DNA of 64,000 nucleotides from Flavisolibacter longurius. Its GTDB lineage: Bacteria; Bacteroidota; Bacteroidia; Chitinophagales; Chitinophagaceae. Shown here piece by piece: positions 1 through 64,000 of this stretch. The stretch covers positions 186,001-250,000 of the forward strand of contig JABUMY010000007.1 of NCBI GenBank assembly GCA_013327885.1, written 5' to 3'. The position numbers and the translations under genes were made by a program. The number at the start of each line of letters is the position of its first letter. Within the stretch, counting starts at the first letter, position 1. Below the pieces are notes generated by a model that was not told where the DNA came from, made no database searches, and worked only from the letters and a program-made list of their open reading frames with translations.

Positions 1-1
1 G

Positions 2-1420
2 AGAGAAGGCGGGAGCCGTTTTCAGCCTTTGTTATTAGCCACCAACGCTATCCTGGGTTACCCGGTCGTACGGGGCAACAGGGTATATTTTGTTTCTTCA
101 TTAACCGGCAGCGATAATATTTTTTCGTTGGATTTGTCGGGCCCTTTGCCGGCGGAAGACATACTACAGCACACCACCGAAACCACCGGCGCTTATTATC
201 CTACGGTGTACCAAGACTCTTTGCTTTATTCGAACTTTACCAGCAATGGCTTTCGGCTGAAGGGAATAAACCTTACCAACACCAAACCTATTGAATTGAG
301 CGCAGAAAGTTTCCAGCACCGCGAGGAGCCTTACACGGTGGCCCTGGATTCGGTAAACTACAACCTGCTCGATGCGGCCGGTGATGGTGATTATAAAGTG
401 AAGCCTTATCGCAACAGCACGGGTCTGTTTAATTTTCACAGCCGGCAGATCAATTATTCCGATCCTGAAATTTCGGCCAGCCTCTTTAGCGACAATATCC
501 TGAATACGTTTAGCAACGAGATCTTTTACCGTTACAATTCGAATGAGTCATCGCATGGATTTGGTTTCAACACTTATTACGGTGCATTGTTTCCTGTGCT
601 GAACGGCGGTTTTACGTATACGGCTAACCGTACACGCCGAACAAATACCGGAACGATCAGGCTCGATCAAAAAGAATTGCGTGCAGGATATTACGTTCCG
701 CTGAATTTCTCAAGGGGGAAAACCTTTAAATCGTTGGTTTTTGGAAATGATTTTGTTTACAACGAAACAACGCCGGTGGGTGACAGCCGGAATGAGGACA
801 GCGGAATCTCATCTACCTATCTACAGCATTTCCTGCAATGGTCGCAGCAGTTGCCTAGAGCGGTACAGCACATCTTTCCACGGTTTGCTTATACCGTCAA
901 TCTTTCGCACCGGCACCTGCTCTCTGAAAAAGGATTTCAGTTCCTGGGTGGTGCCACGGTGGCACTGCCTTCCATAAAAAACCACAGCCTTGTGCTGGGC
1001 GCCAACTGGCAGGAAACGGATACGGATACGTCGAATGTTGTTTTCAGCAACCGGTTTGCCAATTCCCGCGGCTATAGCGATTATTATTTTGCCCGCATGT
1101 GGCGACTGACTGCCAACTACCACATGCCGCTTTTTTACCCTGACTGGGGAGTTGGAAACCTCATTTATTTTTTGCGGGTGCGAAGCAATGTTTTTTACGA
1201 CTATACAAGGGTGTATGCACGGAACATTAAGCAGCAGTGGGAGCAGCGCAGTGTAGGCGGGGAGGTTTATTTTGATACAAAGGTCTGGAATGCCTTGCCG
1301 GTGAGTTTTGGGCTGCGGGTGTCAAGGCTGCTGGACAGGGATTTTTCGGGAACGCGGCCAGCGGGGAGTACGGTGTTTGAGTTTGTGTTACCGGTGGGGT
1401 TGATACCGTCGGGGCGGTAG
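2..1420 (+). CDS. C-terminal part of an outer-membrane propeller/barrel protein (5' end outside window)
   Basis: The reading frame is open from base 2, so the true start lies upstream; the first TTG at 29 is internal. The visible 470 or so residues begin with a stretch resembling the last blades of a WD40/TolB-like propeller (YFVSSLTGSDNIFSLDL) and continue as alternating amphipathic strands rich in aromatic and Asn/Gly residues, ending near a phenylalanine-rich strand, as in outer-membrane beta-barrels. The family is inferred from composition and layout, not from a diagnostic motif. No terminator is obvious after the stop; a long repeat-rich gap follows. Confidence 0.6.
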   Translation, partial: REGGSRFQPLLLATNAILGYPVVRGNRVYFVSSLTGSDNIFSLDLSGPLPAEDILQHTTETTGAYYPTVYQDSLLYSNFTSNGFRLKGINLTNTKPIELSAESFQHREEPYTVALDSVNYNLLDAAGDGDYKVKPYRNSTGLFNFHSRQINYSDPEISASLFSDNILNTFSNEIFYRYNSNESSHGFGFNTYYGALFPVLNGGFTYTANRTRRTNTGTIRLDQKELRAGYYVPLNFSRGKTFKSLVFGNDFVYNETTPVGDSRNEDSGISSTYLQHFLQWSQQLPRAVQHIFPRFAYTVNLSHRHLLSEKGFQFLGGATVALPSIKNHSLVLGANWQETDTDTSNVVFSNRFANSRGYSDYYFARMWRLTANYHMPLFYPDWGVGNLIYFLRVRSNVFYDYTRVYARNIKQQWEQRSVGGEVYFDTKVWNALPVSFGLRVSRLLDRDFSGTRPAGSTVFEFVLPVGLIPSGR

Positions 1421-1482
1421 ATTGATTGTGTTGTTTTTTGTCGTTTTGTTTGTTTTAGGTTGGTCCTTCTTTCCTGTAATTT

Positions 1483-1640
1483 GTTTTCCACCTTTTCTCT
1501 CCCGAAAAGGTGGAGCCAAAAGTTCAAGGAAAAAGTAAACGCTCCGCTGCTTTTTCCAGGGCCAGCGCACAAAGGTCATTCATTACAGGTTGCACTAGTC
1601 GCTGTAAGTAATCGTTCTCTTTCGTTACAGCATAAAGAAG
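1483..1640 (-). repeat. Dispersed repeat, copy A (inverted relative to 34714-34885)
   Basis: The reverse complement matches 34714-34885. The two copies share an exact 30-base block beginning TCCTTGAACTTTTGGCTCC, plus TGTGCGCTGGCCC and AAAAAGCAGCGGA. This copy lacks the CCTGAGCTTGTCGAAGG hairpin insertion seen in the other one. It is non-coding as far as can be seen, although short peptides (VQPVM, CALA) are recognisable in one frame of both copies, which may mark a decayed gene. Confidence 0.75.
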
Positions 1641-1715
1641 CATTAGTTCATGCCCAATAAAGCGCTGGTCCAGTGAGCTTAGGGAAATATTTAGGAGTGC
1701 AGTTTCTGATTTTAG

Positions 1716-1749
1716 AATTGAACATTGCACATTGTCTATTGCACATTTG
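1716..1749. repeat. Quasi-tandem array of ATTG(A/C)ACA-like units
   Basis: Four imperfect units built on CATTG/TATTG with ACA spacers stand in a row (ATTGAACATTGCACATTG, then TCTATTGCACATTTG). It belongs to the class of short degenerate arrays that recurs in this window. No inverted partner was recognised nearby. Confidence 0.5.
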
Positions 1750-1858
1750 TATATACGCGTTGATCGCAGCTTACGATTAGCGAAAAGTACATCACCCGAT
1801 AAAGGTCGTGGCAACAAAAACAGAAATGAAGCTGTTTCGGAATTACCTTTTTCTTTTC

Positions 1859-2200
1859 AAGCCCGGAGGGCTTCAATGTGAATAGCGCCGGGTGAAACCC
1901 GGTGTATAGATTGTATTGATGAGACCAGAACCCCGAATGGGGTTCAATGTTTAATGGCAACCTGCACTTCAACGGTTTCCATAACACCGAATGAATTCCC
2001 CAAAATTCATTTTTATCTTTTGAAAGACAACACGAAATTCAGCTTAAAGAGAAGTATTTGTTGTATCGAGGTTTAATGCACATCGGGCATTGAGATGATG
2101 TGGGGATGTAAACGGGAGACCCCTCCGGGGTCGGTACCCTCGCACTATCATCTACCACCGGTTGCACCGGTGGCTATTAACAGGAAAGCCCTTCGGGCTT
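1859..2200. repeat. Inverted pair of REP-like palindrome trains
   Basis: The left train (1859-1948) has hairpins AAGCCCggaGGGCTT, CCGGGTgaaACCCGG and CCCCgaatGGGG. The right train (2118-2200) read in reverse has the same order: AAGCCCgaaGGGCTT, CCACCGGTgcaACCGGTGG, ACCCCggaGGGGT. Linkers such as AATAGC are shared. A unique centre of about 170 bases separates them. The rest of the 1421-2361 gap holds the two repeats listed separately and AT-rich sequence with no gene that I can support. Confidence 0.75.
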
Positions 2201-2361
2201 AGATGAAAAATGGACAATTTTCTCAAATGGTTTAAAAACCTTTCAGATTGTACAAAAAGAAAGAACTACCAATTTCTAATTCCAATAGAAAATTCAGTCT
2301 CTGCCATTTGAGACGGCATTTTCTGCCATTTTAGTTTCAATTCCTGTATTCAATTCATCTC

Positions 2362-3087
2362 TCACAGCCCTTGTAAATTCAGCACATCGTCCATCGAAAA
2401 CACACCTTTTTTACCGGCAAGAAATTCGGCTGCGAGTACAGCGCCAAGGGCAAAGCCTTTGCGGTTGTGGGCAGTATGGATGATTTCGATATCGTCTACT
2501 TCTGAGGTGTACCGCACATGGTGCGTGCCGGGAGCGGGGTCGGTTCGTTCGCTGGCGATAAAAAGCTCTTCGGGGTTTGAGGTTTCGTTGTTAACCCAGG
2601 ATTTTTTACGGTCAATGTTGGCCAGCACTTGCTCGGCAAGCGTAACGGCAGTTCCGCTGGGGGCGTCTTTTTTCTGGGTGTGGTGAATCTCTTTCAGGCT
2701 GACGTCATAGCCGGGCTGCGAAGCCATCAGCTTTGCCAGCAATTTGTTTACCTGGAAAAAAATATTGACACCGATACTGAAATTACTGGCATGGAGGAAA
2801 GCACCACCTTTTTCCATGCAAAGGCTTTGGGCAACAGGAATGTTTTCATTCCAACCCGTGGAGCCGCTGACTACTGGAATGCCGAAGTCGATACAGCGTT
2901 TTATGTTGTCATAGGCGCTTTCCGGTGCGGTAAATTCAATGGCCACTTCGGCACTGCTGATCTTTTCCTGCGTAAAATCCTCGGTATTATCGATGTTGAT
3001 CGCAAGCACAATTTGGTGGCCGCGTTGCAGCGCAATTTCTTCGATCATATGACCCATCTTTCCGTAACCGATCAAGGCAATCTTCAT
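2362..3087 (-). CDS. dapB: 4-hydroxy-tetrahydrodipicolinate reductase
   Basis: DapB reduces 4-hydroxy-tetrahydrodipicolinate to tetrahydrodipicolinate with NAD(P)H in the cytosol, a step to lysine and diaminopimelate. The 241-residue protein is the usual length for Bacteroidota. The N-terminal Rossmann motif is GYGKMGH at 7-13. The substrate loop is EIHHTQKKDAPSGTA at 133-147, containing the catalytic His pair, Lys and the SGT signature. It follows DUF5683 and parB on the same strand, an arrangement common in this phylum, with a 216-base gap. Aspartokinase for the same pathway lies separately at 25.4-26.7 kb. Confidence 0.96.
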   Translation of the reverse strand: MKIALIGYGKMGHMIEEIALQRGHQIVLAINIDNTEDFTQEKISSAEVAIEFTAPESAYDNIKRCIDFGIPVVSGSTGWNENIPVAQSLCMEKGGAFLHASNFSIGVNIFFQVNKLLAKLMASQPGYDVSLKEIHHTQKKDAPSGTAVTLAEQVLANIDRKKSWVNNETSNPEELFIASERTDPAPGTHHVRYTSEVDDIEIIHTAHNRKGFALGAVLAAEFLAGKKGVFSMDDVLNLQGL

Positions 3088-3090
3088 TTA

Positions 3091-3124
3091 AACACGAATT
3101 TGGAGCACGAATTACACGAATTTT
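3091..3124. repeat. Quasi-tandem CACGAATT array
   Basis: CACGAATT occurs three times with varying spacers directly upstream of dapB (ACACGAATTTGGAGCACGAA, then TTACACGAATTTTT). A weak inverted counterpart (ATTCCTGCGAATTATG) lies near 3275. It belongs to the same general class as the other rhyming arrays. Confidence 0.45.
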
Positions 3125-3303
3125 TAAATACAACCGGCAGTAAATATTTGAACAGGGTTTTCTTGCCCGGTATGCACGACAATAGATGCCCTGTGTGGCA
3201 GCAGGTGTTCCAGGTTTTTGATACCAGTGAATTGTCTGGAAGAAAGGAAAGGAGCGTGGCTCAGGAAAATTCCTGCGAATTATGTAATCAGTCGAGTTTA
3301 TGT

Positions 3304-3963
3304 TTATTTAAACGCTAGCACAAAACTCATCCCCGTAGTGCCGGCCATTTGGCTGGGACCAAACTTCATTTTAAAGCTCAGGTCGGGATTGACGTCGAAA
3401 AGTTTGAGGTGGGCATCCACAGTGGCGTCCACTACGTTCAATCCCCAGAAGATAAGAAACACAAGAACCGAATAATCCACGTTGCTACGGAACTCGTCGC
3501 GGTAAAGCCGCAGGGAGTTGGCATCGATGCGCTTGTAAATATCCTTGATATTGAAATAATCCGTAGAGTCCTGGAAAGGACCGGGCTGGTTGGGCCGCGT
3601 TGGGTCCCTTGCCGGAAGACCCGCCTTGTATTTTGCCTGGTAGGCAAACCGCAGTTCGCGGTAAGTTTTTACATTGTAAAAAAACACGTAAGCTGTTGTT
3701 CCCAACGCACCATAAACCAGCGGAAGCTTCCAGTACTTTTTGTTGTAGATCTGTCCCCAACCCGGGATAAGGGCCGAGCGAATGGTTGCTTTCTTTGGCG
3801 AAAACACTTTGCGCAACGAATCGATCCGGTCTCTTTCCGCCAGCACAGGCGATTTTTTTATTAATGTATCCACAGGAACCGGGGGCGTGGTATCGGTTTG
3901 TGCAAAACCGCCAATCCCTAACAGCAAACAAAATGTGATGGTATAAAGCAACCGTTTAGTCAA
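3304..3963 (-). CDS. DUF5683 membrane protein
   Basis: The 219-residue protein starts with a signal peptide ending at GGFAQ. A hydrophilic stretch follows, and then the ATIRSALIPGWGQIYNKKYWK segment typical of DUF5683, with hydrophobic helices after it (LPLVYGALGTTAYVFFY; VLVFLIFWGLNVVDATVDAHL). It is very likely inner-membrane or periplasmic; the function is unknown. The start overlaps the parB stop by 8 bases, implying translational coupling. The parB-DUF5683-dapB order recurs in Bacteroidota, suggesting an envelope or chromosome-linked role that remains undefined. Confidence 0.85.
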   Translation of the reverse strand: MTKRLLYTITFCLLLGIGGFAQTDTTPPVPVDTLIKKSPVLAERDRIDSLRKVFSPKKATIRSALIPGWGQIYNKKYWKLPLVYGALGTTAYVFFYNVKTYRELRFAYQAKYKAGLPARDPTRPNQPGPFQDSTDYFNIKDIYKRIDANSLRLYRDEFRSNVDYSVLVFLIFWGLNVVDATVDAHLKLFDVNPDLSFKMKFGPSQMAGTTGMSFVLAFK

Positions 3964-4867
3964 TGGTCACACTCATTTGATCCAGCAATTTGTTCATTTC
4001 CTCCAGCGAGTAATATTCAAAGGTGATGGCACCGCTGCCGTCCTTGCTGTGCCGCAATTTTACCTTGGTGGCAAAATGCGAAGCGAGTTTGTCTTCCACT
4101 TTTTTAAAAGCTGCCGGCAGGGATTCGGTTGGCTTTTTTTCTTCTTTTTCTTTGTAAAGATTCCGCACCAGCGTTTCGGTCTGGCGAACGGAAAGGCCTT
4201 TTGATTTGATCTCGTCAAAAATAAAGAGCTGCTTGTCGATGGTGTCCACATTGATTAGGGCACGGGCATGACCCATACTGATATCGCCATTGCGCACCGC
4301 AATCTGGATATCGGGTGGCAATTTTAGAAGGCGGATGTAGTTGGTTACCGTGCTCCGGTCTTTGCCCATGCGTTCGGCTACCTGCTCCTGCGTGTAGGTC
4401 AGTTCTTCCATCATGCGCTTATAGCTCAGGGCAATTTCCATGGCGTTCAGGTCTTCCCGCTGCAGGTTTTCAAGCAGGGCCAGTTCCAGTAATTCCTGGT
4501 CGTTGGCCTGGCGGATAAATGCCGGCAGTTCTTTGATGCCTGCAAGCTTGGCGGCACGCCACCTTCTTTCACCGGCAATGAGCCGGTACTTGTTGCCGGG
4601 AAGCTTTGATACGGTGATGGGTTGAATGATATCGTGCAGCTTGATCGATTGGGCCAGTTCCTGCAAGGCCGTTTCGTCAAAATCGCGACGGGGCTGTTTG
4701 GGGTTGGCTTCGATGTTGTCGACAGGTACACGTAACACACCGGTGGCCGATTCCACCACTTGCGACTTCAGGGAACCGGCTGTGTTTTTCAGGTCGCTGT
4801 CAATATTTTGAAGGAGGGAACGAATTCCTTTTCCGAGGGCGTCTTTGTTTTGTTTTGGGGCGGTCAT
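3956..4867 (-). CDS. parB: Chromosome-partitioning protein ParB
   Basis: ParB is the centromere-binding CTPase that spreads from parS and is positioned by ParA. From the ATG at 4867 the product is 303 residues and begins MTAPKQNKDALGKGIRSLL, the usual ParB N-terminus; an upstream ATG would add seven unlikely residues. GERRWRA at 99-105 and ENLQRED at 133-139 are the CTP-binding/clamp motifs. A helix-turn-helix spans about 159-182 (YTQEQVAERMGKDRSTVTNY). Its partner parA is on the same strand but separated by 570 bases containing a four-helix-bundle gene. I did not find a parS site. Confidence 0.95.
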   Translation of the reverse strand: MTAPKQNKDALGKGIRSLLQNIDSDLKNTAGSLKSQVVESATGVLRVPVDNIEANPKQPRRDFDETALQELAQSIKLHDIIQPITVSKLPGNKYRLIAGERRWRAAKLAGIKELPAFIRQANDQELLELALLENLQREDLNAMEIALSYKRMMEELTYTQEQVAERMGKDRSTVTNYIRLLKLPPDIQIAVRNGDISMGHARALINVDTIDKQLFIFDEIKSKGLSVRQTETLVRNLYKEKEEKKPTESLPAAFKKVEDKLASHFATKVKLRHSKDGSGAITFEYYSLEEMNKLLDQMSVTID

Positions 4868-4873
4868 TGAGAG

Positions 4874-4903
4874 TAGTTCAAAGTTCAAAGTTAATAGTTC
4901 ACA
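4874..4903. repeat. Left inverted array of the cassette inside parAB
   Basis: Quasi-tandem AGTTCAAAGTTCAAAGTTA followed by ATAGTTCACAGTC. The reverse complement of 5405-5438 reads AGTTCGCAGTTTACAGTC then TACAGTTCAAAGTC, the same rhyme in the opposite orientation. AGTTCAAAGT is exactly inverted in the two arms. Confidence 0.6.
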
Positions 4904-4968
4904 GTCGGCGGAGCGTACAGTAAACGTTAATAGTGCGTCGATATTGCAAGTTGCAAAGATGGTAAAGC

Positions 4969-5349
4969 TTACATAAACTTGTCAGGATTGTTGCTCATGT
5001 AGTACAGAATTTTTCTGACCTCTGTATTCTGACTTTACAATTGCATGTGTTCTTCCTGCGTAACATAAAGACAATCCTTTGCAAAATCGATCCAGACTTC
5101 CGTTTCAGAATTTTCTGCATCGCAATCTGTAAGCTTCGAAAGAAAATGCGGTTTGTATTTTCTTCGGCGATATGCTTCTGCCAGGTTTGTACTAACAGAT
5201 CGGGATGATCGCCTGATCTGGTCCGTCAGCGAATATTTTTCTTCGGTCGGGAATTTTTTAGTGAGAGCAAAAATTTCCATCGACAGTTGATAGGCCTTTT
5301 GGTAAACAATAAGGTCTTTGAAATCACCCATAGCAGTAGTTTTCATCAA
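4969..5349 (-). pseudogene. Four-helix-bundle protein (S23/23S-IVP family), interrupted by a stop
   Basis: The open part (5035-5349) gives 104 residues with the family's features: KDLIVYQKAYQLSMEI, a central DQIRRSSRSVSTNLAEAY, YKPHFLSKLTDCDAENSETE and a terminal EEHMQL. A TAA at 5035-5037 then stops the frame. Reading on in the same frame gives 21 residues, SQNTEVRKILYYMSNNPDKFM, before TAA at 4969-4971, and that matches the usual C-terminal helix of the family (EEVGRLLxYM..NPEKF). A nonsense mutation or a sequencing error is therefore likely; a functional shortened form cannot be excluded. The start may be Met1 at 5349 or the ATG before GDFKDL at 5331. The gene splits parA from parB. Confidence 0.8.
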
Positions 5350-5404
5350 ATTACAGAAAATCGGTCGAATAAAGCCTGGGCAGTCTTTTACGCTGGCACC
5401 AACG

Positions 5405-5438
5405 ACTTTGAACTGTAGACTGTAAACTGCGAACTTCT
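5405..5438. repeat. Right inverted array of the cassette inside parAB
   Basis: ACTTTGAACTGTAGACTG followed by TAAACTGCGAACTTC is a rhyming array in inverted orientation to 4874-4903. Together they bracket the four-helix-bundle gene. Confidence 0.6.
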
Positions 5439-5439
5439 C

Positions 5440-6243
5440 CTACGCTTCCAGCGTTCGTTCTTCCTGCGAAATTTTGGTCAGGTTATTTTTTTGCAGAATT
5501 TCTTTTGACAGGTTCAGGTAGTTCATTGAGCCCTTGCTGTTGGCGTCGTATAAAATAACGGGTTTGCCAAAGCTCGGTGCTTCGCTCAGGCGGCTGTTGC
5601 GGTGAATGATGGTAGTGAATACAAGTTCCTCGAAATGCCGGCGCACTTCGGCCACTACCTGGTTGCAAAGACGCAGGCGGCCATCGTACATCGTCATCAG
5701 GATGCCTTCGATCACCAGGTCGGTGTTCAGGCGGCTTTGCACAATTTTGATGGTGTTCAGGAGTTTACCCAAACCTTCCAGGGCAAAGAACTCGCACTGC
5801 ACGGGAACAATCACGGAATGGGCGGCCGTTAGCGCATTTACAGTGATAAGGCCAAGAGAAGGAGAGCAGTCGATAATGATAAAATCATAATTGTGCTGGA
5901 TGCCTTCCAGGATGTTTTTCAAAACCGCTTCCCGGTTGGGGTAATTGATCATTTCGATCTCGGCGCCTACCAGGTCAATGTGGGAGGGAATAAGATCCAG
6001 GTTGGGAATGTCAGTTTTCAGCACCACGTCCTTTGCTTCTGCATTGTTCACCATGCAGTCGTAAAGGCTTTGGGTTACATTCTGCAGGTCAAAGCCAACA
6101 CCGGTGGTGCTGTTGGCCTGCGGATCTGCATCTACCAGCAGGGTCCTGTATTCCAGTACGGCAAAACTTGCCGCCAGGTTGATGGCTGTTGTGGTTTTTC
6201 CGACTCCGCCTTTTTGATTGGCAACGCCAATGATTCTTGCCAT
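5440..6243 (-). CDS. parA: Chromosome-partitioning ATPase ParA (Soj)
   Basis: ParA is a deviant Walker-type ATPase that forms the DNA-bound gradient moving ParB-parS complexes. The 267-residue protein has the deviant Walker A KGGVGKTT at 11-18 with its signature lysine, [12 protein letters not shown] near 35-46, and [11 protein letters not shown] near 122-132 as Walker B. There is no N-terminal helix-turn-helix, as in chromosomal Soj-type ParA. It is transcribed away from UPF0173, which ends 10 bases upstream of its start, so the two are probably co-transcribed. Confidence 0.95.
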
Positions 6244-6252
6244 TGAGATAGT

Positions 6253-6930
6253 TTAAAGTTCGATGGTTTCGCCAATGGCGGGAAGAAAGAGATTCAGTCC
6301 CGCATCGGCAAATGCTCTTTTTACGTGTTCGTGATCAATTTTAATATAGCCAAAGGTGTCGTAATGCACGCCAACAATATTCTTGCACTGTATCAATTCA
6401 GCCGCAATGATCGCATCTTCATAGCCCATGGTAAAGTTGTCGCCAATGGGCAGCACGGCAAAATGAAGCTGGGCCCAGCGGGGTACCAGTTGCATGTCCA
6501 TGGTCAGGGCCGTATCGCCACTGTAATAAAAGTTTTTTTCACCGCTCACCACAAAACCCATCGGGTTGCCGCCATAGCTTCCATCCGGCATTTCGGAGGA
6601 GTGGTGGGCCACGGTGCATTTCACCGTTCCAAAATCAAAAGCCCATTTTCCGCCCGTATTCATCGGGTGAAATTTCTCAACGCCTTGCTTACCCATCCAG
6701 TTCACCACTTCAAACGAACCAACCACGGTAGCCCCGTTTTGCTTTGCCAGCGTCACGCAATCGGCCACATGATCGGCATGCCCATGCGATACCAATATAT
6801 AATCGGCCTTTACATCTTCCAGCCGGATGTGGCTGGCGAGCTCATTGGGTGTGATAAAAGGGTCGAATAACACCCGCTTGCCGCCCATCTCCACTGCAAA
6901 ACACGATTGTCCGTAATAGGTAAACTGCAT
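6253..6930 (-). CDS. UPF0173 family metal-dependent hydrolase (metallo-beta-lactamase fold)
   Basis: A 225-residue cytosolic MBL-fold hydrolase of unknown substrate. The ligand motif HGHADH is at 49-54, with further ligands expected in VAHHSSEMPDG, YYSGDTAL and GVHYDTFG; all these segments fit UPF0173. I chose ATG at 6930 (MQFTYYGQSCF) rather than GTG at 6954, because a TATTTTTG box on this strand lies exactly over the upstream start. It is followed closely by parA. Confidence 0.88.
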   Translation of the reverse strand: MQFTYYGQSCFAVEMGGKRVLFDPFITPNELASHIRLEDVKADYILVSHGHADHVADCVTLAKQNGATVVGSFEVVNWMGKQGVEKFHPMNTGGKWAFDFGTVKCTVAHHSSEMPDGSYGGNPMGFVVSGEKNFYYSGDTALTMDMQLVPRWAQLHFAVLPIGDNFTMGYEDAIIAAELIQCKNIVGVHYDTFGYIKIDHEHVKRAFADAGLNLFLPAIGETIEL

Positions 6931-6953
6931 GCCTGTTTCTCTTTCGGTGGGCA

Positions 6954-6961
6954 CAAAAATA
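6954..6961 (-). promoter_or_regulatory. -7 box TATTTTTG upstream of the UPF0173 gene
   Basis: This is an exact match to the Bacteroidota -7 consensus TAnnTTTG, with 23 bases between it and the start codon. No good -33 TTTG is visible at the usual distance, so the promoter call rests on the -7 box and position. Confidence 0.5.
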
Positions 6962-7044
6962 CAGTTAATGGGGGCATTATCAGAGGTTTAACATCAGAAT
7001 AATTGACCTTGCCTATCTTTAGCCGCAGATTAGAAAAAAAGAGA

Positions 7045-8295
7045 ATGCGTAACTCACCCTTTTGGCTGTTGATAGGCGGATTGATGATTGTATTGGATAT
7101 TTATTTCTTCCAGATCGTTAAGTTGCTGACCAGCAACGCCGCACCTCGAACCCGCTCCACCATTCACCTGACCTACTGGATCTTTTCGGTGCTGGTGATC
7201 GCCCTGCTTTTTCTCTTGCCTTACCTTAACCTTGACAATTTCCGCAAAGGCTTGCGTGCCACGGTTTTTTCCGTGCTGATTGCCTTTTTTATCCTGAAGC
7301 TTTTTGCCTGTATATTTTTCCTCATCGACGACCTGCGCCGCGGCATTCAATGGCTGTGGGGAAAGATCTTCTTCGCCGGTGCCGATACCGGTACGCCGCA
7401 GGAAAGTCCCGGCATCAAACGATCGGTTTTTTTAAGCTGGCTGGGCATAGCAGTGGGCGGAAGCCTTTTCACCTCCCTGCTTTACGGCTTTACCAATAAA
7501 TACAATTATAACGTTAAGCGTATTCCCGTCAAATTCCCAAACCTCCCCGAAGCTTTTCGCGGGATGAAGGTGGTGCAGATTTCCGATATTCATTCGGGCA
7601 GCCTGGTTAATAAAGAAGGGGTAAAAAAAGGGGTGGATATGATCATGGCGCTCAAGCCGGACCTTATTCTTTTCACCGGTGACCTGGTGAACAACCTGGC
7701 GGAAGAAATTGAGCCCCTTATGGATGTGTTTGACAAACTGAAGGCGCCGATGGGCGTTTATTCCGTATTTGGAAACCACGATTACGGTGATTATGTTCAG
7801 TGGGAAAGCCCCGCCAAAAAAGCCGAAAACATTGAAACCCTGAAAGGCCATCATGCGAAAATGGGCTGGAAGCTGTTGTGGGATGAACATGTGCCGTTAG
7901 AGAAGAACGGGCAGCAAATCGCCCTGATCGGTATCCAGAACTACAGCGCCCTGCGCAATTTTGCCCGGTATGGCAACCTGGCAAAAGCATACGAAGGGGC
8001 CCAGCAATACCCTTTTAAGATCCTGATGACCCACGATCCCACGCACTGGGATGCTGAAGTGCGACCCAAATTCCCGGACATTGACCTGACGCTTTCGGGC
8101 CATACACACGGTTTCCAGTTTGGCGTCGAAATTCCCGGCTTCCGCTGGAGCCCGGTGCAATATGTTTATAACCAGTGGGCAGGTTTGTACAAAGAGGGCC
8201 GCCAGTCCATTTATGTCAACCGCGGCTTTGGCTTTATCGGCTACCCCGGCCGGGTGGGCATTTTACCCGAAATCACCCTGCTGGAGTTTGCGTAA
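7045..8295 (+). CDS. Membrane-anchored calcineurin-like metallophosphoesterase
   Basis: The 416-residue protein has four N-terminal membrane helices (about 6-25, 43-61, 74-94, 128-147) followed by a YkuE-like phosphoesterase domain. Metal ligands are SDIHSG (D181, H183), TGDLVNN (D213), GNHD (243-246) and LSGHTHGFQFG near 365. YkuE-type enzymes have been linked to cleavage of phospho-lipid headgroups; the substrate here is not known. The ATG at 7045 follows an AAAAAAGAGA purine tract and starts just before the first helix; a TTG at 7003 would add 14 polar residues and is unlikely. It stands alone between divergent and spaced neighbours. Confidence 0.88.
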   Translation: MRNSPFWLLIGGLMIVLDIYFFQIVKLLTSNAAPRTRSTIHLTYWIFSVLVIALLFLLPYLNLDNFRKGLRATVFSVLIAFFILKLFACIFFLIDDLRRGIQWLWGKIFFAGADTGTPQESPGIKRSVFLSWLGIAVGGSLFTSLLYGFTNKYNYNVKRIPVKFPNLPEAFRGMKVVQISDIHSGSLVNKEGVKKGVDMIMALKPDLILFTGDLVNNLAEEIEPLMDVFDKLKAPMGVYSVFGNHDYGDYVQWESPAKKAENIETLKGHHAKMGWKLLWDEHVPLEKNGQQIALIGIQNYSALRNFARYGNLAKAYEGAQQYPFKILMTHDPTHWDAEVRPKFPDIDLTLSGHTHGFQFGVEIPGFRWSPVQYVYNQWAGLYKEGRQSIYVNRGFGFIGYPGRVGILPEITLLEFA

Positions 8296-8397
8296 AGACA
8301 ATTTTTTGCGGTTCGCCACGCTTGCGGATAAGATTTGCAGCACAAAAAGGCATGAATTTTTCGTAAGAAAGGTTATGTTTACTCCGAAACTTGCCAT

Positions 8398-9699
8398 ATG
8401 AGGGGAAACGCATTTTCAGGAAAACAAAGAGCAGCAGGCTTGACCCTGAGGCTGATCTTTCTATACACCCTTCTCCTCTTCGGCAGTGCAGGCAAAAGCC
8501 AGGAAAAAGACCCCCTTCTTTCCGATACCAGTTTTTACGATTACGATGAGATCTTCAGTGAGCTGGATGCGCTGCTGGATTCCTTATATACGCCCCGCAG
8601 TTTTGTGGTGGCCAGCCTCAGTGCCGGTAATGGATTTTTCCAATATGCCAATGCCGGTTCCGGTGCAAAACTGATGGCAAGACAGCAGTTGTTACTTTCA
8701 CCCGCCCTTGGCTTTTTTCACAAAAGCGGGCTTGGCTTGAATGCCGGTACAACCATCATGAATGACAGCGGAAGCTTGAAGCCTTTCCAGTTTTCGCTTT
8801 CGGGTTCGTACGATTATCTCCGCAGTCATAAATTTATCACGGGTGTTTCCTACACAAGGTTTTTTACGAAAGAAGATCTGCCGTTTTATACATCGCCCCT
8901 GCAAAACGAAGTGTACGGCTATTTTACCTACCGCGATCACTGGCTGAAACCTTCCGTTGCCGCCAGTTATGGCTGGGGAAATCGCAGCGATATCAGCGAG
9001 GAAACCTTTTATTTTAAAGAGGTGCTGGAAGATAAAATAAAAGGACGTGGGCTAGGGCTGGGCCGTGGCAACGGGAATAATGGAAACGGTAACGGGAATG
9101 GAAACGGAAATGGCAATGGGAATGGGAATAACGGCAACGGCAATAATGGCAATGGGAATGGAAACGGAAATGGCAATGGAAACAACGGCAACGGGAATGG
9201 AAATAATGGCAACAATGGAAATGGCAACGGCGGTAATGGTGGAAACGGTGGCAACGGCGGCATAGGGGGCGAAATCTTGGAAGGCAGCGAAGTAACCAGG
9301 ACATTCTCCAATGAATCCATTACAGATTTCAGCCTAATGCTGTCGGTGCGCCATGATTTTTATTTTCTAAAACTGCTGAAGAAAAACGATTACCTGCGTC
9401 TCACACCGCAACTTTCTTTTACCAGCGGCACCCAGCAATTTGGGTTCAATGGCATGAGCAATTCTTCTCTAACGGTGTCGGATAGGTCAAAAAATGTAAA
9501 TGTGCTGACAAGCCAGCAGGACTTTGCCCTCGACAGCCGGCTGAAATTTCAACCGCTTTCGTTGACGGCTCAGTTGAAAACAGAATATTCCATCGGTAAA
9601 TTTTTTATTCAACCTCAGGCCTACATTGATTATTATTTTCCCGCCCCGGATAAAAACCTCACCACTTCGTTTCTTATCAACACAGGCTTTATCTTTTAA
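8398..9699 (+). CDS. Secreted barrel-like protein with a long Gly-Asn tract
   Basis: The 433-residue protein has a signal peptide (hydrophobic LTLRLIFLYTLLLFGSAG). A region of alternating strands follows (about 60-215), then an almost pure Gly/Asn tract at about 224-288, and then more strands ending in FLINTGFIF, a terminal-aromatic strand typical of outer-membrane barrels. The tract could be an exposed or periplasmic loop. No known family is recognised. It lies downstream of the phosphoesterase and upstream of a PorT-like barrel on the same strand. Confidence 0.7.
   Translation: MRGNAFSGKQRAAGLTLRLIFLYTLLLFGSAGKSQEKDPLLSDTSFYDYDEIFSELDALLDSLYTPRSFVVASLSAGNGFFQYANAGSGAKLMARQQLLLSPALGFFHKSGLGLNAGTTIMNDSGSLKPFQFSLSGSYDYLRSHKFITGVSYTRFFTKEDLPFYTSPLQNEVYGYFTYRDHWLKPSVAASYGWGNRSDISEETFYFKEVLEDKIKGRGLGLGRGNGNNGNGNGNGNGNGNGNGNNGNGNNGNGNGNGNGNGNNGNGNGNNGNNGNGNGGNGGNGGNGGIGGEILEGSEVTRTFSNESITDFSLMLSVRHDFYFLKLLKKNDYLRLTPQLSFTSGTQQFGFNGMSNSSLTVSDRSKNVNVLTSQQDFALDSRLKFQPLSLTAQLKTEYSIGKFFIQPQAYIDYYFPAPDKNLTTSFLINTGFIF
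9067..9260 (+). repeat. GGN-AAY hexamer tract coding for (Gly-Asn)n
   Basis: About 65 codons are almost only Gly and Asn, built from GGN AAY units with occasional doubled Asn. Third positions vary freely (GGC, GGG, GGA, GGT; AAC, AAT), so the DNA repeat is old or the protein sequence is selected. It ends in Gly-Gly-Asn units. Confidence 0.9.
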
Positions 9700-9761
9700 T
9701 ATTGCAAAACAGTTAACAAGTACCGGCACCATACTTGAAAATGTTTCTGAAAATTCTGTTT

Positions 9762-10346
9762 ATGAAACGAAAGATCCCACTCTTCGTAGCGCTTCTTGTA
9801 ATAGCGCAGGTTTCGTTCGCACAGTTTAGCATTGGCGTCAAAGGCGGGGCTAACATCACTAAGATCGATGGCCAGTCGTTTAGCGACGAGTTCAAGTACG
9901 GCTATCATCTTGGCGGTTTTGCCACCATCGGTTTGGGTGGACGTTTTGCCATTCAGCCTGAAGTTCTTTTTAACCAGGTGCAGTCGAAAACAGGACAGGC
10001 CTTTTCCGACATTTACCAGCCGGTTATCGATGGCAATGAAAACATTAAACTAAATTATGTTTCCATTCCCCTGCTGATCAATTACAAGGTACTTCCCTTC
10101 CTGTCGCTGCAGGCCGGTCCGCAAGTTGGCATCCTGCTCGATCAAAACAAAAACCTCCTGCAAAACGGCAAGGAAGCGTTTGACAAAGGCGACTTTTCCA
10201 TGCTGGGCGGTGCACAGATCAATCTCGGCAAGCTTCGCCTGAATGGCCGCTACGTGGTTGGTTTAAACAACATCAACGATATCGACAACCAGGACAAATG
10301 GAAAAACCAGGGCTTCCAGCTTTCGCTGGGTCTTGCTATCCTTTAA
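9762..10346 (+). CDS. PorT-family outer-membrane beta-barrel protein
   Basis: From ATG at 9762 the product is 194 residues with a signal peptide (MKRKIPLFVALLVIAQVSFAQ). The mature part begins FSIGVKGGANITKIDG, the classic opening of the 'outer membrane protein beta-barrel' (PorT-like) family. It continues with GYHLGGFATIGLGGRFAIQPEVLF and LNYVSIPLLINYK and closes with a strand LSLGLAIL. Such small barrels are abundant in Bacteroidota and usually have no known function. In-frame ATGs at 9735 and 9741 lie upstream, but 9762 gives a normal signal peptide. A strong terminator follows. Confidence 0.85.
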   Translation: MKRKIPLFVALLVIAQVSFAQFSIGVKGGANITKIDGQSFSDEFKYGYHLGGFATIGLGGRFAIQPEVLFNQVQSKTGQAFSDIYQPVIDGNENIKLNYVSIPLLINYKVLPFLSLQAGPQVGILLDQNKNLLQNGKEAFDKGDFSMLGGAQINLGKLRLNGRYVVGLNNINDIDNQDKWKNQGFQLSLGLAIL

Positions 10347-10369
10347 CCTGTTGTATTTACACTTTATTG

Positions 10370-10401
10370 AAAAACCCTCTGGCCTGCAGAGGGTTTTTTA
10401 T
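10370..10401 (+). terminator. Rho-independent terminator after the PorT-like gene
   Basis: AACCCTCTG and CAGAGGGTT pair around a GCCTG loop, followed by TTTTTATTTTT. It separates the barrel gene from lon. Confidence 0.88.
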
Positions 10402-10434
10402 TTTTCGCCGCATGGGCAGGAATTGACAAGAGTG

Positions 10435-10465
10435 TTGGCTTTCGGCTAACCTCTTTGTACTTTCG
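10435..10465 (+). promoter_or_regulatory. Bacteroidota sigma-A promoter of lon
   Basis: TTGG at 10435-10438 and TACTTTCG at 10458-10465 are spaced by 19 bases, near the -33/-7 consensus (TTTG, TAnnTTTG) with one mismatch in the -7. Transcription would start about 25 bases before the GTG of lon. Confidence 0.55.
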
Positions 10466-10494
10466 CAGGCCGAACAGGATTTAAACAGACAATA

Positions 10495-12888
10495 GTGAAG
10501 AAATACCTCAAAGCAGAAGAAGACCTTGATTTTATTCCCATCATGCCATTGAATGAAGCCGATGGCGAAGGTGCGGAAATAGAAGTACCCGAAAGCCTGA
10601 GCCTTTTACCCCTGCGCAATACCGTTCTTTTTCCCGGTGTGGTTTTACCCATTACCGTAGGAAGAGACAAAAGCATAAAAGCCGTGAACGACGCCTACCG
10701 CGGCGATAAGCTGATTGGCGTTGTTGCCCAAAAAGACAGCACCATCGAAGACCCACAGGCAAAAGACCTGGAAGACATTGGAACGGTGGCCAAGATCATC
10801 AAGCAAATTCAAATGCCCGATGGCGGCACTACCATCATCATCCAGGGGAAAACGCGGTTTGTGATCGATTCGGTGATTTCGGAAGAACCTTATTTCAAGG
10901 CAAAAACATCGGCTCTGAAAGATGAGGAGATGGTGACCGATCCTGATTTTGATGCTTATGTTTCCAACATCAAAGACATTGCTACCGAAATCATCCAGCT
11001 TTCACCCAATATTCCTAGCGAAGCATCGGTGATCCTGCGCAATATTGAAAATGCTTCTTTTCTTATTCACTTTGTTTCCAGCAATCTCTCCATTGACATC
11101 CGCGAAAAGCAGGCCTTGCTGCAACTCAATAACCTGCGGCAGCGTGCCGAACTCTTGATGCAGTTCCTGCAAAAAGAACTGCAGTTTGCCGAGTTGAAAA
11201 ACAAAGTGACAAACAAGACCCGCACCGAAATTGACAAGCAGCAGCGGGAATATTTCCTGCAGCAGCAACTAAAAAGCATAAAGGAAGAACTGGGTGGCGA
11301 TCACAACGAGCGGGAAGTAAAGGAGCTGCAGAAAAAAGCCGAAACAAAAAAATGGCCCGAAGCTACAAGAGAAGCCTTTAAAAAAGGCATCGAAAAGCTG
11401 GAGCGGATGCACCCCACCACGCCGGATTATTCGGTGGTGTACAATCACCTCGACCTGATGCTGGACCTTCCCTGGGACGATACAACAGAAGATGTGTATG
11501 ACCTGAAGCGGGCAAAAGAGATCCTGGATGCTGATCATTACGGCATGGATAAAATAAAAGAGCGCATTCTGGAATACCTGGCCGTTCTAAAATTAAAAGG
11601 CGACATGAAAAGCCCGATCCTTTGTTTTTACGGTCCTCCCGGTATTGGGAAAACTTCTTTGGGTCGCAGTATTGCCAACGCCATCGGTCGCAAATATGTG
11701 CGACTGAGTTTAGGTGGTATTCACGATGAAAGCGAAGTGCGGGGCCACCGGAAAACCTACATTGGCGCCATGCCCGGTCGTATCATTCAAAACATTCGCA
11801 AGGTAAAAAGCTCCAACCCGGTGATGATCCTTGACGAGATCGATAAAGTGGGTGCTGATTTTAGGGGTGATCCAAGCAGTGCACTTTTGGAAGTGCTGGA
11901 CCCCGAACAAAACAATACGTTTTACGACAACTACCTGGAACTGGAATATGACCTGAGCAAAGTGTTGTTCATTGCCACCGCCAACAACCTGCAATCGATT
12001 CAGCCGGCGCTCCGCGACCGCCTGGAGATCATTGAACTGAACGGGTATGCCGTTGAAGAAAAAATCGAGATCGCCAAGCGGCACCTGATTCCAAAACAAC
12101 TGGAAGCACACGGGCTGAAATCTTCCAAGTTCAAGATCAGCGAAAAGGTGCTGGACAAGATCATCCAGGACTACACAAGGGAAAGCGGTGTGCGGGAACT
12201 GGACCGTCACTTGGCCGCTATTATGCGTTACCAGGCAAAAGCGCTGGCCATGACAGGCAGCCTGAAAGCCGTACTGACCATTGAGGATATTGAAAAGATC
12301 CTGGGTAAATCACGCTTTACCAATGAGCTGTACAAACAAGCAACCATTCCGGGTGTGGCCGTAGGACTGGCGTACACGCAGGTAGGCGGCGATATTCTTT
12401 TTATTGAGGCCATTTTAAGCGATGGCAAGCCTGATCTGCGCCTGACCGGCAACCTGGGCGATGTCATGAAGGAGAGCGCCGTTACAGCGCTTTCTTATCT
12501 CAGTGCCAACGGTAAGAAGTTTGGCATTGAGCCCACGCTGTTCGAAAAGAAAACAGTACACATCCATGTGCCGGAAGGTGCCGTTCCGAAAGACGGCCCA
12601 AGTGCGGGGGTAACAATGCTCACCGCCCTGGCATCTGCCTTTACCGGCAAAAAGATCAAGCCTTACCTGGGTATGACCGGTGAGATCACCCTTCGCGGAC
12701 AGGTGCTGCCTGTTGGTGGCATCAAGGAAAAAGTGCTGGCGGCCAAACGGGCCGGTTTGAAAGACATCATTCTTTGCTGGCAGAACCAGAAAGACATTGA
12801 AGAGATCAACCCTGCTTATATCAAAGGCCTGCGTTTTCACTATGTAAAAATGATGAAGGAAGTGCTGGAGATTGCCTTGCAGGATTAA
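10495..12888 (+). CDS. lon: ATP-dependent protease Lon
   Basis: Lon is a hexameric cytosolic AAA+ serine protease that degrades misfolded and regulatory proteins. The 797-residue product has the LonN substrate domain ([20 protein letters not shown] near 34), a coiled-coil middle, Walker [12 protein letters not shown] near 378, Walker B VMILDEID near 443, and the C-terminal protease domain with the catalytic Ser in [11 protein letters not shown] and Lys in [13 protein letters not shown]. The start is GTG at 10495 (first residues [17 protein letters not shown]). It is preceded by its own promoter and a terminator, so it is probably monocistronic. Confidence 0.97.
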
Positions 12889-12890
12889 GT

Positions 12891-12922
12891 TGGTTATTGG
12901 TTATTGATTATTGGTTATTGGG
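12891..12922. repeat. Quasi-tandem TTGGTTATT array
   Basis: TTGGTTATTGGTTATTGATT followed by ATTGGTTATTGGG, directly after the lon stop codon. It is one of the rhyming arrays of this window, without an inverted partner here. Confidence 0.6.
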
Positions 12923-12975
12923 TTTGCTTATAATGTGCAGGCTTGCATTTGGATGAACGATGATGGCATCAACAA

Positions 12976-13132
12976 GGGTGCACCACAAATGGTACGATCA
13001 TAAAATTGAAAGGCACTGTAGTATGCGTCCTCGCCAACGGCATGTTGGAAAGCAAAACCGATGATGGAAAGCATCTTCGCGAAGACGTCAGCAGGAGCAA
13101 AATCGCAAGTTGTCATACACCCGTCAGCAATT
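12976..13132 (+). repeat. 157-base dispersed repeat, copy 1 (second copy 49036-49192)
   Basis: The copies share, in the same order and spacing, GGGTGCACCACAAA, ACGATCA, CGTCCTCGCCAACGGCATGT, GGAAAGCA, GGAGCAAAA, TTGTCATA and CAATTGAA. Both sit just upstream of a plus-strand gene (porQ here, glmM there). On the minus strand both open with MTxCxFAP and contain QHAVGED; that frame runs to 63 codons here but stops after 36 in the other copy. It may be an RNA element, a REP-like unit or a decayed gene. Confidence 0.75.
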
Positions 13133-13163
13133 GAATGATAAAGTTTATTTTCATGGCCATTGC

Positions 13164-14198
13164 ATGAGGCGTATTTCCCAATTGATATTGGCTGCCGGAC
13201 TTTTTATTCCGAATGCCTTGTTGTCACAAACGACAGGGGGCAGGGCTGCCTACAATTTTTTGCGCCTGCCGTCATCGTCTTTCCTCGCGGCAGCCGGCGG
13301 CGTCAATACATCCTATGCGTTTGGCGATGTTAGTGTAACAGCTAATAACCCGTCCCTGCTCCAGTCATCTTTAAGCGAACAACTGCATGTCGGTTTTCAT
13401 TCTTTTATTGCCGGAACAAAAGCTTATGCGCTGACGGGTGCCTACCATTTGCAAAGCGCAGAAACCACTATCGGGGGACACATCCAGTTTATCGATCATG
13501 GCAGCTTACCAGCTACAGACGCTGCCGGTAATGTTAGCGGTAATTTCCGCCCGGTTGATTTTGTGGTGCAGGTCTCTGCTGCAAAACGATACCTTCAAAA
13601 GTGGCACTATGGTCTTACGCTGAAATACATCCATTCTTCTTACGGGCAATACCGCTCCAGCGCAATGGCAGCCGATGTTGGTGTCTTGTTCAACGATTCG
13701 GCCAGGCAGCTTTCTGCATCTGTTTTATTAAAAAATATGGGTGTTCAGGTGACGTCCTATTCCGGCGAAGCCGAAGACCTTCCGTTTGACCTGCAGGCTG
13801 GTTTGACCAAACGTTTGCGGGATGCGCCGTTTGCTTTTTCGGTAACAGCGCAAAAGCTTCACCGGTTCGATAACTTGTACAACGATCCTGTTTTTAATGG
13901 TGACAACGGCTTCAGTGATCCTTCAGCAATCAATAAGATTCTTACACATTTTATCCTGGCGACGCATGTATTCCTTGGTCAGCATATTGAAGCAACCATT
14001 GGCTACAATTTTTTGCAGCGACAGGAATTAAAAGTTGGTGCAGAAGGCAACGAGCTGACCGGTTTTTCCGCAGGATTGCGGCTAAGCTTTCGCAAGCTGC
14101 AGGTGCACTATGGTCGCACAGCCTACCAGCGGGGCGTGGCTTCCAACCAGGTTGGTATCACCGTTCACCTCGACCGCCTGGGTGGATTTGGCCGCTAA
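13164..14198 (+). CDS. porQ: Type IX secretion system protein PorQ
   Basis: The 344-residue protein has a signal peptide (RRISQLILAAGLFIPNALLSQ), then GGRAAYNFLRLPSSSFLAAAGG and DVSVTANNPSLL, which are hallmark strands of PorQ, a FadL/PorV-like outer-membrane barrel. PorQ works with PorU/PorV/PorZ in the attachment complex that cleaves and anchors T9SS cargo. Start at ATG 13164; an upstream frame from 13110 begins inside the dispersed repeat and is rejected. No T9SS C-terminal sorting domain was recognised in other proteins of the window. Confidence 0.87.
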   Translation: MRRISQLILAAGLFIPNALLSQTTGGRAAYNFLRLPSSSFLAAAGGVNTSYAFGDVSVTANNPSLLQSSLSEQLHVGFHSFIAGTKAYALTGAYHLQSAETTIGGHIQFIDHGSLPATDAAGNVSGNFRPVDFVVQVSAAKRYLQKWHYGLTLKYIHSSYGQYRSSAMAADVGVLFNDSARQLSASVLLKNMGVQVTSYSGEAEDLPFDLQAGLTKRLRDAPFAFSVTAQKLHRFDNLYNDPVFNGDNGFSDPSAINKILTHFILATHVFLGQHIEATIGYNFLQRQELKVGAEGNELTGFSAGLRLSFRKLQVHYGRTAYQRGVASNQVGITVHLDRLGGFGR

Positions 14199-14240
14199 TG
14201 CTTGTGGTATAATAATTGGACATTTCCCCAAAATACCTGT

Positions 14241-14735
14241 ATGAAGCCATTTTATGCAATACTCCTGTCACTGGTTTTGGGCGCCTGTTCTTCACCCCGG
14301 CAAACAACGCTTTCCAGCAGCAGTGCCAACCAGGCCATGTCGGGAACCGAAGATGCGGTGCTTGTTGCCAATACCACGGAGGACGCCGGTATGAGATCTT
14401 CACCGGCTTCGCTGCAAGGAACCTGGTATATGCATACGATGAAGCGGCAGGAAGAAATGCCAGAAGAAACCTTGAATATTTATATCAACCTGAATGAAGA
14501 CCGCAGCTTTGTTGCCAACACCACCTGCGGGCAGATCAAAGGCCAGTATACCACCAAGGGAGCGAACATGACGTTTGGAAAAATTTCTTACAACCGCAAC
14601 GACTGCGGCAATGCAGCGCAACTGGATGAAATGGTGCGCTTGCTGACAGATGTGGTGAACCAGTACTCCTTTAACGGCAACATGCTTTTCCTGAAGGACA
14701 AAGGAGGCAACAACGTGTTCCGGGTAACACGCTAG
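14241..14735 (+). CDS. META-domain (HslJ-like) lipoprotein
   Basis: The 164-residue protein has a lipobox LVLGAC at about 11-16, so it is a predicted lipoprotein. A Ser/Thr-rich linker is followed by LQGTWYMHTM and later FVANTTCGQIKGQYTTKGANMTFGKISYNRNDC, the META/HslJ fold with its two conserved cysteines, and ends NNVFRVTR. The function of META lipoproteins is unclear (envelope stress, heat-shock-related). It converges with the PIG-L gene, overlapping it by 4 bases at the stops. Confidence 0.78.
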   Translation: MKPFYAILLSLVLGACSSPRQTTLSSSSANQAMSGTEDAVLVANTTEDAGMRSSPASLQGTWYMHTMKRQEEMPEETLNIYINLNEDRSFVANTTCGQIKGQYTTKGANMTFGKISYNRNDCGNAAQLDEMVRLLTDVVNQYSFNGNMLFLKDKGGNNVFRVTR

Positions 14736-15358
14736 CTGCTCAGGCGGTACACCTCAAATGCTTCGGCGAAAGGAGCATTGCATTGCACCCCACGCACGGT
14801 GGCCAATGCCGTGTGAAAAGAAGCCTGCATATACGACCGGCCTTCCTGCGATTTGTACGCTTTTAATGCGGTTTGCTTTGCCAAAAGATGGTTTTCTTCC
14901 AACTTCTCGAAATACACCGGTGAAAAATTAAAATTGTTCCAGGGCAGTTCATACCCCAACACATTGCAGTTTTTAAAAGCCCGCAAACCTTCGGCATATA
15001 TAACCTGGTGATCCTGGTGAACATCGTGCTGTGCTGGCAGGAAGACCGTTTGCGGCTGCAACTTTTTGTTCAGGCATATCAGCTCTTCGAGGATCTCTTG
15101 CCGGTGAAACAATAATCGTCTTACTTCAAAATCAAAAAAGATCACTTCCTGAATGCCCAGCGCAGTGGTAGCCGCTTTGCATTCAACCGCCAACGTATCG
15201 GCGGGGAGTTCGTTTGGCAGCGATTGCGAGCAGGTAGAAAAAGCAACGTAGATCACCTGTTTGCCGGCGGCAATATACTTTGCCAACGAAGCGCCACAAC
15301 CCAATTCGCCGTCATCGGTATGCGGTGCCAGCACCATGATCTTTTCTGTCTGCAACAT
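14732..15358 (-). CDS. PIG-L family N-acetylglucosaminyl deacetylase-like protein
   Basis: The 208-residue protein has the zinc motif APHTDDGELG (His13, Asp15, Asp16; AHPDDE in most relatives) and a second motif QHDVHQDHQV near 110-118. Relatives de-N-acetylate GlcNAc-linked compounds or cell-surface sugars. There is no signal peptide, so it is probably cytosolic. It lies 24 bases downstream of the sulfatase-like gene on the same strand and is likely co-transcribed with it. The gene pair is divergent from the phosphonate operon, which may mean a shared glycan pathway; this is inference. Confidence 0.85.
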   Translation of the reverse strand: MLQTEKIMVLAPHTDDGELGCGASLAKYIAAGKQVIYVAFSTCSQSLPNELPADTLAVECKAATTALGIQEVIFFDFEVRRLLFHRQEILEELICLNKKLQPQTVFLPAQHDVHQDHQVIYAEGLRAFKNCNVLGYELPWNNFNFSPVYFEKLEENHLLAKQTALKAYKSQEGRSYMQASFHTALATVRGVQCNAPFAEAFEVYRLSS

Positions 15359-15382
15359 GGGGCTAAGATAATGGCAAACGCC

Positions 15383-16846
15383 TTATTCATCCAGGAAAGA
15401 AGTTGAATCTTTCAGCAGGGGCAATTGCTGGCCAAAAGCAGCATTGAGCAATACGCGGAACTGGTTTACGCCGGTGATGCCCTCGTAAAACGGCTGGTAG
15501 TTGCCGTTAGGAAGGTAAACAGCGTTCAGGTTCATGTAATAATAGGGAACCACATTTGGTGTCGGCACTTCAAACTGCCGGTAACCGTGATCCCCAAGTA
15601 ATAAAATGATCGGAGGTTTTGCAGAGGCTTCCAATATCTTATCGATCATTTGGAGGTAAACACCATTTCCGTAACGCAGGTATTCAACATAGGAAGGTTT
15701 GTGAAAGTTGTTCTTGGGTGTACTCAGCAATGGATTGGGTTTACCATCGTGCCGGTAATAATAGGGGTGATGCGGTACATGCACATGCGTATACACAAAT
15801 TTTGGCTGGTCTTTTTCCTGCAGGTCCGCTTCAAATTGATCCACCAGGTTTTGGTTGGAATTGCGGGTGTAATACAAATAACGGTCTTGTACCACTTTCA
15901 CTGGAAAGGTGATGGCGAGGTGCCAGCCAATGTCTCGCCAAACCCGTTGCAAAAACGTATGGGAAGCAATAAAATCAATCCCGATCTTAAAATGTGATTG
16001 TGGCTCTTTGGTAGAAATGTTGTTGAATTGAAAGATGGAATTATTATAGAACCGGTAGTTGTGTTGCCGGAAAAAATCGATCACGGGATTTTGGTTGATA
16101 AGCGTGGCAGCTTTCACCCGGTCGGGATAGCTTTGGTTTCTGCCTTCCAATCCATTGATGTACTCCATGGACAACATCGCCGCAACCGAGAACGGTGTAT
16201 AGTTGTAATTGCTGCGGCTTTTACTGATACGAAAGCCTCGCTTTCGCAATTCGGCTAGAAAAGCGTTGTTGTTGAAACCAAAGAGTTCCGAAAGTGACGT
16301 AGAATCTGCATACTCATCGGCAATGATCAGGTGTATATCCGGTGTGTTGCAATCCGCACAGGGTTTGAATTGAACTGTTTGATCGGGTACCTCTCTTTTG
16401 CGAAAAAGTGCGGGAACATCCACCAGCAACAAAACTAGCAGCACCAGGTTGAGATAAGTAAAAAAGCGGGCAAAGCCACTTTTTGTTTTACGCAGCCAGG
16501 TAAGAAAAACAATCAGCACCAGAAAAGAGAGCGGGAGCAAAACCGAATATTTAGCCAATAAAAAGTTTTGTCCAATTCTTTTCAATAGATCGTGAAAGGC
16601 ACCAAAAAAAAGATGAAAGAACAGCAGCCCAAAGGCAAACAGTGCGGCCTTTTTATGGTAACGGTAAAACAGCCAACCAATACCATAAAGCACGGCTGAT
16701 GCGAGGAAATACTCCGCCGTGAGTTTGATAAATTCAGCCAGCCTGACGGTGTCCTGGTTTTGCGTATAACCGTGAAAAACAAAGAAAAGGGGCAGCAGGT
16801 ACAAAAAATGTGGAAAGCCCTGGATGCGTTGCAAAAAATTATTCAT
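15383..16846 (-). CDS. Membrane sulfatase / alkaline-phosphatase-superfamily enzyme
   Basis: The 487-residue protein has about five N-terminal membrane helices (up to about residue 148) and then a sulfatase-type domain starting at DIHLIIADEYAD near 170. SRSNYNYTPFSVAAMLSM near 211-228 supplies the candidate nucleophile Thr/Ser, and IILLLGDHGYRQ near 420 carries the second metal site. The layout resembles phosphoglycerol/phosphoethanolamine transferases that act at the outer face of the inner membrane on lipid or glycan substrates. No formylglycine motif (CxPxR) is seen, which argues against a true sulfatase. It is divergent from aepX with an 84-base gap. Confidence 0.8.
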   Translation of the reverse strand: MNNFLQRIQGFPHFLYLLPLFFVFHGYTQNQDTVRLAEFIKLTAEYFLASAVLYGIGWLFYRYHKKAALFAFGLLFFHLFFGAFHDLLKRIGQNFLLAKYSVLLPLSFLVLIVFLTWLRKTKSGFARFFTYLNLVLLVLLLVDVPALFRKREVPDQTVQFKPCADCNTPDIHLIIADEYADSTSLSELFGFNNNAFLAELRKRGFRISKSRSNYNYTPFSVAAMLSMEYINGLEGRNQSYPDRVKAATLINQNPVIDFFRQHNYRFYNNSIFQFNNISTKEPQSHFKIGIDFIASHTFLQRVWRDIGWHLAITFPVKVVQDRYLYYTRNSNQNLVDQFEADLQEKDQPKFVYTHVHVPHHPYYYRHDGKPNPLLSTPKNNFHKPSYVEYLRYGNGVYLQMIDKILEASAKPPIILLLGDHGYRQFEVPTPNVVPYYYMNLNAVYLPNGNYQPFYEGITGVNQFRVLLNAAFGQQLPLLKDSTSFLDE

Positions 16847-16930
16847 TACCGCTGCACAGTGATTTATAAATAAGGAGGCAAATTAAGAATAAACTATTTC
16901 TTTGCTCATTCAAAAGCGATGAATTGACGG

Positions 16931-18232
16931 ATGGAGAAAATTGTTTACATCGGCATGAGTGCTGACCTGGTGCACCCGGGACATTTGAACGTGATCAAAA
17001 AAGGAGCCTCGCTGGGTCGTGTAGTGATTGGTTTGTTAACCGACGAAGCCATTGCTTCCTACAAACGGGTACCATATCTCAGCTTTGCGCAACGAAAGGA
17101 AATCATTGAAAACATAAAGGATGTGTCTGAAGTGGTGGCCCAAACTACCTTGGATTACGAAGCCAACCTGCGGCAACTAAAACCTGCATACGTGGTGCAT
17201 GGCGACGACTGGCAAACCGGTGTACAAAAAGCCACCCGCCAACGGGTAATCGAAATATTGAAGGAGTGGGGGGGTGAGTTGGTGGAAGTACCCTACACTA
17301 AGGACATTTCTTCATCAGCAATTCAACATTCCCTCAAAGAGATCGGCATTACACCCGGCAACCGGCTACGGCGGCTGCGGCGCATTCTTTCGGTAAAAAA
17401 TCTGGCGGTGGCCATGGAGGCACACAATGGCCTGAGTGGATTAATCGTGGAAGAAACCGTGAGCAAAAACGAGAACGGACAGGCCACCGAATTTGATGCG
17501 ATCTGGCTGAGCAGCCTGACCGATTCATTTTCAAAAGGCAAACCCGACACGGAAGCCATTGATTTTACCTCGCGGTTGCAAACGGTGAACGAGATCATTG
17601 AAGTGACAACCAAGCCGATCATCTTTGATGGCGACACGGGCGGACGCATCGACCAGTTCCCTTTTATGGTGCGGTCGCTGGAAAGGTTAGGGGTTTCGGC
17701 GGTGATCATCGAAGACAAGGTGGGACAGAAAAAAAATTCATTGATCGAAGATGCGGGCCATCATGAGCAGGATTTTATCGAAGACTTTTGCCAGAAGATA
17801 AAGGCTGGCCTGGCGAGCAGGGTCACCGAAGAATTTATGATCATTGCCCGCATCGAAAGCCTCATACTTGGTAAAGGCATGGAAGATGCGCTGACACGAG
17901 CAAAAGCTTATGTAGAAGCCGGCGCCAGTGGCATCATGATCCATAGCAAGCAAAAATCACCCGACGAAGTGTTGCAGTTTGCAGGCGCCTTTCGAGCTAT
18001 AGCACCTACAATTCCGTTGGTGGCCGTTCCGTCCACCTACAACACTATATCCTGGAGCAGCCTGGCCGACGCTGGCTTTAACATTGTCATCCAGGCCAAC
18101 CACCTCCTGCGCAGTGCTTACCCAGCTATGAAAAAAACAGCACTTTCGATCCTCGAAAACAAGAACGCAGCAAGTGCTGAGGCCGACCTTATCTCCATAC
18201 AGGAATTTTTTAAACTCATTGAAGACAAATGA
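16931..18232 (+). CDS. aepX: Cytidylyltransferase-phosphoenolpyruvate mutase fusion
   Basis: PEP mutase converts PEP to phosphonopyruvate, the entry into nearly all natural C-P compounds. Residues 1-135 are a TagD/GCT-like nucleotidyltransferase: HPGH at 15-18 and the CTP-binding DISSSAI at 125-131. Residues 150-433 are the PEP mutase/isocitrate lyase-like barrel, with FDGDTGG at 232-238 and [10 protein letters not shown] at 261-270, the loop that separates true mutases (EDKxxxKxNS) from lyases. The two activities are steps 1 and 4 of the inferred pathway. The ATG at 16931 follows a short leader. It overlaps aepY by 4 bases. Confidence 0.93.
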
Positions 18233-19344
18233 TCCAGCCAAGTCAATTTTTAGCGCAGCTAACGGAAGCGGGTATCCATATTTATGCCGGTGTGCCTGAT
18301 TCGTTGCTGAAAGGCCTGCTCACGGCCATTGCCATAAATTTTCCTGACCAACATTTTATAACTGCCAATGAAGGTGCAGCCGTTGGGCTGGCCACGGGGC
18401 ATTACCTCGCCACAGGCAATGTGCCGGCTGTATACCTGCAGAACTCAGGACTGGGCAATATCATCAACCCTCTGACCTCCCTTACTGATAAGGATATGTA
18501 CGGCATTCCCATGCTTTTAATCATAGGCTGGCGGGGCGAACCCGGTGCCAAGGACGAGCCGCAGCACCTGGTTATGGGCCGGATCACCACAACGCTGCTG
18601 CACCAGTTGAATGTGCCATTTATTGTGTTGAAAAAATCGGATGAACATGAGTGGATCGAGTCCGTTCAGGAAGCCGTTGTGACAGCAAAAGAAAAAATGC
18701 GGCCTGTTGCTTTACTGGTTGAATCCGGCCTGTTTCCCGACGATGAACTGGAAGCGGAGAGGAGATATGAGCTGTCTGCCGAAGATGCGATACAACTGAT
18801 CTACGGCCAACTCGCAGAAGACGATATTGTCATTTGCACCACGGGTAAGATCGGGAGGGAATTTTTTGCGTTGAATGAAAGCAGGGGCAAGATCAAAAAA
18901 TATTTCCTGAACGTGGGCTCCATGGGCCATGCGGTTAGCATTGCTACCGGCATTGCCATGCAGGTAAAGGAAAGAGTGGTGCTGCTGGATGGGGATGGGT
19001 CGCTGCTGATGCACATGGGTGCAATGGCGCTGCCGGCCCATTTAAAGCTGCAGAACCTGGCCTGCGTGGTGCTGAACAACGGTGCCCATGGCTCTGTTGG
19101 CGCTCAACCAACGCTTGGCTTTGAAGTCGATTTCTGCACCATCGCCCACGGTTGCGGGTTTCAAAACCCGGTTCGTATCACCAGCCGCGATGGCTGGGAA
19201 AAGCTTGGTGAGAATTTCAGGGAGGTTGACTTTCTGGAGTTTCGCATCAACACAGCAAGCAGCGCTTACCTGCCACGACCAACGGCAACACCCTGGGAAG
19301 CAAAAGAAGCATTCATGAAGGCGCTGGGTTCTACAAAACACTAA
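18229..19344 (+). CDS. aepY: Phosphonopyruvate decarboxylase
   Basis: A thiamine-diphosphate enzyme that decarboxylates phosphonopyruvate to phosphonoacetaldehyde, pulling the unfavourable mutase reaction forward. The 371-residue length is right for single-chain Ppd. [18 protein letters not shown] near 46-63 holds the catalytic Glu. The ThDP/Mg motif runs from [12 protein letters not shown] near 244 to NNGAHGSVG near 284. The start overlaps the aepX stop (ATGA), showing coupling. Within the operon the role is unambiguous; sulfopyruvate decarboxylase is the main alternative and is unlikely next to a PEP mutase. Confidence 0.93.
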
Positions 19345-19347
19345 GGT

Positions 19348-20367
19348 ATGCAACAGGTGATACAAGGCGAAGGTTGTTTACAACAGCTTCCCCAACTTTT
19401 ACAGCAAATGGGTGCACGCAGCTTGTTGCTGGTGACCGGTCAGCATTTGCTGCAGGAAAAATCCTTTCAAAAACTGCAGCAGGAAATTCAGGTTCCCTTC
19501 AAGCTGGTGCATCCTTCTGCCGGGGTGTTGCAGGTTGAAGGTATTCCTACGTTTGAATCACTGGACACGGTGGTAGCCATTGGCGGTGGAAAGGTGATGG
19601 ATTTTGCCAAAGGCATTCTTTACAAGAACGGAACAACCGCTAAACTGATTGCTGCACCAACAACAGCAGGTTCAGGAAGTGAAGCCACACCGATTGCTGT
19701 TTTTTACAAGGGAAAAGAAAAAGTATCCCTGGATGCACCCCACCTTTTGCCGCATACCGCTATGTTGGATCCTGCCTTACTGGCAAATCTTTCGCCACTG
19801 CAAAAAGCCATTTCCGGCGCCGATGCCCTGGCGCAGTGCATTGAGTCGGTTTGGAACAAACACAGTTCACCAGATTCCGAAACCTTCGCCCTGAAAGGCA
19901 TCGATCTTGTCATGCAAAACCTGCCTGCATTTGTTAGCGGCGATGCAGCCGCAGCAAAAAACATGCTTTGGGCTGCTTATCTTTCCGGTAGCGCCATTGC
20001 CCTTACCCGCACAACAGGGCCGCATGCGCTGGCCTATTATCTCACCGCTCACCACGACGTTCCGCATGGGCAGGCCGTGGCGCTGACCCTGCCGCTTTTT
20101 TTCCTGTACAATAACACCCAAGGGGCACAGGAACAGTTGCAAAAACTCTATGTTGTGCTGCAGGCAAAAGGAGCCGAAGACGCTTTTTTACATTGCCGTA
20201 ATTTTTATAAAAAGATCGGGCTGGCGACAACCTTACCCGAATTAGGCCTGGCAGGCATTGATATCGATGCCTGGCTGCAATCGGTAAACCAACAGCGTTT
20301 TGCCAACAACCCTGCGTCTTTTGATGCCGGGAAGCTAAACGATTTATTCCGGCGATATTTGCGCTGA
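19348..20367 (+). CDS. Iron-type alcohol dehydrogenase, probable phosphonoacetaldehyde reductase
   Basis: A group III (iron-dependent) alcohol dehydrogenase of 339 residues. The NAD(P) motif GGGKVMDFAKG is at 77-87, the nucleotide-phosphate loop is APTTAGSGSEATP near 102-114, and metal ligands are expected in DALAQCIESVW and in GPHALAYYLTAHHDVPHG. It starts 3 bases after aepY. Position between phosphonopyruvate decarboxylase and a transferase makes reduction of phosphonoacetaldehyde to 2-hydroxyethylphosphonate the best inference; no aminotransferase for aminoethylphosphonate is present. Confidence 0.85.
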   Translation: MQQVIQGEGCLQQLPQLLQQMGARSLLLVTGQHLLQEKSFQKLQQEIQVPFKLVHPSAGVLQVEGIPTFESLDTVVAIGGGKVMDFAKGILYKNGTTAKLIAAPTTAGSGSEATPIAVFYKGKEKVSLDAPHLLPHTAMLDPALLANLSPLQKAISGADALAQCIESVWNKHSSPDSETFALKGIDLVMQNLPAFVSGDAAAAKNMLWAAYLSGSAIALTRTTGPHALAYYLTAHHDVPHGQAVALTLPLFFLYNNTQGAQEQLQKLYVVLQAKGAEDAFLHCRNFYKKIGLATTLPELGLAGIDIDAWLQSVNQQRFANNPASFDAGKLNDLFRRYLR

Positions 20368-20368
20368 T

Positions 20369-21469
20369 ATGTTTTCGTTTTTTACTGAAGTTAAAACAGC
20401 CAACAGCCTTGCTTCGCAAAAATTCAACGTGATCTTTTTTGCAGAAAGCCGCTACTACTTTCAATATTACCAGCACTTGTATGAAGCCCTGGTGGCCGTA
20501 CCAGGGATTTCTATTGCCTACCTAACGGCAGACAAAACCGATCCGGTTTTAGCGGACAAAAGAGTCAAGGCTTTCTACTTAAAAACAACGCTGGCGGGTA
20601 TCTTTCCGCGTCTGCAGGCTGATGTGATGATCCTGACGATGCCGGACCTGCAGAACTTTATCTTTAAGCGGTCGCCCGGCGTAAAAAACTACGTGTATAT
20701 TTTTCATGCCCTCGTCAGTACACACCAGCAATACAGGGCCCATGCATTTGATCATTACGACACCATTTTTTGCACCGGTCCGCAGCAAGTGGAAGAACTA
20801 AAGGAAGCGGAGCAACGGGAAGGGCTACCCGCAAAAACATATGTCCACTATGGCTACCCTTTGTTGGAAGAACTGAAGCAAAGAGCCGCAGCAAGTGAAG
20901 TTGTAGAAAACAAAGTCCTGATTGCCCCCAGCTGGTACAGCGAAGGCATTTTAAATACCTGCATCCTGGAACTGGTGAACTATATGGGCGAAGCAAAGGA
21001 GGAGATATGGATTCGTCCGCACCCCGAATTCACCAAGCGCAATCCAAAAATTTACAAGCAGCTTCTTGCCAAAACAAAAGGTGCCGGGAATATCCGGTTC
21101 GATACATCGCCATCTGTGTACACGCACCTGGCCGATGCCGGCTTACTCGTTACCGACAGATCGGGCATTGCGCTGGAATATGCGTTTGCCCGGCAGCGTC
21201 CTGTTTTGTTCATCGACACACCGCTGAAGATTCAAAATCCGGATGTCGGAAAATTCTCAATGGAGCCCTTAGAAAATAAGTACCGTAGCCAATTAGGCAT
21301 TGCTTTATCGCCATCGGAATTGAGCCGGGTAGGAGAAGCCCTCGACAAATTAAAAAGTTCTGCAGCGGAATACAGAACTTCAATTAAAACGGTTGAGCAG
21401 GAGGTCGTATTCTCACCGGCCTATTGGCAAAACGGCGTTGAATTTATCAGGAGTCAACTAACCCTCTGA
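20369..21469 (+). CDS. CDP-glycerol glycerophosphotransferase-family protein, probable phosphonate transferase
   Basis: The 366-residue protein is a GT-B-like enzyme of the TagB/TagF family: IWIRPHPEF near 211 and TDRSGIALEYAFARQRPVLFID near 252-273 are the conserved donor-site segments. Classical members transfer glycerol-phosphate from CDP-glycerol. Here the operon makes a likely CMP-hydroxyethylphosphonate, a close mimic of that donor, so I infer transfer of the phosphonate to a glycan or lipid. It starts one base after the dehydrogenase stop. Its 3' end overlaps a convergent small gene by 12 bases. Confidence 0.82.
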   Translation: MFSFFTEVKTANSLASQKFNVIFFAESRYYFQYYQHLYEALVAVPGISIAYLTADKTDPVLADKRVKAFYLKTTLAGIFPRLQADVMILTMPDLQNFIFKRSPGVKNYVYIFHALVSTHQQYRAHAFDHYDTIFCTGPQQVEELKEAEQREGLPAKTYVHYGYPLLEELKQRAAASEVVENKVLIAPSWYSEGILNTCILELVNYMGEAKEEIWIRPHPEFTKRNPKIYKQLLAKTKGAGNIRFDTSPSVYTHLADAGLLVTDRSGIALEYAFARQRPVLFIDTPLKIQNPDVGKFSMEPLENKYRSQLGIALSPSELSRVGEALDKLKSSAAEYRTSIKTVEQEVVFSPAYWQNGVEFIRSQLTL

Positions 21470-21613
21470 GTCTTTTTTCTTTCGTGTAAAAAACATCTTG
21501 ATGCGCCACCACGATGTCTTCAGGAAAAAAGCAGCGCCCATGGCAGCGGCTACAAGAGCCTGCACCAGGTAACTGCCACTGCCCGGGTCGATATAAAGCA
21601 AGAATTGCGTCAT
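21458..21613 (-). CDS. 51-residue membrane protein (small gene)
   Basis: The frame gives MTQFLLYIDPGSGSYLVQAL, then a hydrophobic run (VAAAMGAAFFL), WWRIKMFF and a basic/charged tail (TRKKKDSEG). The DPGSGS motif before a membrane helix recurs in small Bacteroidota membrane proteins near envelope-glycan genes (recalled, not searched). Its ATG overlaps the stop of the M42 peptidase in the ATGA manner, so it is very likely translated with it. The 3' end overlaps the phosphonate-transferase gene on the other strand. Confidence 0.72.
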   Translation of the reverse strand: MTQFLLYIDPGSGSYLVQALVAAAMGAAFFLKTSWWRIKMFFTRKKKDSEG

Positions 21614-22716
21614 GAGAAGTAGCTTAAGTTTGTTTTCGGCGTTATTGTCAACAGCGTTTCATACATCAGTTGAATGGTCTGCTCAATGTCGCGACGATGC
21701 AGCATTTCCACCGTGGTGTGCATATACCGCAGCGGGATGGAGATCAGCACCGAAGGGCAACCATCGTTGGCATAAGCAAATGAATCGGTATCGGTACCGG
21801 TGCTGCGGGAAACGGTCCGCAACTGCACGGGAATGGCCGCTTTTTCCGCTACCTCTTCCACCAATTGCAATAACTTGTTGTGTACCGCCGGGCCATACGA
21901 CAGCGAAGGTCCGCGACCACAGGCTGTATCGCCTTCAATCATTTTGTTGATCATCGGTGTAGAGGTATCGTGGGTAACATCGGTAATGATGGCCACGTTG
22001 GGCTTGATGCGACGGGCAATCATCTCAGCACCACGCAAGCCAATTTCTTCCTGCACGGCATTCACCACGTACAAGCCAAACGGAAGCTTTTTGCGAGCTT
22101 CCTTTAGCAGGCGGGCCACTTCAGCGATCATAAAGCCACCGATCCGGTTGTCGAAGGCACGACCAATAAAATAATCATAGGCCAGTTCGTCAAAACCGTC
22201 CTGGTAGGTCACCACGCTGCCCACACGAATACCCAAATCCTCCACTTCTTTTTTGTTGCGGGCACCGGTATCCAGGAAAAGGTTTTCCACCTTTGCTACC
22301 GGTTCTTTTTCCTGGTTACTGATGCGGGTATGAATGGCCGGCCAGCCAAAAACGGCTTTCACCGGTCCGTTCTTGCCATGGATGAAAACACGTTGTCCCG
22401 GGGCGATCTGGTGATCCACACCACCGTTGCGCTTCAGGTAAATAAGACCTTCGTTGTTGATATAATTGACAAACCAGCTGATCTCGTCCACATGCGCTTC
22501 TATCACCACCTTAAAAGGATGCTCGGGATTTACCACGCCAACTGCCGTACCATACGGATCGGTGAAGATCGTGTCCACATGCGGACGGATATAATCGATC
22601 CAGAGCTTTTGCCCGGTTGATTCAAAACCAACGGGAGAGGGAGTGTTGATGTAGTTACGGAAAAAATCCAGGGAGTTTTCGGTCAGGATAGAACTGCTCT
22701 TTTTTGCTTTGGCCAT
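21610..22716 (-). CDS. M42 family metallopeptidase (glutamyl/deblocking aminopeptidase type)
   Basis: The 368-residue protein has the order of motifs of M42 dinuclear aminopeptidases: VVIEAHVDEISW near 64 (His/Asp metal ligands), GRAFDNRIGG near 178 (bridging Asp), VQEEIGLRGAE near 207 (general-base and metal Glu), ITDVTHD near 230 (Asp) and MHTTVEM near 341 (His). Such enzymes are cytosolic tetrahedral dodecamers removing N-terminal residues. I chose ATG at 22716 (MAKAKKSS) because the upstream ATG would overlap the UbiA-like gene further. It is followed by, and coupled to, the 51-residue gene. Confidence 0.92.
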   Translation of the reverse strand: MAKAKKSSSILTENSLDFFRNYINTPSPVGFESTGQKLWIDYIRPHVDTIFTDPYGTAVGVVNPEHPFKVVIEAHVDEISWFVNYINNEGLIYLKRNGGVDHQIAPGQRVFIHGKNGPVKAVFGWPAIHTRISNQEKEPVAKVENLFLDTGARNKKEVEDLGIRVGSVVTYQDGFDELAYDYFIGRAFDNRIGGFMIAEVARLLKEARKKLPFGLYVVNAVQEEIGLRGAEMIARRIKPNVAIITDVTHDTSTPMINKMIEGDTACGRGPSLSYGPAVHNKLLQLVEEVAEKAAIPVQLRTVSRSTGTDTDSFAYANDGCPSVLISIPLRYMHTTVEMLHRRDIEQTIQLMYETLLTITPKTNLSYFS

Positions 22717-22726
22717 GCACACTTGA

Positions 22727-23569
22727 TTATCGGGCAAATCTAAGCAAAATGAGGCAGGAAGCGGATAGCGCCATCAGGCCATCGAGCAAAAAATAATATA
22801 AATAATCCGAATGATTTTTTTTAGAAGCCTTGTAAAGTAGGCCCATGATAAAGGCCGGTAACAGCAGCAAACAGGCCTCTGCCACCGGTAGCCAGCGGGT
22901 AAGCACCACCGTTGTAGCCAGTACCACCAACTGCGAGAACCAGAACAGCCTGTCCACACCTTTTTCATCCATCAACGTAATCAGGCTGCGGATGCCGGCC
23001 TTGCGGTCGCTTTCCACATCACGACGGTCGAACACAATACAGATGGCATAAATAAAGAAAAAGCGGTTGACAAGGTACCAGCCATGCCCTTCACCAAGTC
23101 CATCCTGAACAACAAGCAGGGGCAGCGATGCCGTAATGTGTGCCCAGGCAAAGGCCAGGTAAATGGTTTTGGCCAATGCAATCTTGCGCAGCCAGCGAAA
23201 GGGAGGTAAGGGGATCAGCGGTGCCGAATACAGGAAGGTTAAAAAGGCCGTCACACCCAGCCAAAACCAGTGTTCGATCAGGAGAGAACAACAGACAGCG
23301 GCACCAACTAGACCAACAAGGAAAAGGACGAGGTGAAGAGGCCTGTTAGCCAGGTTCCATTGCTGTTTTTTTGAGTGGCCGGGAATATCTGGCGGGGTCA
23401 GGTACCAGTGAAAATTATAGCTGCAAACCGAGCCGAAAAATACAAATGCATACAGCGAAAGCGGGAACTGGATGCCAAAAAGCAAAAATGCCTGGTACAT
23501 CATCAGCACGGCGCAACAGGCAATAAACAGGCTTGTAAAAACAAAAAAGTCAAAGAATTTTTTCAGCAA
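22727..23569 (-). CDS. UbiA-like prenyltransferase family membrane protein
   Basis: The 280-residue protein has about eight or nine membrane helices. The segment VFDRRDVESDRKAGIRSL near 180-197 matches the second Asp-rich motif of UbiA enzymes. The first motif (NDxxDxxxD) is missing: the corresponding place reads NFHWYLTPPD. It may therefore be a divergent or non-catalytic member; divergent UbiA-like proteins of this type occur in many Bacteroidota. It starts 6 bases after the lipoprotein gene and ends 10 bases before the peptidase start, so the three form one operon. Confidence 0.78.
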   Translation of the reverse strand: MLKKFFDFFVFTSLFIACCAVLMMYQAFLLFGIQFPLSLYAFVFFGSVCSYNFHWYLTPPDIPGHSKKQQWNLANRPLHLVLFLVGLVGAAVCCSLLIEHWFWLGVTAFLTFLYSAPLIPLPPFRWLRKIALAKTIYLAFAWAHITASLPLLVVQDGLGEGHGWYLVNRFFFIYAICIVFDRRDVESDRKAGIRSLITLMDEKGVDRLFWFSQLVVLATTVVLTRWLPVAEACLLLLPAFIMGLLYKASKKNHSDYLYYFLLDGLMALSASCLILLRFAR

Positions 23570-23575
23570 TGGTCC

Positions 23576-24031
23576 TTACTGGAATTTTCGTAGCAGAATT
23601 TTTTCGGACTCAACATACTCGCTGCGGTTGCCGGCGTTATCAAGCACCACCAGGCCAATGCTGAACTCGCGGTCGAAGTTGCGTTCAAGGTCCTGGAAGA
23701 TGGCGTATTCAGGATAAAGGCGGCCATACGAAACCGTTACCCGCAATTCGATCTTTTGCTTGTTGGGAACACCCAGTCCTTTCAGGCTTAACCGTGTGCT
23801 GTCAACAGAAAGTTCGGTACCGGCATTGAAGCGTTTACGCACAACGATCACCGAATCCTGGATGTCGCCTTCCTGGTCGGTAACCGTAGCCAGCATTTCA
23901 ATGATGGCGCCATTCACCGCTTCTTCAGGAGAAATGGATTCGATCTTCACCTGTGGGACCGTTTTGAATTTATCTTTGCTGCAGGCTGCCAACACACCGG
24001 CTACCAGGAATAAGGCCAAAAGTTTTTTCAT
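23576..24031 (-). CDS. Small lipoprotein of unknown function
   Basis: The 151-residue protein has a clear lipobox (LALFLVAGVLAAC, Cys17), then KDKFKTVPQVKIESISPEEAVNG and a series of beta strands with an acidic turn (TVTDQEGDIQDSV), suggesting an immunoglobulin/cadherin-like sandwich. It is predicted to be anchored in the envelope. A TAAATTTG box sits 14 bases upstream on this strand. It heads the operon with the UbiA-like protein, the M42 peptidase and the 51-residue protein. No specific family is recognised. Confidence 0.75.
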   Translation of the reverse strand: MKKLLALFLVAGVLAACSKDKFKTVPQVKIESISPEEAVNGAIIEMLATVTDQEGDIQDSVIVVRKRFNAGTELSVDSTRLSLKGLGVPNKQKIELRVTVSYGRLYPEYAIFQDLERNFDREFSIGLVVLDNAGNRSEYVESEKILLRKFQ

Positions 24032-24045
24032 AAAAATTTCCTTCT

Positions 24046-24053
24046 CAAATTTA
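24046..24053 (-). promoter_or_regulatory. -7 box TAAATTTG upstream of the lipoprotein operon
   Basis: An exact TAnnTTTG match 14 bases before the lipoprotein ATG, in the 26-base gap to the divergent LuxE-like gene. No good -33 is seen. Confidence 0.45.
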
Positions 24054-24057
24054 CGTG

Positions 24058-25053
24058 ATGTCGATTGAAATACCTAAACAGAACGGTCTCCTGGAAAGGG
24101 TATTTGCTATCTCTAACGAAAAAGACTTCGAACAAATTGCGCAGGAAGTTTTCCGGGTCCAGTATCGTGAGAACACCGTGTACGGTGACTATTGCAGGGC
24201 CATTGGTAAAACGCCTGACCGGGTTTCATCCCTTACCGATATTCCGTTTTTGCCGATCCAATTCTTTAAATCGCACCCGGTTAAGACCGGTGATTTCACC
24301 CCGGTAACGGTCTTTCAAAGCAGCGGAACCACAGGCAATGTCAACAGCAGGCATTTTGTAAAAGACCTGTCAGCTTATGAAGAAAGCTTCCTGCGTTGCT
24401 TCCGGCTTTTTTATGGAGCTCCGCAGAAATATTGCATCCTTGGATTGCTGCCCTCTTACCTCGAGCAGGGTTCTTCGTCGCTCGTTTACATGGTGGATCG
24501 GCTGGTAAAAGAAAGTGGCCATCCGCAAAGCGGTTTTTATTTGTATGATCACAAGCGTTTAAAAGAAACCTTACTTCAGCTTGAAACTGCAGGACAAAAA
24601 ACGCTGTTATTTGGCGTTACCTATGCCTTGCTCGATTTTGCCGAAGGTTATGGTTTTCCGTTAGGCCATACAACCATCCTCGAAACCGGTGGCATGAAAG
24701 GGCGAAAGAAAGAACTGTTAAAAACCGAGTTGTACGAAGAATTAAAGGCGGCTTTTTCGCTGGATGAGATTCATTCGGAGTATGGCATGACAGAGCTTTT
24801 TTCACAAGCTTGGGCCATCAATGGCCGGTACCAATGCCCGCCCTGGACGCAGGTTTTACTGCGGGATGAAACCGATCCTTTTTCGCTGGGACACAGGTCA
24901 GGGGCCATCAATGTGATCGACCTGGCCAATCTCTGGTCTTGCAGCTTTATTGCAACGGAAGACCTGGGCCGTTTGCAACCCGATGGCAGCTTTGAAATTC
25001 TTGGCCGCATGGACAATACCGATATCCGTGGCTGTAGCCAACTTGCGTTGTGA
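24058..25053 (+). CDS. LuxE/PaaK-like acyl-protein synthetase domain protein
   Basis: The 331-residue protein carries the ANL-superfamily phosphate-loop FQSSGTTGNV at 86-95, ETGGMKGRKKEL near 207 and SEYGMTELFSQAW near 241-253, matching LuxE (acyl-protein synthetase) domains. LuxE normally activates a fatty acid as acyl-AMP and passes it to a cysteine. No LuxC or LuxD is next to it, so the substrate is unknown; standalone LuxE-like proteins are often found in surface-polysaccharide loci. ATG at 24058 is preferred to GTG at 24055. It is divergent from the lipoprotein operon. Confidence 0.8.
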   Translation: MSIEIPKQNGLLERVFAISNEKDFEQIAQEVFRVQYRENTVYGDYCRAIGKTPDRVSSLTDIPFLPIQFFKSHPVKTGDFTPVTVFQSSGTTGNVNSRHFVKDLSAYEESFLRCFRLFYGAPQKYCILGLLPSYLEQGSSSLVYMVDRLVKESGHPQSGFYLYDHKRLKETLLQLETAGQKTLLFGVTYALLDFAEGYGFPLGHTTILETGGMKGRKKELLKTELYEELKAAFSLDEIHSEYGMTELFSQAWAINGRYQCPPWTQVLLRDETDPFSLGHRSGAINVIDLANLWSCSFIATEDLGRLQPDGSFEILGRMDNTDIRGCSQLAL

Positions 25054-25264
25054 AGATTTTTTTCTTAAGAATTAAAAATGAAGATGCGTGGGCTTTGACC
25101 AAAGCAGCAAATCATCAGTTGCCGTGCTTCTTCGCGAATTGGAAATGGAAAAATGCCAAGAAAAGAAATTCCTCTTCTCTTTTTCTGAAACATCCTTTTT
25201 CAGCCAACACTCCAAATAAATAAGGCGCGGGATAAGGATGGGTAGATATACAGTTGTGTTGTAA

Positions 25265-25432
25265 GCAATCTCTCTCCAGTTGCCCGCCGCTTTAGCGCGG
25301 GGTAAACCAGATGTTATGTACTTCCTCTGTATCGGCTTTAGCCGAATGGGTTCGGATAAAGCCGATACAAATAGATATTGAACACACATTCATATCCCCG
25401 CGCTAAAGCGGAGGGGCAATTGGGAGAAATCA
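25265..25432. repeat. Nested palindromic element before the lysC terminus
   Basis: Outer arms GCTTTAGCGCGGGG (25289-25302) and CCCCGCGCTAAAGC (25396-25409) are exact inverted copies, extended by imperfect flanks (CCAGTTGCCC against GGGCAATTGG). An inner palindrome at 25330-25367 pairs TATCGGCTTTAGCCGAA with TTCGGATAAAGCCGATA (one mismatch). The element fills the right part of the 25054-25432 gap; the rest is AT-rich with no gene I can support. Confidence 0.8.
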
Positions 25433-26692
25433 TCATCCTTTGGCTTCTAAAAGCAACTGCACCGTTTCGGGTGTTTGTTGGCGTAGTACGATGGTGAAAC
25501 CTGCCGTTAATTTTTGTAAGATCTCCTCGTTGTAATGCCGGATGGTGAGCAGCGTAAGGCCTTTTTTTACGGTGACGTCAAACTTATCACTTGCCTGCAG
25601 CGCAAAGGCTTCCACCTTTTCCGCACGGTCATCAAGCACACACAAAAGACTGATGGCGGCGTTTTGTGTGAGATTTGGTTTCAGGTGTAAGGACGAAAGC
25701 ATCTCGAACGCTTCAGCGCTCAGACCTTCACCCACAAACGAAAAATCACGGGAGGTTAACTGCACCAGCACCTGCGCCGCTTTGTAAACAATAATCGGCG
25801 GAAGAACGGCCACCCGTTGGTTGTGAATACAAGTGCCTTCGGCATCCGGATCGAGGAAGGATTTTACATAAAGCGGGATGCCCTTGTTTTGCAGCGGCTT
25901 GATGGTTTTGGGGTGGATCACCTGCGCACCGTAAAAAGCCATCTCGATCACCTCGCGGTAGTTCAGCTCTTTGATCCACTGTGCTTCGGCATACTGCTTT
26001 GGATCGGCGTTCATCACTCCTTGCACATCTTTCCAGATCACTTGCCGCTCGGCGTTGAGCAGGTTGGCAAAAATAGCGGCCGAAAAATCGCTGCCTTCGC
26101 GGCCCAGCGTGGTGCTTTCGTTTTCGTCGGTGGCACCAATAAATCCCTGTGTTAATACAATATCGCTTTGCATAAAAAGCGGTGCGACCTGTGTGGCCAC
26201 TTTTTCGGCGGTTATCGTCCAGTCGATGCGGGCATCGCGAAAGGCATTGTCCGTCCGCACCACATCGCGTACATCGATCCACTCGTTGTTGATACCGGCG
26301 GTTTGGAGATACTGGCTGACGATGGCCGAGGAAAGCAGTTCGCCCACGCAAACCACCTGGTCGTAGTAATAATCAAAATTCCGAACAGGCTTATCGTGCA
26401 GCAGCCATTCAATCTCGGTATAAAAATCTGAAAGCTGGGAGAGGGGGCTGCCCAGCAATTCTGTGGCAAGCGCATTGTGGCTTTGTTTTACACCGGCAAA
26501 AAGTTGCAGAGCCGCTTCTTTTTCACCGGCAAAAAACGTCTCCACCACGCCTTCCAGCGCATTGGTGGTTTTGCCCATGGCCGAAACAATGATCAGCAAT
26601 TTTTCTCCTTTGTATCGCTTCAGAATTTCCGCTACGTTGCGGATGCGTTCTGCCGTGCTAACCGAGGCACCACCAAACTTAAAAACCTTCAT
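25433..26692 (-). CDS. lysC: Aspartate kinase
   Basis: Aspartokinase phosphorylates aspartate, the first step toward lysine, threonine and methionine. The 419-residue protein has the substrate/ATP motif VFKFGGASV at 3-11, a catalytic-domain TLGREGSDFSAA near 196-207 and a Lys-rich MNADPKQY region, then C-terminal ACT domains (about 300-419) for allosteric control. It is monofunctional, with no homoserine-dehydrogenase part. It is not adjacent to dapB or other pathway genes. No lysine riboswitch is visible in the 87 bases upstream. Confidence 0.93.
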   Translation of the reverse strand: MKVFKFGGASVSTAERIRNVAEILKRYKGEKLLIIVSAMGKTTNALEGVVETFFAGEKEAALQLFAGVKQSHNALATELLGSPLSQLSDFYTEIEWLLHDKPVRNFDYYYDQVVCVGELLSSAIVSQYLQTAGINNEWIDVRDVVRTDNAFRDARIDWTITAEKVATQVAPLFMQSDIVLTQGFIGATDENESTTLGREGSDFSAAIFANLLNAERQVIWKDVQGVMNADPKQYAEAQWIKELNYREVIEMAFYGAQVIHPKTIKPLQNKGIPLYVKSFLDPDAEGTCIHNQRVAVLPPIIVYKAAQVLVQLTSRDFSFVGEGLSAEAFEMLSSLHLKPNLTQNAAISLLCVLDDRAEKVEAFALQASDKFDVTVKKGLTLLTIRHYNEEILQKLTAGFTIVLRQQTPETVQLLLEAKG

Positions 26693-26751
26693 AGCGGCGA
26701 AGATAACCTCCGGTTAAGAACAGGAAAAGCGGTATGCATTGTTTCCTCCAT

Positions 26752-26776
26752 TATTTGCCTATCGCCTATTGTCCAT
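26752..26776. repeat. Short rhyming array (CCTAT/CCATT units)
   Basis: TTTGCCTATCGCCTATTGTC followed by CATTC between lysC and the next minus-strand gene. It belongs to the same degenerate class as the other arrays and is close to GATTGCCTATTGC at 52099-52147. Confidence 0.35.
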
Positions 26777-26779
26777 TCT

Positions 26780-27268
26780 TTACTCTTCGTCTTCTCCATT
26801 GATACGATCCAGGGTCTTCCGACCCTTGATGGTGCCGCGCAGGCAGTACTCGCAGGCACAGGGCGGCTTGTTATGGCTGCCGGGGAAATGCCGCCAGCCA
26901 AGGGTTTGCGGCAGGTGCGCAACTTTAGTGATCTCAGACGCTTCAATTTTACGGTCAACGATCAGCTCATACCCAAGTGGATCATCTATATCCATGATCT
27001 CCCGGATGGCCTCGCCCAGCGTTATGTGGCGATGGGGTTTGCCATACCGGCCGGCATATACTTTTTCGTCGGAGGGCAGCCTGAAGTAAACACCAACATA
27101 GGTGCGGGCACCGCTTTGCTTTAACTCCCGCAGCCATTGGTGACTGACATAAAAATTGGGCAGCACCGGCATGCAGAACACACCGGTTTTGTAACGACCG
27201 GTTTTGATCCCGTTTTTGATGATCTTTTGCATGTTTTTTTCATCGGCCAGGTGTACAAGCGTGGGCAT
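26780..27268 (-). CDS. Uncharacterised protein, possibly ADP-ribosyltransferase-like, with a Cys cluster
   Basis: A 162-residue cytosolic protein. The opening TLVHLADEKNMQKIIKNGIK resembles the 'H-x-T/A-..N-x-x-x-I-L-x-x-G' start of ART-fold proteins such as DarT and KptA. A YVGVYFRLPSDEKVYAGRYG segment follows, and a C-terminal PCACEYCLRG (near 136-145) looks like a zinc knuckle. The fold assignment is only inference from the N-terminal pattern. It is read in the same direction as lysC, 87 bases upstream of it. No toxin or antitoxin partner is seen. Confidence 0.6.
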   Translation of the reverse strand: MPTLVHLADEKNMQKIIKNGIKTGRYKTGVFCMPVLPNFYVSHQWLRELKQSGARTYVGVYFRLPSDEKVYAGRYGKPHRHITLGEAIREIMDIDDPLGYELIVDRKIEASEITKVAHLPQTLGWRHFPGSHNKPPCACEYCLRGTIKGRKTLDRINGEDEE

Positions 27269-27531
27269 AGGGCTAGGTTTGATTGGCCCTAAAAATAAGC
27301 GGAACCGGGATAGAAAACGAATGGTTTCGGTTAGCCCCGGAAGGAGAAGGTTAAAACAGGGTGTCGCTGGTAAAACCCCTGATTACAGCCATGCTTTTTG
27401 GTGCCGGCCTTTACCCCTAAAACAGGCTGCTTTTTTTAAGAAATAAACTTCATTTGACACGGTCTGCAAAAAGCAAATTTTGCAGTGAAATCCGTACCTT
27501 GTACCCATTATTAGACTAAATACTGAGCACT

Positions 27532-27966
27532 ATGATCAAAATGCAAATCATCGGCAATCTGGGCAAGGATTGCGTTGTTAACACCGTTAACGGGAAAAAT
27601 GTAATCAACTTTACCGTGGCGCATACTGAGAAGTATCGCGACAGCCAGGGTAACAACCAGGAAAAAACAACCTGGGTTGATTGCGCTTACTGGACCGACC
27701 GCACGGCCGTTGCCCCTTATTTACAAAAAGGAACGCAGGTTTATGCGGAAGGTACGCCTGAAGTCCGCTCTTTCACCCGCAACGACGGCACTGCCGGCGC
27801 TTCGCTTTCACTTCGTGTAAGGGAAGTACAGTTGCTGGGCCGCAAAGGCGAGGGCAATGGCTTTGGTGGCGGTGACAGCCAGCCCCGCCAGGAACAGCAA
27901 CAGCAAACACAAGAAAGATCAGCCGTTGGCATTAGCCACGACGTAGCAGATGATCTTCCCTTCTGA
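27532..27966 (+). CDS. ssb: Single-stranded DNA-binding protein
   Basis: SSB coats single-stranded DNA in replication and repair. The 144-residue protein has an OB fold at about 1-105 (MIKMQIIGNLGKDC, VINFTVAHTEKYRD, TWVDCAYWTD, YAEGTPEVRSF), a Gln/Gly-rich linker (NGFGGGDSQPRQEQQQQ) and the partner-binding acidic tail DVADDLPF. The 263-base region upstream has no gene and no clear consensus promoter. A strong terminator follows directly. Confidence 0.95.
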   Translation: MIKMQIIGNLGKDCVVNTVNGKNVINFTVAHTEKYRDSQGNNQEKTTWVDCAYWTDRTAVAPYLQKGTQVYAEGTPEVRSFTRNDGTAGASLSLRVREVQLLGRKGEGNGFGGGDSQPRQEQQQQTQERSAVGISHDVADDLPF

Positions 27967-27984
27967 TAAAGCCTTGCAAAAAGA

Positions 27985-28014
27985 AAAATGCTCCCATCAG
28001 GGAGCATTTTTTTA
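27985..28014 (+). terminator. Rho-independent terminator after ssb
   Basis: ATGCTCCC and GGGAGCAT pair around ATCA, followed by a run of T. It can also work on the other strand for the oxidase operon. Confidence 0.9.
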
Positions 28015-28060
28015 TTGGACACACACACATGAAAAAATGAAAAGAGAATTGGCCGCTTCT

Positions 28061-28774
28061 TTAGTGGCAAATCACCTCGCTACCCGAAACCTGCGGCAGC
28101 GCAGGACTGATATAAGGAATGCCCAGGTTCAATCCACGCAGCACCAGGAGTGCCGCCATGCAGGCCAGAAAAACAGGAATGGTTTTGCGCAGACGCATTC
28201 TTACCTGCTGGCTAACGAAACTTCCAAAAAATACAGCCGATAACATAGCAGGGAACGTTCCCAAACCAAATGCTGCCATAAAAACGCCGCCGTTCACCGC
28301 GCTGCCTGTAAGAAAGGATGATGTCAGGGCCAGGTAGATCATGCCGCAGGGAAGTAATCCGTTTAACATGCCAATGCCAAAGAGCGAACTGTTGGTAGGC
28401 GAGGAGAGTAGCTTACCCAACTGGGTGCGCAGGGCCAGGAAAGCGCCTTTGGCAAAGGTTCGTTGTGACAGTGAACGCTTAAACCCTGAAGGCAGGAGAA
28501 GATAAATCAAAATGGCAGCGCCAACACCGATGGAAAGCCCACTTTGAATGCTGGGAGTGATGAGAAAATCACCGGCCAATCCCAGCACCAATCCAAGCCA
28601 GGTATAGGTTAGCACACGGCCCAGGTTATACAATACACCACCGTACAGACGGCTGCCGGTGCCCCTGTTTCCAAGGGGCAGTGCCATGGCCAGCGGTCCG
28701 CACATGCCAATGCAGTGCAGGCTGCCCACAGCTCCCATCACAAAGCCCATGCTGGTTATTTCGGTGATGCTCAT
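28061..28774 (-). CDS. TauE/SafE-like (COG2836) membrane protein of the cbb3 locus
   Basis: The 237-residue protein has about six membrane helices. It begins SITEITSMGFVMGAVGSLHCIGMCGPLAMAL; the GSLHCIGMCGP motif is the metal/thiol signature of the DsbD-like 'heavy metal transport' family that accompanies cbb3 oxidase genes and is thought to help copper or cytochrome maturation. The ATG at 28774 is 7 bases after the ccoH stop and fits the first helix; a longer frame starts inside ccoH and adds a polar leader. It is the last gene of the oxidase operon. Confidence 0.85.
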   Translation of the reverse strand: MSITEITSMGFVMGAVGSLHCIGMCGPLAMALPLGNRGTGSRLYGGVLYNLGRVLTYTWLGLVLGLAGDFLITPSIQSGLSIGVGAAILIYLLLPSGFKRSLSQRTFAKGAFLALRTQLGKLLSSPTNSSLFGIGMLNGLLPCGMIYLALTSSFLTGSAVNGGVFMAAFGLGTFPAMLSAVFFGSFVSQQVRMRLRKTIPVFLACMAALLVLRGLNLGIPYISPALPQVSGSEVICH

Positions 28775-28781
28775 ACGTTTT

Positions 28782-29219
28782 TTAAAAAAAGATCGTGCTT
28801 TCGTGGTAAAAGGTTTTGCCACCGGTCTGCCAGGAAAGTTTTACCTGGTACATGCCGGAGAGTTCCTTTTCTAATTGCAGCTTGTAAAAACCATCGGTAG
28901 TGGAAAAGTCCTGTCGAATGTCTTTGGCGGCATCAGAAGGCCGGTAGAGATACACATCGCCCTGCACGGCTTTACCATTGAATTCTCCCGGCAATTGCAC
29001 TGAAACCGAATTCACGGTATGCTGGATCTTTGGCGGTGAAGAAAGGTTGGCCACCCGGTCTTTCTGGTCGATGACGTCCTGGTATTTCAGCTCTGCTTCG
29101 TAATAATTTTCCGTCACGAGGTCATAACTCTGGTTGCTGGCCTTGAAAACGAGAAAAAGCATCCCAATGACAAAAAGCGAATACCCGATAAAAATTTTAT
29201 AGCCCCAACTGATACGCAT
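28782..29219 (-). CDS. ccoH: CcoH/FixH family cbb3 assembly protein
   Basis: The 145-residue protein has one N-terminal membrane helix (WGYKIFIGYSLFVIGMLFLVF) followed by DLVTENYYEAELKYQDVID, which is the conserved FixH segment, and a beta-rich periplasmic domain. FixH/CcoH binds assembling oxidase and supports CcoP incorporation. It lies between ccoG and the TauE-like gene on the same strand, separated from ccoG by a 100-base rhyming array. Confidence 0.9.
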   Translation of the reverse strand: MRISWGYKIFIGYSLFVIGMLFLVFKASNQSYDLVTENYYEAELKYQDVIDQKDRVANLSSPPKIQHTVNSVSVQLPGEFNGKAVQGDVYLYRPSDAAKDIRQDFSTTDGFYKLQLEKELSGMYQVKLSWQTGGKTFYHESTIFF

Positions 29220-29225
29220 GTTTGC

Positions 29226-29290
29226 TCTGTTTTGAAAGGTTCGATGTTTTTTTGTTCGATGTTCGAAGTTTGAGGTTCGATGTTCTTTTG
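29226..29290. repeat. Quasi-tandem GTTCGATGTT array
   Basis: GGTTCGATGTTTTTTTGTTC, GATGTTCGAAGTTTGAGG and TTCGATGTTCTTTTGC follow each other between ccoG and ccoH. TTCGATGTT occurs three times. No inverted partner was found. Confidence 0.6.
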
Positions 29291-29319
29291 CTCATAACCC
29301 ACGGCTCTCAGCTCCTGCC

Positions 29320-30753
29320 TCATCTCGGCGCCATAAAAGTAGTCTCAGTCACCTCTATGCGTTTATGATCCTGGTACACGCCGATCCTGATCTTTGTCTT
29401 TCGTTTGCTCAACTGGTCAGGAGTTATTTTGATAAAGAAAGGCGACTGGTAATAAGATTCTCCCGCTACGGTCAGCTTGTTGCCGATCACCTGCACTTCT
29501 CCCTCCAGGTCTTCCAGCTTCAGAGTCAGCGGAACATCTTTGCGGGTTTTGTTAGCCAGCTTAATGCTGTACAGGTTGGCAATGCGGCCATCGGGCAGGG
29601 TTTGGTAGATCTGTCCTGGCGTACGAAGGACTGTCGCATCCACGTCAGTGCGGCTTGCTACTAAAAAGCCCAGGAAACAAAGAAGCAAAACCAGCACGGC
29701 AGAATACGCCGCCACCCGCCAGTTGAACTTGTTCTTTTTGCCGGTAGCGATGTTTTCTTCCGAATCGATGCGGATCAACCCCAGTGGTTTGTTGATCTTT
29801 GTCATGATGTCGTCGCAGGCATCGATACAGGCCGTGCAGTTCACGCATTCGAGCTGTGTGCCGTTACGTATATCGATCCCCGTTGGACAAACCCTAACGC
29901 AGGCAAAACAATCAATGCAATCGCCCTGCGAAAGATCCAGTTCTGCTTTTTTCAGCTTTCCCCTGGGCTCGCCGCGACCATAGTCGTAAGCAACCACCAT
30001 CGACTTTTTATCGAGCAGCACACCCTGCAGCCGTCCATACGGACAAACCACCAGGCAGACCTGCTCACGGAACCAGTAAAAGACAAAAAAGAAAACGGTG
30101 GAGAAACCCATCAGCGACAGGAAAGTGACATAGTGTTGAAAGATGCCGTTCTTCACCATCACCTTTAATTGGTCCATACCAATGATGTAGGAAAGAAAAA
30201 AGTTGGCGATAAGAAAGGAGATGGCGTAGAACACTGCCATTTTCACAGCCCGCTTGCGGATCTTGTAGCCATTCCAGGGCATTTCCCGCAGCCGTCGCTG
30301 GGCCTGCGCATCGCCGTCAAGCCAGTACTCGATCTTGCGAAAGATCATTTCCATAAAAATGGTCTGCGGGCAGGCCCACCCACAAAAAGCCCGTCCGAAA
30401 ACCACGGTAAACACAGAGATGAAAACAATAAAAGTTAGCAACCCAATGGCAAAGATGAAAAAGTCCTGCGGCCAGAAGATCTGTCCAAAAAAGATGAATT
30501 TGCGTTCGATCACATGAAACAAGAAGAGCGGCTCGCCATCTACCTTAATAAACGGCAGGGTAAAGAACACCGCCAGGTACAGGACCGTTGCCATTGTACG
30601 CAGGTTGTATAATTTACCCTTTGGTTTTTTGGGAAAAAGAAAATTGCGCTTTCCCTGGGCATTGACGGTTGCAATGGAATCCCGGAACGACTGGTCGAGG
30701 ACCACTTTCTTTTCCTTTTTTACTTCGCTATTGGTTGGGGTGCTTGTTTCCAT
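29320..30753 (-). CDS. ccoG: CcoG/FixG cytochrome c oxidase accessory protein
   Basis: The 477-residue protein has several membrane helices in its first half and two ferredoxin-type clusters near 270-310: CIDCFACVRVCP and CVNCTACIDAC. GRAFCGWACPQTIFMEMIFRK near 121 is a typical CcoG segment. A C-terminal immunoglobulin-like periplasmic domain follows (about 380-477). CcoG reduces Cu(II) for delivery to the oxidase. The start ATG shares one base with the ccoP stop (TAATG), so translation is coupled. Confidence 0.95.
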   Translation of the reverse strand: METSTPTNSEVKKEKKVVLDQSFRDSIATVNAQGKRNFLFPKKPKGKLYNLRTMATVLYLAVFFTLPFIKVDGEPLFLFHVIERKFIFFGQIFWPQDFFIFAIGLLTFIVFISVFTVVFGRAFCGWACPQTIFMEMIFRKIEYWLDGDAQAQRRLREMPWNGYKIRKRAVKMAVFYAISFLIANFFLSYIIGMDQLKVMVKNGIFQHYVTFLSLMGFSTVFFFVFYWFREQVCLVVCPYGRLQGVLLDKKSMVVAYDYGRGEPRGKLKKAELDLSQGDCIDCFACVRVCPTGIDIRNGTQLECVNCTACIDACDDIMTKINKPLGLIRIDSEENIATGKKNKFNWRVAAYSAVLVLLLCFLGFLVASRTDVDATVLRTPGQIYQTLPDGRIANLYSIKLANKTRKDVPLTLKLEDLEGEVQVIGNKLTVAGESYYQSPFFIKITPDQLSKRKTKIRIGVYQDHKRIEVTETTFMAPR

Positions 30754-31667
30754 TATCGTTTTGCTATGCCGGCAGAATCTTTTGCTACTGGTGAATTGTC
30801 TGTTTTGTCTTCAAACGGATCGCCCTGCGGTGCTTTGCCATTGGGCGGGTTGGTGCCAACGATGCTTTTGATATAGCTGGCAATGTTCTTGATCTGCGAA
30901 GGCGAAAATGTTTTCTCCCACGCCTGCATGCCTTTTTCCGGAACACCAAACTTGATGGTCTTGAAAACATCGTTGATGGTACCGCCGTGCATCCAGTAGT
31001 TATCGGTAAGGTTAGGACCTACACCACCTTCGCCCTTGCCGCCATGACAGGCGATACAGGATTGCGCATAGATCTTAGCACCTTCTTCAATGCCTTTGGC
31101 ATCGGCCAGTGTAACGGTTTTTTCGTCCACCATATCACCGGCTTTTTTGCGGTATTCCTCTATCTGTTTTTCTGCCGCTGCCATTTCTGTATGGTATTCC
31201 TGTTCAGGCGTAGGGCCTGTGTTCCATACGTGGTAGCGCAGCATGTAGATCACGGCAACAACCACCGTAATATAGAACCCATATTTCCACCAGGGTGGCA
31301 GGGAGTTGTCCAGTTCCTGTATGCCGTCATAATCGTGGTCCAGTAAGTGATCGGCTTCTTTTTCCAGCGGAATAGCCTTGGTAAAAAGCCTGGCATCCAT
31401 ACGGGTCCACCATTCGCGGAAAGAAGACGTGGCTTGCTCTTCGTTACCGATCGTCTTGATCTTTGACGCCAGGTGCATGACCCCAAAAAAGATCAGCAGC
31501 AGCAGGAGGAGAAGACCAATTGTTGCCACGTTAAAGAAGGGGTCAGACGGCGGTGTAACCGTTGCTTCCTGCGCTTCAGCAGCCAGTTCCTGTGCGGTTG
31601 CCGTAAAGCTTCCGGCACAAAAAAACAGGAAGGAGAGGCCCCATTTTACATTCAGTTTGTTTCTCAT
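30753..31667 (-). CDS. ccoP: cbb3 oxidase subunit III (CcoP-like, one visible haem-c site)
   Basis: From ATG at 31667 the product is 304 residues: signal peptide ending TATAQ, one helix (ATIGLLLLLLLIFFGVMHLA, about 48-67), a cytosolic loop, a second helix (YGFYITVVVAVIYMLRY) and a periplasmic cytochrome c domain with CIACH at 204-208, GGVGPNL and an axial Met in GVPEKGMQAW. Proteobacterial CcoP carries two haem-c motifs; only one is present here. The Bacteroidota form is often like this. CcoP passes electrons from periplasmic cytochromes to CcoO. Confidence 0.92.
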   Translation of the reverse strand: MRNKLNVKWGLSFLFFCAGSFTATAQELAAEAQEATVTPPSDPFFNVATIGLLLLLLLIFFGVMHLASKIKTIGNEEQATSSFREWWTRMDARLFTKAIPLEKEADHLLDHDYDGIQELDNSLPPWWKYGFYITVVVAVIYMLRYHVWNTGPTPEQEYHTEMAAAEKQIEEYRKKAGDMVDEKTVTLADAKGIEEGAKIYAQSCIACHGGKGEGGVGPNLTDNYWMHGGTINDVFKTIKFGVPEKGMQAWEKTFSPSQIKNIASYIKSIVGTNPPNGKAPQGDPFEDKTDNSPVAKDSAGIAKR

Positions 31668-31672
31668 ACAAA

Positions 31673-31882
31673 TCAAGCTTGTTTTACAGTATTCAGTGTG
31701 TTTGTGGTTTCGGGTTCCAGGTCCAGCGGCATGTGGCGCAGGTCTTCTGCCCGTTGCTTGTCCATTCGTTTTACGAGGTAAAGCATCGCAGCAAAAAACA
31801 GCACAAATACAAGCAGCGAAAACACGGGGTAGATGTCGATGTCTTTGATAGACGCGGCGTAGTTTTTTATATACTTAAGCAT
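31673..31882 (-). CDS. ccoQ: CcoQ-like small subunit
   Basis: From ATG at 31882 the product is 69 residues with a single helix (YPVFSLLVFVLFFAAMLYLV) and a charged tail (KRMDKQRAEDLRHMPLDLE). Size, topology and position between ccoNO and ccoP make CcoQ/FixQ the natural assignment. The longer frame from 31942 would translate the inverted rhyming array and is rejected. Confidence 0.8.
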   Translation of the reverse strand: MLKYIKNYAASIKDIDIYPVFSLLVFVLFFAAMLYLVKRMDKQRAEDLRHMPLDLEPETTNTLNTVKQA

Positions 31883-31893
31883 AACTAACGTTT

Positions 31894-31963
31894 GTGAGTG
31901 GTGAGTGGTCAGTGGTGAGTCGGTGGTTTTTTCATTGACCACTCACGACTCACCACTCACCGG
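31894..31963. repeat. Inverted pair of GTGAGTGG arrays between ccoNO and ccoQ
   Basis: Left: GTGAGTGGTGAGTGGTCAGT and GGTGAGTCGGTGG. Right: ACCACTCACGACTCACCACT and CACCGG. The arms can pair over some 25 bases around TTTTTTCATTG, giving a strong hairpin inside the operon. The same unit (GACCACTCACCACTCACC) recurs at 62379-62397. Confidence 0.75.
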
Positions 31964-31964
31964 T

Positions 31965-34157
31965 TTATTTGTTTTCCGCTGTTTGTTTATTCTTGCCAAT
32001 GTCAGTGCCGAGGCGCTGGAGGTAAGCAATGATGGCAATCACTTCTTTATCGGCTTTAACAGTGATGTTGTCTTTTTTCAGAGAAGCGGCAATCTCGCCG
32101 GCCTGTTCCATCAGGTCTGCATTGGCTTTTTTGTCATAACCTTCTTCGTAGGGAACACCTAGCTTTTGCATGGCCCTGATCTTACCCGGTGTGCTGGTCG
32201 TATCCAGGCTGTTGTCGATAAGGAACGAATACGGCGGCATTACCGAACCCGTTGAGATAGCCTGCGGATCATCGAAGTGGTTAAAATGCCAGGTGTTGGA
32301 TTTTTTGTTGTTGCCCACACCGGCGCGGCTCAGGTCTGGCCCTGTTCTTTTCGATCCCCACTGGAAGGGGTGATCGTATACAAACTCTCCGGCTTTGGCA
32401 TATTCGCCATAGCGTTCGGTTTCGCTGCGGAACGGGCGGATCATTTGCGAGTGACAGGTATAACAACCTTCGCGGATATAGATATCACGTCCTTGTAATT
32501 CCAACGGTGTGTAAGGCTTCACGCTGGCAATGGTGGGAATGTTTGATTTCACCAGGAAGGTGGGGATCATTTCCACGGCGCCACCGATCAGGATCACGAT
32601 CAGCGACAGCACCAGCAGTGGTGTCGGCCTGCGCTCGATCCAGCGGTGCCAGTGTTCGCCTTTGTGCTTTACGTATTCTTTTTCCAGCGCAGGCGCTTCG
32701 GCAGCTTCGTTTGCCAACAGTTTGGCTTTGCGTACGGTTTTAAAGATGTTGTACATCATAATGATGGCACCGAGTACAAACAAGGCCCCGCCAAAACCAC
32801 GCACAGCGTAGAAAGGCTTCATGAACGTAACTGTTTCCAGGAACTGGTATTTCAGTTGGCCGCTCGGTGTGAATTCGTTCCACATAGAAGCCTGCATAAA
32901 GCCGGCAACGTACATGGGAATGGCATAGAACAGGATACCCAGTGTAGCGATCCAGAAGTGGAAAGAAGCCAGCTTTTTCGAATAGAGTTCGGTGCGGAAG
33001 ATCTTTGGGATCAGCCAGTACACGATACCAAAGGTGAGCATGGCGTTCCAGCCTAAACCACCAACGTGTACGTGGGCAATGGTCCAGTCGGTAAAATGGG
33101 AGATGGCGTTGATGCTTTTCAGCGAAAGCATCGGCCCTTCAAAAGTTGCCATACCATAACAGGTAACGGCCACCACCATAAATTTCAGCACAACGTCTTC
33201 GCGAACCTTGTCCCAAGCGCCACGCAGTGTAAGCAAACCGTTGATCATACCACCCCAGCTAGGGAAGATGAGGGTAAACGAAAACACAATACCCAGCGAC
33301 TGCGCCCAGTTGGGAAGGGCAGAATACAGGAGGTGGTGCGGACCGGCCCAGATGTAAATAAAGATCAAGGCCCAGAAGTGGATGATAGAAAGTTTATACG
33401 AATACACGGGACGATTAGCTGCCTTGGGCAGGAAGTAATACATCAGTCCCAGGTAAGGTGTGGTGAGGAAGAAGGCCACGGCATTGTGACCGTACCACCA
33501 CTGCACCAGCGCATCCTGTACACCGGCATAAACGGGGTAGCTTTTCAGGAAGCTTACAGGGATCTCGATAGAGTTCACTACATGCAGCACGGCAACGGTA
33601 ATGAAAGTGGCAATGTAAAACCAAACGGCCACGTATAAGTGCCGTTCGCGGCGCTTGAGGATAGTGGCAAACATGTTCCAGCCAAAAATTACCCAAACCA
33701 CGGTAATAGCAATGTCGATGGGCCATTCCAGCTCGGCGTATTCTTTACCGGACGTATAACCCAGCGGCAGGGTAATGGCGGCGGCCACGATAATAAGCTG
33801 CCAGCCCCAGAAGTGGATCTTTCCCATCAGGTCACTCCACATACGGGTCTTCAGCAGGCGTTGGATGGAATAATAGTATCCCATAAAGATGCCATTGCCC
33901 ACAAAGGCAAAGATCACCGCGTTGGTGTGCAGCGGACGCAGTCGGCCAAAACTAAAATTAGCGCCCATGTTGAGCGTTTGCGGAAAAACAAGCTGCAGGG
34001 CCACCCAAAGGCCGCCCAGCATTCCCACCACGCCCCAGATGATGGTGGCGTAGGCAAAGTTGCGGACAAGGGTATTGTCGTAATAAAACGTTTCCAGGTT
34101 GCCTGCTCTTGTTTTGGCGTGAAGAACTTTCGGCTCTACCGATGATTGTTGTAGCAT
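31965..34157 (-). CDS. ccoNO: Fused CcoN-CcoO cbb3-type cytochrome c oxidase subunit I/II
   Basis: The 730-residue protein joins both core subunits of a high-affinity proton-pumping terminal oxidase. Residues 1 to about 480 are the 12-helix CcoN part with haem/Cu ligands in LRPLHTNAVIFAF, WWYGHNAVAFF, GPHHLLYS and HFTDWTIAHVHVG. From about 520 a CcoO part follows one helix, with EGCYTCHSQMIRPF near 565 as its haem-c site. Most bacteria encode N and O separately; the fusion is known in Bacteroidota. It lies 9 bases after ccoS. A possible stem-loop of rhyming repeats follows its stop. Confidence 0.95.
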   Translation of the reverse strand: MLQQSSVEPKVLHAKTRAGNLETFYYDNTLVRNFAYATIIWGVVGMLGGLWVALQLVFPQTLNMGANFSFGRLRPLHTNAVIFAFVGNGIFMGYYYSIQRLLKTRMWSDLMGKIHFWGWQLIIVAAAITLPLGYTSGKEYAELEWPIDIAITVVWVIFGWNMFATILKRRERHLYVAVWFYIATFITVAVLHVVNSIEIPVSFLKSYPVYAGVQDALVQWWYGHNAVAFFLTTPYLGLMYYFLPKAANRPVYSYKLSIIHFWALIFIYIWAGPHHLLYSALPNWAQSLGIVFSFTLIFPSWGGMINGLLTLRGAWDKVREDVVLKFMVVAVTCYGMATFEGPMLSLKSINAISHFTDWTIAHVHVGGLGWNAMLTFGIVYWLIPKIFRTELYSKKLASFHFWIATLGILFYAIPMYVAGFMQASMWNEFTPSGQLKYQFLETVTFMKPFYAVRGFGGALFVLGAIIMMYNIFKTVRKAKLLANEAAEAPALEKEYVKHKGEHWHRWIERRPTPLLVLSLIVILIGGAVEMIPTFLVKSNIPTIASVKPYTPLELQGRDIYIREGCYTCHSQMIRPFRSETERYGEYAKAGEFVYDHPFQWGSKRTGPDLSRAGVGNNKKSNTWHFNHFDDPQAISTGSVMPPYSFLIDNSLDTTSTPGKIRAMQKLGVPYEEGYDKKANADLMEQAGEIAASLKKDNITVKADKEVIAIIAYLQRLGTDIGKNKQTAENK

Positions 34158-34166
34158 CTTTGGTCG

Positions 34167-34328
34167 TTATTTAGAAGTTTTGTTTTCAGGAATGGTGTCG
34201 TCAAACAGCATGCGTACCGAAGGTGTGTAGTCGTCGTCATACTGGCCTTTTCTCACCGAAATGATAAAAGCCGCCAGGAAGGTTCCGGCAACAATGACAC
34301 TGATGATGACAAGGATGATGATAACGCT
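34167..34328 (-). CDS. ccoS: CcoS family cbb3 maturation protein
   Basis: From ATG at 34328 the product is 53 residues: one helix (SVIIILVIISVIVAGTFLAAFI) then SVRKGQYDDDYTPSVRMLFDD, the CcoS signature with its acidic stretch. CcoS is needed for haem and copper insertion into the oxidase. It is the first gene of the ccoS-ccoNO-ccoQ-ccoP-ccoG-ccoH block. The longer frame from 34364 would cover the -7 box. Confidence 0.9.
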   Translation of the reverse strand, partial: SVIIILVIISVIVAGTFLAAFIISVRKGQYDDDYTPSVRMLFDDTIPENKTSK

Positions 34329-34348
34329 CATGGGAAGTATTTCAGGGT

Positions 34349-34356
34349 CAAAAGTA
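34349..34356 (-). promoter_or_regulatory. -7 box TACTTTTG of the cbb3 operon
   Basis: Exact TAnnTTTG, 20 bases before the ccoS ATG. No FNR/CRP-like palindrome (TTGAT....ATCAA) was recognised in the gap, so oxygen control is not visible from sequence. Confidence 0.5.
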
Positions 34357-34454
34357 TTTTTCACCCGCAGCGATAGGGATGAGGTCTGTCAAAGGTTTTT
34401 ATGAGAAAAATCAGGTTAAGCAAACGCCTGGAAGGCTATGCGGTGGGAAGGATG

Positions 34455-34545
34455 GGCAATTTGCAATAGGCAATTGACAATACGCAATGGGCAATGATCA
34501 AATTAAAATGCTCAATATGCAATTCTCAATGTTCAATTTTCAAAT
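34455..34545. repeat. Long quasi-tandem CAAT array
   Basis: About twelve imperfect units of GCAATNN/TCAATNN: GCAATTTGCAATAGGCAATT, GACAATACGCAATGGGCAAT, then CTCAATATGCAATTCTCAAT and GTTCAATTTTCAAATG. Units stay in one orientation. With the dispersed repeat at 34714-34885 it accounts for most of the 34329-34952 gap; I see no gene there. Confidence 0.7.
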
Positions 34546-34713
34546 GAAAAACAGGCCATTCAAGCATTCCCGAATCCCGCTGGTTCAGCGCCTTATTGCG
34601 CATTAGCTAACGTTTCTATTTGCTGTTAAGAAAGGATAGCGCCATACAGCGCCTGCAGTGTCTTGCTTTATAGGCCGATTAATGAAATTTGTATCATGCT
34701 GCCTATAGTGAAG

Positions 34714-34885
34714 AATGTAGCGCAAGAGAAAGAATGCATTCAACGTGCATTGTGCAACCAGTAATGAAAGCCTGTTGTGCGCTGGCCCGGAAAAAGCAGC
34801 GGAGTCTTGTCATCCTGAGCTTGTCGAAGGATGCTTTTTCCTTGAACTTTTGGCTCCACCTTTTCGGGAGAAAAAAGGTGGAAAG
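34714..34885 (+). repeat. Dispersed repeat, copy B, with a nested REP hairpin
   Basis: Inverted counterpart of 1483-1640. Between AAAAAGCAGCGGA and CTTTTTCCTTGAAC it carries an extra CATCCTGAGCTTGTCGAAGG-type hairpin (34811-34833), a palindrome widely dispersed in many bacterial genomes. The nested insertion shows that the elements accumulate at the same sites. Confidence 0.72.
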
Positions 34886-34952
34886 GGAAACTACCTAGCG
34901 TAAAACCTGTCTGCAACTATGGTTGGTCAGGCACCCCATCCACTTACAGAGG

Positions 34953-37397
34953 TTACAACCCCCTCCGCTTCGCCGCCACCGACGTTGCCACCGAAGCAAA
35001 CGTCACGATCGTTATCGACGTCATCGGCATCAGTATCGCTGCCACCAGCGGCGACATTTGTGCCTGCAGGGCAATACTCAATCCCACAATATTGTAAAGG
35101 AACGAAATCATCCAGCTCGCCATCACAATCCGTTTTCCCGCCTTTGCATAACTGATAAAAGCCGGCAATTTCTTCACATAGCTGCTGTCCAAAATGCCAT
35201 CCGACGCCGGTGTAAACTGGCTTGTATTTTCCGTAACGGCAATCCCTACGTTGCTTTGCTTCAGGGCGCCGGCATCGTTCAGGCCATCGCCCAGCATCAG
35301 CACACGGGCATCGCTGTCTTTTTTCAGGTCTTTGATGTAATCGAGTTTATCCTGTGGCGACTGCCCAAACAACATCGGCGTTTTCTGCCCGAAAAAGGTT
35401 TGCAGCTTTCCTTTTTCAGCGCTGTTGTCGCCGGAAAGCAGGTGCAGGCCATAGCTTTCTTTTTCCAGGTTGGCAACCATTTCCTCCACGCCATCGCGGT
35501 AACGATTGTGGATGCAGAAATAGCCTTTTACACTGCTATCGATAGACACCCATACTTGCGCCGATGTTCCTTTTGCTTCCTGGTAGCCCGCCACAAAAAA
35601 GCAGGAACCTATCCGCAGCCGTTTTCCATTTACCAGGGCTTCCGTACCCATACCCGCTGTTTCTTTGTACCCTGTAATGGGAAAGGTGGCGTCAACGCCT
35701 TTGCGCAGCAAGTAGTCTTTTACCAGGCGGCTCAGCGGGTGAGCCGATTCTTTTACTAGTGTAAACACCGCTTTTTTCTCACTGGAAGAAAGGATGCCGC
35801 CAATAAATTCAATGTCGGCAGTAGAGGTATAGGTAAGCGTACCGGTTTTGTCAAACACCACCTGGTTGATGCCGGCAAGCGACTCGATCACGGTAGCGTT
35901 TTTCAGGTAAAGCTTGTTCCTGCCGAAATACCGCAGCATGTTGCCAAACGTAAAGGTGGCGGAAAGCAGCAGCATACAAGGACAGGCCACTATCAGCGAA
36001 GCCGTTATGGCGGGCAGGATATTGGAGGGGTTGACGAAAGCCCAGTACACGCCGGCAGTAGCGCAAAGCGTAAACAGCACCACCGTAAAATAGCGGCTCC
36101 AGGGATGCACAAAAGATTTTTCGCCATTCTTATGACTGGCAAAAAAATCGTTGTTGTTCCAAAGCTGCGTGATGTAGCTCTGGTTGACCGTTTTGATCAC
36201 CTGCAGGTGAAGACTGCCGCCAAGCTGTTTGGCACCGGCGTAGATCAGTTCTCCTTTCTTCTTTTGCACCGGCGTGTTCTCGCCGGAAACAAAGCTGTAA
36301 TCGATGCTGGCCTCGCCGGCGATGAGTATCGAATCGGCCGGCACCATTTCGCCGTGGCGTACCAGGATCTCGTCGCCTTTCTGCAAGCTGCCGATGGTTG
36401 CCGGCACTTCTTTGTCGCCTTCCAGTTTGGTAATGCCCAGCGGGAAATAAGATTTATAATCGCGGTCGAAGGAAAACGAATCGTAGGTTTTGTTCTGAAA
36501 CCAGCGGCCGGCCAGCATAAAAAGCACAATACCGCTCATGCTGTCAAAGTAACCAGCACCGGTGCCGCTCACCACTTCGTAAACGCTGCGGGAAAATGTA
36601 ATGAGAATAGAAAGTGCAATGGGTGCATCGATGTTGAGCCATTTCTGCCGCAGGCCTTTCCAGGCCGAAACAAAAAAGTCGGATGCCGAATAAAAGAATA
36701 CCGGCAGGGCCAGGAAAAGGTTTAGCCAGGTGAATAGGTTTTTCAGCGTGCCTTCGGCTATTTCGCCGGAAGAAAAATATTCCGGGAAGCTTAGCATCAT
36801 GATATTGCTAAAGCAAAAACCGGCCACGCCAATCTTATAAAACTGTTTGCGGTTTACTTTTTTCTCTTTTTTAGCCTCGCCTTCATTCAGGCTGATGTAA
36901 GGCTCGTAACCGATAAAAGCCAGCAGCTCTACCACTTTGCGCAGGGAAGTTTCTGCGTGGTTGAAGGCTATAAAAATCTCTTTGCGCTGGAAATTAGTTT
37001 TGGAGAAAAGAATGCCCGGCTGGATGGCGTGCAGGTTTTCGAGCAGCCAGATACAGGAAGCGCAGTGCATCTGCGGCAGGTAAAAGCTGACCTGCGATTG
37101 CTTGTCGTCGGAAAAGGTGATCAGCTTTTGTTTTGCTTCGGCCGTTTCCAGGAAGGCAAATTTCTCCGAGTTGTACTTGCCTTTTATTTTAATGCCCGGC
37201 GTGTTACTCAGGTCGTAATAGTTGCAAAGGCCATTTTCTTTCAGCAAGCCATAAACGAACTTGCAGCCGTCGCAGCAAAAAACATAGTTGTCTTCTACGA
37301 TCGTGTTGTCGCAGGTTTCGCCACAATGGTAACACTGTACGGCAACGGGTTCCGGCTTTTTCTCTCTTTTTTTAACTGGCGCTTCAACTACAGGCAT
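34953..37397 (-). CDS. ccoI: CcoI-type copper-translocating P-type ATPase
   Basis: The 814-residue protein has an N-terminal Cys-rich metal-binding part (CYHCGETC, CCDGCKFVYGLL), then a heavy-metal-associated-like domain with MHCASCIWLL near 107-116. Eight helices follow, with the CPC motif (VACPCMLLL). FDKTGTLTYT carries the phosphorylated Asp, HPLSR is near 590 and LGDGLNDAGAL near 685. The actuator motif reads SGEN rather than TGES. CcoI loads copper for CuB of the oxidase. It precedes the operon on the same strand, 590 repeat-rich bases away. Confidence 0.95.
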   Translation of the reverse strand: MPVVEAPVKKREKKPEPVAVQCYHCGETCDNTIVEDNYVFCCDGCKFVYGLLKENGLCNYYDLSNTPGIKIKGKYNSEKFAFLETAEAKQKLITFSDDKQSQVSFYLPQMHCASCIWLLENLHAIQPGILFSKTNFQRKEIFIAFNHAETSLRKVVELLAFIGYEPYISLNEGEAKKEKKVNRKQFYKIGVAGFCFSNIMMLSFPEYFSSGEIAEGTLKNLFTWLNLFLALPVFFYSASDFFVSAWKGLRQKWLNIDAPIALSILITFSRSVYEVVSGTGAGYFDSMSGIVLFMLAGRWFQNKTYDSFSFDRDYKSYFPLGITKLEGDKEVPATIGSLQKGDEILVRHGEMVPADSILIAGEASIDYSFVSGENTPVQKKKGELIYAGAKQLGGSLHLQVIKTVNQSYITQLWNNNDFFASHKNGEKSFVHPWSRYFTVVLFTLCATAGVYWAFVNPSNILPAITASLIVACPCMLLLSATFTFGNMLRYFGRNKLYLKNATVIESLAGINQVVFDKTGTLTYTSTADIEFIGGILSSSEKKAVFTLVKESAHPLSRLVKDYLLRKGVDATFPITGYKETAGMGTEALVNGKRLRIGSCFFVAGYQEAKGTSAQVWVSIDSSVKGYFCIHNRYRDGVEEMVANLEKESYGLHLLSGDNSAEKGKLQTFFGQKTPMLFGQSPQDKLDYIKDLKKDSDARVLMLGDGLNDAGALKQSNVGIAVTENTSQFTPASDGILDSSYVKKLPAFISYAKAGKRIVMASWMISFLYNIVGLSIALQAQMSPLVAAILMPMTSITIVTFASVATSVAAKRRGL

Positions 37398-37485
37398 AGT
37401 ACCGGCAAAAGTTCAACTGCCAGCCCTTGGAATTGATGAGAGCCGTCAATGCGAAAGATGAGAAAGATCATCTGAGCCAAAATGT

Positions 37486-37599
37486 CTGAACCCGGATTTG
37501 TTGGATGGATGGGATGTTTGGGATCATAGAAAAACGCCGTTCCATTGGAACGGCGCTTTTTATCCTGGAAATCCTAAAATCCAACAAATCCTGGTTCAG
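37486..37599. repeat. Terminator palindrome with long arms (T1)
   Basis: Left arm CTGAACCCGGATTTGTTGGA and right arm TCCAACAAATCCTGGTTCAG are inverted copies with one mismatch. Rhyming GGATG/GGGAT units lie inward, and a terminator hairpin sits at the centre. The right arm includes the stop codon of the Fe-S gene. The arms are homologous to those at 42281-42398. Confidence 0.8.
37529..37562 (-). terminator. Bidirectional terminator inside T1
   Basis: AAAACGCCGTTCC and GGAACGGCGCTTTT pair around ATT with A and T runs on the two sides. It terminates the Fe-S oxidoreductase gene and shields ccoI. Confidence 0.88.
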
Positions 37600-38915
37600 A
37601 CTTCCTGCGCCCATTTATCCCTTTCATCCGGACTGAATTTCCAGGGAGCGAAATTATTTTCCACGTTACTGTACATGCCATTCCATTCAGCGGGCTGGTT
37701 GCTTTCTTCTAGGGCCAGGTAGCGTTTGAGTTGATTGATGATGTGCAGTGGGTCGATCAGCACGGGACAAGCCTGCACACAAGCCTGGCAGGACGTGCAG
37801 GCCCAGAGTTCTTCGGTGGTGATATAGTCGTGAAGAAGTGATTTGTTGTCTTCCTGGATAGCGCCGTTTTTATCGCGGGCCGCGCCAATTTCTTCCATGC
37901 GGTCGCGGGTATCCATCATGATCTTTCGCGGCGAAAGAATTTTACCGGTTTGGTTCGCGGGACATTGCTCCGTACAGCGGCCACATTCGGTGCAGGTATA
38001 CGCATCCAACAGCGATTTCCAGGAAAGATCGGTCACGTCTTTGGCGCCAAAGCGTTTGGGACCGTCAGCCGCCGCTTCTGCAGGAACGGTCTCCGGCTGC
38101 ATGGCATAGAGCACTTCTTTTTGAATCTCGGGCATGTTCACCATTTTGCCCTGCGGCTTCAGCCTTGCAAAATAGGTGTTGGGAAACGCCAACACAATGT
38201 GCAGGTGTTTGGAATAGGGGAGGTAGTTTAAAAAAACAAAGATGCCCGCGATGTGCAGCCACCAGGCACCCCGTTCAATGCCTACCAGTGTGGACGTACT
38301 GAAGTTTTCGAAAAGAGGCGTTATGATGCCGGACACCAAAAAATCCGTTTGCACATCGGCATAATGGCCATAGCTTTTTAGTTGCAAGGCTTTGTCCGAC
38401 GCGTTCATGATGAGAAAGAGCGACATCAGCACAATTTCAAATACCAGAATATAATTGGCGTCTTTGCGCGGCCAACCTCCTGCTAGTTCCTGCCGGTTGA
38501 GGCGCGGAACTTTTACCAAGTTGCGGCGCAGCAAAAAAACAACACAGGAAGCCAGAACCAGGAAGGCCAGTATCTCGAAAAAATTAATAACAAAGGAATA
38601 GAACGAACCGAGGGTAGGCGCAAAAAGCCGGTGCGTACCAAAAATGCCGTCGAGGATGATCTCGAGGATCTCGATGTTGATGATCACAAAGCCACCGTAA
38701 ACGGCAAAGTGCAAAAGCGCAACCAGCGGCTTGTCAAACATACGCTTTTGTCCAAAGGCCATGAGCAGCACATTGCGCCAGCGGGCCGGGTCGGGGCTAA
38801 AATTTTCATCGCGACCCAGGTTAATGTTCTTCCGGATGAAAGTTACTTTACGGGCAAAGACCCAAATAGCAAGTACCGTAAGGAGGACAAATAAAATTTG
38901 TTGCACGATTTGCAT
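37596..38915 (-). CDS. Membrane Fe-S oxidoreductase (heterodisulfide-reductase-like, two 4Fe-4S clusters)
   Basis: The 439-residue protein has an N-terminal membrane part with about six helices, including a nitrate-reductase-gamma-like region (MFDKPLVALLHFAVYGGFVIIN; WWLHIAGIFVFLNYLPYSKHLH with candidate haem His). The C-terminal domain holds two clusters: CTECGRCTEQCP near 307 and CTSCQACVQACP near 370. In Bacteroidota such a protein usually travels with a second CCG-domain Fe-S protein; none is adjacent here, because the gene is closed off by terminator T1. It probably passes electrons between a cytosolic donor and the quinone pool. Confidence 0.85.
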   Translation of the reverse strand: MQIVQQILFVLLTVLAIWVFARKVTFIRKNINLGRDENFSPDPARWRNVLLMAFGQKRMFDKPLVALLHFAVYGGFVIINIEILEIILDGIFGTHRLFAPTLGSFYSFVINFFEILAFLVLASCVVFLLRRNLVKVPRLNRQELAGGWPRKDANYILVFEIVLMSLFLIMNASDKALQLKSYGHYADVQTDFLVSGIITPLFENFSTSTLVGIERGAWWLHIAGIFVFLNYLPYSKHLHIVLAFPNTYFARLKPQGKMVNMPEIQKEVLYAMQPETVPAEAAADGPKRFGAKDVTDLSWKSLLDAYTCTECGRCTEQCPANQTGKILSPRKIMMDTRDRMEEIGAARDKNGAIQEDNKSLLHDYITTEELWACTSCQACVQACPVLIDPLHIINQLKRYLALEESNQPAEWNGMYSNVENNFAPWKFSPDERDKWAQEV

Positions 38916-38948
38916 ATAGCTAATTTAACCGCCGTAAAAATAGGTCAA

Positions 38949-39455
38949 ATGAATTCTGCAGAAACAAAGAGTTATATACTGGATGGTGATGACGTAAAGC
39001 GCAAGATCCGGCGCATGGCACTGGAAATTGCCGAGCAAAACAGCGAAGAAAAAGCGTTTCTGTTTGCCGGCATTGTGGGCAACGGTATTTTGGTGGCGCA
39101 AGCGGTAGCGGATGAACTAAAAAACATTTTACCGGTAACTATCAGCGTGGTGACATTACAGCTGGATAAAAAAGATCCGCTGGAAGTTACCATCGATCCG
39201 CAAACTGACATCGAAGGAAAGGTTATCATTCTTGCAGATGATGTTTCCAATACAGGCAAGACCATGTTCTATGCGCTGAAGCCTTTCCTGCAGGCCTACC
39301 CGAAAAAACTGCAAACACTTGTACTGGTGGAACGCAGCCACAAACAATTCCCCATTCAAACCGATTATACCGGCCTTACCCTTGCCACTACCCTTCAGGA
39401 ACACATTGCTGTGGAAGCAGCAGAAGGCAGGATTACTGGCGCTTGTTTGTATTAA
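38949..39455 (+). CDS. PyrR-like phosphoribosyltransferase-domain protein
   Basis: From ATG at 38949 the product is 168 residues of the type I PRTase fold. The PRPP loop is VIILADDVSNTGKTM near 98-112 (DDVxxTGKT), with a substrate part LFAGIVGNGILVA near 34. The PyrR family regulates pyrimidine genes or is a minor uracil PRTase, but pyr genes are not nearby and this member lacks a clear basic RNA-binding face that I could judge. It is divergent from the Fe-S oxidoreductase. Confidence 0.82.
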   Translation: MNSAETKSYILDGDDVKRKIRRMALEIAEQNSEEKAFLFAGIVGNGILVAQAVADELKNILPVTISVVTLQLDKKDPLEVTIDPQTDIEGKVIILADDVSNTGKTMFYALKPFLQAYPKKLQTLVLVERSHKQFPIQTDYTGLTLATTLQEHIAVEAAEGRITGACLY

Positions 39456-39465
39456 AAGAGAAAGC

Positions 39466-39525
39466 TGCGAGCCGTGAGCTATGAGCTGTTAGCTACTTGC
39501 CACTAGCCAATAACCCAAAAACTTA
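39466..39525. repeat. Rhyming array of GAGC/TAGC units
   Basis: GCTGCGAGCCGTGAGCTATG, AGCTGTTAGCTACTTGCC and ACTAGCCAATAACCC stand between the convergent PRTase and DUF2279 genes. Units of about seven to eight bases drift gradually. Confidence 0.55.
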
Positions 39526-39530
39526 ATAAT

Positions 39531-40463
39531 CTAATAAACCAACCCTCTCAACCGTAACCGGCCGTTGGAAAGTTCGAGGGCAGGGGCGGGAAATTTTAAA
39601 ACGTTCAGTGCCGAAAAAACGGTGCGCAGCGCCTTGCTCTTTGTTTTAATCCGGGTGAAATCCACATCCGGCGCCAGGTACCACTGCCGGTAGCGTTTCA
39701 GGTCGCGGCGATCGAAGGTCAGCGTGCCGTCATCATTAGTTGCAATATTCTCGTAACCGCCAAACATATTTTCGGCGCCATAGCCAACGGCAATGTTCAG
39801 CCAGGCGGGAAGGTTGCTTTTGGGAAGAAAGGCTTTCAGGTTGGCACTGAGCCAATAGGTTTGCGCATTGTAATCTTTCAGCAGTCTTCCCTGGAAAGAA
39901 GAACCAAAAAGATCATTGGCCCTATTTTCCAGGTCATCCTGCTTGTAGTTTTTCAGGGAAGAAGAAAACTTCAGCCCGATGCGCTGTTCTTTCCAGGCTG
40001 CTTGTTGCCAAACATACAAGGCAGCACCGGTAAAATTGGCGCCTACGTCCGCCCAGCTCCAGCCCCATTTGTAAGAGCGGCCATCGAGGTATTCGATGGA
40101 AAGCATATAAAGCATGCTGCTGCCGGTTCCCAGCCACATGGCTGCTTTGTCCGATACGCCGGCCCAGCGCCACAGGTCTGAGGTGAGTCTACTGGTGTGG
40201 TAGGCCGTCCAGGCATGGCCAACCTTGTCAACCTGCTGCCACTCACCCGCATCGTTAAACGTATGCAAACCGGTTTTGGGATAGTCTTTGTACCAGGCCT
40301 GGCTTAAAAAAAGAAAGGAGCCGCCGTAGCCGGCAACCGTCAGTCCACCCACCAACCATTGCCGTTTATTGTAAGAAGACAGGGGCGAAGTTGCCGCGGT
40401 GCTGTCCTGTGCACCAGTACAGAGGCCAAAAAAAAGCAAGGGTAAAAGAAACCAGTTCCTCAC
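39531..40463 (-). CDS. DUF2279 (YfiM-like) envelope protein
   Basis: From GTG at 40463 the product is 310 residues with a signal peptide (MRNWFLLPLLFFGLCTGAQ). The body has QWLVGGLTVAGYGGSFLFLSQAWY, DKVGHAWTAYHTSRLTSDLWRWAG, SIEYLDGRSYKWGWSWADVGANFTGAALY: the DUF2279 signature with KxGHxxxxY and SxEYxDG. The function is unknown; it is predicted membrane- or envelope-located. The frame extends upstream to 40646, but GTG 40463 has a proper signal peptide and lies 4 bases after a TACATTTG box. Confidence 0.78.
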   Translation of the reverse strand: MRNWFLLPLLFFGLCTGAQDSTAATSPLSSYNKRQWLVGGLTVAGYGGSFLFLSQAWYKDYPKTGLHTFNDAGEWQQVDKVGHAWTAYHTSRLTSDLWRWAGVSDKAAMWLGTGSSMLYMLSIEYLDGRSYKWGWSWADVGANFTGAALYVWQQAAWKEQRIGLKFSSSLKNYKQDDLENRANDLFGSSFQGRLLKDYNAQTYWLSANLKAFLPKSNLPAWLNIAVGYGAENMFGGYENIATNDDGTLTFDRRDLKRYRQWYLAPDVDFTRIKTKSKALRTVFSALNVLKFPAPALELSNGRLRLRGLVY

Positions 40464-40467
40464 CGAC

Positions 40468-40475
40468 CAAATGTA
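40468..40475 (-). promoter_or_regulatory. -7 box TACATTTG 4 bases from the DUF2279 start (possible leaderless mRNA)
   Basis: Exact TAnnTTTG with only four bases to the GTG. The usual distance from this box to the first transcribed base would put the transcript start at the start codon. The same geometry is seen at 43203 and 45980. Confidence 0.5.
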
Positions 40476-40556
40476 CGGACACTTAACTTCGCGTAGTTTG
40501 AAAAAAGAAATAACTTCAAACGGAACCAAACCATAACCTTTATTAAAACTTGCAAT

Positions 40557-42284
40557 ATGGATGCACAGATCGAGCAGAAAATAGCTACCTGGCTGAACGG
40601 CGCTTATGATGAAGACGTAAAACAATCCATTCGTGACCAGCAGCAAAGCAATCCCGATGAACTGGCCGATGCGTTTTACCGTAACCTAGAATTTGGTACG
40701 GGCGGACTTCGTGGCGTGATGGGCATTGGCACCAACCGCATGAACAAATACACCGTGGGCATGGCAACCCAAGGGTATACCAATTACCTCAAGCAATCGT
40801 TTCCCAACCAGGAAATTAGAGTGGCCATTGCACACGACAGTCGCAACAACAGCCGCTTTTTTGCCGAAACCGTGGCCAATGTTTTTGCCGCCAACGGGCT
40901 GAAGGTATTCCTGTTTGAAGACCTGCGTCCAACGCCGGAGCTTTCGTTTGCCATTCGGCATTTGGGCTGCAAGGGCGGTGTGGTTTGTACTGCATCGCAC
41001 AACCCCAAAGAGTACAACGGTTACAAAGCCTATTGGGTGGATGGTGGACAGTTGGTGCCACCGCACGACAAAGCCGTAATCACGGAAGTTGAAAAGATTG
41101 CCGATGTGAACGATGTAAAATGGTCGGGTGGTGAAGCCAATATCGCCATCATTGGCAAAGAGATGGACGAAGCTTACATCAACATGGTAAAAGGACTGAG
41201 CGTTTACCCCGAGGTGATTAAAGAACAGAAAGACCTTCGCATTGTTTTTACGCCCATCCATGGAACCGGTATCAAGCTGGTGCCGCAGGTGCTGCAAGCT
41301 TTTGGTTTTGAAAACATTACCATCGTAGAAGAACAGGCTACGCCGAACGGCGATTTTCCAACGGTGCATTATCCCAACCCCGAAGAAAGCGAAGCGATGA
41401 GCATCGGCCTGAAAAAAGCGCAGGAGATCGATGCCGATATTCTTTGCGGTACCGATCCGGATGCAGACCGTGTAGGCATTGGCGTGAAAAATACCAATGG
41501 CGAATGGGTGCTGATGAACGGCAACCAGACCGCTGTGCTGGCCTTTAATTATATGATCGAGGCCCGCAAGGAAAAAGGGCTGCAGCAACCCAACGATATG
41601 GTAGTGAAAACAATTGTTACCACCAACATGATCGACGTGATTGCCGAAAAAGCCGGCGTGAATTGTTACAATGTACTGACCGGTTTTAAATGGATCGCAG
41701 AACTGATCCGCGAAAAAGAAGGCGTTGAAAATTACGTAGTAGGCGGCGAAGAAAGTTATGGCCTCATGATCGGCGACCAGGTTCGTGATAAAGATGCCGT
41801 ATCGGCTGTAGCCCTGCTTTGCGAAATGGCAGCTTATGAAAAATCAAAAGGCCGTAGCCTGTACGAAAAGATCCTTGACCTCTACGTGCAGTTTGGTTAT
41901 TACCAGGAAGACCTGATATCCATCACTAAAAAAGGCCGCAACGGCCAGCAGGAAATTGCCGAAATGATGGAAGGCTTCCGGGCTAACCCGCCAAAAGAGC
42001 TGGCTGGCAGCAAAGTGGTGGAACTGCTCGATTACGAAAAGCGGGTAAAAACCAACCTGCAAACCGGTGCAACGGAAGAGATCACACTACCAAAGTCCAA
42101 CGTACTGCAGTTTATCACCGAAGATGGCAGCAAGATCAGCGCAAGGCCATCAGGCACGGAGCCAAAAATCAAATTTTATTTCAGCGTCAATACTTCGCTT
42201 CCCTCCGTTGACCAGTTTGACGAAGCCCAGCAAAAAGCAAAGGACAAGATCAAGCAGATCATCAGCGATATGAAATTGTCTTGA
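40557..42284 (+). CDS. Phospho-sugar mutase (phosphoglucomutase/phosphomannomutase, PgcA-like)
   Basis: The 575-residue cytosolic enzyme interconverts hexose 1- and 6-phosphates. It has the full alpha-D-phosphohexomutase order: FGTGGLRGVMGIGTNRMN near 46-63, catalytic serine loop TASHNPKEYNGYKAYW near 143-158, metal loop GTDPDADRVGIG near 301-312, sugar loop GGEESYG near 398-404 and phosphate loop RPSGTEPKIKFY near 527-538. Length and order match the PgcA type rather than the shorter GlmM type found at 49.2 kb. It ends inside the left arm of repeat T2. Confidence 0.95.
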   Translation: MDAQIEQKIATWLNGAYDEDVKQSIRDQQQSNPDELADAFYRNLEFGTGGLRGVMGIGTNRMNKYTVGMATQGYTNYLKQSFPNQEIRVAIAHDSRNNSRFFAETVANVFAANGLKVFLFEDLRPTPELSFAIRHLGCKGGVVCTASHNPKEYNGYKAYWVDGGQLVPPHDKAVITEVEKIADVNDVKWSGGEANIAIIGKEMDEAYINMVKGLSVYPEVIKEQKDLRIVFTPIHGTGIKLVPQVLQAFGFENITIVEEQATPNGDFPTVHYPNPEESEAMSIGLKKAQEIDADILCGTDPDADRVGIGVKNTNGEWVLMNGNQTAVLAFNYMIEARKEKGLQQPNDMVVKTIVTTNMIDVIAEKAGVNCYNVLTGFKWIAELIREKEGVENYVVGGEESYGLMIGDQVRDKDAVSAVALLCEMAAYEKSKGRSLYEKILDLYVQFGYYQEDLISITKKGRNGQQEIAEMMEGFRANPPKELAGSKVVELLDYEKRVKTNLQTGATEEITLPKSNVLQFITEDGSKISARPSGTEPKIKFYFSVNTSLPSVDQFDEAQQKAKDKIKQIISDMKLS

Positions 42285-42398
42285 ACCGGGATTTGTGGGA
42301 TTTTAGGGATATATGAGATTATTAGAAGAAAAGGCTGTTCGAAAGAACGGCCTTTTCTTCTATCCCAAACATCCTTTACATCCAACTAATCCCGGTCA
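42281..42398. repeat. Terminator palindrome with long arms (T2)
   Basis: Left TTGAACCGGGATTTGTGGGA and right ACTAATCCCGGTCAA, with rhyming GGGAT/ATCCC units between, form an imperfect palindrome around the terminator. The left arm is homologous to that of T1 (TGAACC, GGATTTGT, GGAT). It covers the stop codon of the phospho-sugar mutase. Confidence 0.8.
42324..42361 (+). terminator. Terminator inside T2
   Basis: AGAAGAAAAGGCTGTTC and GAACGGCCTTTTCTTCT pair around GAAA, with A and T runs on both sides. Confidence 0.85.
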
Positions 42399-42406
42399 AA
42401 AACACA

Positions 42407-42431
42407 AAAGCGCTCAGTTGAGCGCTTTTTT
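42407..42431. terminator. Second terminator hairpin after T2
   Basis: AAAAGCGCTCA and TGAGCGCTTTTTT pair around GT. It can serve either direction; the minus-strand methyltransferase gene ends about 145 bases to the right. Confidence 0.8.
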
Positions 42432-42576
42432 CTCTTGTGGCGGATGGACTTAATGCTATCGATAATGTTTTTGGTTGCGACCTTGCTAGCACAAAGTAAA
42501 CGAACCTGTTTGAGCCATGGCGTATAGAATCGGTGAAAGGGAAAAAAGCCGAGGCAGAAGCGTAGTAAAATTGCGG

Positions 42577-43164
42577 TCAACGAAACCGCGGCAGCAATTT
42601 GGGTACGCTTTGCTGGTACTTCCTGTATTGGTCGCCAAATTCGGCTACCAGCTTAGTTTCTTCCAGTTGAATGGCATAAAGCGTATACAGCGTAATAACA
42701 ATATTCGAAATAAAAAGACTAAGAGTAGGGAAGAGGAACCAGGCGCCCCAGATGGCCAAAAATGTTCCCAGGTACAAAGGGTGCCGGGTGTAACGGTGAA
42801 TGCCGGCGATCATTAGTTCCGTAGATGGCTTTTCTTCTACAAGGCTTTTAATGCCACTCAGGCTGACAAAATATTTTTTGATACAAATAAACATTATCAC
42901 AAGTCCTGAGAGCCCAATAATAATCCCGGCGATTTGGGTGAAAACGGAAGCAGGTAACAGCGCTGAACTTTCAATCTGCAATTGGTAAATGACAATAGCC
43001 AGTAACGACAGCGCTGCAAAAACGGTATAAAAAAGACGGTAGTGTTTAAACTTTTTGCCCAGCCATTTTTGCGCCGCCCGTTTTACCCAAAGGCTTGCCA
43101 GTACGCTGTGTAAAACGCAATAGCTTATCCACAAAACCGCTACAAAAATATGTGATTGCAGCAT
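42577..43164 (-). CDS. Isoprenylcysteine-carboxyl-methyltransferase-like membrane protein
   Basis: The 195-residue protein has about five helices. The C-terminal signature HRYTRHPLYLGTFLAIWG near 127-144 and ETKLVAEFGDQYRKYQQSVP near 172-191 are the SAM-binding elements of the ICMT/PEMT family. The substrate of bacterial members is not known; roles in lipid or isoprenoid methylation are suggested for the family. It is divergent from pcm with a 50-base gap. Confidence 0.85.
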   Translation of the reverse strand: MLQSHIFVAVLWISYCVLHSVLASLWVKRAAQKWLGKKFKHYRLFYTVFAALSLLAIVIYQLQIESSALLPASVFTQIAGIIIGLSGLVIMFICIKKYFVSLSGIKSLVEEKPSTELMIAGIHRYTRHPLYLGTFLAIWGAWFLFPTLSLFISNIVITLYTLYAIQLEETKLVAEFGDQYRKYQQSVPKLLPRFR

Positions 43165-43178
43165 CCTTAAAAATACAC

Positions 43179-43210
43179 TTGCAAATACAATGCAGGGGTA
43201 AATATATTTG
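43179..43210 (+). promoter_or_regulatory. Promoter of pcm, probably giving a leaderless mRNA
   Basis: TTGC at 43179-43182, a 20-base spacer and TATATTTG at 43203-43210 fit the Bacteroidota consensus. The ATG starts 4 bases later, so the transcript may begin at or next to it. Confidence 0.6.
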
Positions 43211-43214
43211 CCGG

Positions 43215-43871
43215 ATGAGAGCGACTGAAGACAGCTACCGTCACAAAGGTTTGCGCAGAAGACTTGTGGAAACGGTACGCGGAAAAGGGATCACCAATGA
43301 AAGAATCCTGACTGCTATTGAAAACATTCCCCGGCACTTTTTTTTAGACTCTGCTTTTGACGAGGTAGCCTACGAAGACAAAGCCTTTCCCATTGAAGCC
43401 GGACAAACGATTTCGCAGCCTTACACGGTGGCGTACCAAACCCAGTTGCTGGAAGTAAAGCCGCTGGAAAAAGTATTGGAGATCGGAACCGGCAGTGCCT
43501 ACCAGGCCTGTGTGCTGGCTGAGATCGGCGCCAAGGTGTTTACCATCGAGCGGCAGAAAAAACTGTTTGATTCCAACAAGCAATTCCCCTTCTTAAAAAA
43601 ATACCTGAACATTAAATTTTTTTACGGCGATGGCTACGAAGGCCTGCCCACATATGCACCTTTCGACAAAGTGCTGATCACCGCAGCAGCGCCAATTGTA
43701 CCCGTAAAACTAATTACTCAATTAAAGCCTGGCGGCATGATGGTGATCCCCTTTGGCGGCGGCGATGTGCAGGTGATGAAACGCCTGATAAAACAAGCCG
43801 ATGGCAGCATTGTGGAAGAGGTCTTCGACCAGTTCAGCTTTGTGCCGATGCTCCAGGGGAAAAATGATTGA
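43215..43871 (+). CDS. pcm: Protein-L-isoaspartate O-methyltransferase
   Basis: PCMT methylates isoaspartyl residues of damaged proteins for repair. The 218-residue protein has the conserved opening SYRHKGLRRRLVETVRGKGI, FLDSAFDEVAYEDKAFPI near 50, the substrate loop GQTISQPYTVAYQ, SAM motif VLEIGTGSAYQACVLAE near 94-110, and the C-terminal GGMMVIPFGG. The ATG at 43215 is chosen by family alignment; the 40 codons upstream would lie inside the divergent gene. An inverted rhyming array follows. Confidence 0.95.
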   Translation: MRATEDSYRHKGLRRRLVETVRGKGITNERILTAIENIPRHFFLDSAFDEVAYEDKAFPIEAGQTISQPYTVAYQTQLLEVKPLEKVLEIGTGSAYQACVLAEIGAKVFTIERQKKLFDSNKQFPFLKKYLNIKFFYGDGYEGLPTYAPFDKVLITAAAPIVPVKLITQLKPGGMMVIPFGGGDVQVMKRLIKQADGSIVEEVFDQFSFVPMLQGKND

Positions 43872-44033
43872 GGACGGGAAACGAGAAACGTGAGACGAGA
43901 GATGTCAGACGTGAGAAAGTTCACGGGTTCACAAGTTAAAGAGCCGTTTCCAACTATTGCAGGAAAAGCGGTAGTTACAGAGTCTTACGGTTTCACGTCT
44001 GACATTTGACGTCTGACGTCTCTCGTCTGCCCG
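43872..44033. repeat. Inverted pair of GACGTCTGAC/GAGACG arrays between convergent genes
   Basis: Left (43872-43918): ACGGGAAACGAGAAACGTGA, GACGAGAGATGTCAGACGTG. Right (43994-44033): CACGTCTGACATTTGACGTC, TGACGTCTCTCGTCTGCCCG. GACGAGAGA(T/C)GTCAGACGT in the left arm is matched by the reverse complement of the right. A 75-base centre lies between. It separates pcm from the CNNM gene and could act as a two-way terminator. Confidence 0.75.
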
Positions 44034-44034
44034 C

Positions 44035-45360
44035 TCACACTTCGTCTTCTTCTTCCTCCGCTTCCTGCTTCATGTCGTTCTGGATCTCCTGGCTGGGTTC
44101 TACCAGCACTTTGTCGATCCGATGGCCGTCCATGTCCATGATCTCAAAACGGAAACCCTTCCACTTGAGCTTTTCACCGGCAGTGGGAATATGCTCCAGC
44201 TCGTGCAGGATGCAACCCGCCACGGTGTCAAAATCATATTCTTCTTCGCTCAACCAATCGGTGCGGTTAAAGTAAGTGAGGAAGTTATAAAACTGGATTT
44301 GTGCGTCAACAAGGAAAGTGCCGTCGCCGCGATCGATGATCTGGTAGTCGTCCTCGTCCGCATTGTCAGGCATATCGCCAACAATCGCTTCCATAATATC
44401 GTTCAGCGTGATCATTCCCCGCAGGCTGCCGTATTCATCCACAATAAAACAAACATGGAATTTTGATTCCTTGAACTTGGCCATTACCTGGTAAGCGGTA
44501 TTGTTGTCGGGGACAAAAATGGCCGGCTTCATCAGGTCTTTGAACAGCGTAAAATCATCGTTGAGGTACATATCCTTCAGCGATACCACGCCTTTGATCG
44601 AATCAATTTCGCCTTCGCAGATGGGGTAAAAGGAGTGGGGGTCCTGGAAGATCTTTTCGCGGATCTTATCTTCCGTATCATCGGTATCAAACCAAACAAT
44701 ATCGCTGCGGTGCGTCATTAAGGATGTAATGTTCCTGTCGCCAAGGTGAAAGATCCTTTCGATCATTTCTTTTTCTTCTTCTTCCACCGTACCCGATTCC
44801 GTTCCTTCGGTAATGATAGCCTTGATCTCGTCTTCCGTTACAAATTCATCCCGCTTGCTGCGGATCTTGAAAATGCGGAAAAACAAGTTGCTGGTTTTGT
44901 TGAGCAGCCACACAAAAGGGTACATGATCTTAGAAAAGACCGACATCGGCGCAGCTGAAGTTTTGGCAATGGATTCGGCATTGATCAACGCAATACGTTT
45001 GGGTATCAGCTCACCAAAAACAATGGAAAGGTAGGTGACAAGGATAACGATCAGCGTAGTGGCGATGGTATCTGCCCATGGCTTCAACGGCGTTATGGCT
45101 TCAATATGCGGTTTTAATTGTGCACTGAATTTCTCACCCGAATATACACCCGTAAAAATGGCGATCAGCGTAATGCCGATTTGTACGGTGGAAAGAAAGA
45201 TCTCGGGGTTGTTGGAAAGGTCAAGGGCATGTCGGGCCTTGGTGTCGCCTTTGTCGGCCATGCTTTCCAGCCTGGATTTACGGGCGGATACGAGGGCAAT
45301 TTCAGCCATTACAAAAAGAGCATTCAAAAAGATCAGTCCGAGCAATATGACAATGTCCAT
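44035..45360 (-). CDS. CNNM/CorC (HlyC) family transporter-like protein
   Basis: The 441-residue inner-membrane protein has a DUF21/CNNM domain with four hydrophobic segments (about 1-190; FLSTVQIGITLIAIFTGVYSG; YLSIVFGELIPKRIAL), a pair of CBS domains (about 205-345; LMTHRSDIVWFD, FHVCFIVDEYGSLRGMITLNDIMEAIVGD) and a C-terminal CorC_HlyC domain (about 355-425). Relatives export Mg2+ or Co2+ or sense nucleotides. The tail is very acidic (EAEEEEDEV). It starts 9 bases after the PAP2 gene stop, on the same strand. Confidence 0.92.
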   Translation of the reverse strand: MDIVILLGLIFLNALFVMAEIALVSARKSRLESMADKGDTKARHALDLSNNPEIFLSTVQIGITLIAIFTGVYSGEKFSAQLKPHIEAITPLKPWADTIATTLIVILVTYLSIVFGELIPKRIALINAESIAKTSAAPMSVFSKIMYPFVWLLNKTSNLFFRIFKIRSKRDEFVTEDEIKAIITEGTESGTVEEEEKEMIERIFHLGDRNITSLMTHRSDIVWFDTDDTEDKIREKIFQDPHSFYPICEGEIDSIKGVVSLKDMYLNDDFTLFKDLMKPAIFVPDNNTAYQVMAKFKESKFHVCFIVDEYGSLRGMITLNDIMEAIVGDMPDNADEDDYQIIDRGDGTFLVDAQIQFYNFLTYFNRTDWLSEEEYDFDTVAGCILHELEHIPTAGEKLKWKGFRFEIMDMDGHRIDKVLVEPSQEIQNDMKQEAEEEEDEV

Positions 45361-45369
45361 TGAGTAGTA

Positions 45370-45975
45370 TTAAATGTCAGCGTCCAGCTTTCCGAAATTA
45401 TGACGGTAGGCTGTGGCGGTTACAAAACCTGCCAGCGTTCCCAGCAACATACCTGCCAGTATATCTGTAGGGTAATGCACTCCTACATATAGCTGCGCAA
45501 AGCAAATGAGGAGGGCCCAAAGATAAAACAGGTAAATCCAGGGTTTAAATGTATGCTTAAAACTAAGTACCATAAATGTTGCCAAACCAAAATGGTTGGC
45601 AGCGTGGTTAGAAAGAAAGCTGTAGCCACCAGGGCAGGCATGGATCACCAGCCGCACCTGGCCTGAAAGCGTCGGTTCGTTGCAGGGACGGATGCGCTGA
45701 ATGGTCTCTTTAAAAACATAAGTGCCGGTAAGATCGGCCAGTGCCACTGTGCTTAAAAAAGCCAGCGTCCACCAAATGCCACGGGTGCCGTAATTGAAAA
45801 AAACAAACAGCAGAATGAACAGGTACAGTGGCGCCCAAAAAACCGAATCGCGGAAAAAAGGCAGCACGGTATCAAAAAAAGGATTGGCCAGGCCATTGTT
45901 AATTGCCTGGAAGGTGCGGGTATCCCAATCCTGGAGGGTTTGCCAGAAAGAAACTGTTAAGATGGAAAATGGCAT
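45370..45975 (-). CDS. PAP2-family membrane phosphatase
   Basis: From ATG at 45975 the product is 201 residues with about five or six helices. The three phosphatase motifs are KETIQRIRP (KxxxxxxRP), YSFLSNHAANHFG (PSGH variant with SNHA) and YVGVHYPTDILAG (SRxxxxxHxxxD variant, with V in place of R). Typical substrates are undecaprenyl pyrophosphate or phosphatidic acid; which applies here cannot be told. A TACATTTG box is 4 bases upstream. It probably forms an operon with the CNNM gene. Confidence 0.88.
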   Translation of the reverse strand: MPFSILTVSFWQTLQDWDTRTFQAINNGLANPFFDTVLPFFRDSVFWAPLYLFILLFVFFNYGTRGIWWTLAFLSTVALADLTGTYVFKETIQRIRPCNEPTLSGQVRLVIHACPGGYSFLSNHAANHFGLATFMVLSFKHTFKPWIYLFYLWALLICFAQLYVGVHYPTDILAGMLLGTLAGFVTATAYRHNFGKLDADI

Positions 45976-45979
45976 GGCG

Positions 45980-45987
45980 CAAATGTA
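45980..45987 (-). promoter_or_regulatory. -7 box TACATTTG 4 bases from the PAP2 start (possible leaderless mRNA)
   Basis: Exact TAnnTTTG; the ATG at 45975 follows after 4 bases. It is the same box and spacing as upstream of DUF2279. A weak -33 (TTTTCG) lies 20 bases away. Confidence 0.5.
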
Positions 45988-46075
45988 CACCTTCGGGTAG
46001 GTTTCGTCGAAAAGGGGCGGCGCCATTCGGAAAATTGGTCTTTTTTTGTAAACTGTCCATTACCACCAAAAACTC

Positions 46076-48034
46076 ATGATCGTTAAACTACGCTTGCCGC
46101 GAACCTTGCTTTGGGTACTGAATGTGTTTATTATTTATGCCCTGCTGTTTACGGGTTTCCGGCTGCTCACCTTTTTACTTTTTAAGCCGGACGAAGCAAT
46201 GGAAGATGTGCTCTCTGCTTTTCTGCTGGGCTTTCGTTTTGACCTTCGGTGGATCAGCCTTCTCCTGCTGCCCATCGTTGCTACCAGTACGGTGCAGCGG
46301 TTCTCACCTTATTATTCGGTGGCCAATAAAAAATTGTGGTCCTGGTACTTGGCCCTCTCCACCTTTTTTGTTTTTCTTATTTATGCCATCGATTATGGCT
46401 GCTTTGCGTATTTCGGGGTACGATTGGGCGCAACCGTTTTGAACTTTGCCGATGACACGGTCATCGCCGTACAAATGCTTTGGGAAATGTATCCCTTGTT
46501 TTGGATGATCGCAGGGTTGATCACATTGGTACTGCTGCTTCGCTACCTGTTTCAATACCTGCACGGCAAAGTAGCCGCCGCCACAACCGACGTTCCCTCG
46601 CAACGCAACTGGCTGGTGGCAACCCTCGTGCTGCTTTCTTTTTTTGTGTACGGAAGCTTGCCCGGCCCGCTCCAGTGGGACAAGGCCTTCCAGCAAAAAA
46701 ATGATTTCAGCGGTTATCTTTCGCTCAATCCTTTGCAGTCGGTTTACTCCACGCTGCACTTTCGCAAGCCGCATGTAGACGAGCACAAAACCAAAAATGC
46801 TTACCCCGTTTTGCAGCAGTGGATGGCCTGGGATTCTACGGCGGGTACTTACCGCAGAAGCGTTCAGCCGGCCACTTCTTATTTCAATCAAAAACCTAAC
46901 GTTGTCCTGGTTGTCTGCGAATCGTTCAGCATGTACAAAAGCAGCATGAGCGGCAACAAGCTAAACACAACGCCTTATTTCCAGACACTGGCCGATAGCG
47001 GTGTATTTTTCAACCGTTGTTTCTCGCCGCATTTTTCCACGGCAAGAGGCATGTTTGCCATCCTCACCGGCATTCCCGATGTGCAATTGGCCAAATTCTC
47101 CACCCGTACCGAAGCCGGCAAAAACCAGCACACCATCATCAACAATTTTGATGGCTACAACCGGTTTTATTTCCTCGGTGGCAGCCCGGCCTTCAACAAT
47201 TTTGAAGGCTTGCTGCAAAACGTATCGGGAGTGCAAATGATGACAGAAGGCGATTTTGTATCCAAACCTATCGACGTGTGGGGCATCAGCGACAAGGCCC
47301 TTTTCCTGGAGGCCAACAAAACGTTTGCGCAGCAGAAGGCGCCTTTTTTTGCCATCATACAAACAGCCGATAACCACCCGCCGTATACCATTGCCGAAGA
47401 AGACAAAGATTTTGTGCGGAAAGCGCTCAGCGAAGAAGCACTAACTGCGAATGGATTTACTTCGGTGGAAGAATACAATGCGATGCGCTATTTTGATTAC
47501 AGCGTGGAAAAATTTATGGAGGCCGCTAAAAAAGAAGCCTATTTCCAAAACACGCTGTTTGTTTTTATCGGCGATCATGGCGTGGCCGGGATTGCCACCG
47601 CCGTTTACCAGCCGGCGTGGACGGAAAACCGCATTACTGAAATGCACATCCCGCTGCTTTTTTATGCACCCGGTCACCTGCCGGCGCAAAAGCGAAGCGA
47701 AGTGGTTTCACAGATCGATGTGCTGCCATCCATCGCCGGCATTGTCGGGCAAAAGCATATAAACAGCACACTGGGACGTGATGTGGTCACCCAAAAAAAT
47801 AACCACAGCGCATTTTTTATCCGGCACGATGAAGGTGAGATCGGTCTGCTGACGGATGATTTTTATTTTACCAAGAATATTCTCTTTGAAAAAGAATCCC
47901 TTCAATTGCTGAACAGCAAAACAGCCTACAGTCGTACACAAAAAGATTCATTGCAAAAGCAATACAGTGCATTGACATCGGCCTACCTCGAAACGGCACG
48001 GTGGATGCTGCTCAACAACAAGTCTAGACCATGA
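46076..48034 (+). CDS. LTA-synthase/MdoB-like membrane phosphotransferase (sulfatase superfamily)
   Basis: The 652-residue protein has five N-terminal helices (to about residue 205) and an extracytoplasmic sulfatase-fold domain (about 270-600): NVVLVVCESFSMYKSSMSG near 280 (metal Glu), FSPHFSTARGMFAILTG near 323 (candidate nucleophile Ser/Thr), and FVFIGDHGVAG near 498 with the metal Asp-His. Relatives move glycerol-phosphate or phosphoethanolamine onto glycans or lipids. Gram-negative Bacteroidota lack lipoteichoic acid, so the acceptor is unknown; the phosphonate polymer at 17-21 kb is one speculative link. It has its own terminator. Confidence 0.88.
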   Translation: MIVKLRLPRTLLWVLNVFIIYALLFTGFRLLTFLLFKPDEAMEDVLSAFLLGFRFDLRWISLLLLPIVATSTVQRFSPYYSVANKKLWSWYLALSTFFVFLIYAIDYGCFAYFGVRLGATVLNFADDTVIAVQMLWEMYPLFWMIAGLITLVLLLRYLFQYLHGKVAAATTDVPSQRNWLVATLVLLSFFVYGSLPGPLQWDKAFQQKNDFSGYLSLNPLQSVYSTLHFRKPHVDEHKTKNAYPVLQQWMAWDSTAGTYRRSVQPATSYFNQKPNVVLVVCESFSMYKSSMSGNKLNTTPYFQTLADSGVFFNRCFSPHFSTARGMFAILTGIPDVQLAKFSTRTEAGKNQHTIINNFDGYNRFYFLGGSPAFNNFEGLLQNVSGVQMMTEGDFVSKPIDVWGISDKALFLEANKTFAQQKAPFFAIIQTADNHPPYTIAEEDKDFVRKALSEEALTANGFTSVEEYNAMRYFDYSVEKFMEAAKKEAYFQNTLFVFIGDHGVAGIATAVYQPAWTENRITEMHIPLLFYAPGHLPAQKRSEVVSQIDVLPSIAGIVGQKHINSTLGRDVVTQKNNHSAFFIRHDEGEIGLLTDDFYFTKNILFEKESLQLLNSKTAYSRTQKDSLQKQYSALTSAYLETARWMLLNNKSRP

Positions 48035-48057
48035 TTTTTATGATGGATAAGATAGGA

Positions 48058-48103
48058 AGGAAAAGAGAAGGGCCGTTCATAACGAACGGCTCTTTTCTTT
48101 TAT
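48058..48103 (+). terminator. Terminator between LtaS-like gene and methyltransferase gene
   Basis: GGCCGTTC and GAACGGCTC pair around ATAAC, with A-rich (GGAAAAGAGAAG) and T-rich (TTTTCTTTT) shoulders that also pair. It works for both convergent genes. Confidence 0.82.
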
Positions 48104-48150
48104 AAAGGGTTTCTTTTTCTCTATTCTGTATGATTCGTTTCTGTGCCGAT

Positions 48151-48891
48151 CTAATCTGGCTTTTTTGCTACGACAATCAGCCTGGGTGATGTGTTGACAC
48201 CATAAGCACCGAGGTTATAATCGCCAAACACTTCCTGTACCTGCACCTTGTAAAAAGAAAGCATGTCGGTAAAATCGCCCAGGCTTAGCTTGGCCACTTT
48301 CTCTGTAAATTCTACGGGATTTTGAAGCGCTGCATCGCGGATAACAATGCGCTTGTAAAAATGCGATGCGTCGTGCCAGCGGTGAATTTCGTAGTCCGTT
48401 TCCTCCACCGTTTTTACTTCGTTGTGCACCAGGTGCTCTTCTGCATAATGCACATTCAGGTAATCGAACAGCAGGGTGCCGCCCGGCTTGATGTTAGCGA
48501 CCAGTGACCGCACTGCATCCTCGTGTTCGCGACGGGTGTGAAAATAGCCGAACGACGTAAAAAAGTTGAACGCATAATCAAAATAATTGATCCAGGAGGG
48601 CAGGCGCATGTCCTGCTGGTAAAACTGCAGGTTGTCGCTTTCAAATTGCTGCGCAAAATGGATGCTTCGGAACGAAAGGTCGATCCCGGTTACATCGTAT
48701 CCTTTTGCCGCCAGGTAGCGGGAGTGCCGGCCACGGCCGCAACCAGCGTCCAGCATGCGGTTTTGCGGTTCCGGCTGCAGGTGCTGGAGTAAGCGGTCGA
48801 TAAACGCCTGCGCTTCTTTTTCATCGCGGTTGTAATAAAGCTTGTGATAATAATCCGAGTCAAACCATTCTTTGTACCATTCGTTCACCAT
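48151..48891 (-). CDS. Class I SAM-dependent methyltransferase
   Basis: From ATG at 48891 the product is 246 residues. The N-terminal WYKEWFDSDYYHKLYYNRDEKEAQ is shared by a set of Bacteroidota methyltransferases. Motif I is MLDAGCGRGRHSRYLA near 46-61, motif II acidic VTGIDLS near 67, and LLFDYLN near 142 lies in the post-motif region. Substrate unknown. The start is chosen by motif position; a longer frame would include the region upstream of the -7 box. Confidence 0.87.
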   Translation of the reverse strand: MVNEWYKEWFDSDYYHKLYYNRDEKEAQAFIDRLLQHLQPEPQNRMLDAGCGRGRHSRYLAAKGYDVTGIDLSFRSIHFAQQFESDNLQFYQQDMRLPSWINYFDYAFNFFTSFGYFHTRREHEDAVRSLVANIKPGGTLLFDYLNVHYAEEHLVHNEVKTVEETDYEIHRWHDASHFYKRIVIRDAALQNPVEFTEKVAKLSLGDFTDMLSFYKVQVQEVFGDYNLGAYGVNTSPRLIVVAKKPD

Positions 48892-48904
48892 TACCCTTTT
48901 TCTG

Positions 48905-48912
48905 CAAAAGTA
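48905..48912 (-). promoter_or_regulatory. -7 box TACTTTTG upstream of the methyltransferase gene
   Basis: Exact TAnnTTTG, 13 bases before the ATG at 48891. It supports the short start. No confident -33 is seen. Confidence 0.5.
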
Positions 48913-49035
48913 AACGCTTCGGCACTGTAAAGCGAGAGGGATTCGATGCAAAGTGAGCGGCGCTACCGGCAGATGGCAGGTATTTACGAAAGGCAAAAAG
49001 CAGGTGGCTTAGGCCGAAGGCAATGCAGGCTGTTC

Positions 49036-49192
49036 GGGTGCACCACAAAATGCACGATCAGAAAAAATGGAAGACGCTGCCGTTGACGTCCTCGCCAACG
49101 GCATGTTGTAGGGGAAACGAGGGAAAGCAGGTTGGAGAGGCCGCCGACGGAGCAAAAGTGCAACTTGTCATATACCCGGCTGTTCAATTGAA
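49036..49192 (+). repeat. 157-base dispersed repeat, copy 2 (first copy 12976-13132)
   Basis: Carries the same ordered blocks as copy 1 (GGGTGCACCACAAA, ACGATCA, CGTCCTCGCCAACGGCATGT, GGAAAGCA, GGAGCAAAA, TTGTCATA, CAATTGAA). It lies between the divergent methyltransferase gene and glmM, ending about 50 bases before the glmM start. The minus-strand frame with QHAVGED ends in a stop after 36 codons here. Confidence 0.75.
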
Positions 49193-49215
49193 AACCGTAT
49201 TCAACCTGAAAGCCG

Positions 49216-49223
49216 TATTTTTG
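49216..49223 (+). promoter_or_regulatory. -7 box TATTTTTG upstream of glmM
   Basis: Exact TAnnTTTG, 20 bases before the GTG at 49244, directly downstream of the dispersed repeat. Confidence 0.5.
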
Positions 49224-49243
49224 CCCTCCTTAAAAATGTATCT

Positions 49244-50638
49244 GTGGCACTGATAAAGAGTATTTCCGGCATCAGGGGAACCATTGGTGGGAAACCTGGT
49301 GAATCCTTAACCGCTATCGACATTGTAAAATTTTCTACTGCTTTTGGGAGTATTATTGCTGAAACCCGCGAAGACAAAACCGTACCGGCAAAAATCGTGA
49401 TCGGTCGTGATGGCCGCATCAGCGGAAATATGGTGAGCAGCCTTGTTGTTTCTTCCCTCGTCAGCCTGGGTATTGATGTCATCGACCTTGGACTTTCCAC
49501 CACACCAACCGTGGAAATTGCCACCAAAGCCGAAGGAGCCAACGGTGGTATTATCATTACGGCCAGTCATAACCCCAAAGAATGGAATGCACTGAAACTG
49601 CTGAACGGCGAAGGCGAATTTATTGATGCCGCCGTTGGTGCCGAAGTATTGAGCCGTGCGCAGAAAGAAGAGATTCTTTTTGCATCGGTTGAAAAGCTTG
49701 GCAGCGTTAGCACAAATGATACCTACCTGCAAAAACACATTGACCTGGTGTTGGACTACCCGCTTGTAGACAAGGCCGCCATTGAAAAGCGTGGCTTTAA
49801 AGTGGTGGTAGATGCCATCAATTCAACCGGCGCCCTGGTGGTTCCGCAATTGCTGAAAGCACTTGGTGTATCGGAAGTGATTGTGATCAACGATGATGTA
49901 AGCGGACGCTTTGCACACAACCCCGAACCATTGCCCGAGCACCTGACCTCGCTGAGCAACGAAGTGGTAAAACAAAATGCTGATTTTGGCATTGCTGTTG
50001 ATCCCGATGTTGACAGGCTTTGTTTTGTTTGCGAAGACGGCAGCATGTTTGGTGAAGAATACACGCTGGTGGCGGTTGCCGATTACGTGTTGCGCAAGCG
50101 TCAGGGCAACACGGTAAGCAACATGAGCAGCACCAAGGCCCTGAAAGAGATCACACAAAAGAATGGTGGCGAATACCATCCTTCGGCCGTAGGCGAAGTG
50201 AACGTGGTCAAGAAAATGAAGGCCGTAAACGCAGTGATTGGCGGCGAAGGAAATGGCGGCATCATTGTTCCCGATTTTCACTACGGAAGGGATGCGCTGA
50301 TTGGCATTGCCCTTTTCCTCTCGCATTTTTCCAGCTTCAGCAAAGGCCTGAAATCCTTCCGCGGAAACTATCCCGATTATTTTATTTCGAAGAACAAGAT
50401 CGAGCTGGAAAACGGCGTGAATGTGGCGGCTATTTTTGATAAGATCAAATCAAAATACAAGAACAATCCCATCAATACCGAAGATGGATTAAAGATCGAG
50501 TTTGATACGGACTGGGTGCACCTGCGTACGTCCAACACCGAACCGATCATCCGTATTTACGCGGAAAGCAATTTTGAAACCACCGCCAACAACATCGCCA
50601 AGCGACTAATGGCGGATATAAAGGAGTTGAAGGATTAG
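49244..50638 (+). CDS. glmM: Phosphoglucosamine mutase (GlmM-like phosphohexomutase)
   Basis: GlmM makes glucosamine-1-phosphate for UDP-GlcNAc, peptidoglycan and lipid A. The 464-residue protein starts MALIKSISGIRGTIGG and has the serine loop ITASHNPKEWNALKLL near 105-120, metal loop VDPDVDRLCFV near 247-257, sugar loop GGEGNGGI near 328 and phosphate loop RTSNTEPIIRIY near 430-441. The Bacteroidota GlmM type fits better than phosphomannomutase, but the substrate is not certain. The start is GTG 49244. Its stop is 5 bases from the left arm of a perfect 30-base inverted repeat. Confidence 0.88.
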   Translation: MALIKSISGIRGTIGGKPGESLTAIDIVKFSTAFGSIIAETREDKTVPAKIVIGRDGRISGNMVSSLVVSSLVSLGIDVIDLGLSTTPTVEIATKAEGANGGIIITASHNPKEWNALKLLNGEGEFIDAAVGAEVLSRAQKEEILFASVEKLGSVSTNDTYLQKHIDLVLDYPLVDKAAIEKRGFKVVVDAINSTGALVVPQLLKALGVSEVIVINDDVSGRFAHNPEPLPEHLTSLSNEVVKQNADFGIAVDPDVDRLCFVCEDGSMFGEEYTLVAVADYVLRKRQGNTVSNMSSTKALKEITQKNGGEYHPSAVGEVNVVKKMKAVNAVIGGEGNGGIIVPDFHYGRDALIGIALFLSHFSSFSKGLKSFRGNYPDYFISKNKIELENGVNVAAIFDKIKSKYKNNPINTEDGLKIEFDTDWVHLRTSNTEPIIRIYAESNFETTANNIAKRLMADIKELKD

Positions 50639-50643
50639 GCCCC

Positions 50644-50851
50644 GGCCCCCTGTCCCCCGGTGGGGGAACTTAGATCGGAGCTGCATTTGTTTGTTGCTAA
50701 ATTCTTTACTGCAAACAGATCATGAAACAAACTTTTTAGAATTCCTTTTGACAAGGAAGAAAAGAAAATATCCAAAGACCGCATGAAAGAAATGGTAGAA
50801 AATAAACAGGAAAGGATAAACCTAAGTTCCCCCACCGGGGGACAGGGGGCC
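50644..50851. repeat. Perfect 30-base inverted repeat with a 148-base centre
   Basis: The left arm (50644-50673) reads GGCCCCCTGTCCCCCGGTGG then GGGAACTTAG; the right arm (50822-50851) is its exact reverse complement. The right arm is the coding sequence for residues 14-23 (LSSPTGGQGA) of the cysteine desulfurase. The centre is AT-rich and has no transposase. GCCCCCTGTCCCCC-type repeats are typical of scattered Bacteroidota elements. Confidence 0.92.
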
Positions 50852-51979
50852 CTTCGCATCTATTTCGACAACGCCGCCACCACCCGCCTCGATCCCGAGG
50901 TGCTGGAGGCCATGTTGCCTTACCTGACCGATCATTTTGGCAATCCTTCTTCCATTTATTCTTACGGTCGCGAAACGCGGCTGGCCATTGAAAATGCCCG
51001 CAAGTCGGTGGCCAAAATTTTGGGTGTGCACCCCCGTAATATCTTTTTTACCAGCGGCGGCACCGAAAGTAACAACACGGCCATCTCGGCTTCCATCCGC
51101 GATCTTGGCTGTAACCATATCATCACGTCGCCCATCGAGCACCACGCGGTGCTGCATACGGTGGAGCATTATTGCAGTTGTAATAATGTTTCGCATTCGT
51201 TTGTCAAGCTCACGGCTTCCGGTGCTATTGACTATGCCGACCTGGAAAACCAATTAAAAGAAGCAAGTGAAGGAGGTAAGAAATGCCTGGTGTCCCTGAT
51301 GCACGCCAACAACGAAATTGGTGTATTGCTCAGCATAAAAAAAGTAGGGGAGTTGTGTCAAACCTATGGCGCCATCTTTCATTCCGATTGCGTACAGACC
51401 GTTGGCCATTACCCCATTGACCTTTCCAAGCTGGGCGTGCATTTTATTTCGGCAGCCAGCCATAAGTTTCATGGACCGAAAGGCGTTGGTGTATTGTATG
51501 TTAGCGATGAGGTCAACATCAAGCCGTTTATTTTTGGCGGCGGACAGGAGCGCAACATGCGGGCCGGTACCGAAAATGTGTACGGCATTGTGGGCTTTGC
51601 CAAAGCGCTGGAGATTGCCATGCGTGATTACGAAAAAGAAAGCAGCTATATCAAAGACCTTAAAGGGCACATGAAAGACCGCCTGCAGGAAGAGATTCCC
51701 GGTGTGAGTTTTAATGATTGTCCTGATGCTTTGTATACGGTGCTGAGTGTTTGTTTTCCCAAAACCGACAAAAGCGAGTTTTTGCTTATGAGCCTCGATA
51801 TGGCCAATGTTTGCGTATCGGGCGGCAGCGCCTGCAGCAGCGGGGCCAGTGTGGGCTCGCATGTTATCCAGGCCTTGCAAAAAGGCGACGACTGCACCAC
51901 CATCCGGTTCTCGTTCAGCAAGTACAATACGCGGGAAGAAGTGGACATTGTAGTAGCAAAGCTGAAAGAATTGTTGTAG
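50783..51979 (+). CDS. Cysteine desulfurase (NifS/IscS-type) with a repeat-derived N-terminus
   Basis: A PLP enzyme that mobilises sulfur from cysteine as persulfide. RIYFDNAATTRLDPEVLEAM at 25-44 is where the family normally begins. TSGGTESNN near 92, the PLP lysine in SHKFHGPKGVG near 226, and the catalytic Cys in VSGGSACSSGA near 346 follow. The short Cys loop fits the IscS/NifS class with SSGA. The first 23 residues include ten translated from the right arm of the inverted repeat. No other start codon lies between the ATG at 50783 and the family N-terminus. No iscU or suf gene is adjacent. Confidence 0.9.
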   Translation: MKEMVENKQERINLSSPTGGQGALRIYFDNAATTRLDPEVLEAMLPYLTDHFGNPSSIYSYGRETRLAIENARKSVAKILGVHPRNIFFTSGGTESNNTAISASIRDLGCNHIITSPIEHHAVLHTVEHYCSCNNVSHSFVKLTASGAIDYADLENQLKEASEGGKKCLVSLMHANNEIGVLLSIKKVGELCQTYGAIFHSDCVQTVGHYPIDLSKLGVHFISAASHKFHGPKGVGVLYVSDEVNIKPFIFGGGQERNMRAGTENVYGIVGFAKALEIAMRDYEKESSYIKDLKGHMKDRLQEEIPGVSFNDCPDALYTVLSVCFPKTDKSEFLLMSLDMANVCVSGGSACSSGASVGSHVIQALQKGDDCTTIRFSFSKYNTREEVDIVVAKLKELL

Positions 51980-52098
51980 GCAAGCGTTTTTTGCGACGTA
52001 CAGCACTTGCTTCTTTGTCTATGATGCTCCGCAGCCATTACCTTTCTCAAATCATCCTGACTAACAAAGTACATTTTATTGCAGGAAGTGTTTTTACT

Positions 52099-52147
52099 GA
52101 TTGCCTGTTGCTTATTGTCGATTGCCTATTGCTAATTGACAAATGCC
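52099..52147. repeat. Rhyming array GATTGCCTGTTGC upstream of glnS
   Basis: GATTGCCTGTTGCTTATTGT, CGATTGCCTATTGCTAATTG and ACAAATGCC. GTTGCTTATTGT is found inverted right at the glnS stop (53844-53855), so arrays of this type flank glnS on both sides. Confidence 0.5.
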
Positions 52148-52162
52148 TTCACTGACTTCAAC

Positions 52163-52170
52163 TATCTTTG
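52163..52170 (+). promoter_or_regulatory. -7 box TATCTTTG of glnS
   Basis: Exact TAnnTTTG, 20 bases before the ATG. A possible -33 TTGA lies 23 bases upstream, a little far. Confidence 0.55.
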
Positions 52171-52190
52171 TTCCGCTTTAAAAACACGAC

Positions 52191-53843
<1,653 letters not shown>

Positions 53844-53852
<9 letters not shown>

Positions 53853-53872
53853 GCAACAAGCAATTGGCAATA
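53844..53872. repeat. Inverted counterpart of the glnS-upstream array
   Basis: ACAATAAGCAACAAGCAATT followed by GGCAATA spans the glnS stop and the gap before the next gene. It is the reverse complement-like partner of 52099-52147. Confidence 0.4.
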
Positions 53873-53880
53873 CGTACTCA

Positions 53881-54657
53881 ATGGTGATCGAGTGGGTGGA
53901 TATTTTGCTGCTCTGTGGAGCAGCGTTCCTGGCAGGTTTTGTTGATGCCATTGTAGGTGGCGGCGGACTGATTCAACTGCCGGCGGCCCTGGTTATTTTA
54001 CCCCATATACCGGTGGCTACGGTTATCGGTTCTTTAAAGATACCGGCCTTTAGCGGAACAGCCATTGCGGCCTGGCAATACAGTCGCAAGGTTTCCATCA
54101 ACTGGCTTTTACTGGCAGTTATTTGCACCCTTGCTTTCCTGGCCTCTTACGGCGGGTCGTTTCTGCTTACGCATGTAAGCAATGACTTTATGAAACCTGT
54201 GCTGGTGGTGGTGCTGGCGGCTGTTGCCCTTTATACCTATACCAAAAAAGACTTTGGACAGCACGACGAAGAAAGAACACTATCGGTACGCAGGCAATAT
54301 CAGCTAGCCGTTCCCGTTAGTTTGCTCGTTGGTTTTTACGATGGCTTTATTGGCCCCGGTGCCGGCTCCTTTTTTATGCTGGCCTTTATCGCTTTGCTGC
54401 ACTTTGATTTTCTGCATGCTTCGGCGCACGCCAAAATGGTGAACCTGGCTACCAACCTTGGGTCGGTCACCTTGTTTCTTGTAAAAGGAATGCTTATCTG
54501 GAAGATCGCCCTGCCCATGGCGGCGGCCAATATGCTGGGTGGCTTTTTAGGGGCACGGCTGGCCATTGTCCGGGGCAACCGTTTTATCCGGGCCTTTTTC
54601 CTGTTTGTGATCGTGGCTATCCTGCTACGGTTTTGCTGGGATGTTTTCTTTGCATAA
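53881..54657 (+). CDS. TSUP family (TauE/SafE) anion permease
   Basis: From ATG at 53881 the product is 258 residues with about eight helices in two homologous halves. AFLAGFVDAIVGGGGLIQLPAAL near 15-37 and VGFYDGFIGPGAGSFFMLAF near 145-164 are the paired TSUP signatures (VDxxVGGGG and YxGxxGxGxG). Members move sulfite, sulfoacetate or related anions across the inner membrane. It starts 28 bases after glnS. It differs from the COG2836 protein of the cbb3 locus. A longer frame from 53821 lies inside glnS and is rejected. Confidence 0.9.
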   Translation: MVIEWVDILLLCGAAFLAGFVDAIVGGGGLIQLPAALVILPHIPVATVIGSLKIPAFSGTAIAAWQYSRKVSINWLLLAVICTLAFLASYGGSFLLTHVSNDFMKPVLVVVLAAVALYTYTKKDFGQHDEERTLSVRRQYQLAVPVSLLVGFYDGFIGPGAGSFFMLAFIALLHFDFLHASAHAKMVNLATNLGSVTLFLVKGMLIWKIALPMAAANMLGGFLGARLAIVRGNRFIRAFFLFVIVAILLRFCWDVFFA

Positions 54658-54662
54658 GGATC

Positions 54663-54899
54663 TTATCCCAGGTTGTCTTTTTCTCGCTCCAGCCAAAAAC
54701 GCCGCAAGGCATTCAACTGGTCGAAGTCATAGCCTTCCTCCATTTCAGGAGTAACCGTTACCGTATCATCATAGGTAAAGCTTTTTTCAGGGCCTTCTTC
54801 CGGCCGAAGGGTAAAGTCAAAGCGGTGCGCATCCTGTTTTCTTACCACCACTTCGGTGCCGTTTTCCAGCGTAAATTCAAAAGGATAGTCGATAGCCAT
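54663..54899 (-). CDS. Small acidic protein of unknown function
   Basis: The 78-residue protein starts MAIDYPFEFTLENGTEVVVRK and is acidic and soluble: alternating strands, then an acidic helix (EEGYDFDQLNALRRFWLERE). It is convergent with the TSUP gene, with 5 bases between the stops. No family is recognised; the regular composition and clean start suggest a real gene. Confidence 0.6.
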   Translation of the reverse strand: MAIDYPFEFTLENGTEVVVRKQDAHRFDFTLRPEEGPEKSFTYDDTVTVTPEMEEGYDFDQLNALRRFWLEREKDNLG

Positions 54900-55040
54900 A
54901 GCGTTTTGTTTTTTAAAAAATGAAAAATATTATGCCATGCAGGAAGCCCTTCTGCTACAGGCAGATCGCCTCTTCTTTGCTTAACAAATGAGTTTTGGAA
55001 AATACACCTGGTGTTTGCAAAGGTGCGATGCCAGGGAGGG

Positions 55041-55595
55041 TCACGGGTTCACCTGCAGGTGTATCATCTTTTTTCCCAACAAGGTTTTTTCGCCGTTGGG
55101 CAAAAAACCTGTTCGCAGGTATAGCCGGAGTGCACCGGGATTATCGTTATCAACCAGCAGGCCCAGGGTTTGTTTTTGCTTTTGCACATATTCGGTTACC
55201 AGGAAATGGAGCAGTTGCGTACCAACTCCCTTGCCCTGCCAGGCCGGCAGTACACCCAATGAGTCAATATAAAATTCTCCCGCGACGGTTTCGTCCTCGG
55301 GGTGGATGATTTGTTTGTAATGGTGGTAAATGTGGTCGAGCACCGGTTGACGCAAGCGGTAAAGATCGGCGCCGTTGTACAGGGTTACTGCCGCTATAAC
55401 TTTCCCGCCGGATTCTGCCACCCAGCAATTCTGATAGCTGTACTGGTTAGCCTCCCTTTTAACAAAATGGCGCAGAAACGACAGCGCTTCGGCGGGGTTG
55501 TTTTCGCCAATGAAGTGGTACACGATGGCTTCCATCGCTTGTAACAGGCAAAGGGCAATGGCGTCTTTGTCTTCAATTGTTGCTTTTCGGATCAT
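55041..55595 (-). CDS. GNAT-family N-acetyltransferase
   Basis: From ATG at 55595 the product is 184 residues. It opens with MIRKATIEDKDAIALCLLQAM, a GNAT first strand and helix. The acetyl-CoA pyrophosphate loop LPAWQGKGVGTQLLHFLV near 124-141 (QxxGxG) and DNDNPGALRLYLRTGF near 156-171 are typical of the fold. The acceptor is unknown. The 150-base gap before 54899 and the 198-base gap after 55595 hold nothing I could recognise. Confidence 0.85.
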   Translation of the reverse strand: MIRKATIEDKDAIALCLLQAMEAIVYHFIGENNPAEALSFLRHFVKREANQYSYQNCWVAESGGKVIAAVTLYNGADLYRLRQPVLDHIYHHYKQIIHPEDETVAGEFYIDSLGVLPAWQGKGVGTQLLHFLVTEYVQKQKQTLGLLVDNDNPGALRLYLRTGFLPNGEKTLLGKKMIHLQVNP

Positions 55596-55793
55596 CTTGC
55601 TTTTGGCGTTCAACAGCTAATCTTTTGGTGTAAACATGGACTGTTGCCATTCTGCAAAAGAAGGAGCATTTTATTTTAATTGACGAGGAAAATAATTACG
55701 GTAAGATGGCGGGGTGAATAGGAGTTCAGCGAACGGCAATGACCGGTAGCAAAATATGGGTATGTTGGCGAACAGGAATTTTGCCCGGATTTG

Positions 55794-56030
55794 TTACGCT
55801 TTGTTTTGCCCTTTTAATTTGCGAATATTCTGGAAAAGAAAAACCATCCCGATAAAAGCAAAAAACTTGCTGTTGGAAGCAGGGTGCAGCAGGGCATGCA
55901 CCAGCATGTAAGATGTGCCCAGGAGGCCAAAAAGTATTTTCGCTTTAAAACCAGATTGGATGCTGACAACAAACAAGACAACGATCAGCAGCAAGGCAAG
56001 TATTGAGCAGAGCAACATGGTATCTGTCAT
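55794..56030 (-). CDS. Small two- or three-helix membrane protein
   Basis: The 78-residue protein has a hydrophobic helix at about 5-25 (LLCSILALLLIVVLFVVSI), a second around 33-47 (LFGLLGTSYMLVHALL) and a third short one (FFAFIGMVFLFQNI) before a basic tail (RKLKGQNKA). It is probably an inner-membrane protein of unknown function. It stands alone; the 230 bases upstream hold no gene that I can support. Confidence 0.55.
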   Translation of the reverse strand: MTDTMLLCSILALLLIVVLFVVSIQSGFKAKILFGLLGTSYMLVHALLHPASNSKFFAFIGMVFLFQNIRKLKGQNKA

Positions 56031-56260
56031 AAAATGGCCTGTTGTATGAAGGGAAATGATTGGCTTTCAAAAGGAGGGGAGGTTAAAAAAATTCTTTTTC
56101 TGGTTACTTGCACCCTTTTCTGAAGATACTATAATTTGGCAGGGTTTAGATAAAGGATGACAGTCTGCTTGATTTTCTACGACGATCTTTTACATTGGAC
56201 AGATTACCTCTTTCGGCTTCAATGAGAAGGTGCAATTACTATTAGCACTCGTTTATCACA

Positions 56261-56794
56261 TCAGGCCATGGTGACCCAATTAAATAGGAACCACTCTGTG
56301 CCGGTTGAAATGAAATAATTCTGCTCGTTCCATTCTTCATCAAAACAAAACACTTGCTCGATCTCTTCTTTTACCAGACGGGCTGTAAATGGTTTGACCT
56401 TTCCTTCTTCACTGTATTCAAAAGAGGGTTCTGCCTGAATGCCATTTATTGTAGCAGCGTAGCGTTCCCAAAATTTTTGGACTGGTACTTCCTTTCCTGT
56501 GCTATTGGTAAAGCGTCCCCAAATAGACAAATGGGTGATAAATTCTTCGACTGTTGGTGTATTAACCTCCCATTCATCTTCCCAAAGCGAAAGAAATTTT
56601 GCTTCTTTTTGCAGCAGGTAAAGAAGGGCGGCAGCAGGGTGCGATGTATGGCTTTTTGATAAAATAACCAATGAAGCCCTGTTCCAGAACTCACTGGTAG
56701 TGGATAGTTCACATACGGTTGCGTACTGCCAGGTTCCGTCTTCAAATGGCAGTTGGTTCAAAAACTCGTCCGGCAGTTCGGAAAGGTTCAACAT
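56261..56794 (-). CDS. Uncharacterised soluble protein
   Basis: The 177-residue protein starts MLNLSELPDEFLNQLPFEDGT and has no signal peptide or membrane helix. It is acidic, rich in aromatic residues (WQYATV, FWNRASLVIL, LWEDEWEV, EWFLFNWVTMA), and appears to be a compact alpha/beta fold. No family was recognised. It is isolated on the minus strand. Codon use and composition look normal for the window, though slightly more AT-rich. Confidence 0.6.
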   Translation of the reverse strand: MLNLSELPDEFLNQLPFEDGTWQYATVCELSTTSEFWNRASLVILSKSHTSHPAAALLYLLQKEAKFLSLWEDEWEVNTPTVEEFITHLSIWGRFTNSTGKEVPVQKFWERYAATINGIQAEPSFEYSEEGKVKPFTARLVKEEIEQVFCFDEEWNEQNYFISTGTEWFLFNWVTMA

Positions 56795-57124
56795 GGTAGG
56801 TAGACAAGCGTAAAGATAAACAGTGTCAGGTACACATTATTTCACTAACCGCCGTATCAGCTGCCTAAAAGTTTGGACGGTTTTGTTCGTGATTTCTTAA
56901 ACTGTCTGATCATTTCTTCCTTTCTTCTTGCGGGATTGCAGAAACCGTGTCATTTAAAAACACTTTGCCAATGTAATACGGGTCCAGTTTTTTCCCCTGT
57001 TTTTAGAATCGTTTCAATGCCGTTAAATGGCACCTGGCGGTGCCTTCAAACGTGCTGTCCAAAAGCCTTTTTCTGAGACTTGTGGCCTTTCATTTCTTAA
57101 AGGATTTTCCCCTTATTACTTCAC
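56795..57124. other. 330-base gap without recognisable content
   Basis: AT-rich sequence between two minus-strand hypothetical genes. A 67-codon plus-strand frame at 56873 has no family features and unusual composition. I see no hairpin or array in it. Confidence 0.5.
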
Positions 57125-57667
57125 TCAGCAACCGCCTTTGCGAGGGGCACGCTTGTAGATCAGTTTTCCTTCCCTTTCCACATAGTCGCCCGATACGATC
57201 GGATAGGCATACTTAGGCGCATGCGATACTACGCGACTTTTTAAACTGATTTTATCGGCCACTTTCAGGCGACGCAATTGGTGAAATTCGTCAGACTCTT
57301 CGTTCCCAAAACTCATAATAAATTCATCGCCATTGATCCTCACCATTACGCCGAAACCCAAACGTGAGCCTGGTGGAAGCGAAAGTGAGGTGACAACAGC
57401 TTCCATATTGGTGTAATTCCGGATGGACTTACGGATGTTGGCCTCACTGGCATACACTTTTTTACCGGCGGGAGATTCTTCCCATTTTTTGAAATTTTTT
57501 CCGGCAGGGGTAGCTTCCCATTGTTCCATTGCTTTTTTCCTTTCTGCAGCAGAGATTGGCGTCGGTACTGAATTTTTAGCGGGTTCAATTTTGCTTTCCC
57601 GGTTGGCAAATACAAGTCCGCTTACTACCACTAGTGGTAGGACCAGCGCATAAACAAATTTTTTCAT
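57125..57667 (-). CDS. Secreted protein with duplicated W-E-x-(T/S)-P-A-G-K motif
   Basis: From ATG at 57667 the product is 180 residues with a signal peptide (MKKFVYALVLPLVVVSGLVFA). The mature part has two near repeats: QWEATPAGKNFKKW and KWEESPAGKKVYAS (about 55-82), then a beta-rich domain with RLGFGVMVRINGDEFIMSFG. It ends GDYVEREGKLIYKRAPRKGGC. The family is unknown. It is divergent from the membrane winged-helix regulator, with a 180-base gap, and could be its target. Confidence 0.65.
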   Translation of the reverse strand: MKKFVYALVLPLVVVSGLVFANRESKIEPAKNSVPTPISAAERKKAMEQWEATPAGKNFKKWEESPAGKKVYASEANIRKSIRNYTNMEAVVTSLSLPPGSRLGFGVMVRINGDEFIMSFGNEESDEFHQLRRLKVADKISLKSRVVSHAPKYAYPIVSGDYVEREGKLIYKRAPRKGGC

Positions 57668-57846
57668 ATTTTTTGTAGTTTTAATTGACAAGGATTTTTC
57701 TGGGCAAATCTGTTCTGTGGGTGGCAGCCTTTTACTTTCAGCATTCTTTAAAAGATGGGTTCAACAAAAATACCTTGCTGGTGTGCAGACAGCGGTATCT
57801 CGATTGTAATTAATAGTGTAAACTTTGTAAATATTATCTTGACATT

Positions 57847-58779
57847 ATGCTGATAGAGAGAAAACTGTTGACCGTCAATCGAAAACACCTGGGCGGATTG
57901 TTACTTCTCACGACGATCTCTATCTTCTGCGTGGCTTTCAGCATGACCGGCAATGATGACTTTGACTTTGCCCGCAGGGAGGTGTTGCTGCGGCGGATCG
58001 GGCATGAGATACTACTTCAGTCGGGCGACAGCACCTCGCGGGTGCTTCCGGTTAAAAAGATCGCCGGAAATGAATACCAGATCAGTTTTGAGAATGCCTT
58101 CACTTTTCATCCCGATTCGCTGGTAAAAACAACCCAGCGTTTGTTGGTCAAAGACCCCCTGGCAAGCGATTATGTTGTTAACGTTGTGAATTGTGCCAAT
58201 GCCAGTGTAGCTTACGGCTATGCGATCGCAAAAAATAAGAAGGATGATATTATAACCTGTTTGGGAAGAAGGCAGCCCATCGGTTGCTACCTGATCAACA
58301 TTAAATTCAGTCCACCAGGAATCATGACAGCAAAAAATGGATACGTCCTGGGAGGCTTGTTCCTGTTAGGTTTTGTTGGATTTATCTTTTTTAGTTCTGT
58401 CAAGCCACAGAAAGATCTACCCGGAAATCAGTTGACGCATGCTGAGCAGGAGCCAGCCGACAAGCAGGATCAGTCTGCCAACCTTTATACAGTAGGCGCA
58501 ATGTCTTTCGACGCGGAAACTCGTCAGCTCCTGTTAAATGGTAAGACAACAGATCTGACCAAAACGGAAGCCCGTGTACTCGGTATTTTCGCGGCTTCTC
58601 CAAACGAGGCTATTGAGCGAAGCCGGCTTCAAAAAGAGATATGGGAAGATGAAGGGGTTATTGTTGGTCGCAGCCTGGATATGTTCATTTCCAAACTCAG
58701 AAAAAAACTGGAAATTGAGCCGAACGTGAAGATCGTTGTCATTCGTGGCAAAGGATACAAGCTCCAAATCGATGCATAA
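57847..58779 (+). CDS. Membrane-anchored winged-helix regulator with C-terminal DNA-binding domain
   Basis: The 310-residue protein has a first membrane helix at about 15-33, a periplasmic domain at 34-164 with three cysteines (116, 138, 147), a second helix at 166-184, a linker, and a C-terminal OmpR/PhoB-type winged helix at 216-308 (LTKTEARVLGIFAA, RSLDMFISKLRKKL, VVIRGKGYKL). ToxR/CadC proteins have the DNA-binding domain first and the periplasmic domain last; here the order is reversed. It is a one-component sensor by inference. The gap that follows (58780-59088) holds only a terminator. Confidence 0.85.
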   Translation: MLIERKLLTVNRKHLGGLLLLTTISIFCVAFSMTGNDDFDFARREVLLRRIGHEILLQSGDSTSRVLPVKKIAGNEYQISFENAFTFHPDSLVKTTQRLLVKDPLASDYVVNVVNCANASVAYGYAIAKNKKDDIITCLGRRQPIGCYLINIKFSPPGIMTAKNGYVLGGLFLLGFVGFIFFSSVKPQKDLPGNQLTHAEQEPADKQDQSANLYTVGAMSFDAETRQLLLNGKTTDLTKTEARVLGIFAASPNEAIERSRLQKEIWEDEGVIVGRSLDMFISKLRKKLEIEPNVKIVVIRGKGYKLQIDA

Positions 58780-59035
58780 ATCTTTCGGTGCTTACTTGTT
58801 AGGGTCCTGATACCAACCTTGCAGATCCAGCTTTTTTACACGGTTTGCTGCTTATATCAAATCCGCATAACGCAAGACAAGAACATGAATAGATCAATTG
58901 CTGCAAAACGAATAGTGCAACGATTTGCACGTAGCGCTTTTTTATCTCCCAAACTATCGTAGTCTCTTTTATTGACTGCTCACGTAGATTCATGAAGCGG
59001 CTCAAGCGGAAGCAACTCTCTTCACACGTTCACAA

Positions 59036-59068
59036 AAAAAAGCCCCTTGCTTTTGCAAAGGGCTTTTT
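59036..59068 (-). terminator. Terminator of the metalloprotease gene
   Basis: AAAAAGCCCCTTGC and GCAAAGGGCTTTTT pair around TTTT with one mismatch, symmetrical A/T shoulders. It works in both directions. Confidence 0.85.
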
Positions 59069-59088
59069 AGAAAGTAAAAGAAAACCGG

Positions 59089-61653
59089 TTATTTTGGTTC
59101 CAGTACAACAGTAATACGGTCTGATACATCCTGCAGGTGAGCACGGCTGGCGGCATCTTTGTATGCCGGCAGGGCTGCACGAACCTCGCTTTGCAAAGAC
59201 CGCAGTTGCGCCTTGGCTACAGAAATGGCATCCGTGGTGCGACTGTAATCAGAAGAAACACCAAAAGCCCGTGCTACCGTGGCAGCAGGCGATGCCTCGT
59301 CCTTCAGGTTGTTGGCCAGTTGCTCTACAAACGCTTTTTGCAGGTTGCGGCGGTAGATATCGATCGGCTTGCGGGCAGCCAGTTCGCTCCAGATGCCTTT
59401 GCGCAGGTCAGTCACCATCTCGGTAGCTGTGTACACATTCTTCTCGCCGCTGGCTTCGTAGCGGAACATCTTGTTGAACGTGCTGTTGCTCAGCAAGCGT
59501 CCCAGGATGTTGTTTTGCACAGACAGGATGGTATTCATCGGGTTGATGCTCACCAATCCTTCGATCTTGTTGTTCTTTAACCACATTGGTGTTTTAAACA
59601 ATTGCTGGTGCAGGAACTGCATGGCTTCTTTTTGGGTAGCCTTTGGCGTGAATTCGATCACCACGCCACCTTCTTCCTGCATGCGCGGTGTGGTTTGAAT
59701 ACCACCGATGTTCTTGGCCACGTGGCCCATGTAACGGTTAAACTGTGTCGTCAGTTGACCGTACATGTTCTGCAAGCCACGGTAGTCGCGGTTTTCTTCT
59801 TTTGTCCACTCGGGGAGGTTGGTCATAATGCGCTGCAGGTTCTTGATACCATAGGTGCTTGCCTTCATGGCATTGTCGCCAAGGTCTTCGTTCTGTCCGC
59901 GGGGATCATCAATGTCGATCTCTGTTCCAAACCAAAGACGCTTGTTCTTCATCTTTTCCATGGTCAGCTTGTTCAGGGCTGCCACTTCATCCTGCGGTGT
60001 TTTATGCTCCGGCATCCAGCGGTAACCCCACTCAATGGCCCAGATGTCGTAGTCGCCAATGCGGGGGAAAAGACCTTTTTCGCTGATCTTGTCTTCGGGC
60101 TGTGCCACGTAGTTAAAGCGGGCATAGTCCATGATTGACGGCGTGTGGCCGTTGGCTTCCACCCAGGCTTTGTTGCGCAGGTTTTCTACCGGTACGGTAG
60201 AAGAAGAGCCGTAGTTGTGGCGCAGGCCAAGGGTATGACCAACTTCGTGCGACGAAACAAACCGGATCAGTTCACCCATCAGTGAATCGGGGAACACCAG
60301 TTGGCGGGCACGGGGATCAACGGCTGCTGTCTGTACAAAATACCAGTCGCGCAAAAGACTCATTACGTTGTGGTACCAGTTAATATGCGACTCCAGGATC
60401 TCACCGGTGCGGGGATCGTGTACGTTCGGACCGCTGGCGTTTGGAATATCGGAAGGCTTGTAAACAATGGCCGAGTGACGGGCATCTTCCAGGCTCCAGG
60501 AAGGATTGTCGGTAGGCGCCATTTTCGCGTAGATGGCGTTCTTAAAGCCTGCTTTTTCAAACGCTTTCTGCCAGTCGTTTACACCCTGGATCAGGTAGGG
60601 AACCCATTTTTTCGGCGTAGCCGGGTCAATGTAATAAACGATGGGCTTGGCAGGTTCTACCAGCTCACCACGAAGGTACTTGGCTTCATCGCCGGGCTTG
60701 GGTTCCAGTTTCCAGCGAACGGCCATTGTTACTCTTTCCACGCCTTGCGGGTTGGCGTCGTAATCGGTATAGCCGGCGGCAAAATAGCCAACACGGGGAT
60801 CAAACAGGCGGGGCTTCATGGGGTTGCCGGGAAGCAGGATCATGGAGCTGTTTAACTCGTAAGTAGACGGTGAACCGGCAGAGGGCTGGCCAATGCTGAT
60901 GGTCATGCCACCACCTTGCGGGGTTGGCGTACGCATGTAGGTCTTAACCGTTTTTACTTCGATGTTGGTAGGGAAGGACTTTACATCGGTGATGTAAGAG
61001 GTCTCCCGCTGGTAGGCAGCAAGGCCAAGGGTACGCTTCACGGAGGCATTAAAGAAAAGCACGTCGTTATCGCCCATCAGGTAATCTGTCAGTTCAATAA
61101 CCGAACCTTTGGTATTGGTAACCGAATCATGCGCCAGGGCTTTTACATCAAAAGCCGCCATGATGGGTTGCAGGTTAGAGTTGCGAACAGCCTGGTACAT
61201 ACCGGCGGAGTCGCGACCGGCTTCGTCAAACGAAAGGCCGCGCATAAAGATCTTGTTGTTGGGACCTTTTTCGAAAGAGATCTCTTTCTTGCCAATAATG
61301 TCACCGGCATAACCGATAAAACCGGCGCGGGGACCAGCAGGCGCTTTGGAAATGCGGTTCACGATCAGGATCTCACGACCCAGCAGGGAGTCGGGGATCT
61401 CGAAATAATACTTGTCATCAACCTTGTGGGTTACAAAAAGTCCGCGGTCAGTTTTGGCTTTGGCAGTAATTACTTCAGCGTACGGTTTGGGACCAGCATT
61501 TTGTGCCGGTGTGCCGGTACGGCCGGGAAAATTACCCGGGGTGGCAGTGCCGTTGCCGGTAGTCGGCGGCGTGGTAGGTGTTCGCTGAGCGAAACCTGCA
61601 GCACTGGTCAATAAAAGTCCTGTTGCCATGGCAACAGCGAAGCGACGGTTCAT
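59089..61653 (-). CDS. Zinc-dependent metalloprotease (DUF5117/DUF5118 family)
   Basis: From ATG at 61653 the product is 854 residues: signal peptide (MNRRFAVAMATGLLLTSAAGFAQ), a Thr/Pro/Gly-rich segment, the conserved N-terminal domain (about 65-130; GLFVTHKVDDKYYFEIPDSLLGREILIVNRISKAP) and a metzincin-like catalytic domain with SSHEVGHTLGLRHNYGSS near 467-484 (HExxHxxGxxH). A C-terminal helical domain follows. It is probably periplasmic or surface-exposed. Substrate unknown; such proteins are common and large in Bacteroidota. A signal peptide without a T9SS tail suggests ordinary export. Confidence 0.9.
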   Translation of the reverse strand: MNRRFAVAMATGLLLTSAAGFAQRTPTTPPTTGNGTATPGNFPGRTGTPAQNAGPKPYAEVITAKAKTDRGLFVTHKVDDKYYFEIPDSLLGREILIVNRISKAPAGPRAGFIGYAGDIIGKKEISFEKGPNNKIFMRGLSFDEAGRDSAGMYQAVRNSNLQPIMAAFDVKALAHDSVTNTKGSVIELTDYLMGDNDVLFFNASVKRTLGLAAYQRETSYITDVKSFPTNIEVKTVKTYMRTPTPQGGGMTISIGQPSAGSPSTYELNSSMILLPGNPMKPRLFDPRVGYFAAGYTDYDANPQGVERVTMAVRWKLEPKPGDEAKYLRGELVEPAKPIVYYIDPATPKKWVPYLIQGVNDWQKAFEKAGFKNAIYAKMAPTDNPSWSLEDARHSAIVYKPSDIPNASGPNVHDPRTGEILESHINWYHNVMSLLRDWYFVQTAAVDPRARQLVFPDSLMGELIRFVSSHEVGHTLGLRHNYGSSSTVPVENLRNKAWVEANGHTPSIMDYARFNYVAQPEDKISEKGLFPRIGDYDIWAIEWGYRWMPEHKTPQDEVAALNKLTMEKMKNKRLWFGTEIDIDDPRGQNEDLGDNAMKASTYGIKNLQRIMTNLPEWTKEENRDYRGLQNMYGQLTTQFNRYMGHVAKNIGGIQTTPRMQEEGGVVIEFTPKATQKEAMQFLHQQLFKTPMWLKNNKIEGLVSINPMNTILSVQNNILGRLLSNSTFNKMFRYEASGEKNVYTATEMVTDLRKGIWSELAARKPIDIYRRNLQKAFVEQLANNLKDEASPAATVARAFGVSSDYSRTTDAISVAKAQLRSLQSEVRAALPAYKDAASRAHLQDVSDRITVVLEPK

Positions 61654-61857
61654 TCCTGTGTGTTTAAATGTTTGGAAATGCGAAAACAATAAAGCTCGGA
61701 AATTACGTTGGAAAGGGCAGTTAAAACACAGTCATATTGAAGAACTTAACCTTTATTAACACAATTGTTTGTCGTTCAAAAGCCAACAAAATCAAAGCAT
61801 TAAACAAAATTTTACTGTGTAAAACAAATATGGCAAATTTAGTATATAAAATTTTTT

Positions 61858-62304
61858 ATGCGCCAGCTTTGCTTGCTCTTTTTGTTCCTGGTCAGCAGTG
61901 ACGCCTATACGCAAACCTCCCGTATTGATTTTGCCCGCCTCGACGAAACGCCGGACCGCAGACAAATTACAGAAGCCTTCCGACTATATGTGCAAAAAGA
62001 GTTTGCCACCGATCCTGTTTTTTTACTCGATCATCTTTATATCAAAAAAGAGTTTGCTTTTTTGGTGGGTAAGATTCGCGACAGCGAAGGAAAAGAAATT
62101 GATTTTGCCCGGTTCGATGCGGGTGATCGAAAAAGTGCTTTGCCCTTTAGAGGGCAGGAAACACGGGCCTTACTAAAGCGGCAGGGAGAAAGCTGGAAAG
62201 TACTTACCTGGCTGGTCACACCCGATGATGTGGCTTGTGCCTGCTGGTGGGCCGAATACAGCGCACCCAAAGATTTGTTTGACTACACCGACTATTGCCG
62301 CTAA
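61858..62304 (+). CDS. Secreted protein of unknown function
   Basis: The 148-residue protein has a signal peptide (MRQLCLLFLFLVSSDAYTQ). The mature part contains VQKEFATDPVFLLDHLYIKKEFAFLVGKI, an SH3/cystatin-like mixed fold, and DDVACACWWAEYSAPKDLF with a CxCWW motif. A strong terminator follows. No family could be named. Confidence 0.65.
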   Translation: MRQLCLLFLFLVSSDAYTQTSRIDFARLDETPDRRQITEAFRLYVQKEFATDPVFLLDHLYIKKEFAFLVGKIRDSEGKEIDFARFDAGDRKSALPFRGQETRALLKRQGESWKVLTWLVTPDDVACACWWAEYSAPKDLFDYTDYCR

Positions 62305-62315
62305 TCTATGGGCAG

Positions 62316-62345
62316 CAAAAAGGGTGTTTTTCAACACCCTTTCCT
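62316..62345 (+). terminator. Rho-independent terminator
   Basis: AAAAGGGTGTT and AACACCCTTTCC pair around TTTC. It lies between the convergent 61858 gene and the anti-sigma-like gene. Confidence 0.82.
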
Positions 62346-62378
62346 AATCAGTTTTTGGATAAAAAAACTTTCTCTACT

Positions 62379-62397
62379 GACCACTCACCACTCACCA
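62379..62397. repeat. Short CACTCACC array at the anti-sigma-like gene end
   Basis: GACCACTCACCACTCACCA, the same unit as the right arm at 31938-31963. It overlaps the last codons and stop of the minus-strand gene. Confidence 0.5.
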
Positions 62398-62927
62398 TAC
62401 GCATCCGTGCGCCTTGCCTTACGCTTCATGGCCAGGTAACGGTCCAGCAGCAGCAGTCCCAGTATCACGTTGATCATCATAAACAGGTTCACAAACGAAT
62501 TGCTGAAAACCCGGCTGTAGTCAACCGCCGTAAAATCAATGCCACCCGAATTGCCTTCTGCACTGTCCGATGACAGGTCTAGCTTCGAAAAACCATAACC
62601 CAAAAAGCCCACGATCACGGTGATAAAAAAAGCAGCAATGCCCCAGATGATCTTGGTGTTGATGTATTTTTTCGCGGCCGGCGTTATCTGCAGGCGGGCA
62701 ATTTCTTCCATCACGTTTTTGGTAAAACGCAGCGAAGGCTCTTCAAGTTCGGTGGCCTGCACCAGGCTGTGAACGTCGAGCAATTCGGCATACTTTGCCT
62801 TCCAGGCCGCATTCTCTGCAATGAGCTTTTCCACCACCGATGCCTCTGTGCTGCAGCCGTCGATAAAATCCCAAAGCCGGCTTTCCATATCGGCGCCTTG
62901 TTGCTCGGGAGAAAAATGTATTGCCAT
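62385..62927 (-). CDS. Putative anti-sigma factor (two-helix membrane protein)
   Basis: The 180-residue protein has an N-terminal cytosolic helical part (about 1-88; ESRLWDFIDGCSTEASVVEKLIAENAAWKAKYAEL) and two membrane helices (about 91-112 and 143-163) with a short periplasmic loop, ending in a basic tail. It has no classic HxxxCxxC zinc motif. Position 18 bases downstream of the ECF sigma gene makes an anti-sigma function the best inference. Confidence 0.7.
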   Translation of the reverse strand: MAIHFSPEQQGADMESRLWDFIDGCSTEASVVEKLIAENAAWKAKYAELLDVHSLVQATELEEPSLRFTKNVMEEIARLQITPAAKKYINTKIIWGIAAFFITVIVGFLGYGFSKLDLSSDSAEGNSGGIDFTAVDYSRVFSNSFVNLFMMINVILGLLLLDRYLAMKRKARRTDAYGEW

Positions 62928-62945
62928 GCGAAACGATTTTTGTTT

Positions 62946-63527
62946 TTAATGAATGTCTTTCACTTCAGCCGCAAAATGGGTTTGCAGCTTTTCTTTTAAC
63001 CGGGTACGGGCCCGGTGCAATTGCACTTTTACCGCGTTGGGTTCTTTGCCCAGGATTTTGGCCATTTCCTCCAGCGATTGCTCGCCTTTGTAAAAAAGGG
63101 TGATGACCTGCGCATCATCGGGACTCAGCATTTTAATGGCCGCATTAACCATGGCCACCCGGCTTTTTTGTTCGATCTGGTTGGCGCTCATGCCGCCGTC
63201 AATGTTGTCGGCAGCGGCAAACACGTTTTCGTTGTCGAGCGACTGCACATCCAGCCTTTTCTTTCGCAGGAAAGTAAGACAGGAAGTGGTAGTGATGGTA
63301 TAGAGCCAGGTGCTGAACTTGGAGGCTCCCTTAAAATCGGCCAAAGAACGAAACGCTTTTACAAAAATATCCTGCGACACCTCCTCCGCATCTTCCCGGC
63401 TGCTGATATAGCGCAGCACAATGGTAAACACAAAGGCCTTGTAACGGTCTACCAGTTCGGCATAGGCGGCGGACTGCCCCTGCAGAACAAGCTGAATCAG
63501 ATCGTTATCCGGTGTTTTGGTGTGCAT
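62946..63527 (-). CDS. ECF-type RNA polymerase sigma factor
   Basis: The 193-residue protein has sigma region 2 (about 14-85; YAELVDRYKAFVFTIVLRYI, SREDAEEVSQDIFVKAF, FKGASKFSTWLYTI) and region 4 (about 125-180; INAAIK-like helix, LFYKGEQSLEEMAKILG, NAVKVQLHRARTRLKEKL). The group is Bacteroidota ECF of the small anti-sigma-coupled type. A CTGTAACC-N15-TCGTC promoter sits right before the ATG, matching two copies before the divergent gene, so it very probably controls its own transcription. Confidence 0.93.
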   Translation of the reverse strand: MHTKTPDNDLIQLVLQGQSAAYAELVDRYKAFVFTIVLRYISSREDAEEVSQDIFVKAFRSLADFKGASKFSTWLYTITTTSCLTFLRKKRLDVQSLDNENVFAAADNIDGGMSANQIEQKSRVAMVNAAIKMLSPDDAQVITLFYKGEQSLEEMAKILGKEPNAVKVQLHRARTRLKEKLQTHFAAEVKDIH

Positions 63528-63538
63528 GCTGAAGGTAA

Positions 63539-63566
63539 GACGACAGCTTGTGGCCGCCGGTTACAG
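63539..63566 (-). promoter_or_regulatory. ECF promoter P1 (sigma-factor gene)
   Basis: On the minus strand: CTGTAACC (63559-63566), a 15-base spacer, TCGTC (63539-63543). The start codon is 11 bases downstream of the -10 element, so the leader would be only a few bases. Confidence 0.72.
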
Positions 63567-63585
63567 GTGCAAGGTAAAAGAATCT

Positions 63586-63734
63586 GATATTAGGAGATAG
63601 GATATTGGGATATTACGATTTTCGCCCTTTGCAGGCCTTATTCATACGTCTACTTAATTGAAGTGTAATAAAAGCCAATAAGCCTTTGCGTACAACAAAA
63701 CAATATCTCAATATCTTACTATCGCAATATCTTT
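63586..63734. repeat. Inverted pair of GATATT arrays
   Basis: Left (63586-63619): GATATTAGGAGATAGGATAT, TGGGATATTACGAT. Right (63701-63734): CAATATCTCAATATCTTACT, ATCGCAATATCTTT. The reverse complement of the right arm has the same rhythm (GATATTGCGATAGTAAGATATTGAGATATTG). The 80-base centre has no gene. It lies between the sigma promoter P1 and promoters P2 and P3. Confidence 0.7.
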
Positions 63735-63741
63735 CTCTCCG

Positions 63742-63769
63742 CTGTAACCTCACGAAAACACCCGTCGTC
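63742..63769 (+). promoter_or_regulatory. ECF promoter P2
   Basis: CTGTAACC (63742-63749), a 15-base spacer, TCGTC (63765-63769), identical in both boxes to P1. It points toward the divergent gene at 63903 and would give a leader of about 125 bases. Confidence 0.65.
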
Positions 63770-63810
63770 CTATCCGCAGAACCAGTTCTTTAAAAAAAAG
63801 TTTAAACTAG

Positions 63811-63838
63811 CTGTAACCCGGACCAACTACATGTAGTC
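63811..63838 (+). promoter_or_regulatory. ECF promoter P3
   Basis: CTGTAACC (63811-63818), a 15-base spacer, TAGTC (63834-63838). It is the promoter nearest to the 63903 gene, with a leader of about 60 bases. With P1, P2 and the inverted array it fills the 63528-63902 gap. Confidence 0.68.
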
Positions 63839-63902
63839 AGATAGTTTAGAGCCGCTAACAGGGCTGGAAAATAAAAACCATAAACCTCATAAAATTAATT
63901 GT

Positions 63903-64000
63903 ATGCGAGACGCAGAAATTTTGATCCCGATCTTAGTTCCCCTTGGAGCCTTTGCCATGGTATTTGGCATTATTTACCTCCGCACCCGCGAAAACATGGC
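63903..64000 (+). CDS. Start of a small membrane protein gene (3' end outside window; DUF6249-like)
   Basis: The first 32 codons read MRDAEILIPILVPLGAFAMV then FGIIYLRTRENM, an N-terminal helix followed by a basic turn, resembling the DUF6249 small membrane proteins often found beside ECF sigma genes in Chitinophagaceae (recalled, not searched). Two ECF promoter copies precede it. The rest lies beyond the window, so its length is unknown. Confidence 0.65.
   Translation, partial: MRDAEILIPILVPLGAFAMVFGIIYLRTRENM

Follow-up and report, generated by a model that had tools for sequence, protein, structure and literature searches.

Predicted phosphonyl tailoring in Flavisolibacter longurius: a Fom1-type CMP-hydroxyethylphosphonate module followed by a divergent TagF-like gene

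Our analysis of a 64,000-nucleotide stretch of Flavisolibacter longurius DNA (the window) suggests that a cassette of four genes probably serves phosphonyl tailoring, in which 2-hydroxyethylphosphonate (HEP) would be made, activated with CMP, and placed by the product of the last gene (gene 4) on a glycan or glycolipid of the cell envelope. Genes 1 to 3 look like a CMP-HEP module of a known type and are less novel than a preliminary description of this DNA had claimed; gene 4 is the new element. The ORF list showed four ORFs on the same (+) strand in the order given by that description, with an overlap of 4 bases between genes 1 and 2 and gaps of 3 bases and 1 base between genes 2 and 3 and genes 3 and 4, which confirmed the proposed arrangement of four genes overlapping or at most 3 bases apart. 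The features, in window positions, are as follows.

16931..18232, +, gene 1, fusion, 433 aa; cytidylyltransferase at residues 1 to about 140, phosphoenolpyruvate (PEP) mutase at residues 149-432
16931..17350, +, Fom1-type HEP cytidylyltransferase domain, predicted; 84/136 residues identical to PDB 5x3d
17711..17740, +, PEP mutase signature [10 protein letters not shown]; gene 1 residues 261-270
18229..19344, +, gene 2, phosphonopyruvate decarboxylase (Fom2/AepY-like), 371 aa; over the TIGR03297 cut-off
19348..20367, +, gene 3, iron alcohol dehydrogenase (Pfam), putative phosphonoacetaldehyde reductase (FomC/PhpC-like), 339 aa
20369..21469, +, gene 4, divergent TagF/TarL-family (PF04464-like) transferase, putative HEP transferase, 366 aa
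20705..20707, +, His113 codon of gene 4; column of TagF His444
21020..21022, +, His218 codon (RPHP) of gene 4; column of the second TagF histidine, Ala in chain 3l7m
15383..16846, -, membrane-anchored sulfatase-superfamily protein (PF00884), divergent neighbour; optional partner, part of an older locus
14732..15358, -, PIG-L de-N-acetylase family protein (Pfam); part of the older locus

The G+C content of the operon genes (0.47-0.52, versus 0.484 for the window) gave no sign of a recent import. A promoter scan, with models that do not cover Bacteroidota promoters, returned 3 promoter-like sites versus 5.5 expected, a terminator scan returned 10 terminator-like sites versus 8.3 expected, and a comparison with PHROGs gave no lead.

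Pfam and NCBIfam together place a cytidylyltransferase (PF01467, 47.7 bits, cut-off 21) before a PEP mutase (TIGR02320, 378.4 bits, cut-off 319.55) in the single chain of gene 1, and the mutase motif, which starts at residue 261, as well as the HPGH and ISSSAI motifs were found as previously described. For the N-terminal domain, the earlier label TagD-like was too weak: the closest solved structure is the crystallised cytidylyltransferase domain of Fom1 (PDB 5x3d; 197.5 bits, 62% identity over 136 residues), while ethanolamine-phosphate cytidylyltransferase, the next best, scored 48.6 bits and glycerol-3-phosphate cytidylyltransferase 36.3 bits. In addition, 13 positions of the cytidylyltransferase separate 70 reductase-paired fusions from 4 fusions paired with an aminoethylphosphonate transaminase, and at all 13 the residue in the window is of the reductase type (in Fom1, at 12). 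The identity to Fom1 and the reductase-type residues support the earlier proposal that the product of this domain is CMP-hydroxyethylphosphonate (CMP-HEP). The fusion itself is no novelty, since a mutase-cytidylyltransferase fusion for CMP-HEP is already known as Fom1 of fosfomycin synthesis; among PEP mutases, 23.6% are fused to PF01467 (Rice 2019, PMC6697681).

Gene 2 scored 385.8 bits against the phosphonopyruvate decarboxylase family TIGR03297 (cut-off 312.5). Gene 3 exceeded the cut-offs of both PF00465 and PF25137 as an iron alcohol dehydrogenase, and its best NCBIfam match, TIGR03405, was below the cut-off (143.3 versus 423.7). No protein encoded in the genome exceeded the cut-off of the aminoethylphosphonate transaminase TIGR03301 (best 38.7 versus 360.8). 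The putative reductase in place and a genome without a transaminase match over the cut-off are consistent with HEP as the product, as had been proposed.

The 62% identity of the N-terminal domain to the Fom1 domain is the reason why genes 1 to 3 resemble a known CMP-HEP module: according to PMC8158854, Fom1, Fom2 and FomC of Streptomyces lead from PEP to CMP-HEP. The window shares with this fosfomycin module the order within the fusion, the decarboxylase, a putative reductase and the predicted product, and differs in the additional TagF-like gene and in its host, which belongs to Bacteroidota. The Pnt pathways of Treponema denticola and Atopobium rimae (PMC6697681) offer a second comparison, because there too a phosphonate is activated by a nucleotidyltransferase (PntC) for a cell-surface transferase, and the window holds the corresponding set of PEP mutase, nucleotidyltransferase and candidate surface transferase. 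However, PntC is of the PF12804 type and activates aminoethylphosphonate, whereas the window has the PF01467 type with HEP as its predicted substrate; the aminoethylphosphonate branch of Pnt has a transaminase where the window has a putative reductase as the third gene; and the Pnt transferases are LicD-like phosphotransferases or glycosyltransferases according to Rice et al. (PMC6697681), in contrast to the TagF-like protein of the window.

Gene 4 matched no Pfam family at E<=0.001, and its match to PF04464 (Glyphos_transf, TagF/TarL) at E<=10 was 17.1 bits, under the cut-off of 22.1, so that the family membership of the window copy itself is a weak homology. All six aligned gene 4 sequences, the window among them, matched PF04464 at E<=10, with a best value of 5.5e-12. 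Structure alignment with TagF gave 13% identity, and both TagF histidines, whose columns were set by the variant chains 3l7j and 3l7m, are kept. The last gene, described before as CDP-glycerol-transferase-like, appears to be a divergent member of the TagF/TarL family. It shares with TagF, TarL and Cps3D (PF04464; teichoic acid and capsule polymerases) both histidine columns and the TDxSG region, may share their GT-B fold, and differs from TagF in its 366 aa and in its predicted donor, CMP-HEP. A search of the PDB with the six-row gene 4 profile returned one chance match and nothing useful. Teichoic-acid-like chemistry for a C-P bond in a Gram-negative had been put forward as notable. TagF-type enzymes themselves are not new to Gram-negatives: the PDB lists include Cps3D, a TagF-like polymerase for the capsule of Actinobacillus pleuropneumoniae.

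To examine the gene order, we kept the best 80 of 300 relatives of the fusion as a locus set; counts refer to 79 of these loci, since L085 has no readable fusion ORF, plus the window, and positions were tabulated for ORFs of at least 120 aa within 12 genes. Among these best 80 of 300 relatives, the first slot after the fusion is occupied by the decarboxylase in 76 of 79 cases and the second by the reductase in 68 of 73 (that of L048 was probably hidden by the ORF picker). Of the 69 proteins in the third slot, 34 are TagF-like, 8 are LicD proteins, 4 are CDP-alcohol phosphatidyltransferases and 23 are others. The TagF-like family accounts for only 6 of the 834 other neighbours in the same set. 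The profiles behind the slot labels were started from proteins of these very loci, and the third-slot proteins were therefore checked separately against Pfam. At E<=0.001, Pfam alone backed 29 of the 34 TagF-like labels, 7 of the 8 LicD labels and all 4 CDP-alcohol phosphatidyltransferase labels, leaving without such backing 5 TagF-like proteins, that of the window included, and 1 LicD; PF04464 was matched by 29 of the 46 third-slot proteins scanned, 34 of which are labelled TagF-like. In the TagF-like third-slot proteins, the column of His218 holds histidine in 34/34 and that of His113 in 32/34.

The TagF-like third slots span 9 phylum-level groups, as labelled by submitters. There is kinship among the 34 loci: 9, including the window, are labelled Chitinophagaceae by submitters, and two more, L053 and L054, group with these. 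A quick tree (31 open forks, 46 of 80 rows labelled) requires the transferase label to change at least 6 times. The recurrence of the gene order across phyla indicates that the four-gene arrangement is not due to chance. TagF-like, LicD and CDP-alcohol phosphatidyltransferase proteins are families that use CMP-linked donors, and the occupation of one slot by three such families favours the reading that gene 4 uses CMP-HEP to modify the cell surface. Together with the TagF structure comparison, the third-slot families lend sequence support to the earlier suggestion that a CMP-donor transferase is the likely user of CMP-HEP, and gene 4 is predicted to accept it.

In the sample of 195 genomes from the family, all 5 genomes with a full fusion also carry gene 4, a sixth genome has a fragment of it, and the remaining 189 have none; this sample overlaps the locus set (L050, L051 and L054 versus G048, G091 and G167). 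Among 395 genomes of the phylum sample, a fusion match at E<=1e-60 occurs in 7, of which a single one, the genome of the window, has gene 4 as well (E<=1e-10). Another genome of that sample, G406, has a relative of gene 4 and no fusion match in the same search, and its 14 kb stretch carries none of the labels for the other three genes. These phylum-sample results count against a strict bond between gene 4 and the fusion.

We propose that the C-terminal domain of gene 1 would convert PEP to phosphonopyruvate, which gene 2 would decarboxylate to phosphonoacetaldehyde and gene 3 would reduce to HEP. CMP-HEP would be formed from HEP and CTP, in the manner of Fom1, by the N-terminal domain of the fusion. 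Gene 4, a putative GT-B protein without membrane stretches, would then act on the cytoplasmic side, with CMP-HEP as the donor of the HEP phosphonate and a hydroxyl group on an envelope glycan or glycolipid as the acceptor. We infer each of these reactions in Flavisolibacter longurius, as well as the donor and the acceptor of gene 4; candidate acceptors are a glycan, a lipid or gene 4's own product. The last candidate leads to an improbable extension of the scheme: transferred HEP keeps a free hydroxyl, so a TagF-like enzyme could add HEP repeatedly, and gene 4 might polymerise it to poly(ethylene-phosphonate), a teichoic-acid analogue with a C-P backbone in a Gram-negative envelope.

EptA- and LtaS-type enzymes move lipid-borne head groups to a periplasmic acceptor. 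By analogy, gene 4 might load a lipid (diacylglycerol or sphingolipid) and the membrane neighbour (15383-16846) might move HEP to a periplasmic acceptor, a route that we consider unlikely but worth some weight. It fits with the lipid-making CDP-alcohol phosphatidyltransferases in the third slot of 2 Acidobacteriota, 1 Aminicenantota and 1 Thermodesulfobacteriota, and with the position of sulfatase-superfamily members: all ten loci L045-L054, the cut locus L055 and the window have one upstream of the fusion, no more than two genes away, while in the planctomycete L060 and the desulfobacterium L121 one follows gene 4 immediately. A simple hydropathy scan gave the neighbour 3 hydrophobic stretches, in line with membrane helices at its N-terminus, and its Asp177, Thr217, Asp419 and His420, which we take to correspond to the threonine and metal-ligand columns of EptA/LtaS, are invariant in the 13 distinct rows of a 14-row alignment (one row is a duplicate). 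Against solved chains, it matched YhbX/YjdB-type proteins at E 0.023 and 0.081 and sulfatases at 0.012 and 0.038, with an unrelated ribosomal protein as the best match (0.0091), and a seven-row profile found no match in the PDB. However, 62 of the 195 family genomes have the membrane gene, and 57 of these carriers lack the fusion, versus 5 genomes with a full fusion in the sample, which weakens it as a dedicated part of the cassette. We read seven cassette-less stretches (L153-L159) from genomes picked among the best-scoring; in four (L156-L159), the membrane gene lies at the same locus with one gene of about 460 aa before the M42 peptidase in place of the cassette. Three copies of this replacement gene were scanned, giving one weak, sub-cut-off methyltransferase match and two without any. 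In the same-genus genomes L153 and L154 the membrane gene lies at another place, and L155 stops before the peptidase. The 57 carriers without the fusion and the four cassette-less loci indicate that the neighbour belongs to an older locus and is an optional partner. Sugar and polysaccharide genes accompany the TagF-like loci outside Chitinophagaceae (sugar epimerases and family 2 glycosyltransferases were commonest among 86 flanking proteins, 7 each), which also speaks against the lipid route.

It seems quite improbable that the donor of gene 4 is an ordinary one, such as CDP-glycerol or CDP-ribitol, and that the gene merely travels with the phosphonate genes. The weak homology of the window copy and the unaccompanied relative in G406 would suit it, but nothing in the genome, not even gene 4, matched PF04464 at E<=0.001, and gene 4 has no further homologue there; moreover, in the family sample gene 4 and the fusion occur together, and LicD and CDP-alcohol families fill the same slot. 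We give very little credence to a secreted, fosfomycin-like small molecule with gene 4 as a tailoring step. Although genes 1 to 3 match the Fom1/Fom2/FomC set, a Pfam scan of 12 flanking proteins (8398-26692; 3 of the 12 have no match of any kind) turned up no Fom3, FomD or Fom4 and no radical SAM, FomD-kind hydrolase or epoxidase family, and the sugar and polysaccharide genes at loci elsewhere again speak against it.

Phosphonyl tailoring of an envelope glycan or glycolipid is thus the reading we favour, with the earlier interpretation supported in part and right for the most part. In marine high-molecular-weight organic matter, HEP and methylphosphonate together reportedly provide as much as 20% of the phosphorus, bound as esters to polysaccharides (PMC9381506); if gene 4 did polymerise HEP, the cassette, through its presence in many phyla, would supply HEP esters to the environment. 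In a 2019 paper (PMC6697681), Rice et al. called the phosphonyl-tailoring steps enigmatic, with the activated phosphonate presumably captured by carbohydrate or lipid nucleophiles. The third-slot families, of which TagF-like is the commonest, provide concrete candidates for the missing transferase, testable with purified enzymes.

The genes considered here lie in the window as follows.

15383-16846, minus strand: membrane protein belonging to the sulfatase (alkaline-phosphatase) superfamily, divergent from the cassette and upstream of it
16931-21469, four co-directional genes: cassette beginning with a cytidylyltransferase-PEP mutase fusion (gene 1)

The four-gene run with a mutase-cytidylyltransferase fusion that the preliminary description had claimed was recovered, with an overlap of 4 bases followed by gaps of 3 and 1 bases. 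The fusion matched PF01467 and PF13714, as well as TIGR02320 above its cut-off; gene 2 encodes a phosphonopyruvate decarboxylase (TIGR03297, above cut-off) and gene 3 an iron alcohol dehydrogenase. The product of gene 4, which had no match in a Pfam scan at E<=0.001, appears TagF-like, and the TagF histidines were observed in it. Among the matches listed, the closest named relative of the fusion was from Flavisolibacter longurius (91%), a Chitinophagaceae species.

Residues 1-140 of the fusion matched PDB entry 5x3d, which is titled phosphoenolpyruvate phosphomutase and is the Fom1 domain, with 197.5 bits (84 of 136 residues identical); ethanolamine-phosphate cytidylyltransferase scored 48.6 bits and glycerol-3-phosphate cytidylyltransferase 36.3 bits. 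According to Rice et al. (PMC6697681), the Fom1 domain makes CMP-HEP, the CTP-activated form of 2-hydroxyethylphosphonate (HEP), and PF01467 is fused to 23.6% of PEP mutases; the route from PEP to CMP-HEP has been described for Fom1, Fom2 and FomC (PMC8158854). Because of the 5x3d match and this published route, genes 1-3 look like a module that is already known, corresponding to the Fom1/Fom2/FomC set.

The claim of a reductase without an aminotransferase was supported by the sequence: gene 3 encodes the putative reductase, and the TIGR03301 transaminase model found no match at its cut-off in the genome of the window (best, 38.7 bits). Of 395 genomes sampled across the phylum, 7, including that of the window, had the fusion at E<=1e-60. 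Two of the six others paired it with a decarboxylase and a reductase, and four with a decarboxylase and a protein of 362-365 residues, two of which were scanned and scored 371.7 and 366.9 against TIGR03301 (cut-off, 360.8). When 70 reductase-paired fusions (68 from the 80-locus set described below, including the window, and two from the phylum sample) were compared with these four transaminase-type fusions, 13 positions of the cytidylyltransferase domain, residues 10, 11, 16, 45 and 92 among them, separated the groups, although lineage confounds this comparison, since the four belong to a single family. At all 13 positions the window carries the reductase-type residue, and Fom1 does so at 12. 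In that other Bacteroidota family, loci L176, L177, L178 and L179 carry the fusion, the transaminase-sized gene, which encodes an aminoethylphosphonate transaminase in both copies scanned, a protein of about 800 residues and a divergent CDP-alcohol-phosphatidyltransferase-like gene, apparently an aminoethylphosphonate version of the cassette.

To survey the genes following the fusion, we kept the best 80 of 300 relatives in named genomes, archaeal bins included, and counted three positions in 79 of these loci and the window. A decarboxylase occupied the first in 76 of 79 cases, and 68 of 73 second positions held a reductase. Of 69 third positions, 34 held a TagF-like protein, 8 LicD, 4 a CDP-alcohol phosphatidyltransferase and 23 something else; TagF-like proteins made up 6 of the 834 remaining neighbours. 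With Pfam alone (E<=0.001), the 46 labelled third-position proteins included PF04464 (29), LicD (7) and CDP-alcohol phosphatidyltransferase (4). By record titles, the TagF-like third genes were spread over nine phylum-level groups. Other third genes that were scanned included a DegT-type aminotransferase, polysaccharide flippase, sulfotransferase, hexapeptide proteins, APS kinase, radical SAM protein, methyltransferase and UDP-GlcNAc 2-epimerase; in a Methanomassiliicoccaceae archaeal bin, a radical SAM gene of 304 residues (L082:6325-7239) lies directly behind the three-gene module. Among 86 proteins flanking TagF-like loci outside Chitinophagaceae, sugar epimerases (7) and family 2 glycosyltransferases (7) were commonest, with polysaccharide flippase families (3), an export family (2) and many others. 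In one Lysobacter, a 1488-residue protein near the fusion (L056:2604-7070) combines TPR repeats, PF04464 (261 bits, strong) and a group 1 glycosyltransferase.

In the family sample, the full fusion and gene 4 occurred together in 5 of 195 genomes; in one more, gene 4 is truncated where its contig ends, and 189 had no gene 4 match. Against this pairing, none of the six non-window fusion genomes of the phylum sample matched gene 4 at E<=1e-10, and another genome of that sample (G406) had a gene 4 match without a fusion match.

The sulfatase-superfamily gene lies at most two genes upstream of the fusion in all ten of loci L045-L054; outside that synteny, a superfamily gene directly follows gene 4 in one planctomycete and one desulfobacterium. 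However, it was found in 62 of 195 family genomes, and the Lon-to-LuxE stretch is conserved in four of the cassette-less loci read (L156-L159), which weakens its standing as a dedicated part; we treat it as an optional partner. In this conserved Chitinophagaceae locus, the cassette of the window stands where L156-L159 have just one gene, of about 460 residues and no clear family. The Lon, META, M42, UbiA and LuxE labels are from Pfam, and the gene that we take to be PorQ had no match in a Pfam scan. In four Bacteroidales-type loci, proteins related to one another, about 1000 residues when complete, lie directly 3' of the TagF-like gene (L069:14874-17882, L099:14776-17814, L124:5427-8474 and, cut, L089:14814-16247); the scanned L069 copy joins a YidC-like domain (PF02096) and a sulfatase-superfamily domain in one chain.

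Among the matches listed, titles and abstract beginnings, with subscription journals thinly covered, yielded nothing that ties phosphonate or HEP to CDP-glycerol transferase, teichoic acid or LicD. Yu et al. are said to have described, in 2014, HEP-bearing polysaccharides from Glycomyces and Stackebrandtia. Read by eye, Chitinophagaceae locus L044 (6850-8028 and 9289-10497) has a nucleotidyltransferase-like domain fused to an apparent short-chain dehydrogenase, close to a flippase-like and a TagF-like protein, possibly a CDP-alditol polymer cluster in a Gram-negative. Enzymes of the LicD, PF01066 and PF04464 families are known to draw on CMP-linked donors. For the cassette of the window, the donor of gene 4 would be CMP-HEP, and the enzyme would move the phosphonate onto a hydroxyl group in a glycan or glycolipid of the envelope.
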